Shown here piece after piece: positions 1 to 21,977 of a stretch of DNA of 21,977 nucleotides. Source of the stretch: an uncultured euryarchaeote (lineage in GTDB: Archaea > Thermoplasmatota > Poseidoniia > Poseidoniales > Thalassarchaeaceae); assembly GCA_937901365.1 (NCBI GenBank), contig CALCEF010000064.1:1-21977 (forward strand), written 5' to 3'. The position numbers and the translations under genes are program-made. The notes under the pieces are model-generated. The model worked only from the letters and a program-made list of their open reading frames with translations, did not search any database and was not told where the DNA came from. Numbering within the stretch: the first letter of the stretch is position 1; the number at the start of each line of letters is the position of its first letter.

Positions 1-3000
1 ATTCATCATATCCCAAACCTCCTGAGTCCTCATGGCAAGGAACGTCGGCATTCAGATCACATGGCCAATCGATGACTTTGACGATTGGGACAAAAGTTGT
101 TTCACCGTTTGTATCAAACTCCTCAGGGAACCACCAAGTCAATTGGAATCGTATATCCAGATAGAGGATGCTGTTGTTGGTTGGTTCGGTCGTTGCCGAA
201 CTGTAGAGATTCGAAACGGCTACTGCAGTGCTACCCGATTCAAGATGCATGATGTGGCCGTCTTCAGGACGGGTAAAATTGGCCCAAATCGATGCGCGCT
301 CGTCATCGAAATCCTCAACCAGAGAAAGATGAACGGATTGAATGTCTTGCCAACCATTTCCATCTCCAATCAGCAATCGCGCCACATATTCGGTACCTGG
401 GTGAAGTGGAGATTCCGCATCGTGACCAAGAATTGTTGAGTTGATCGTCTCAATCACCGGAGAAAATTCTTCACGAATGGAATAAGTCACCAAATCCGCA
501 TCCCAGTCTGGTGTAATCAAAGAACCAATGCCACAAGGGGTTGGTACATCCGGACAAACGGGTCCACCACCTCTCGCGAGAACATTTTGCTGCTGATCTT
601 CTCCACTCACATAGAATGAGACCTTTTCTCCATGCTCGTTTGAACTGTCATCGATTATTCCGCTGAAAACGTTGAGGCCACCAGGTAAGCGTTCAGGTGA
701 CCTTAGTAGAGAGGTACGATATTCATTCGCATCTGGAAGAAGATTGTAGTTCAAATCGTCCTGCGCCTCAACCCAATAATGCAGTGTGATTTCAGTTGGT
801 GGATCAACGGAGTCTTCAATGGTGATACTGATGGATTGTGAACCCGCATGGACCTCAATGCCATCGTCAGGTGTGGCACCCATCACCAATGGACTATTAC
901 CATCAAGAACGATTCTCATCGTGTTGAAATTGGGGTTCACGTAGTTCGAACCATTTGGTAAATCAACTGCTGAAAGTTGGAACAACATGCCACCTTGGCT
1001 GGATTGAATAGGAGTTTGGAAAGTCATGTAATATTGACCGTGTGCTGGATTCGCCTCCAGCATGAAAATCTGAGATGCGTTAGCCATTGGTTGTCCATCT
1101 AACCCCAAGTTTTGGCCAGACAATTCAAGATTAAATTGACCTGCTTGTGGAGATAATGTCGTTCCTTCAAATGCAATTGTGCCACTGAATGTGAGGTTGG
1201 TTCCACCTCTCATCCAATCGTATGGCAAAAGTTCTCGACCAGATTCATCGACCGCTGAAATTTCTAGGAGTTGTATGTCATTTTCCACACGGAGATTCAA
1301 GCTCTCTGTTTGGTAATTATCCACTGCCAAACCAAGATCATCAATGACAGTGATATTCATCTCCGTCGAGGATTCATCGTCCCAACCCCACTCAGCACGA
1401 ATCGGCATGCGAATGCTGACGATGTCAGCAGCATTGGTCACCGAACTACAGTTCCCACCATCGAAATGTACGATTCCATCGACATCAATCTCCTCCGTGC
1501 AGGAATCTCCGATTTGCCATCGCAGTAGTGGATCTGCACCGTGACTCGATTGAAGAGACATGTCGACTTGTTGGAGGTTGGTAGCATCATCTCCAATCGC
1601 AATCCGCGTGACAAGGATTCGGTTCACACCATCGGGAACCAGCATCCCTCCGTCAAGTGTGGCGTCTAGTACGCGTGTTCGGTAGCGATATGTGATGTCC
1701 AAATCGGACAATCGGACTCGGCCGGGGCTGGCGGCTCGAATCGTCAGTGTGATGTTGACTGTACCCTCACCATTTTGTGGGATTTCGTCGTTGAGCGCAT
1801 CGACCATGGCCTGACCACTAACGACAATCGGATCCTGTAATCCACCAGATCCTGTATACTCGTCGCTACCATCATCGCCGACATCGATTCGGACCGCACT
1901 CGGATATCCTTCCTCAAAGTGTAAGGTCAATTCGTCGATTGAAGGTGTAATCGATGATGTGCTTGTATTCAAAGCGATTTTGTAAATCAACTTGTTTCCA
2001 ACGCTTGTACCCCAATCGATTTCAACGTCATTTTCGGCGAAAACCCAGTTCTGCCCATCGTCGTTGGATACCATCACAGCGGCGGTCGTTCCAGTCGGTT
2101 CAGTAGCGGTCCAAGTGGCTCGCATGCGGCCGACCTGGGTCCCAGTTGACAGTGTAGGAGATTCCCATTCACCTGCTGTTTCATACTCTGAAGCATAATC
2201 GACAGAAACCCACCATGAAACCGCGGTTGTACCAACCAACTGAACTTTCCATTTCAACTGGGTTCCTGGATAATCAAAGTGGACAGTTTCATTGTTTGTC
2301 ACTGGGACCCAATGTGTGCCACCATCAGCGCTAATCCAATATTCGACACGATCTCCAGCAGCACTGGTCGTCCACGAGACTTCCATGTTGGCTGCAACCA
2401 CTTCGTCATCGACGTCCATGGTTTCACTGACCCAAGTCGATGTTCCCGGTTGGGCTGTAATCAAGTAGGAAATACCACTACCAAATTCTCGATAGCGCTG
2501 ACCTTGGGTCCAAGAGTAATGATCCAGCGTATTCAATCTCTGTCCATCATAATCGACACCATATCCATTCGCTGAGATACTTGTCGTTCCGGTTTGCTTG
2601 GTTAAAACGCTACCAGGGTCACCGGTGATTGCGAAGCACTCCAAATTGTCGGAATTCCATGTTTGATATGTTCGGAACCAAAACACGTCACCATGAACGG
2701 CCATTCCTCGAACCTGACCACTGGACATGAAATACGTGTAGTAATCAGTGCTGTTCCTCTCAAACCCACCATTGCCATCAAATTCGTATTGAATCACAGA
2801 TTTTCGAACCCCATGATTGACCCAAATGGCATCTCTAGTTCGATCGTAGGAAATCGCCGTGTAATCGCCATAACCACCCGTACTCACATCATACGAAGAA
2901 ATGCACTTCCAAGCGAGAGGGTGGCGGATGTCCCATTCTACAATGCGATGATATTGAACAGAATTCTGGCCACGATAAGCAGAGATGATTCCAAAGGCCC

Positions 3001-3787
3001 TCTCATCATCTGTAATGGCCCAATCTCGCCATCCATAGGCTTGCCAAGTACTGGCCAAAGATGGGATGGAACAAGTGCCAATATCCAAATCCGGTCTTAG
3101 CGCCTGATTGTTCGGCCCAGTCGTCATCTGTGAACCGTTGTTTGTGTACAATACCTTCATGGTATTCTTGAGAGTGTTTGAATCCCATGTTGAGGCGAAA
3201 ATCATGTCGCGATACACGAATGCTGCTCCATTGTAGGTAGCCAGTGTTCCAGATGCCAATGAAAGCTGGGAACTGAACCGATTTTCGCTAACGTTCGTAG
3301 TATGTGGCTGGCGAATTGAATATGTGGCATTGTCATACCAAGCGCTGGAACTCGCAGGAGATGATTCGGTGTCATGAGGTTCAAACCAATTGCTTTGATC
3401 CTTCATCGAAAGTGTGACTGAGTCGCCGCGAGTGTCGATTGAAATCGCGTTTCCTTCTTCCCAATCGCCACGGTTTGTATCGGTAATGCTACTCCATCCC
3501 GTTGCTGAAGCACCCGAAATCGTAACTTCGGCACCTGTGACTTCAGCACCTTTCGGTATTGTCACCTGAATATTACGAGCAGGGGTACCTGATTGATACA
3601 GGGCAATCGCTTCAGATGAGCCGTCAGCAAATGTGTAGATGTGGCGGGCACCGCCGCTCGTGGATTCTACTTCATCAAAGACCAATGTGGATTCAGTCGG
3701 AGATTGTATTGCGGCGGCAAAAAGGGATATCAAGAACAAACTAAGCAAGAGGATGCTCTTGAAAATTGATTTTTTTTCAGCCCCCAT
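1..3787 (-). CDS. Giant secreted surface protein, 3' end cut by window edge
   Basis: I do not recognise a named family. Reading the minus strand from the ATG at 3787-3785 gives an open frame of 1262 codons with no stop before the left edge. The N-terminus (MGAEKKSIFKSILLLSLFL, then ISLFAAA) is a basic stretch followed by a hydrophobic core, a good Sec signal peptide, so the product should be exported. Residues about 150-420 contain repeated aromatic/Gly strands such as AIWVNH and GMAVHGDVFWF that suggest propeller-like blades. Residues about 420-640 look like two Ig/FN3-like sheets (VEYWISADGGTHWVPV; AVMVSNDDGQNWVF), followed by PSAVRIDVGDDGSDEY at about 630, and the rest is beta-rich with several Asn-X-Ser/Thr sites. 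It is the next gene downstream of the 1909-residue repeat protein on the same strand, 91 bp away, so the two could share a transcript. A role in adhesion, cell envelope or extracellular binding is inference. Confidence 0.85.
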   Translation of the reverse strand, partial: MGAEKKSIFKSILLLSLFLISLFAAAIQSPTESTLVFDEVESTSGGARHIYTFADGSSEAIALYQSGTPARNIQVTIPKGAEVTGAEVTISGASATGWSSITDTNRGDWEEGNAISIDTRGDSVTLSMKDQSNWFEPHDTESSPASSSAWYDNATYSIRQPHTTNVSENRFSSQLSLASGTLATYNGAAFVYRDMIFASTWDSNTLKNTMKVLYTNNGSQMTTGPNNQALRPDLDIGTCSIPSLASTWQAYGWRDWAITDDERAFGIISAYRGQNSVQYHRIVEWDIRHPLAWKCISSYDVSTGGYGDYTAISYDRTRDAIWVNHGVRKSVIQYEFDGNGGFERNSTDYYTYFMSSGQVRGMAVHGDVFWFRTYQTWNSDNLECFAITGDPGSVLTKQTGTTSISANGYGVDYDGQRLNTLDHYSWTQGQRYREFGSGISYLITAQPGTSTWVSETMDVDDEVVAANMEVSWTTSAAGDRVEYWISADGGTHWVPVTNNETVHFDYPGTQLKWKVQLVGTTAVSWWVSVDYASEYETAGEWESPTLSTGTQVGRMRATWTATEPTGTTAAVMVSNDDGQNWVFAENDVEIDWGTSVGNKLIYKIALNTSTSSITPSIDELTLHFEEGYPSAVRIDVGDDGSDEYTGSGGLQDPIVVSGQAMVDALNDEIPQNGEGTVNITLTIRAASPGRVRLSDLDITYRYRTRVLDATLDGGMLVPDGVNRILVTRIAIGDDATNLQQVDMSLQSSHGADPLLRWQIGDSCTEEIDVDGIVHFDGGNCSSVTNAADIVSIRMPIRAEWGWDDESSTEMNITVIDDLGLAVDNYQTESLNLRVENDIQLLEISAVDESGRELLPYDWMRGGTNLTFSGTIAFEGTTLSPQAGQFNLELSGQNLGLDGQPMANASQIFMLEANPAHGQYYMTFQTPIQSSQGGMLFQLSAVDLPNGSNYVNPNFNTMRIVLDGNSPLVMGATPDDGIEVHAGSQSISITIEDSVDPPTEITLHYWVEAQDDLNYNLLPDANEYRTSLLRSPERLPGGLNVFSGIIDDSSNEHGEKVSFYVSGEDQQQNVLARGGGPVCPDVPTPCGIGSLITPDWDADLVTYSIREEFSPVIETINSTILGHDAESPLHPGTEYVARLLIGDGNGWQDIQSVHLSLVEDFDDERASIWANFTRPEDGHIMHLESGSTAVAVSNLYSSATTEPTNNSILYLDIRFQLTWWFPEEFDTNGETTFVPIVKVIDWPCDLNADVPCHEDSGGLGYDE

Positions 3788-3841
3788 TGCTCCCCCCCAC
3801 GAGGCTACGACACAAGGTCTGACCTATCAAACTCTTGTTGT

Positions 3842-3871
3842 CGGGTCAGGCCCCTTAGGGGCCGTGACCCG
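3842..3871 (-). terminator. Hairpin between two surface-protein genes
   Basis: Plus-strand bases read CGGGTCA-GGCCCC, loop TTA, then GGGGCCGTGACCCG. The arms pair over 13 positions with one unpaired base (the G or C at 3864). It sits 8-37 bases past the stop codon of the 1909-residue gene on the minus strand and about 55 bases before the start of the next gene. There is no T-run after it, which archaeal intrinsic termination normally needs, so it may be a processing or mRNA-stability element rather than a true terminator. Confidence 0.5.
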
Positions 3872-3878
3872 GTGGTGT

Positions 3879-6800
3879 TCAACTGGTTGTTCGATCGTCG
3901 TATCGAATGGGTGAGCCGCCGTTGCCACGAATGCCATCGACCATGTCATCATCAATCTCAAACCAATCATTCAGCCAATCACCGTCTGTGTCGTAATTGG
4001 TTGGATCGGTTCCGTCGGCGATATTATCGCCATCAATGTCAAGATTCCACCAACCCCAAACATACTCTCCTTGCCCAACATTAGGGAAGCGATCAAACGA
4101 ACCCCACCGTCGTTCCCAATCATCGGTCCAGTCACCTCGACAAATCGTCACATCATCGGTTTCATCGAGAACCATGTAATCAACATCATTGTCGAAAACG
4201 ATGTGAGCATAGAGATCGTCGGTTAAATTGATTCTATACATTCGGAAATAGTTCGCATAGATATCATTCTGTGTCCCTGTTTGGAGTAGATATCCGCGCA
4301 ATTGCCACCACTCTGTTATCTGTTCACCCTCGTAGAGTAATGGTGAACCACGAACCTGAGTTGCACTCGCTAATGTCGTATTACCATAGAATTCTTGGAA
4401 ATTGTTGTATGGCAGATAGATACAAGTTGGACCCGAACAATCCCAGCCACCATCATTGTCAGGATCTTCTGTTGCATCGGATGAATCGCGAGGGTCGAAT
4501 GTGGCCCAAGTCCATTCCATGTTCGGTCGTGCCAGATTCATTCCCGTCACATTCAACGGCTTCTTTGTGGCACCGAAATCTTCCCAGACCACTTTGATGT
4601 GTAGGAAAGAGGACCAATTGTCATTCGATTCGTTCCAACCTTTGTCGTGTTCCCACCAATCTGGAAGCATGTCTCCATCGGTATCTGTATCAATTGGATT
4701 GGTTCCAAATTTGTAGACTTCTTGTCCATCTGAGAGTGCCCATGAATAATCGTATGCAGTGGTGACTCCACCCGAATGCTCCCGGACCTTCTGAACTGCA
4801 TCCCCATCCGTGTCATTGGAAATCGGCAAAGTACCCAAATTCCACTCTTGAATATTGGTGAAAAACAGCGGGCTATTTCCTGGAGAAATTTGCTGACTAG
4901 AATCGTATGGAGTAAAGGTGCGGGAATCCCATGAACCCTGTTGAGCCGGGGTGTCTCCCGATGTTCGATCATACCACCCATCGGCATCTGGATCGTAATT
5001 GACATCCAGTGGATTCACAGGGTTCAAACTCCATCTCCAACTGTTCATCGGCAGAGTTTCAGAATATCGCGAATAGCAGAATTCCCAGCCATCGGGCATC
5101 GTGTCACCATCTGAATCGGGATGGGTTGGATCTGAAATCCCCAATAAGCTCAGGTTCCAGTTGTCTGAATAGGCCTCATTGATTCGAACCATACGTTCGC
5201 TGCTCATGACGTCCTTGGCGACAAACAAGTCGTACAATACACTGCGAGCATCCGATTCGGTCATACCCAATTCTTCTTCGTGTGCAGTCATCGCATCGCG
5301 ACCATAACTCACCAAACCGAATTCAACCGGTATTGTGAATCGTTGATCGAATCGGCCATAAATTCGGGCCTGATATTCAGCCAAATTATCGTAGGATTCA
5401 TTTTCATCAATTTCACCATCCCCATTACAATCCCATGAATCGTTATCAGAATCAAAATCGACATCTGCAGCTGTCAGTGGGTTCATTTCCCATTGATTTC
5501 CATCTAAGTCCCACTCAGTGAACCAATACTCGTATCCATCAATCATCTGATCACTGTCCGTATCGTTGTTTGTTGGATCTGTAATTCCAATAATGGTCGA
5601 AAGAAGTGGAGGTGGTGGAATCGCTGGATTGCTTCGCCAATCTAGATACTGCTGAGAGGCGATCATAGCACGATTGCCCTTCGCAAATAGCATCGAATTG
5701 ATACGTTGCAAAAACGCATTCTCATTCTGAGCAATGGCTTCCTCCCACATGCGTGGAGCATCCGGTGGTGAGAGACCACCATTGATTGGATTCTGTTCGG
5801 TCAGATTGAGTTCTTGCAAATCGGTTAGAGCGTCTTGATCTGCATCATAATGACCATCGCCGGCAACCAGTGGATTGAGGGTCCAAACCAGATCGGTCTG
5901 ATTCCATTGGGTAAACAGAAGTTCAATCCCATCATACATTCCGTCGCCATCGGTGTCCGGATTGTTGGGGTCACATGTCCAACCACTAATTGCAATTTGT
6001 TCGGGTGTGATAAAGGCGCCAAATGATGTCATAGAACCCGCTTCATTCCAAACTTGGATCGCAGCGATATCTCCTACGCCGAAAACGTAGTATTGCGGGC
6101 TAGATTGCTCGGGGTTTGTTTCGGAATAATTCGAATCAATGGAGTTGTATTCTTCCCAATTTGTCATTCCATCACCATCTGGGTCTCCAAGCGAATCTAA
6201 TTCCATGACTGGATTCAGAGTCCAACCGTCATTGTAGACATCCCAGCGTGAAAAGAAAACCTCCCAACCATCGGGCATACCGTCTTGATCAGTGTCCCTG
6301 TCTAGAGGGTCGCTAGTTCCATGGTCCGATTGAGGTGCTAGAGGTTGGTCATCGATGACTTCCTGCGACACGTAGAACCCAAATGGTTCGGTCGCTGAAC
6401 CGTTCCATGAATCATTGAACAATGAGGTTGTGAACGGCAAACTATTGCCATCCTGATCAACATCACCTAGCATGATCATGGATGAAATGTAATACTCCAT
6501 CCAATTGGTGTACATCTCATCAGGCTGCAGGATTCCATCGTGATTGACGTCATATCCGTCGCCATCTGGATTGTTACCGGCATCAGAGCCGTTCAGAGGA
6601 TTCAGACCCTCCTGCGCTGAAGACCACGAACAGGTATAACGCGCCTCCCAACCATCGGGGAGACCATCACCATCAGAATCGATTAGATTCGGGTCTGTAT
6701 CGACCCATGTGGCGGCCCCTTCTGCGGTTTCATTGTGAGTTTCCAAGCCCTGTTCTAGGACGAATAAACGAATTTGTTGCCACTGATATTCACAGAGATT

Positions 6801-9608
6801 GGTCAAACCATCTCCATCGGCATCTTCGTTTGCATCTGTGGGATCAGTAGGGTCGAGTGACCAATCATTCCCGCCGTGGAATGTTTGGCCAATCCAGCGG
6901 CGGTATTGGATTTCCCAGCCATCGGGCATACCATCCTGATCCGTGTCTATATTGGTTGGATCGATGGAGCGGTCTGTTCCACCACCTGCTCCAGAATCTG
7001 ACCATCCTGTAATGTACGTGTTTCGAGCAGATTCACCCGCTGATTCATCACAGACGTAACCACCATTGAGATAGTGGCATGTGAAGTTCGTTCTCTCAAG
7101 GAAAAAGCCCCAATACTCCTCGCCATCGAACAAACCATCACCATCTGTATCGGCCAATTGAGGATTTGTGCTGTTCCATCCTTGCTCAGTGGAGGCGACA
7201 TATCGGAACTCATCTAGATTGGACCAACTTCGGTCAAAGTAATCATCTTCATCAGGATTGAAATTGACACCGTCTGCATCCTGATCTTCATCTCCATCGT
7301 ATGGGTTGGTTGGATCCAATCCGAAAATGAATTCCCAGCCGTCGGGCATGCCATCTGAATCTGAATCATTTGACTGTGGGTCGATGAGTACCATGTTGGC
7401 GTAAGTGCCGGGATCCAATGCTGCGAAAAGCATGGAATCCCCATCAAGGTCCAAGACTGTCATATCGACTACTCGGCCGGGGATATGTGTGTGATCCGGT
7501 TCGACGCCTGAAGAGCGACTGTGGTCAGCATCAAGGGCCCATGAACCCCACTGCGAACCAATGATGACACCGTCTTCCTGAGGTAAAATGGCTAGTACAT
7601 CATTGGCTGTGAGTTCATTCTCGGCATCGCTGTATCTCATTCTTTCATAGGAGAACCCTGCAATTGGATTGGATGGGCCGACAACCAAATCGAACTGATG
7701 GACACCGCCTCGAGTTCCGACCCAAAGTGTCTGAGGGCTGGTGATTTCTCCGTTTGTGTCTCTTGGCCCATCAATGACCAATGCCTGCACACGAGCAGCT
7801 AGTGCAGAGTCGATGGCGTCCGCAGGGTGTACGAAATTCTCAGCATTTGTAGTGTCGAAAATCCAAGTCGAGGAGAAACCGCCGGCGAAATCTGAACTGT
7901 TTGCCATCACCAGGCCTCGGTCAGTGCCAACGAAAAGACGCGGACCTTCACTTGGAAGGACGACATGGACTGCCGTCTCTACCGTTGTATTCTCTTGCTG
8001 TTGAAGGGTATCGGTGAGTTGCAATACAGTGGTTGGAGTGCTGATGAGGCCTTGGGCATCCAACGTGAAGCGCCAAACCTGTTGATCCGCTCCAAAACCG
8101 AGTAAGAGAACTTGGTTACCACTTCCGGTCTGGATTGGAGTCATCAATTCGATTGGGCCGGTTTCAATTTCATCGATTATCGAAGAGAATTTTCCATCTT
8201 CACCCAAAGACAGTGAAATCAGACCTGTTGTTGTAGAGAGTAGCAGAACACCATCTTCACCGCCTTCGGGCCACATATACAAATCGTGCAAGTCAACCCC
8301 AGACGGCAGTTCGTAATGACTGGACGAATTCATCAGTGGCTCAATGATTGTAACTCCGCGCATGGTACCGACGTAAACCAAATCATGCACATCATCTGAG
8401 AAAATGGAGTGGGCATTGTGATGTAACAAACTTGGAGTTGTGCCTTGATCAAAAATTGTGACCGATTGATCGGCAATTCCAACTGGCGCCTGTTTAACAC
8501 CAGCAGTCACCCAATTCCCATCATCAATGTATACGGTGTATTCTTCCAAATTGCTGAACACTTCACCAAGATCGAGGGTTGAACCTGAAGTGTCGGGGGA
8601 AATCGCACCATCTCGATTGAAATCCCAACCGTCCAAATCGCTGTCAATCAAAGCATCGCTGCTGTTGAATGGGTCGAGTTGGAAATAAATCTCCCAACCA
8701 TCAATAATCCCGTCACCCTTCTGTGTTTGATACAAAGCCTGTCCAGGATTTCCGGCCCATCGATAATAGTCTGTATCATTGTCGAGTGGGTCCGTCCCTA
8801 ACCACCCATCATCATTGGTGGGTCGAGTTTCATCAGTCCGACAAGGGTTAACGAGAGAAACTTGGAGAGTGCCCCGTTCGAATGAAATTTCACCAGAACA
8901 GCGCAGACCATCAAACTCCGTCACCCAATTTTCGGGCGCACCGTAGAGATATTCCTCAGCATTCGTGTAGAACTCGTGTGGCTCAACTGTGCCATCTCGA
9001 TCAACATCAAATCCGTCACCACAGCCCAACTGTAGATCGCGACAGCGGTCACTGTCCAGTAGACCATCGCTACTGTTCAAGGGGTCGAAGGCAGGGCAAT
9101 TCCAAACATTTGATTCATTCTTGAATCCGACACTTTGCATACACATGGCAACCTCGTAGCCGTCTGGTAAACCATCGCCATCAGTATCAGCCACCCGCGG
9201 ATCGAGATACCAGCGCACACCGATCTCAGAAATGTCGGCAGACTTACCTGGTAATCCGGTTCGATTATTGGTAAAACAAGAATCCAAATCATACGGCCAA
9301 CAATATTCCATCAAGGCGGTTAAACCGTCGTAATCATGATCACTTTGGTTGTCCGTTCCATTGTCTGCATCCAAACCTGAAATCAATCGTGATCGATCAC
9401 CCATGTCCAAAAATATCGACTCGCTGAAAGCTTCCTCATGGAGATCGGGCATTCCATCCTTATCGCGGTCTGTAATCGGTGGACCCTCGCCGGTCGTATC
9501 ACCAGGGTGAACGGATTGAACCGGGCTACTGGGGCGAATTTGGCTGACAAAAACCATCGAACCGAGAATCAAGAGTGTAATCAGAAGCGCTGTTTGCTTT
9601 CGACGCAT
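3879..9608 (-). CDS. Secreted 1909-aa Asp-rich repeat protein with internal beta-propeller
   Basis: The ATG at 9608 has AGGTGA four bases upstream. The N-terminus (MRRKQTALLITLLILGSMVF) is a typical signal sequence without a lipobox Cys. Residues about 45-345 and 745-1909 carry thrombospondin-type-3-like motifs of the form DxDxDGMPDGWE (for example near residues 145, 753, 893, 981, 1113, 1220, 1353, 1500, 1645, 1873). Many alternate with a second half-unit, W-x-LNP followed by DxDxDGxxNxxEY. These Asp-rich loops are known to bind Ca2+ and stiffen extracellular stalks. Between the blocks, residues about 365-745 have short repeats such as LFVGTDRGLVMAN, LWVGTRGGVHQFD and VIIGSQWGSWALD, like beta-propeller blades of the regulator-propeller type. 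There is no C-terminal transmembrane anchor, so it is either released or held by an uncleaved N-terminus. Function as a surface stalk or ligand-binding protein is inference. The final stop (TGA, 3881-3879) follows a complete repeat, so truncation is not obvious. Confidence 0.92.
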   Translation of the reverse strand: MRRKQTALLITLLILGSMVFVSQIRPSSPVQSVHPGDTTGEGPPITDRDKDGMPDLHEEAFSESIFLDMGDRSRLISGLDADNGTDNQSDHDYDGLTALMEYCWPYDLDSCFTNNRTGLPGKSADISEIGVRWYLDPRVADTDGDGLPDGYEVAMCMQSVGFKNESNVWNCPAFDPLNSSDGLLDSDRCRDLQLGCGDGFDVDRDGTVEPHEFYTNAEEYLYGAPENWVTEFDGLRCSGEISFERGTLQVSLVNPCRTDETRPTNDDGWLGTDPLDNDTDYYRWAGNPGQALYQTQKGDGIIDGWEIYFQLDPFNSSDALIDSDLDGWDFNRDGAISPDTSGSTLDLGEVFSNLEEYTVYIDDGNWVTAGVKQAPVGIADQSVTIFDQGTTPSLLHHNAHSIFSDDVHDLVYVGTMRGVTIIEPLMNSSSHYELPSGVDLHDLYMWPEGGEDGVLLLSTTTGLISLSLGEDGKFSSIIDEIETGPIELMTPIQTGSGNQVLLLGFGADQQVWRFTLDAQGLISTPTTVLQLTDTLQQQENTTVETAVHVVLPSEGPRLFVGTDRGLVMANSSDFAGGFSSTWIFDTTNAENFVHPADAIDSALAARVQALVIDGPRDTNGEITSPQTLWVGTRGGVHQFDLVVGPSNPIAGFSYERMRYSDAENELTANDVLAILPQEDGVIIGSQWGSWALDADHSRSSGVEPDHTHIPGRVVDMTVLDLDGDSMLFAALDPGTYANMVLIDPQSNDSDSDGMPDGWEFIFGLDPTNPYDGDEDQDADGVNFNPDEDDYFDRSWSNLDEFRYVASTEQGWNSTNPQLADTDGDGLFDGEEYWGFFLERTNFTCHYLNGGYVCDESAGESARNTYITGWSDSGAGGGTDRSIDPTNIDTDQDGMPDGWEIQYRRWIGQTFHGGNDWSLDPTDPTDANEDADGDGLTNLCEYQWQQIRLFVLEQGLETHNETAEGAATWVDTDPNLIDSDGDGLPDGWEARYTCSWSSAQEGLNPLNGSDAGNNPDGDGYDVNHDGILQPDEMYTNWMEYYISSMIMLGDVDQDGNSLPFTTSLFNDSWNGSATEPFGFYVSQEVIDDQPLAPQSDHGTSDPLDRDTDQDGMPDGWEVFFSRWDVYNDGWTLNPVMELDSLGDPDGDGMTNWEEYNSIDSNYSETNPEQSSPQYYVFGVGDIAAIQVWNEAGSMTSFGAFITPEQIAISGWTCDPNNPDTDGDGMYDGIELLFTQWNQTDLVWTLNPLVAGDGHYDADQDALTDLQELNLTEQNPINGGLSPPDAPRMWEEAIAQNENAFLQRINSMLFAKGNRAMIASQQYLDWRSNPAIPPPPLLSTIIGITDPTNNDTDSDQMIDGYEYWFTEWDLDGNQWEMNPLTAADVDFDSDNDSWDCNGDGEIDENESYDNLAEYQARIYGRFDQRFTIPVEFGLVSYGRDAMTAHEEELGMTESDARSVLYDLFVAKDVMSSERMVRINEAYSDNWNLSLLGISDPTHPDSDGDTMPDGWEFCYSRYSETLPMNSWRWSLNPVNPLDVNYDPDADGWYDRTSGDTPAQQGSWDSRTFTPYDSSQQISPGNSPLFFTNIQEWNLGTLPISNDTDGDAVQKVREHSGGVTTAYDYSWALSDGQEVYKFGTNPIDTDTDGDMLPDWWEHDKGWNESNDNWSSFLHIKVVWEDFGATKKPLNVTGMNLARPNMEWTWATFDPRDSSDATEDPDNDGGWDCSGPTCIYLPYNNFQEFYGNTTLASATQVRGSPLLYEGEQITEWWQLRGYLLQTGTQNDIYANYFRMYRINLTDDLYAHIVFDNDVDYMVLDETDDVTICRGDWTDDWERRWGSFDRFPNVGQGEYVWGWWNLDIDGDNIADGTDPTNYDTDGDWLNDWFEIDDDMVDGIRGNGGSPIRYDDRTTS
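3960..7370 (-). repeat. C-terminal block of DxDxDG (TSP3-like) protein repeats
   Basis: About eleven copies of a degenerate coding repeat lie here, spaced roughly 200-450 bases apart. The core half-unit is DxDxDGMPDGWE plus an aromatic tail ending in RW or TQW; the partner half-unit is W-x-LNP, a short gap, DxDxDG and an EY end. Codons differ between copies, so selection acts on the protein and there is no recent DNA-level duplication. Clear copies are near 6930 (DTDQDGMPDGWEIQYRRW), 6665, 6270, 5950, 5550 and 5090. Confidence 0.85.
8560..9480 (-). repeat. N-terminal block of DxDxDG protein repeats
   Basis: Three or four copies of the same Asp-rich motif precede the propeller: DKDGMPDLHEEA near 9455, DTDGDGLPDGYEVAM near 9175, and DGIIDGWEIYFQLDPFNSSD near 8710 followed by DSDLDGWDFNRDGAISPD. 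They are more divergent than the C-terminal block, and several lack the W-x-LNP partner. Confidence 0.75.
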
Positions 9609-9616
9609 GGACTCAC

Positions 9617-9635
9617 CTGTGGGTTACACCCACAG
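9617..9635 (-). promoter_or_regulatory. Perfect 8-bp hairpin overlapping the ribosome binding site
   Basis: On the minus strand the leader reads CTGTGGGT-GTA-ACCCACAG, a perfect 8-bp stem with a 3-base loop, running directly into GTGAGTCC-ATG. The Shine-Dalgarno motif AGGTGA (9618-9613) has its first two bases inside the 3' arm of the stem. If the hairpin forms in the mRNA it would partly hide the ribosome binding site of the 1909-residue gene. As a palindrome it could instead be a repressor site on DNA. Confidence 0.5.
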
Positions 9636-9739
9636 AGCCATCCCTGCTCTTACGCTTATGATGCTGATGGAGCGTCGTTCGGACATAACTTCCAGTGATT
9701 TTGGGTTGAAAAACAGAAATTGGTCGAAATATAGATACT

Positions 9740-9765
9740 ATTTTCGATTTTAATATAACGTATCG
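9740..9765. promoter_or_regulatory. Divergent AT-rich promoter core
   Basis: The gap between the two divergent genes has one AT-rich stretch. On the plus strand TTTTAATATAA (9748-9758) fits an archaeal TATA element and would place transcription start near 9783, before the hydrolase gene. The same bases read TTATATTAAAA on the minus strand and could serve the 1909-residue gene, giving it a leader of roughly 110 bases that includes the hairpin at 9617-9635. A second candidate for the minus direction is TCTATATTT, the complement of 9726-9734. Start sites are not visible from sequence alone. Confidence 0.45.
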
Positions 9766-9847
9766 GCGATTTCCAAAGGGTCCGAAAAAGGACTTCCAAT
9801 CGGTGGGTGAAGCGCTTCATTCAAGGGGTGTAAGGTCGGCCGCCGAT

Positions 9848-9851
9848 AAGG
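9848..9851 (+). promoter_or_regulatory. Shine-Dalgarno site that decides the hydrolase start
   Basis: AAGG followed by TCCGA and then ATG at 9857 gives a five-base spacing. It favours this start over the upstream in-frame GTG at 9803, which has only a more distant AAGGA near 9788. Confidence 0.6.
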
Positions 9852-9856
9852 TCCGA

Positions 9857-10657
9857 ATGACGCTTGAGATTACGCACCTTGGTTCGGGCAGCCGCGGCAA
9901 CGCGACGCTGCTCCAAACAGAGGAGTCGAAAGTGCTCATTGATTGTGGATTTAGTGGCCGGCAAATGGAGCGCCGTCTGGGGCGAATTGGAGTCGCCCCG
10001 GATGCGATTGATGCCATCTTACTAAGTCACCATCACACAGATCACGTTCAGGGTGCAGATGTCTTCAGTAGGAGACATGGAGCCCAATTGTACGCCAATT
10101 TCACGACATGTGCGAACCTGGGCTTTGACCCGGTCAACCGATGTCGGATCTTTGAGGCACTTGAACGGGTTCAGGTCACGGCCGATTTATCCGTCCTCCC
10201 AATACCTGTACCACATGATGGAGCAGAAAATGTCGGATTCATTGTGCATTCAGGTTCAAGTGAACGGGCTGCTGTAGTCACAGATCTCGGTGAACCGACC
10301 GATGAATTGATTCGTCATCTGAAGGGATGTGCACACATTTCAATCGAGGCGAATTATGATGCGAAACGGTTGGCTCTTGGACCCTATCCTCCTCGACTGA
10401 AAGCTCGGATTTCAGGCAGGGGTGGCCACTTGTCAAACCAACAAACTGCGGAGTTGTTGGCGGAAATCTTAGGCCCTCAAACCAAGAGTGTTGTTCTTTG
10501 CCACCTCTCGCAGAAAAACAATGCACCCCATCTAGCGGAAAGCGAGGCGTTATTCAGGATTGAAAATTGGTCTGGTGATCTCCGAGTTTCAACTCAAGAA
10601 GGTCCTGAATTCAGTCACTGGTTGGGCCAGTCTCAAGCAGAGATATTGACACGGTGA
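9857..10657 (+). CDS. yycJ: YycJ/WalJ-type metallo-beta-lactamase-fold hydrolase
   Basis: A cytoplasmic metal-dependent hydrolase of 266 residues, the usual size for the YycJ/WalJ group, whose members are predicted phosphodiesterases or nucleases; WalJ of Firmicutes is linked to DNA handling and cell-wall control. The N-terminus ITHLGSGSRGNATLL matches the family opening, and VLIDCGFSGRQMERRL follows. The metal-binding motif HHHTDH is at residues 58-63. Later conserved pieces are PVPHDGAENVGF, VVTDLGEP with the bridging Asp near residue 142, SIEANYD, GRGGHLSNQQTAELL and the C-terminal His in VLCHLSQKNN near 215. I chose the ATG at 9857 because AAGG lies five bases upstream (9848-9851) and family homology begins there; a GTG at 9803 would add 18 unsupported residues. 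It has its own promoter and a hairpin after its stop, so it is probably monocistronic. The family assignment is firm; the substrate in archaea is unknown. Confidence 0.92.
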   Translation: MTLEITHLGSGSRGNATLLQTEESKVLIDCGFSGRQMERRLGRIGVAPDAIDAILLSHHHTDHVQGADVFSRRHGAQLYANFTTCANLGFDPVNRCRIFEALERVQVTADLSVLPIPVPHDGAENVGFIVHSGSSERAAVVTDLGEPTDELIRHLKGCAHISIEANYDAKRLALGPYPPRLKARISGRGGHLSNQQTAELLAEILGPQTKSVVLCHLSQKNNAPHLAESEALFRIENWSGDLRVSTQEGPEFSHWLGQSQAEILTR

Positions 10658-10662
10658 AAAAC

Positions 10663-10683
10663 TTCACCTCAGTATGAGGTGAA
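10663..10683 (+). terminator. Perfect 9-bp hairpin after the hydrolase gene
   Basis: TTCACCTCA, loop GTA, TGAGGTGAA: a perfect 9-bp stem starting 6 bases after the hydrolase stop and ending 38 bases before the first pilin-like gene. No long T-run follows, so it may be a transcript-end stabiliser or a leader element of the pilin-like operon instead of a terminator. It is also a near-palindromic possible operator. Confidence 0.5.
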
Positions 10684-10721
10684 ATGAGAATGGCTAAGAA
10701 CATACGGCGGCATGTCGACCC

Positions 10722-11756
10722 ATGCGCCCATCCGACGCCGCCCGGCAATCGGCCGACGAGCGGGCCGTTTCAGAAATCATGGGCGTCACGATGCTATTGG
10801 CCATGGTCATCTCTACAATGGCTGGAGTTGTAATCGTCATGCAACCCTTCATGCAGGACTTGACCGACAACCGAGATTGGGCTGCTGGAAGTGTGGCTGC
10901 AACCCAATTCAATGACCGATTGATGGTTGTCGCCGAATCACCTGCCGGGACTGGAGTTGTGGTGACTAGTCAGCATGTGAAGGACACGATTACGCCCCTC
11001 CGAATTGCTGAAATCTGGCAAATCAGTGCAGATCTTGCTGGTCACGACCGTGTCACAATCTCGATGGATAATGGAATTATTTCTGTTTCCTCGCTCAACA
11101 GCACTGCTTTTTCAATTGTAATCCAAACAAGCACGGATTCAGAACAATGGAATTTGACGGATGGACAAGGTGAAATTACGACTGGTATGAGTTTGCAAGA
11201 GTGGGTTCAGATCGATGTTATCGATGAAAATCAGGAAGTGATTCATCGTTGGATTCAGGCCCCACTTGATGGAATACAAATTCGCACACCTCTAACATCT
11301 GGCTCATTTCAGGTTAATCTGGTAAATGGTGCCAGAATTGAGCAACTTCCGAACCAACCAATCGATGTTAGAAGTTATCCGCGCCTCCACCATGACACTG
11401 CTCTTGATGGTGGGTTGCGTGTTAGTTTCGTTCTTCTGGATGTGGATGTTGAAGGGCTGGAGAGAAATACAGATGTGTCACTTGATATCGAGAGTAGAGG
11501 GGCGATTACATTCTTTGATCACGAAGCTCGAAACTTGCGCTTGATGGCAGAATTTACTGGTGTAGACAATCCAGAATCTCGATACCTCCGACACTGGACG
11601 GATGCATATGATCTGCACCGTTCAACAGGTGATTCAAGCGAATATGTTGGATTTGGTCCAAATGGTCGACTGTCTGGGGCTGAAGGGATGACCATTCATC
11701 CCGCATCCAATAATTTCCATCTCGATGTAATTCTGCAGCAGGTTGTGGTCCAATGA
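10722..11756 (+). CDS. Type IV pilin-like protein, first gene of three (344 aa)
   Basis: The N-terminus has a short charged leader (RPSDAARQSADER) and then AVSEIMGVTMLLAMVISTMA, which is the archaeal type IV pilin (class III signal) pattern: a cut near the ER-A junction by a prepilin peptidase, a Glu early in the mature part, then about 25 hydrophobic residues that pack into a filament core. Residues about 45-344 are beta-rich with Ser/Thr/Asp-rich strands and no Cys, as expected for a surface-exposed head. At 344 residues it is larger than simple archaeal pilins (commonly about 120-200). The ATG at 10722 is the first in-frame start after a stop at 10695-10697, and it has no clear Shine-Dalgarno, so the transcript could be leaderless or nearly so. 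Its stop overlaps the next start (ATGA), implying coupled translation. It may be a pilin, archaellin-like or secretion pseudopilin subunit. Confidence 0.88.
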   Translation: MRPSDAARQSADERAVSEIMGVTMLLAMVISTMAGVVIVMQPFMQDLTDNRDWAAGSVAATQFNDRLMVVAESPAGTGVVVTSQHVKDTITPLRIAEIWQISADLAGHDRVTISMDNGIISVSSLNSTAFSIVIQTSTDSEQWNLTDGQGEITTGMSLQEWVQIDVIDENQEVIHRWIQAPLDGIQIRTPLTSGSFQVNLVNGARIEQLPNQPIDVRSYPRLHHDTALDGGLRVSFVLLDVDVEGLERNTDVSLDIESRGAITFFDHEARNLRLMAEFTGVDNPESRYLRHWTDAYDLHRSTGDSSEYVGFGPNGRLSGAEGMTIHPASNNFHLDVILQQVVVQ

Positions 11757-14059
11757 TTCGCAGAGAGCGCGATGAAGAAGCCGTTTCAGCCGCTATTGCG
11801 ACTGTGTTGCTATTTGCTGGCGTGATTTCAATCATCTCCGGGATGATGGTGACGGTTATTCCAGTCATAGACGAATTGCATGGAGCTGTAGAGCGAGAGA
11901 ACATGGTCGGCCAAATGGAAGACCTAGCATCAGAAACTGAACGGTTGAGTGAATCAGGAACTCCAGGCGATACCGCACAATTGACAATTCGACCCCATAC
12001 AGGTAATCTGGCGTGGGAACTTCTGGAGGGAGGGACATGGTATACCGCTACGCACCAACCGGACAGTACATTCCGACTGGAAGGAGTTCTGGATCTTGAT
12101 GATTCAATGCGCTTCCGTCATGCAGAACACCATGTGGAGAGTCTCTGTGCCACGAATCTGCACGCGTCCGCTGAATCATTGAATCACTATCGTCTACCAT
12201 TGTTGGACGGGGATGTGTCAGCGACACCCCTCAATGCATTGACGTCATTATTGGGTTCAAATGAAATATCCTTTGAACAGGATGGATTAACTGAAAATCA
12301 TGTGATTCCCACGGATGCTGTTTGGTTCATGTCTGGATTAAATGCTGCTGATGGTGAAGCATGGATTCACAGTGAAATGCCCTTACGCGTAATCATGTGG
12401 AAAGGAAATGGTGGTGCATTACTCGCAACACCCGACCAACCTATTCCCGGTTCAGATGAAGGGCGAAGTTGGACTATACCGCTGATTCCAAACTCTCATT
12501 CAATACACCTCGAATCTGATTCACCTTTCACATTGGAATGGGAAACAACAAGTGCAAGCGGAAGCGGAAGTTCGTCATCTCTGTCAGTGGCCCAAGCACC
12601 TCTTGGCGAAACTGACACGATTCACTCATGGCAAGGAGAGATTACCACATCACAATCTGAACAACTTGTGCTACGAACTTCTGCACCGGCAAGGATGGTA
12701 CTACATTGGGGGGATGCGGCCGAACTTGATGGAGAGGGACCAGGTGCAGTGCCTTGGCTTGATCGAAGCGGTTCATCGACAGGGGTACACTTCAGACCCC
12801 CTGCAATGGATGGTTCGTTACTCATACACAACCCAAATAGTGCACCTACGACTGCCAAAATAGGCAACCTCTACCATGCAATCAGCGGCTACTCCAGTAT
12901 TCGAATCCCATGGGATTCAAGTCAATTGTCATGGATTGAGGGTGGCGACCCAATTCAAGTTGAATGGATTCTAGATGCGCAAACAGTTGGCGATACAGCA
13001 ACCCATGCTACTGGATGGAGACCAGGGAGTTTGTCGATTACCCCGGCCGCCGATACTGGTCGAATCTCAGGAGAAAATTGGAAATTTGAGCCCCCTAAGA
13101 GTGGTGGAGATTCAGAATCTCCAGCTGTCGGTTCAACCTCTTTCGTCCTCCAAACCGCTGGTACTTCCGCTTCTTGGTCAACCAACACCAATCAGGCAGG
13201 AAATAGCAATCACAGTACAACTTCAGGCACCTTCACATTGGAAGAAGACCACATTGGGTTCCTTTCGGTTGAATCTTCGGACGGGGCCATGAGAATCTAT
13301 ACATCCACAGGGGAAGATGGTAGCGCTGAAATTCCAGAGGATGGTGCAGAGCGATGTGTTATTGTCGACCTGAGGGCATCGGGTTGGATTGAGGTCAATT
13401 TACCATGGGCTACTGTTGACCATTGGAAAACCAGTGACATCAGAAACGCATGGAAAGACGGGACTCATTTCTTCGGATTGCAACTATCAATTCGAGGTGC
13501 GGTCGGAGATGATCCACACGCAACCCTCGGTTCAGCATGGGCACTTCATCTCCCAAGGTTCACATACACGTTTGATTCCAGTGTCACTGATTTAGAAATC
13601 CTCACACATGGTGGATTTGTGGGCACAAACCATCCCGAATATCAGGCAGACGTTCTGATTCCCCCACCTTCGCGTGAGGGACCTGGCCCAAGATTGGCTG
13701 CTACGGTTCCAATCGCCATGCCAACCATGGACTCTGCTGGTGGTTCGGCCCAACTTGAACTGACGTTGACACTGGATGTCAGAGAGCAGGTAGCCACCAT
13801 CGATGCACATCAGGTCCGCCGAGGTTGGGATGGACCATATGCAGTTGCGATTGCAGCGGAAAGCTCTGTAAATCTGGAGTTTTCTTCCGATTGGCTCGCT
13901 TTCCCTGGTCAGTTGGAAATGTTGGATGATTATGTTGGGTGGGTGCAAACATCACCAACGATGCCTGAAGTTGTCTATCATGCGGGTGGAGAATCCGTTC
14001 TGTTCAATCTTCAAGTTGCTAGCCTGACTAGTCAAACCAGCATCGGAGGTGTTGCTTGA
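11753..14059 (+). CDS. Large pilin-like protein with 700-residue ectodomain, second gene of three
   Basis: The N-terminus MIRRERDEEAVSAAIATVLL continues into a hydrophobic segment to about residue 40, the same class III signal layout as the neighbours, but Ala replaces the early Glu seen in the first and third genes. After a Glu-rich coiled stretch (residues about 45-68) comes an ectodomain of about 700 residues that is beta-rich. It has a Ser/Gly linker (SASGSGSSSSLSV, near residue 270) and two isolated Cys near residues 132 and 535. The exterior part has no family I can name. Archaeal pilins are usually under 200 residues, so this is exceptionally large. Overlapping starts and stops (ATGA before, TGATG after) put it in the middle of a coupled operon. 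By analogy with GspK of type II secretion, a large pseudopilin lacking Glu5, it may sit at a filament tip; that role is inference. Confidence 0.87.
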   Translation: MIRRERDEEAVSAAIATVLLFAGVISIISGMMVTVIPVIDELHGAVERENMVGQMEDLASETERLSESGTPGDTAQLTIRPHTGNLAWELLEGGTWYTATHQPDSTFRLEGVLDLDDSMRFRHAEHHVESLCATNLHASAESLNHYRLPLLDGDVSATPLNALTSLLGSNEISFEQDGLTENHVIPTDAVWFMSGLNAADGEAWIHSEMPLRVIMWKGNGGALLATPDQPIPGSDEGRSWTIPLIPNSHSIHLESDSPFTLEWETTSASGSGSSSSLSVAQAPLGETDTIHSWQGEITTSQSEQLVLRTSAPARMVLHWGDAAELDGEGPGAVPWLDRSGSSTGVHFRPPAMDGSLLIHNPNSAPTTAKIGNLYHAISGYSSIRIPWDSSQLSWIEGGDPIQVEWILDAQTVGDTATHATGWRPGSLSITPAADTGRISGENWKFEPPKSGGDSESPAVGSTSFVLQTAGTSASWSTNTNQAGNSNHSTTSGTFTLEEDHIGFLSVESSDGAMRIYTSTGEDGSAEIPEDGAERCVIVDLRASGWIEVNLPWATVDHWKTSDIRNAWKDGTHFFGLQLSIRGAVGDDPHATLGSAWALHLPRFTYTFDSSVTDLEILTHGGFVGTNHPEYQADVLIPPPSREGPGPRLAATVPIAMPTMDSAGGSAQLELTLTLDVREQVATIDAHQVRRGWDGPYAVAIAAESSVNLEFSSDWLAFPGQLEMLDDYVGWVQTSPTMPEVVYHAGGESVLFNLQVASLTSQTSIGGVA

Positions 14060-14529
14060 TGTCACGGAAATTGAGGGAGGATGAGTCGGCAGCAGCGACT
14101 GAAATTGGTTACGTGTTCACCTTTTTACTCGGACTCATGTTCCTTTCGTCGTTTTCCATTTGGGTTTGGGGTCTGGAAGTTTCAACTCAGGATCGTTGGA
14201 CTGAAGAGGCGTTGGAAGAAAATCTACTCGCGGTCGGCGCGGCTGTTGAAAGGGCGGACGAAGCCGCGAGATTAGATGTAGATGCAAGATATGCTGAACC
14301 TGTCGACCTATACCTTTCATCGGCAGCCGGATTAAATCTTGAAATGTGGTTGACTGATGACTCCCTACACCTCTCAGATGGTAAGGAAATGTACCGTACA
14401 AGTCAGCCGATTTCTGGAGCAGCAGCAACTACACATTCAGGAACGATCAAACTTTCAGGAATCGACACCATTTGGGTTGTGCTGGATGCTGGACAGGTCA
14501 CCATTCAAGTTGAACAACCCGGGTTTTAA
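14059..14529 (+). CDS. Small pilin-like protein, third gene of three (156 aa)
   Basis: The leader MSRKLREDESA is followed by AATEIGYVFTFLLGLMFLSS and FSIWVWG, again a charged leader, an early Glu and a hydrophobic helix. Then comes a Glu-rich helical part (residues about 40-70) and a compact beta-rich head of about 85 residues ending in VTIQVEQPGF. Its size is that of an ordinary archaeal pilin or pseudopilin. I chose ATG at 14059, one base overlapping the previous stop (TGATG); a TTG at 14056 is possible but less likely. Its stop TAA (14527-14529) overlaps the stop of the convergent ATPase gene. It is a probable core subunit paired with the first gene; no assembly ATPase or TadC/ArlJ-like platform gene is nearby. 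Confidence 0.87.
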   Translation: MSRKLREDESAAATEIGYVFTFLLGLMFLSSFSIWVWGLEVSTQDRWTEEALEENLLAVGAAVERADEAARLDVDARYAEPVDLYLSSAAGLNLEMWLTDDSLHLSDGKEMYRTSQPISGAAATTHSGTIKLSGIDTIWVVLDAGQVTIQVEQPGF

Positions 14530-17051
14530 TGACCCATGATGGCGCGATGCATCTGCCCCTGAACCTCTCGCATACGGGCACCTGCACCCAATTCACGGAA
14601 AACAGTGAGTGCTCTCTGCAAGTAATTCATGCGCTCGGATTTCTCCGGTGCTGCTTCGCCTAATCGAGCCAATAATTCTCCAATCAACGGACGGAAATCG
14701 TTGGCTTCCGCCATGGCCAATCCATCGAGATAATGCTCGACTGCTTCATCGGATCGTCCCGCGTCTGAAAGCGCTTCTCCAAGAAGAATGGTGATTTCGA
14801 CTGCGCTCCGTTGATCGGTTTCCTCTGCCATCTGCTCAAGAGCCTCTGAATAATGGTGAAGTGCAAGATCAGCGTCACCAGTTCGAGCATAAAAACGTCC
14901 AAGAACGGCTCGAGAACGGGCGTGAAGTCCAACGTGTTCTGACCCTTCAGTCTCTTCGTAGGATGTCAATGCATGCTCACGTGCGCGATCAATTTCACCC
15001 ATCTCAAGTAATGCCGATGCCAACTTAATGCGGACCTCTACCAATTCGGGATCATCTTCTGCTTCGAGTAAATCCTCAACGTTTCCGTAGACCTCTAATG
15101 CTCGTTTTGTATCCTTCCTATGACGGAAAATATAGCCCATGTTGGCATAGGTTCGAGCCGCCCCTTTGGCATCGCTTGTATCGATAAACAATTGCAGGGC
15201 CTTTCGATGCAACTCAAGACCAGAATCTGTTTCTCCTCGTTGAATTGCCAAATCCGCCTTACTCGACAAGATTCTGCCTTGCATCTCTAGAGAAACATGC
15301 GGCGGTTCCAAAATCAATGGTAGAGCCGATTCGTATTCCGATTCTGCATCGGCCCAGCGACCTTGTAATGACAGAATATCTCCACGCATCTCCAGAATCA
15401 TTGCCCATGTAGGCGTTTCAAAGTGTGAGGCGTCGAGTTCTGCAAGAAGTGGAAGTAGTTCCATGTGTCCACTTCGAATTAACGAACGGCCATGCTTTTG
15501 CAGAACATCTCCCAAAGTGTCGGTGTCTGATGAATTCACAAGATGGTAGATGTATTCCAACTGCTGTTCGGGCGCATCTAGGCGCTTGCGGTACCAAGCG
15601 CATGCTGCTGTGTGTAGAGTTGTTGCTGTTTCAACATCGAATGTTCGTAGTAAAAATTCCCTAACCAAATCGTGTACGTCGTAATTTTCACTGTCGACTT
15701 GTCTCGCCAAACCCTTTTCGACTAAATCATCGAGTAGGTCTGTCTCGATTTCATGGTTCGAAAGTGCATCTAGAGGCATGGGTTCGCGATAGATTGCGAT
15801 TGCGCCAAGCACTCTCTTTTCAGAACCAGAAAGTCGGCTGAAAATCTCCTCCTCAACGAAGGTTTCCAGCGTATCGTGGAACGTTGAACCGACAGAACCA
15901 CGATTGATTAGTTGGAGAATCAAAGGGTGTCCTCTAGAAAGTGTGTAGATGTGCAAGAAGGTGGACATATCCATGTCTGGCATCGTCGTCAAGAGATTTC
16001 GGCTCGCCGATTGATCCAAGCCTTCCAAAGGCAGTACGAGGGCGGAAATATTACCCTCTGCATCCTTCAAAGGGACGACTGCACGGAAAGAGCGACTAAA
16101 CATCACCAGGCCACATTCTTGAACGTCCTCCATTCGCTGTGATAGCCCGCGAATGATTGCAAAGAGGGCGTCGTCGTTGACTTTGTGCAAGTCATCGATT
16201 ACAATCAGAGAAGGAATCTCTTCAAGCGCGCCTACAATCAAGTTCACAGCGACAGAGGATTGTGGGACTGCAGTGGCTTGGATATAATCTGACAAATCAT
16301 CATCTCCGATGGTAGACAACCATTCGGCACACGCCTCAAGGAATGCGCGACTACCCTCCCAATCTTGGCAACGGTGATAGAGCAGATTTCTGCGATGTGT
16401 GTATTGTTCAATGACTTTCCCCGCGAGTGCGGTTTTCCCAATTCCTGCAATTCCTGGAACTAGAAGGCAAGATGATCGTGCATCCAGTAATGCGCAGATA
16501 TTCTCAAGCTCGGTTTCACGACCGAAGAACGCCCTAGTGCGCGGTAGATCTCCCAACGATGTGACGAGTTGTTTTTCCACATGTTTATCCAAATCTCGCT
16601 GAATCAATTCCTCATTGAGAGTCCGCAAATCTAGCATTCCGTTGTCATCCATATAGCGGAGAACATCAACTGCTCGAAGTGGGAACGTTGCAATTTCAAT
16701 CGAACCCGCCAAGGTTGTCGTATGCGTTGCACCCTCCTTATCGACGAGGCGAACAGGGTGTTCTGAAAGGCGCTTCCAAGTTTCTTCGGCTTGAACCATA
16801 CCAGAATCTGTCAAGAAATACGCCTTTCGCTTTCGACTAACTCCTGCGACGTGTGCTTGGCGTTCAATCAGATGATTGGCGTCCTTCAATCCAGCAATAG
16901 CGCGAGGTACATTGCTTCGAGCAATGGCGACTGCATTGGCAATCCCCATCTGCGAAAGAGCGAAGGGGACTTCGACCGAATCGGTGTAATCTGCATAATC
17001 ACGCAAATGGAGCATGATTCGCTCCTGAACACCGGGCCGAGGATGACTCAT
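14526..17051 (-). CDS. Winged-helix / STAND ATPase / TPR regulator-like protein
   Basis: This 841-residue cytoplasmic protein has the layout of MalT/AfsR-like STAND proteins. Residues about 1-100 form a winged-helix-like DNA-binding region ending in SRKRKAYFLTDSGMVQAEE. Residues about 185-430 are an NTPase with FFGRETELENI, a Walker A motif GIAGIGKTAL near residue 205, a Walker B motif LIVIDDLHK near 284 and a sensor-like LVMFSRSF near 318. Then comes a winged-helix-like region (LSGSEKRVLGAIAIYREPMP). Residues about 480-835 are TPR helices with repeated A-x-x-x-Y/H-x-x-A-L cores such as ALHHYSEALEQMAEE. STAND proteins are signal-dependent ATP switches that often control transcription; the ligand here is unknown. 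I chose ATG at 17051 over the one at 17108 because the extra 19 residues are not family-like. It is convergent with the pilin-like operon and shares the TTAA at their ends. It may regulate surface genes, but that is only positional. Confidence 0.85.
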   Translation of the reverse strand: MSHPRPGVQERIMLHLRDYADYTDSVEVPFALSQMGIANAVAIARSNVPRAIAGLKDANHLIERQAHVAGVSRKRKAYFLTDSGMVQAEETWKRLSEHPVRLVDKEGATHTTTLAGSIEIATFPLRAVDVLRYMDDNGMLDLRTLNEELIQRDLDKHVEKQLVTSLGDLPRTRAFFGRETELENICALLDARSSCLLVPGIAGIGKTALAGKVIEQYTHRRNLLYHRCQDWEGSRAFLEACAEWLSTIGDDDLSDYIQATAVPQSSVAVNLIVGALEEIPSLIVIDDLHKVNDDALFAIIRGLSQRMEDVQECGLVMFSRSFRAVVPLKDAEGNISALVLPLEGLDQSASRNLLTTMPDMDMSTFLHIYTLSRGHPLILQLINRGSVGSTFHDTLETFVEEEIFSRLSGSEKRVLGAIAIYREPMPLDALSNHEIETDLLDDLVEKGLARQVDSENYDVHDLVREFLLRTFDVETATTLHTAACAWYRKRLDAPEQQLEYIYHLVNSSDTDTLGDVLQKHGRSLIRSGHMELLPLLAELDASHFETPTWAMILEMRGDILSLQGRWADAESEYESALPLILEPPHVSLEMQGRILSSKADLAIQRGETDSGLELHRKALQLFIDTSDAKGAARTYANMGYIFRHRKDTKRALEVYGNVEDLLEAEDDPELVEVRIKLASALLEMGEIDRAREHALTSYEETEGSEHVGLHARSRAVLGRFYARTGDADLALHHYSEALEQMAEETDQRSAVEITILLGEALSDAGRSDEAVEHYLDGLAMAEANDFRPLIGELLARLGEAAPEKSERMNYLQRALTVFRELGAGARMREVQGQMHRAIMGH

Positions 17052-17110
17052 AATGTCCACTTCACCCCAATTTTGCCTTGTCCCCTTTTGATAGTGACGT
17101 GAGCACACCC

Positions 17111-17132
17111 AACGTGACCCAATGTGTCAGTT
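17111..17132 (-). terminator. Weak hairpin after the anchored beta-helix gene
   Basis: Bases AAC-G-TGAC, loop CCAATGT, GTCA-GTT form a 7-bp stem with one bulged G. It begins 16 bases past the stop of the 1454-residue gene (minus strand) and lies upstream of the ATPase gene. No T-run follows. It is short and may be chance. Confidence 0.25.
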
Positions 17133-17147
17133 GTTTGTATTCACAGT

Positions 17148-20100
17148 TCACTGGTTGTCCGGGACCCACTTGTTTTGCTCCGCGTCCCACTTCCAACCAG
17201 GGTAACCTGATACTGCTGCTGGCGCGGCTGCTGCTACCGGTTCGGTGGCTTCCACAGGAGCTGCTGCTACTTGCTGCTGTTGTGCCTGCTTAGCCCAAGC
17301 ATAGGGGTCTACCTCTTCTGCTGGCTGTTCAAGATCGTCTTCATATTCCTCTTCAAATTCTACGAAGAAGAAGACGAATACAGCGCCCAAAACGGCGAGA
17401 ACAATCAGAGCGCCAACGACCATCAAAATCCACATGAAGACGCTGGTGCCATCATCAGCCGCACCTTCGACATTAATCTGTGAATCAGAATTGAGTGGTT
17501 GCTGGACGTTGCCATATTCAAAGACAATTGTATTGTCACCCTTTTCAAGGCGGTTTGCACCGATTTCCATCATCCATTTTCCATCTTCTCCAACAGCTGT
17601 GCTCCCAAGTCGCAACCCTGCTGATGTTTCTCCAATGACGTTGACCGAAGGTCGACCATTGCCACTGTAGACAATGATGTCGTCTTTGCTAACCTCTGCA
17701 GGACAACCTGCAACGAAGGTACCATCGACCATGAGCCCGGCACATTCCGAGGTGAATGAAACACCAACAACATCGAAGTCAATCGGATCCGATGAAATGG
17801 TACTTCCTGCGCTATCTATGACTTCAAAGATGACATCATCTAGAGACCAGTCTTCCATGTCTGGGAAGTAAAATGACATCGACAAAGGATTGTAATTGGC
17901 AATCCCTGAACTGCCGATGGTGATTACCTCAGCATGATAGTCATCCTCAAACTTGTCCTGTTGATCAAGAACGTAGTATGACAAACTGTCACCCGGATCT
18001 ACATCCGAGAAATATTGCGTGAGATCTAGCGAATATCCTGAACCGCAACGGTTCTGAGATGCGCCGGTCTCTTCACAGAAAATTGTTACAGAATCGGGCC
18101 ACGCAGTCGAATTGAATGCTGGCCGAGTATTGTCTTGGTTTGGAGGGTTGTCGATTACGATTTCAATCGATGCGGCCTCACTGTATTGGAACCCATCAAA
18201 GGAACGTGCTTCAATGATGTAGTGATAATTGTGCACCAAATTGGTGGTATCCCATGTTGTTGCCCAACCACCATTTGCCATGATGTCTGTAACCAACGAG
18301 TGTTCACCTTCTGGCATTTCAAGGAAACCCGCTTGTGGATCTTTGATGACAATCTCTACCTTTGTCACAGTTCCATCATTGTCACGCGCAACACCACTCA
18401 GAAGTGTGTCTTCACTGGCGGTGATAACCTGCAAATCGTAAGGTGTGAGCAGTTGAATAAACGGTAATGCATTGTCGTTGTCAATTTCCAGAACCAATTC
18501 AACCGGTGAGCACTCATCTGGAGAGTTCGTGCAGAATGCGGAATCGCTGGCCCACACCTTCACCGTGTATGTACCCGAAGGCAAGTGGCCAACTGTCCAA
18601 TCGGCAGACCATGCTGTTCCACCGGGTTTGTCGAACAAATTGTAGTAGTTATTTGGTCCATCTACCTCAAACCAAATTCGCTGAATATCGCTACCGAAAA
18701 TACCACTGTAAGCATCTGATGCACGACCTGTGAAGTGGACGATGCCATCATCGATATTCGTCCCCGATGCAGGTCCATCGACCCAAACGGTTGGCGGTTC
18801 GGTGTTGAGTTTGATTGTTCTCGTAACAATTTGAGATTCGGTAACACCGTCAAAAGCCCGGAATTCGAACGTGTAATCGCCCTCGGGTTGGTCACTCATG
18901 TCGAATTCAAAGTACCAGTGGCTGAACGGGTGGTTGTTGTAAGTGACTTCTCCGTCAGAATTGCTGTCATCAACAGCCAAACGCATGTCAATCCAATCGC
19001 TGGTGAATGGATCTTTGACCTGGACCTGCTCGACTGCACCTTGTTGGTCCCATCTAGCCAAGTCGTCAGATGCGTAAATGCCCGCCCATTGTCCATCGTG
19101 TGCCGTACCGGTGAAGTTAACTGAGCGCTTGAATGAATGACCATCGTTCTGACTAACCGTTAGACTTGGTGCAAGGTTCTCCAGAGTGACAATTTCAGTC
19201 AAAACGCCGGTTTGACTGGTCATCGTGAGACTGTATTTCTTGTAGCCCTTGCCGAACTTGTATGCGGATACGTAGTATAGTGACAATTCGCGGCTGTTGG
19301 GACCTGCTTGACAATCCGGATCATCTGAATCATAAATCAAATCTCCATCATTGTCCATGCCGTCGCTACAGGAATTTTCACCTTCATCGTCAGCATAACG
19401 ATCAGGGTTGATTCCGCCGGGACCGCCGCCTGTCATATCAAGATGGAAATCACTTGCCAATGATACCTCAGGAGTCCAACCTTGGCTGTCTGTAGTCAAG
19501 CTGTACAAATCTTCACCGTGACTATCTTCGATCAATACGGTTGCACCGCCGACACGTACACCTTCTACAATGGTGCGGAACTTGACAATCTCAGCCTTTC
19601 TGATTTGGACTGCCCACTTGATTGGAGATGTGTCAATGTAGATGTTCGACGTATCCAATCCTGTCAAATTCGAATATGTGAATACTGTTGAATTATTGGT
19701 CATTTCAAGCGCCAATGGGAAATTTTGTGGCGGCCAAACACTGCATGTTGGAACCAAAACTTGTGTTTCCCAATTTGTCCAAGATGCGGCTTCAACATCT
19801 GGCCATGCGAGTGTGACCGGGTCGGTTGTATTCGATGCTTGACTGGGAATCGGGATGTTCTCTGATTGTACGGTAACACTGCTCTTTGAGATATTGTATG
19901 TCTGGCCGACACCAGTCCACGTGTTTCCTGAGAAGAATGCGAGCGAACCATACTGTGGGTCACCGGCATAACCGGTGTTGTGGTGCTTGATATTGGCTCC
20001 AGTTCCTGTAGAGTTAATCACATTGTTTCGAACGTCGAGAATCGCCCCGACTGAACGGATTCCATCTCCACCTCCTCCAATGCTGATATCATTGTTCAAC

Positions 20101-21512
20101 AAAGTCACTGATGCCCGGAATGCATGGACTGCAGGGCAAGGGAAATCGCCACCCCACGCTTTCTGACCTGTGCATTCGCCACCGCTGCTGTCGATGATTG
20201 AATTGGCAACATACATTCGGTTCTCGGAGGGTCCTGGTACAGACCAGCCACTATCGCCGAAGTGATATTCACCGGCGATAAGAGGCTCTTTGGCCGTATC
20301 TTGAATCGTGACATTCTCAACTCTAACATCACTTTCTCCAATAGACCAGATTCCGTTCCATCCGCCGATGGGTCCTATGGAGCCACCGCTGACGGTAACT
20401 TGGCTCTTGGAAATTTGAATCCCAGATCCGTCTGAAGCTCCATCGATGACATTGTTGTTGAAATCGACCCAAGCCAAGTTGAAGGCGGTCAAGGGACTTC
20501 TTTCATCGGTTGTAATCTTGTTATTGGCAACAGTCAATTTGTAAGCAACATTGTTTCCGGCAGTCTTCTTGTTATTGACGTCGATTCCATTGCAGGTTGT
20601 GTCGATCGTAGAAGAGGTTACAGAACCCGCAGAATCATCGAGACGAATTCCATAATCACCACTAGCAATCACAGCATTTTGGATATCAACGTAGGATTCT
20701 TCCACCCAGAGAACGTGGCGGCCATCGTCATTTTGACCACAGCCGTTGTCTGTGCCAGTGAACACAGGAGCAATGATCGAAAGGGGTTGAACCGTACTTC
20801 CTGCTCCATAGGCTTGAATGGCTGAACCTATCAGTGAAGTAGCATCATCGCCAACAGTAAATTCCCCACCCACAATATCTGGACGAGCAAGGTCAAGAAT
20901 CAGCAAACTCGTTGTATTGATTCCAGTGAATTTCAAACCGGTCATGGTTGGGCTTGATCCCTCAGCGACAAGTGCACCATATCGAACTTCAGAAATCTCC
21001 GACACCCAACGCGGCATACCATAGGCGTTGGTAATCGACACGTGGTTCAATTTGGTCGCACCAATGTCAACGGTGCTTCGTAGTAGAATTCCTTCGTTGC
21101 AGGAAGGATCACGATTGTAGTGGTTGCCACTGAAAATCCCATAGCAGCTACCGATTGCAGATGCATTGGTAGGTTCCTGCCAATTGAATGTGATTCGCGA
21201 ACTATTGCTCGCCATTCCATTGGCGCCACAGGCGACGTCACCTGCACACAATCCACCGCGGACATCAATGATGGTGCCATTGGGAATTGTGACAGTGGTT
21301 CCTGGCTGTACAATCAGATTCGCACCGGTCGCAACAATGACATCTCCAGTCAATGTATGCGATCCTGACCAAACTTCAGTTCCAGTAATCGTGCCGTTCG
21401 ATGTTTCATTTGCTGCCAAAGCCGTAGGCATCAGGCCGACAAGGCCAATCATGACGCTTGAGAGCATCAAGAACGACAATAGCAGGCTTTTGTTTCGATT
21501 GGTTTCTTCCAT
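17148..21512 (-). CDS. Membrane-anchored beta-helix / Ig-like surface protein (1454 aa)
   Basis: The ATG at 21512 has GGAGTGA five bases upstream, and the N-terminus (METTN-like start, then KSLLLSFLMLSSVMIGLVGL, ending TALAA) is a clean signal peptide. Residues about 55-530 are a right-handed parallel beta-helix: many short repeats such as DYGIRLDDSAGSV, GNNVAYKLTVANNKI and VRVENVTIQDT, with Asn ladders. A Ca-binding-type loop, CSDGMDNDGDLIYDSDDPDC, is near 712-736. Residues about 775-1130 contain three Ig-like modules with the pattern VxFxGxAxD then YxIxVxAxD, followed by a cadherin-like YFSDVDPGDSLSYYV. A transmembrane helix lies at about 1357-1382. The tail is acidic, then Gln/Ala-rich, and ends in GWKWDAEQNKWVPDNQ. 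Beta-helix domains often bind or cut polysaccharides, so a glycan-binding or adhesive role is plausible but inferred. It has its own AT-rich upstream region. Confidence 0.92.
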   Translation of the reverse strand: MEETNRNKSLLLSFLMLSSVMIGLVGLMPTALAANETSNGTITGTEVWSGSHTLTGDVIVATGANLIVQPGTTVTIPNGTIIDVRGGLCAGDVACGANGMASNSSRITFNWQEPTNASAIGSCYGIFSGNHYNRDPSCNEGILLRSTVDIGATKLNHVSITNAYGMPRWVSEISEVRYGALVAEGSSPTMTGLKFTGINTTSLLILDLARPDIVGGEFTVGDDATSLIGSAIQAYGAGSTVQPLSIIAPVFTGTDNGCGQNDDGRHVLWVEESYVDIQNAVIASGDYGIRLDDSAGSVTSSTIDTTCNGIDVNNKKTAGNNVAYKLTVANNKITTDERSPLTAFNLAWVDFNNNVIDGASDGSGIQISKSQVTVSGGSIGPIGGWNGIWSIGESDVRVENVTIQDTAKEPLIAGEYHFGDSGWSVPGPSENRMYVANSIIDSSGGECTGQKAWGGDFPCPAVHAFRASVTLLNNDISIGGGGDGIRSVGAILDVRNNVINSTGTGANIKHHNTGYAGDPQYGSLAFFSGNTWTGVGQTYNISKSSVTVQSENIPIPSQASNTTDPVTLAWPDVEAASWTNWETQVLVPTCSVWPPQNFPLALEMTNNSTVFTYSNLTGLDTSNIYIDTSPIKWAVQIRKAEIVKFRTIVEGVRVGGATVLIEDSHGEDLYSLTTDSQGWTPEVSLASDFHLDMTGGGPGGINPDRYADDEGENSCSDGMDNDGDLIYDSDDPDCQAGPNSRELSLYYVSAYKFGKGYKKYSLTMTSQTGVLTEIVTLENLAPSLTVSQNDGHSFKRSVNFTGTAHDGQWAGIYASDDLARWDQQGAVEQVQVKDPFTSDWIDMRLAVDDSNSDGEVTYNNHPFSHWYFEFDMSDQPEGDYTFEFRAFDGVTESQIVTRTIKLNTEPPTVWVDGPASGTNIDDGIVHFTGRASDAYSGIFGSDIQRIWFEVDGPNNYYNLFDKPGGTAWSADWTVGHLPSGTYTVKVWASDSAFCTNSPDECSPVELVLEIDNDNALPFIQLLTPYDLQVITASEDTLLSGVARDNDGTVTKVEIVIKDPQAGFLEMPEGEHSLVTDIMANGGWATTWDTTNLVHNYHYIIEARSFDGFQYSEAASIEIVIDNPPNQDNTRPAFNSTAWPDSVTIFCEETGASQNRCGSGYSLDLTQYFSDVDPGDSLSYYVLDQQDKFEDDYHAEVITIGSSGIANYNPLSMSFYFPDMEDWSLDDVIFEVIDSAGSTISSDPIDFDVVGVSFTSECAGLMVDGTFVAGCPAEVSKDDIIVYSGNGRPSVNVIGETSAGLRLGSTAVGEDGKWMMEIGANRLEKGDNTIVFEYGNVQQPLNSDSQINVEGAADDGTSVFMWILMVVGALIVLAVLGAVFVFFFVEFEEEYEDDLEQPAEEVDPYAWAKQAQQQQVAAAPVEATEPVAAAAPAAVSGYPGWKWDAEQNKWVPDNQ

Positions 21513-21517
21513 GGGTC

Positions 21518-21524
21518 TCACTCC
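21518..21524 (-). promoter_or_regulatory. Shine-Dalgarno site of the beta-helix protein gene
   Basis: On the minus strand GGAGTGA is followed by GACCC and ATG. It supports the start at 21512 and rejects the upstream ATG at 21566, which would place 18 residues ahead of the signal peptide. Confidence 0.65.
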
Positions 21525-21585
21525 AAGTTGCAGGTGTGCGAGAGTTGCAGAGGCTATAACAATCACGTTGTCGCGGCAGTCCGTT

Positions 21586-21645
21586 TATGGGCATAAAAAT
21601 ATCAAAAAATAATAAAAATATCAATTAATGGTATCAATTTTATCT
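21586..21645 (-). promoter_or_regulatory. AT-rich promoter and/or T-rich terminator region
   Basis: The gap between the protease stop (21646) and the beta-helix gene is strongly AT-rich. On the minus strand it contains the T-rich runs TTTTTATTATTTTTTGATA and TTTTTATG, which would suit archaeal termination after the protease gene and also offer TATA-like elements for the next gene, whose leader would be about 60 bases. The two roles cannot be separated by eye. Confidence 0.45.
21593..21624. repeat. 13-bp direct repeat ATAAAAATATCAA, two copies
   Basis: Exact copies lie at 21593-21605 and 21612-21624, a 19-base period. A shorter TATCAA recurs at 21632-21637. They lie within the presumed promoter of the beta-helix gene, so they could be binding sites; low complexity makes chance possible. 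Confidence 0.5.
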
Positions 21646-21977
21646 TTATGTATCATTATTTTGCGCGATTGCATCGGCCACATTTCGCTCCCAGGCTAGC
21701 GCATCGAGGGTGCCATATCCCCAGCGTGGATGATGGCCCTCGCCCTGCAGGGCATTTGGTTGACATGAATCTGCGAGGGCTTGTTTCACCAGTGAAATTC
21801 CAAATCTCGATGAATTACCAGATGGGATGGCTTCACCATGGCGCTCGAGAATCAACGCCAGAGCACCGGTTACGAATACAGTTGCATCACTTGTGCCAGT
21901 ACTCGCAGAGTAAGGGATGGTCATCTCTGGATCTGATGTAGAAATGATGCCGACACCTGGTGCCGTAACCTCTGGTT
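21646..21977 (-). CDS. Subtilisin-family (S8) protease, C-terminal end, cut by window edge
   Basis: The frame is open to the right edge and reads PEVTAPGVGIISTSDPE, then STGTSDATVFVTGALALILE. This matches the S8 pattern PDVxAPGxxIxST followed by GTS with the catalytic Ser, and a hydrophobic helix. The usual GTSMAxPHVAG is changed to GTSDATVFVTG: Met to Asp, and the normally invariant Pro-His to Val-Phe. After the helix come about 70 residues (HPRWGYGTLDALAWERNV), where GYGxLDAxxA is typical of the end of the subtilase domain, and the protein then stops after IAQNNDT with no anchor or extra domain. The Asp and His of the triad, the signal peptide and any propeptide lie outside the window. It is on the same strand as, and upstream of, the beta-helix gene, separated by 133 bases. 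Substrates are presumably extracellular peptides, by family. Confidence 0.85.
   Translation of the reverse strand, partial: PEVTAPGVGIISTSDPEMTIPYSASTGTSDATVFVTGALALILERHGEAIPSGNSSRFGISLVKQALADSCQPNALQGEGHHPRWGYGTLDALAWERNVADAIAQNNDT

Follow-up and report, generated by a model that had tools for sequence, protein, structure and literature searches.

A conserved cassette of three unequal prepilin-like genes in Candidatus Poseidoniales, probably serving a type IV pilus whose motor is encoded elsewhere

Poseidoniales (Marine Group II) are uncultured archaea that are abundant in ocean surface waters. The window analyzed here is a whole contig of 21,977 bases from a 1.76-Mb assembly of this order (376 contigs, 81% complete). 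It carries three consecutive genes, A, B and C, whose coordinates bear out the 4-base and 1-base overlaps given in a first-pass annotation (Table 1). Each gene begins with a charged leader followed by a pilin-type hydrophobic segment (A, AVSEIMGVTMLLAMV; B, AVSAAIATVLLFAGV; C, AAATEIGYVFTFLLG), as that annotation had seen, and this arrangement is strongly conserved in the three families. The exposed parts, put there at about 300, 700 and 115 residues, measure approximately 305, 730 and 118 residues beyond the hydrophobic segments. The alternative start of gene C arises from the ORF-listing program, which took a TTG one codon before the ATG. An eighth large open reading frame (2-3787, reverse strand) is open at the left edge of the window, and its translation begins with a signal-peptide-like stretch. 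A Pfam scan of the window's other seven proteins turned up no assembly ATPase, platform protein or peptidase, in agreement with the earlier reading.

Table 1. Genes and junctions in the 21,977-base window
Feature	Position	Strand	Remarks
TSP3-repeat protein, 1909 aa, N-terminal hydrophobic segment	3879..9608	-	conserved neighbor
Metallo-beta-lactamase-fold protein (MBL), 284 aa	9803..10657	+	conserved upstream neighbor
Gene A: DUF7289-like prepilin, 344 aa	10722..11756	+	hydrophobic segment ~10764-10841; matched in 43/59 relatives
ATGA, shared by the A stop and the B start	11753..11756	+	4 bases common to both; same overlap in 66/69 loci
Gene B: large prepilin, 768 aa, DUF7289-like N-terminus	11753..14059	+	hydrophobic segment ~11780-11857; matched in 44/59 relatives
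TGATG, B stop and C start	14057..14061	+	one base common: stop TGA 14057-14059, start ATG at 14059
Gene C: DUF7266-like prepilin of 156 aa, or of 157 aa with the TTG at 14056	14059..14529	+	hydrophobic segment ~14089-14169; matched in 44/59 relatives
AAA/TPR protein, MalT-like matches, 860 aa, possible regulator (candidate)	14526..17108	-	conserved convergent neighbor
Big_7-domain protein, 1472 aa	17148..21566	-	conserved neighbor

A class III signal, that is, a charged leader and a hydrophobic segment of about 20 residues, is present in the aligned members of all three families (A, n=20; B, n=21; C, n=20; gene A of L114 and L118 was omitted as contig-cut, gene B of L109 as a broken frame, and gene C of L115 and L123 as short frames). 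A glutamate occupies the same place in the segment in 20/20 members of A and 20/20 of C, and in 0/21 of B. The first-pass annotation could match the exposed domains to no named family. This stands for the head of B, which lies outside both DUF7289 (PF23960) and DUF7266 (PF23928), and gives way for the rest, as profile searches tie A and B weakly to the former and C to the latter. Within the window, A matches DUF7289 at E 1.4e-4 (22 bits, below the curated cut-off of 27), B does so over its N-terminal part at E 3.4e-3 (17.4 bits, below the same cut-off), and C matches DUF7266 over nearly its full length at E 7.3e-3 (16.5 bits, below the cut-off of 27.6). Because the window scores fall below the curated value, A and B are filed as DUF7289-like and not as members.

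Family-wide, at E <= 0.1, DUF7289 matches 19/20 members of A (best 1.6e-6) and 18/21 of B (best 4.5e-7), and DUF7266 matches 6/20 of C (best 2e-6), mostly below the curated cut-offs; Pilin_N matches 12/20 members of A, and precomputed PF23960 assignments are found on many of the best 120 of 234 gene A relatives. Judged from these profiles, the matches of the trio families to DUF7289 and DUF7266 are more than chance. An NCBIfam search gave none of the three proteins a credible name as a pilin, and PDB profile searches with the three heads gave no convincing match (best E 0.074 for A, 0.022 for C and 0.99 for B).

The three genes belong to a conserved neighborhood. In the best 80 of at least 120 confirmed loci from public genomes, the order TSP3-MBL-A-B-C-TPR regulator-Big_7 is complete in 56 and unviolated in the other 24 (a gene cut by a contig end was scored as present), and the trio is kept as a unit in related genomes, a point that the first-pass annotation had proposed to check. 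The genes missing from the 24 incomplete loci fall at contig ends, except in L182, which has no MBL match despite some 800 bases upstream of gene A; where A is lacking (11 loci), C is preceded by no more than 2,145 bases. All three trio genes were found in 69 loci, most of them with the A/B overlap seen here (Table 1). Nearly all of the 80 loci are titled as Marine Group II-type archaea, and the single one titled as a Rhodobiaceae bacterium bin (L212) is probably misbinned. Gene C matched in 87 of 389 Thermoplasmatota genomes, 83 in this order and four, weakly (E 1.5e-5 to 7.5e-4), in three other families.

Machinery that could assemble these subunits is encoded at other loci of the same genomes. 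We recognized two non-archaellum modules, separate from each other, in a set of 59 relatives that includes the genome of the window: module X, which combines a CpaF/GspE-like ATPase with a pair of T2SSF platform genes, and module Z, which encodes a GspE-type ATPase, two T2SSF platform proteins and two small pilin-like proteins. The genome thus holds the GspE-type ATPase and platforms of a type IV pilus. As read from the profile matches by ORF length and profile span, X is present in 46/59 relatives and Z in 44/59 among the matches listed; three of the 44 Z matches are pieces (G001, G004 and G012), and two genomes (G020 and G030) each have one further match outside those listed, which omit the weakest. 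The X-bearing genomes without the trio (G005, G008) and those without Z (G006, G011) are all 71-81% complete. Thirteen of the 59 genomes lack the trio as well as this machinery, which may reflect a single loss. Its presence tracks X and Z, and within the order the two modules are inseparable by presence pattern, their co-occurrence being too close.

The archaellum, in contrast, does not follow the trio. Archaellin-family matches occur in many trio-bearing genomes, which might suggest that A, B and C are archaellum accessory subunits, a reading that we regard as very improbable: archaellin matches occur in four genomes that have no trio, the trio occurs in seven that have no archaellin matches (four of these seven also lack a listed ArlI-type ATPase), and trio and archaellum loci are separate. 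Nor are the trio loci among the matches listed for the archaellin family PF01917. Archaellum membership was rejected on these differing presence patterns across the 59 relatives.

The prepilin peptidase family PF01478 was discarded as a probe, being nearly blind here (2/59 genomes, both weak). One of its matches led to a divergent peptidase of 326 aa with D..ERRVPN and GGAD motifs and sub-threshold A24 matches, which replaced it as query, and an A24-type prepilin peptidase of this divergent kind is also found in the genome of the window. The query recovered it in 42/59 genomes: 39 of the 46 that carry X, plus three that have archaellin matches and no trio (G020, G021 and G030). It is absent from the other ten trio-less genomes, among them G031, where an archaellin-family match occurs. 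The co-occurring pilus ATPase and prepilin peptidase that the first-pass annotation proposed to look for are therefore present in most of the set. In the Poseidoniales loci that were read, no ATPase shares a locus with the trio.

A locus in another Thermoplasmatota family (f20), where A and C homologues do share a locus with an ATPase, provides the strongest link to a motor. Here, A-like and C-like pilin genes stand immediately upstream of a Z-type ATPase (60% identity to that of Z, 32% to that of X), both Z platforms and a Z-type small pilin. This bridging family is represented by two genomes, in which no B homologue was seen, and the contig start truncates the gene A copy next to the ATPase; in G075 a pilin pair has no obvious machinery within the 11 kb read. 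Because the A-like and C-like genes adjoin Z-type machinery in this family, the cassette most likely, on gene neighborhood, supplies the pilins of the Z machinery, with the two now encoded at separate loci. The idea of a stand-alone cassette using machinery from elsewhere is supported by the conserved unit, the separate ATPase and platform loci, the peptidase in most genomes and the f20 locus.

It is also possible, if rather doubtful, that the trio works with X and the PilA-type pilin of X, or is common to X and Z. The X presence pattern is the same as that of the trio, and in 21 of the 23 genomes of family f2 the PilA-type (PF07790) match nearest X shares its contig and lies 1-7 kb away. Moreover, the arCOG02911 minor pilin is described in both euryarchaeal pilus types, and their machineries are considered able to share pilins, according to the available text of PMC4858521. 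Against this stands the bridging locus, with its Z-type ATPase, platforms and small pilin beside the A-like and C-like genes.

We consider it probable, with good though not full confidence, that, in Candidatus Poseidoniales, the trio encodes prepilins for a type IV pilus of the euryarchaeal type driven by module Z. They would most likely be minor, tip or priming pilins. The A24-type peptidase would trim their charged leaders, and the module-Z motor, to judge from the bridging locus, would lift the trio from the membrane into the filament or its tip. An ancestor may have carried the pilin genes beside the Z machinery, from which they later came apart in Poseidoniales; this order of events draws on one other family, and the reverse order is possible.

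The head of B, at approximately 730 residues, sets it apart in size. Two cysteines, Cys132 and Cys535, are invariant in 21/21 members, 17 of which have no other cysteine. A B profile found 61 proteins among 8000 candidates scored, the named ones being from Marine Group II-type archaea, and no occurrence of the head outside the order Poseidoniales. B may be a tip subunit or adhesin. In bacterial secretion systems the minor pseudopilins are of very different size, and by this analogy, together with the size of B and its missing glutamate, we tentatively favor B over A and C for the outermost position, where it would contact surfaces, with A and C possibly connecting it.

The same resemblance of very unequal subunits to minor pseudopilins could be taken to mean that A, B and C are processed by the peptidase and stay membrane-bound, as a pseudopilin piston or a surface complex for secretion or substrate binding with no extended pilus. 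No fibre or secreted substrate is known for this system, and class III signals are also carried by proteins that do not form pili, substrate-binding proteins among them (PMC4858521, available text). We think this unlikely, given that the bridging genomes hold DUF7289-type pilins together with ATPase, platforms and peptidase, and that PilA-type pilins exist in trio-bearing genomes. Of the "filament or secretion subunits" of the first-pass annotation, the filament is retained, and we rate a type IV pilus above a secretion system of unspecified kind.

As a kind, such a system is already known; what sets this variant apart is that three pilins form a conserved cassette, located away from its motor and with one oversized head. 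Euryarchaeal type IV pili have a signature minor pilin, arCOG02911, of approximately 250-550 aa, which is prone to duplication, and their pilins can be used in trans (PMC4858521, in the text available). The trio is similar in its pilin-type N-termini, GspE/TadC modules, duplication (A and B are neighboring DUF7289-like genes), variable length and pilins in trans. It differs in that B, at 768 aa, exceeds that range and the trio stands apart from the motor. arCOG02911 and DUF7289 are presumably the same family. Within the families themselves, the DUF7289 and DUF7266 likeness covers A, the N-terminal part of B, and C, whereas the window scores fall below cut-off and the B head is uncovered.

The CdiP pilus of Cuniculiplasma divulgatum (Thermoplasmatales), as described in the available part of PMC12448462, has its pilin genes about 500 kb from the machinery, two ATPases and a split platform. 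Compared by description, the system reported here shares the phylum, the distance of pilin genes from machinery, the two ATPases and the split platform. In CdiP, however, a single operon holds both ATPases and the known pilins number two, whereas here X and Z are separate and three coupled, unequal pilins are found.

A second large protein with a prepilin segment was observed in the genome of the window. A giant exported protein of 4,581 residues (C300:354-14096) begins with a signal-peptide-like hydrophobic segment, continues for approximately 4,350 residues to a transmembrane segment followed by an acidic linker, and closes with a complete prepilin segment (AVSPVIATILLVAITVVLSGVIYVWAQ; Pilin_N 7.9e-10) that has a head of its own. 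This tail layout recurs in 29/30 loci inspected, and 20 genomes have a Pilin_N match inside an open frame of 4,513-5,478 aa. Giant-tail matches, PilA-type proteins included, are absent from 13/13 trio-less genomes. Three pieces of the exported part matched no Pfam family (E <= 0.01), and a search of an open-access library listed no paper on the protein. We rejected the giant as an N-terminal pilin, as the Pilin_N match lies near its C-terminus. The predicted topology would place the prepilin site on the cytosolic side, on which the peptidase presumably acts.

We can picture, as a rather improbable extension, an undescribed pilus with an A-B-C tip and the B head as adhesin, in which the giant of approximately 4,600 residues would likewise pass through the same peptidase and motors. 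If true, the giant would be mounted on the pilus or cut to free its own pilin, and the attachment apparatus would extend over at least five loci.

Searches of an open-access library listed no paper seen to describe this trio or its machinery. The nearest hint is a PilA-type transcript start: in a Red Sea transcript-start study, a Marine Group II pilin gene with a PilA-adhesion-pilin N-terminus has the seventh most abundant Euryarchaeota start (PMC5069720, available text). This abundance suggests that PilA-type pilins of Marine Group II-type Euryarchaeota are expressed. The gene comes from the same kind of organism as the trio and differs in being PilA/COG3430-type and outside it. Particle attachment of Poseidoniales has been ascribed to an archaeal flagella operon (PMC6461757, PMC8821943, in the text available of each), and the word pilus is absent from the available text of PMC6461757. 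If our reading is true, these archaea would possess a second, archaellum-independent attachment system with a large-headed subunit, and so would genera g2 and g4, which have no archaellin matches here.

The three prepilin-like genes of the trio (A, B and C) have as conserved neighbours genes for a TSP3 protein, a Big_7 protein and an AAA/TPR protein, the last placed between C and the Big_7 gene. The three very large proteins flanking the cassette, among them the TSP3 and Big_7 proteins, carry signal-like N-termini or Ig-like domains. Two copies of the trio in relatives are irregular, with B (genome G009, contig C7) and A (genome G013, contig C4) each broken into two matches with a stop, reflecting either assembly error or decay. 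One C-bearing locus, L212, is recorded as part of a Rhodobiaceae bacterium bin; it is probably a misbinned archaeal contig.

Between the metallo-beta-lactamase-fold gene (MBL) and A, the perfect inverted repeat of the window is retained, at 8-9 bases, in all six same-genus loci examined (the window counted). It is missing from the remaining 14 loci examined; two of these carry another inverted repeat, which is C-rich. By eye, a second string appears to recur 5' of A at a number of loci, in both families, and is possibly regulatory.

Features of the cassette surroundings and of pilus-related loci elsewhere
Feature	Location	Remark
Very large proteins (3), either side of cassette	window 2-3787, 3879-9608, 17148-21566	
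Perfect 9-base inverted repeat, TTCACCTCA-GTA-TGAGGTGAA	window 10663-10683	shortly 3' of MBL stop
String like GGTGAA..GGCTAA(GAAC)	window 10658-10721	5' of A
Divergent A24-type prepilin peptidase	L174:1465-2442	
Module X	L093, L095, L099, L101	
Giant protein	G000:C300:354-14096	own genome; loci L138, L133
Giant protein, further loci	L134, L135, L140, L141, L143-L156, L158-L172	

The peptidase was matched in 42 of the 59 relatives, and the L174 copy scores under the Pfam cut-offs (28.1 versus 29.9 bits; 24.5 versus 26.5 bits). Module X comprises a CpaF/GspE-like ATPase, two T2SSF platform genes and a ~120-aa gene, with no pilin gene within it at the four loci; in 21/23 genomes of family f2, the contig bearing X also has a PilA-type match, at a distance of 1-7 kb.

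The giant protein, of ~4,600 aa, ends in a TM segment, an acidic linker and a complete prepilin domain, in that order. This tail layout is present in 29 of 30 loci examined, and neither the tail nor PilA-type matches were found in any of the 13 trio-less genomes. It is possible that the giant is a polyprotein releasing a pilin, or that it is mounted on a pilus.
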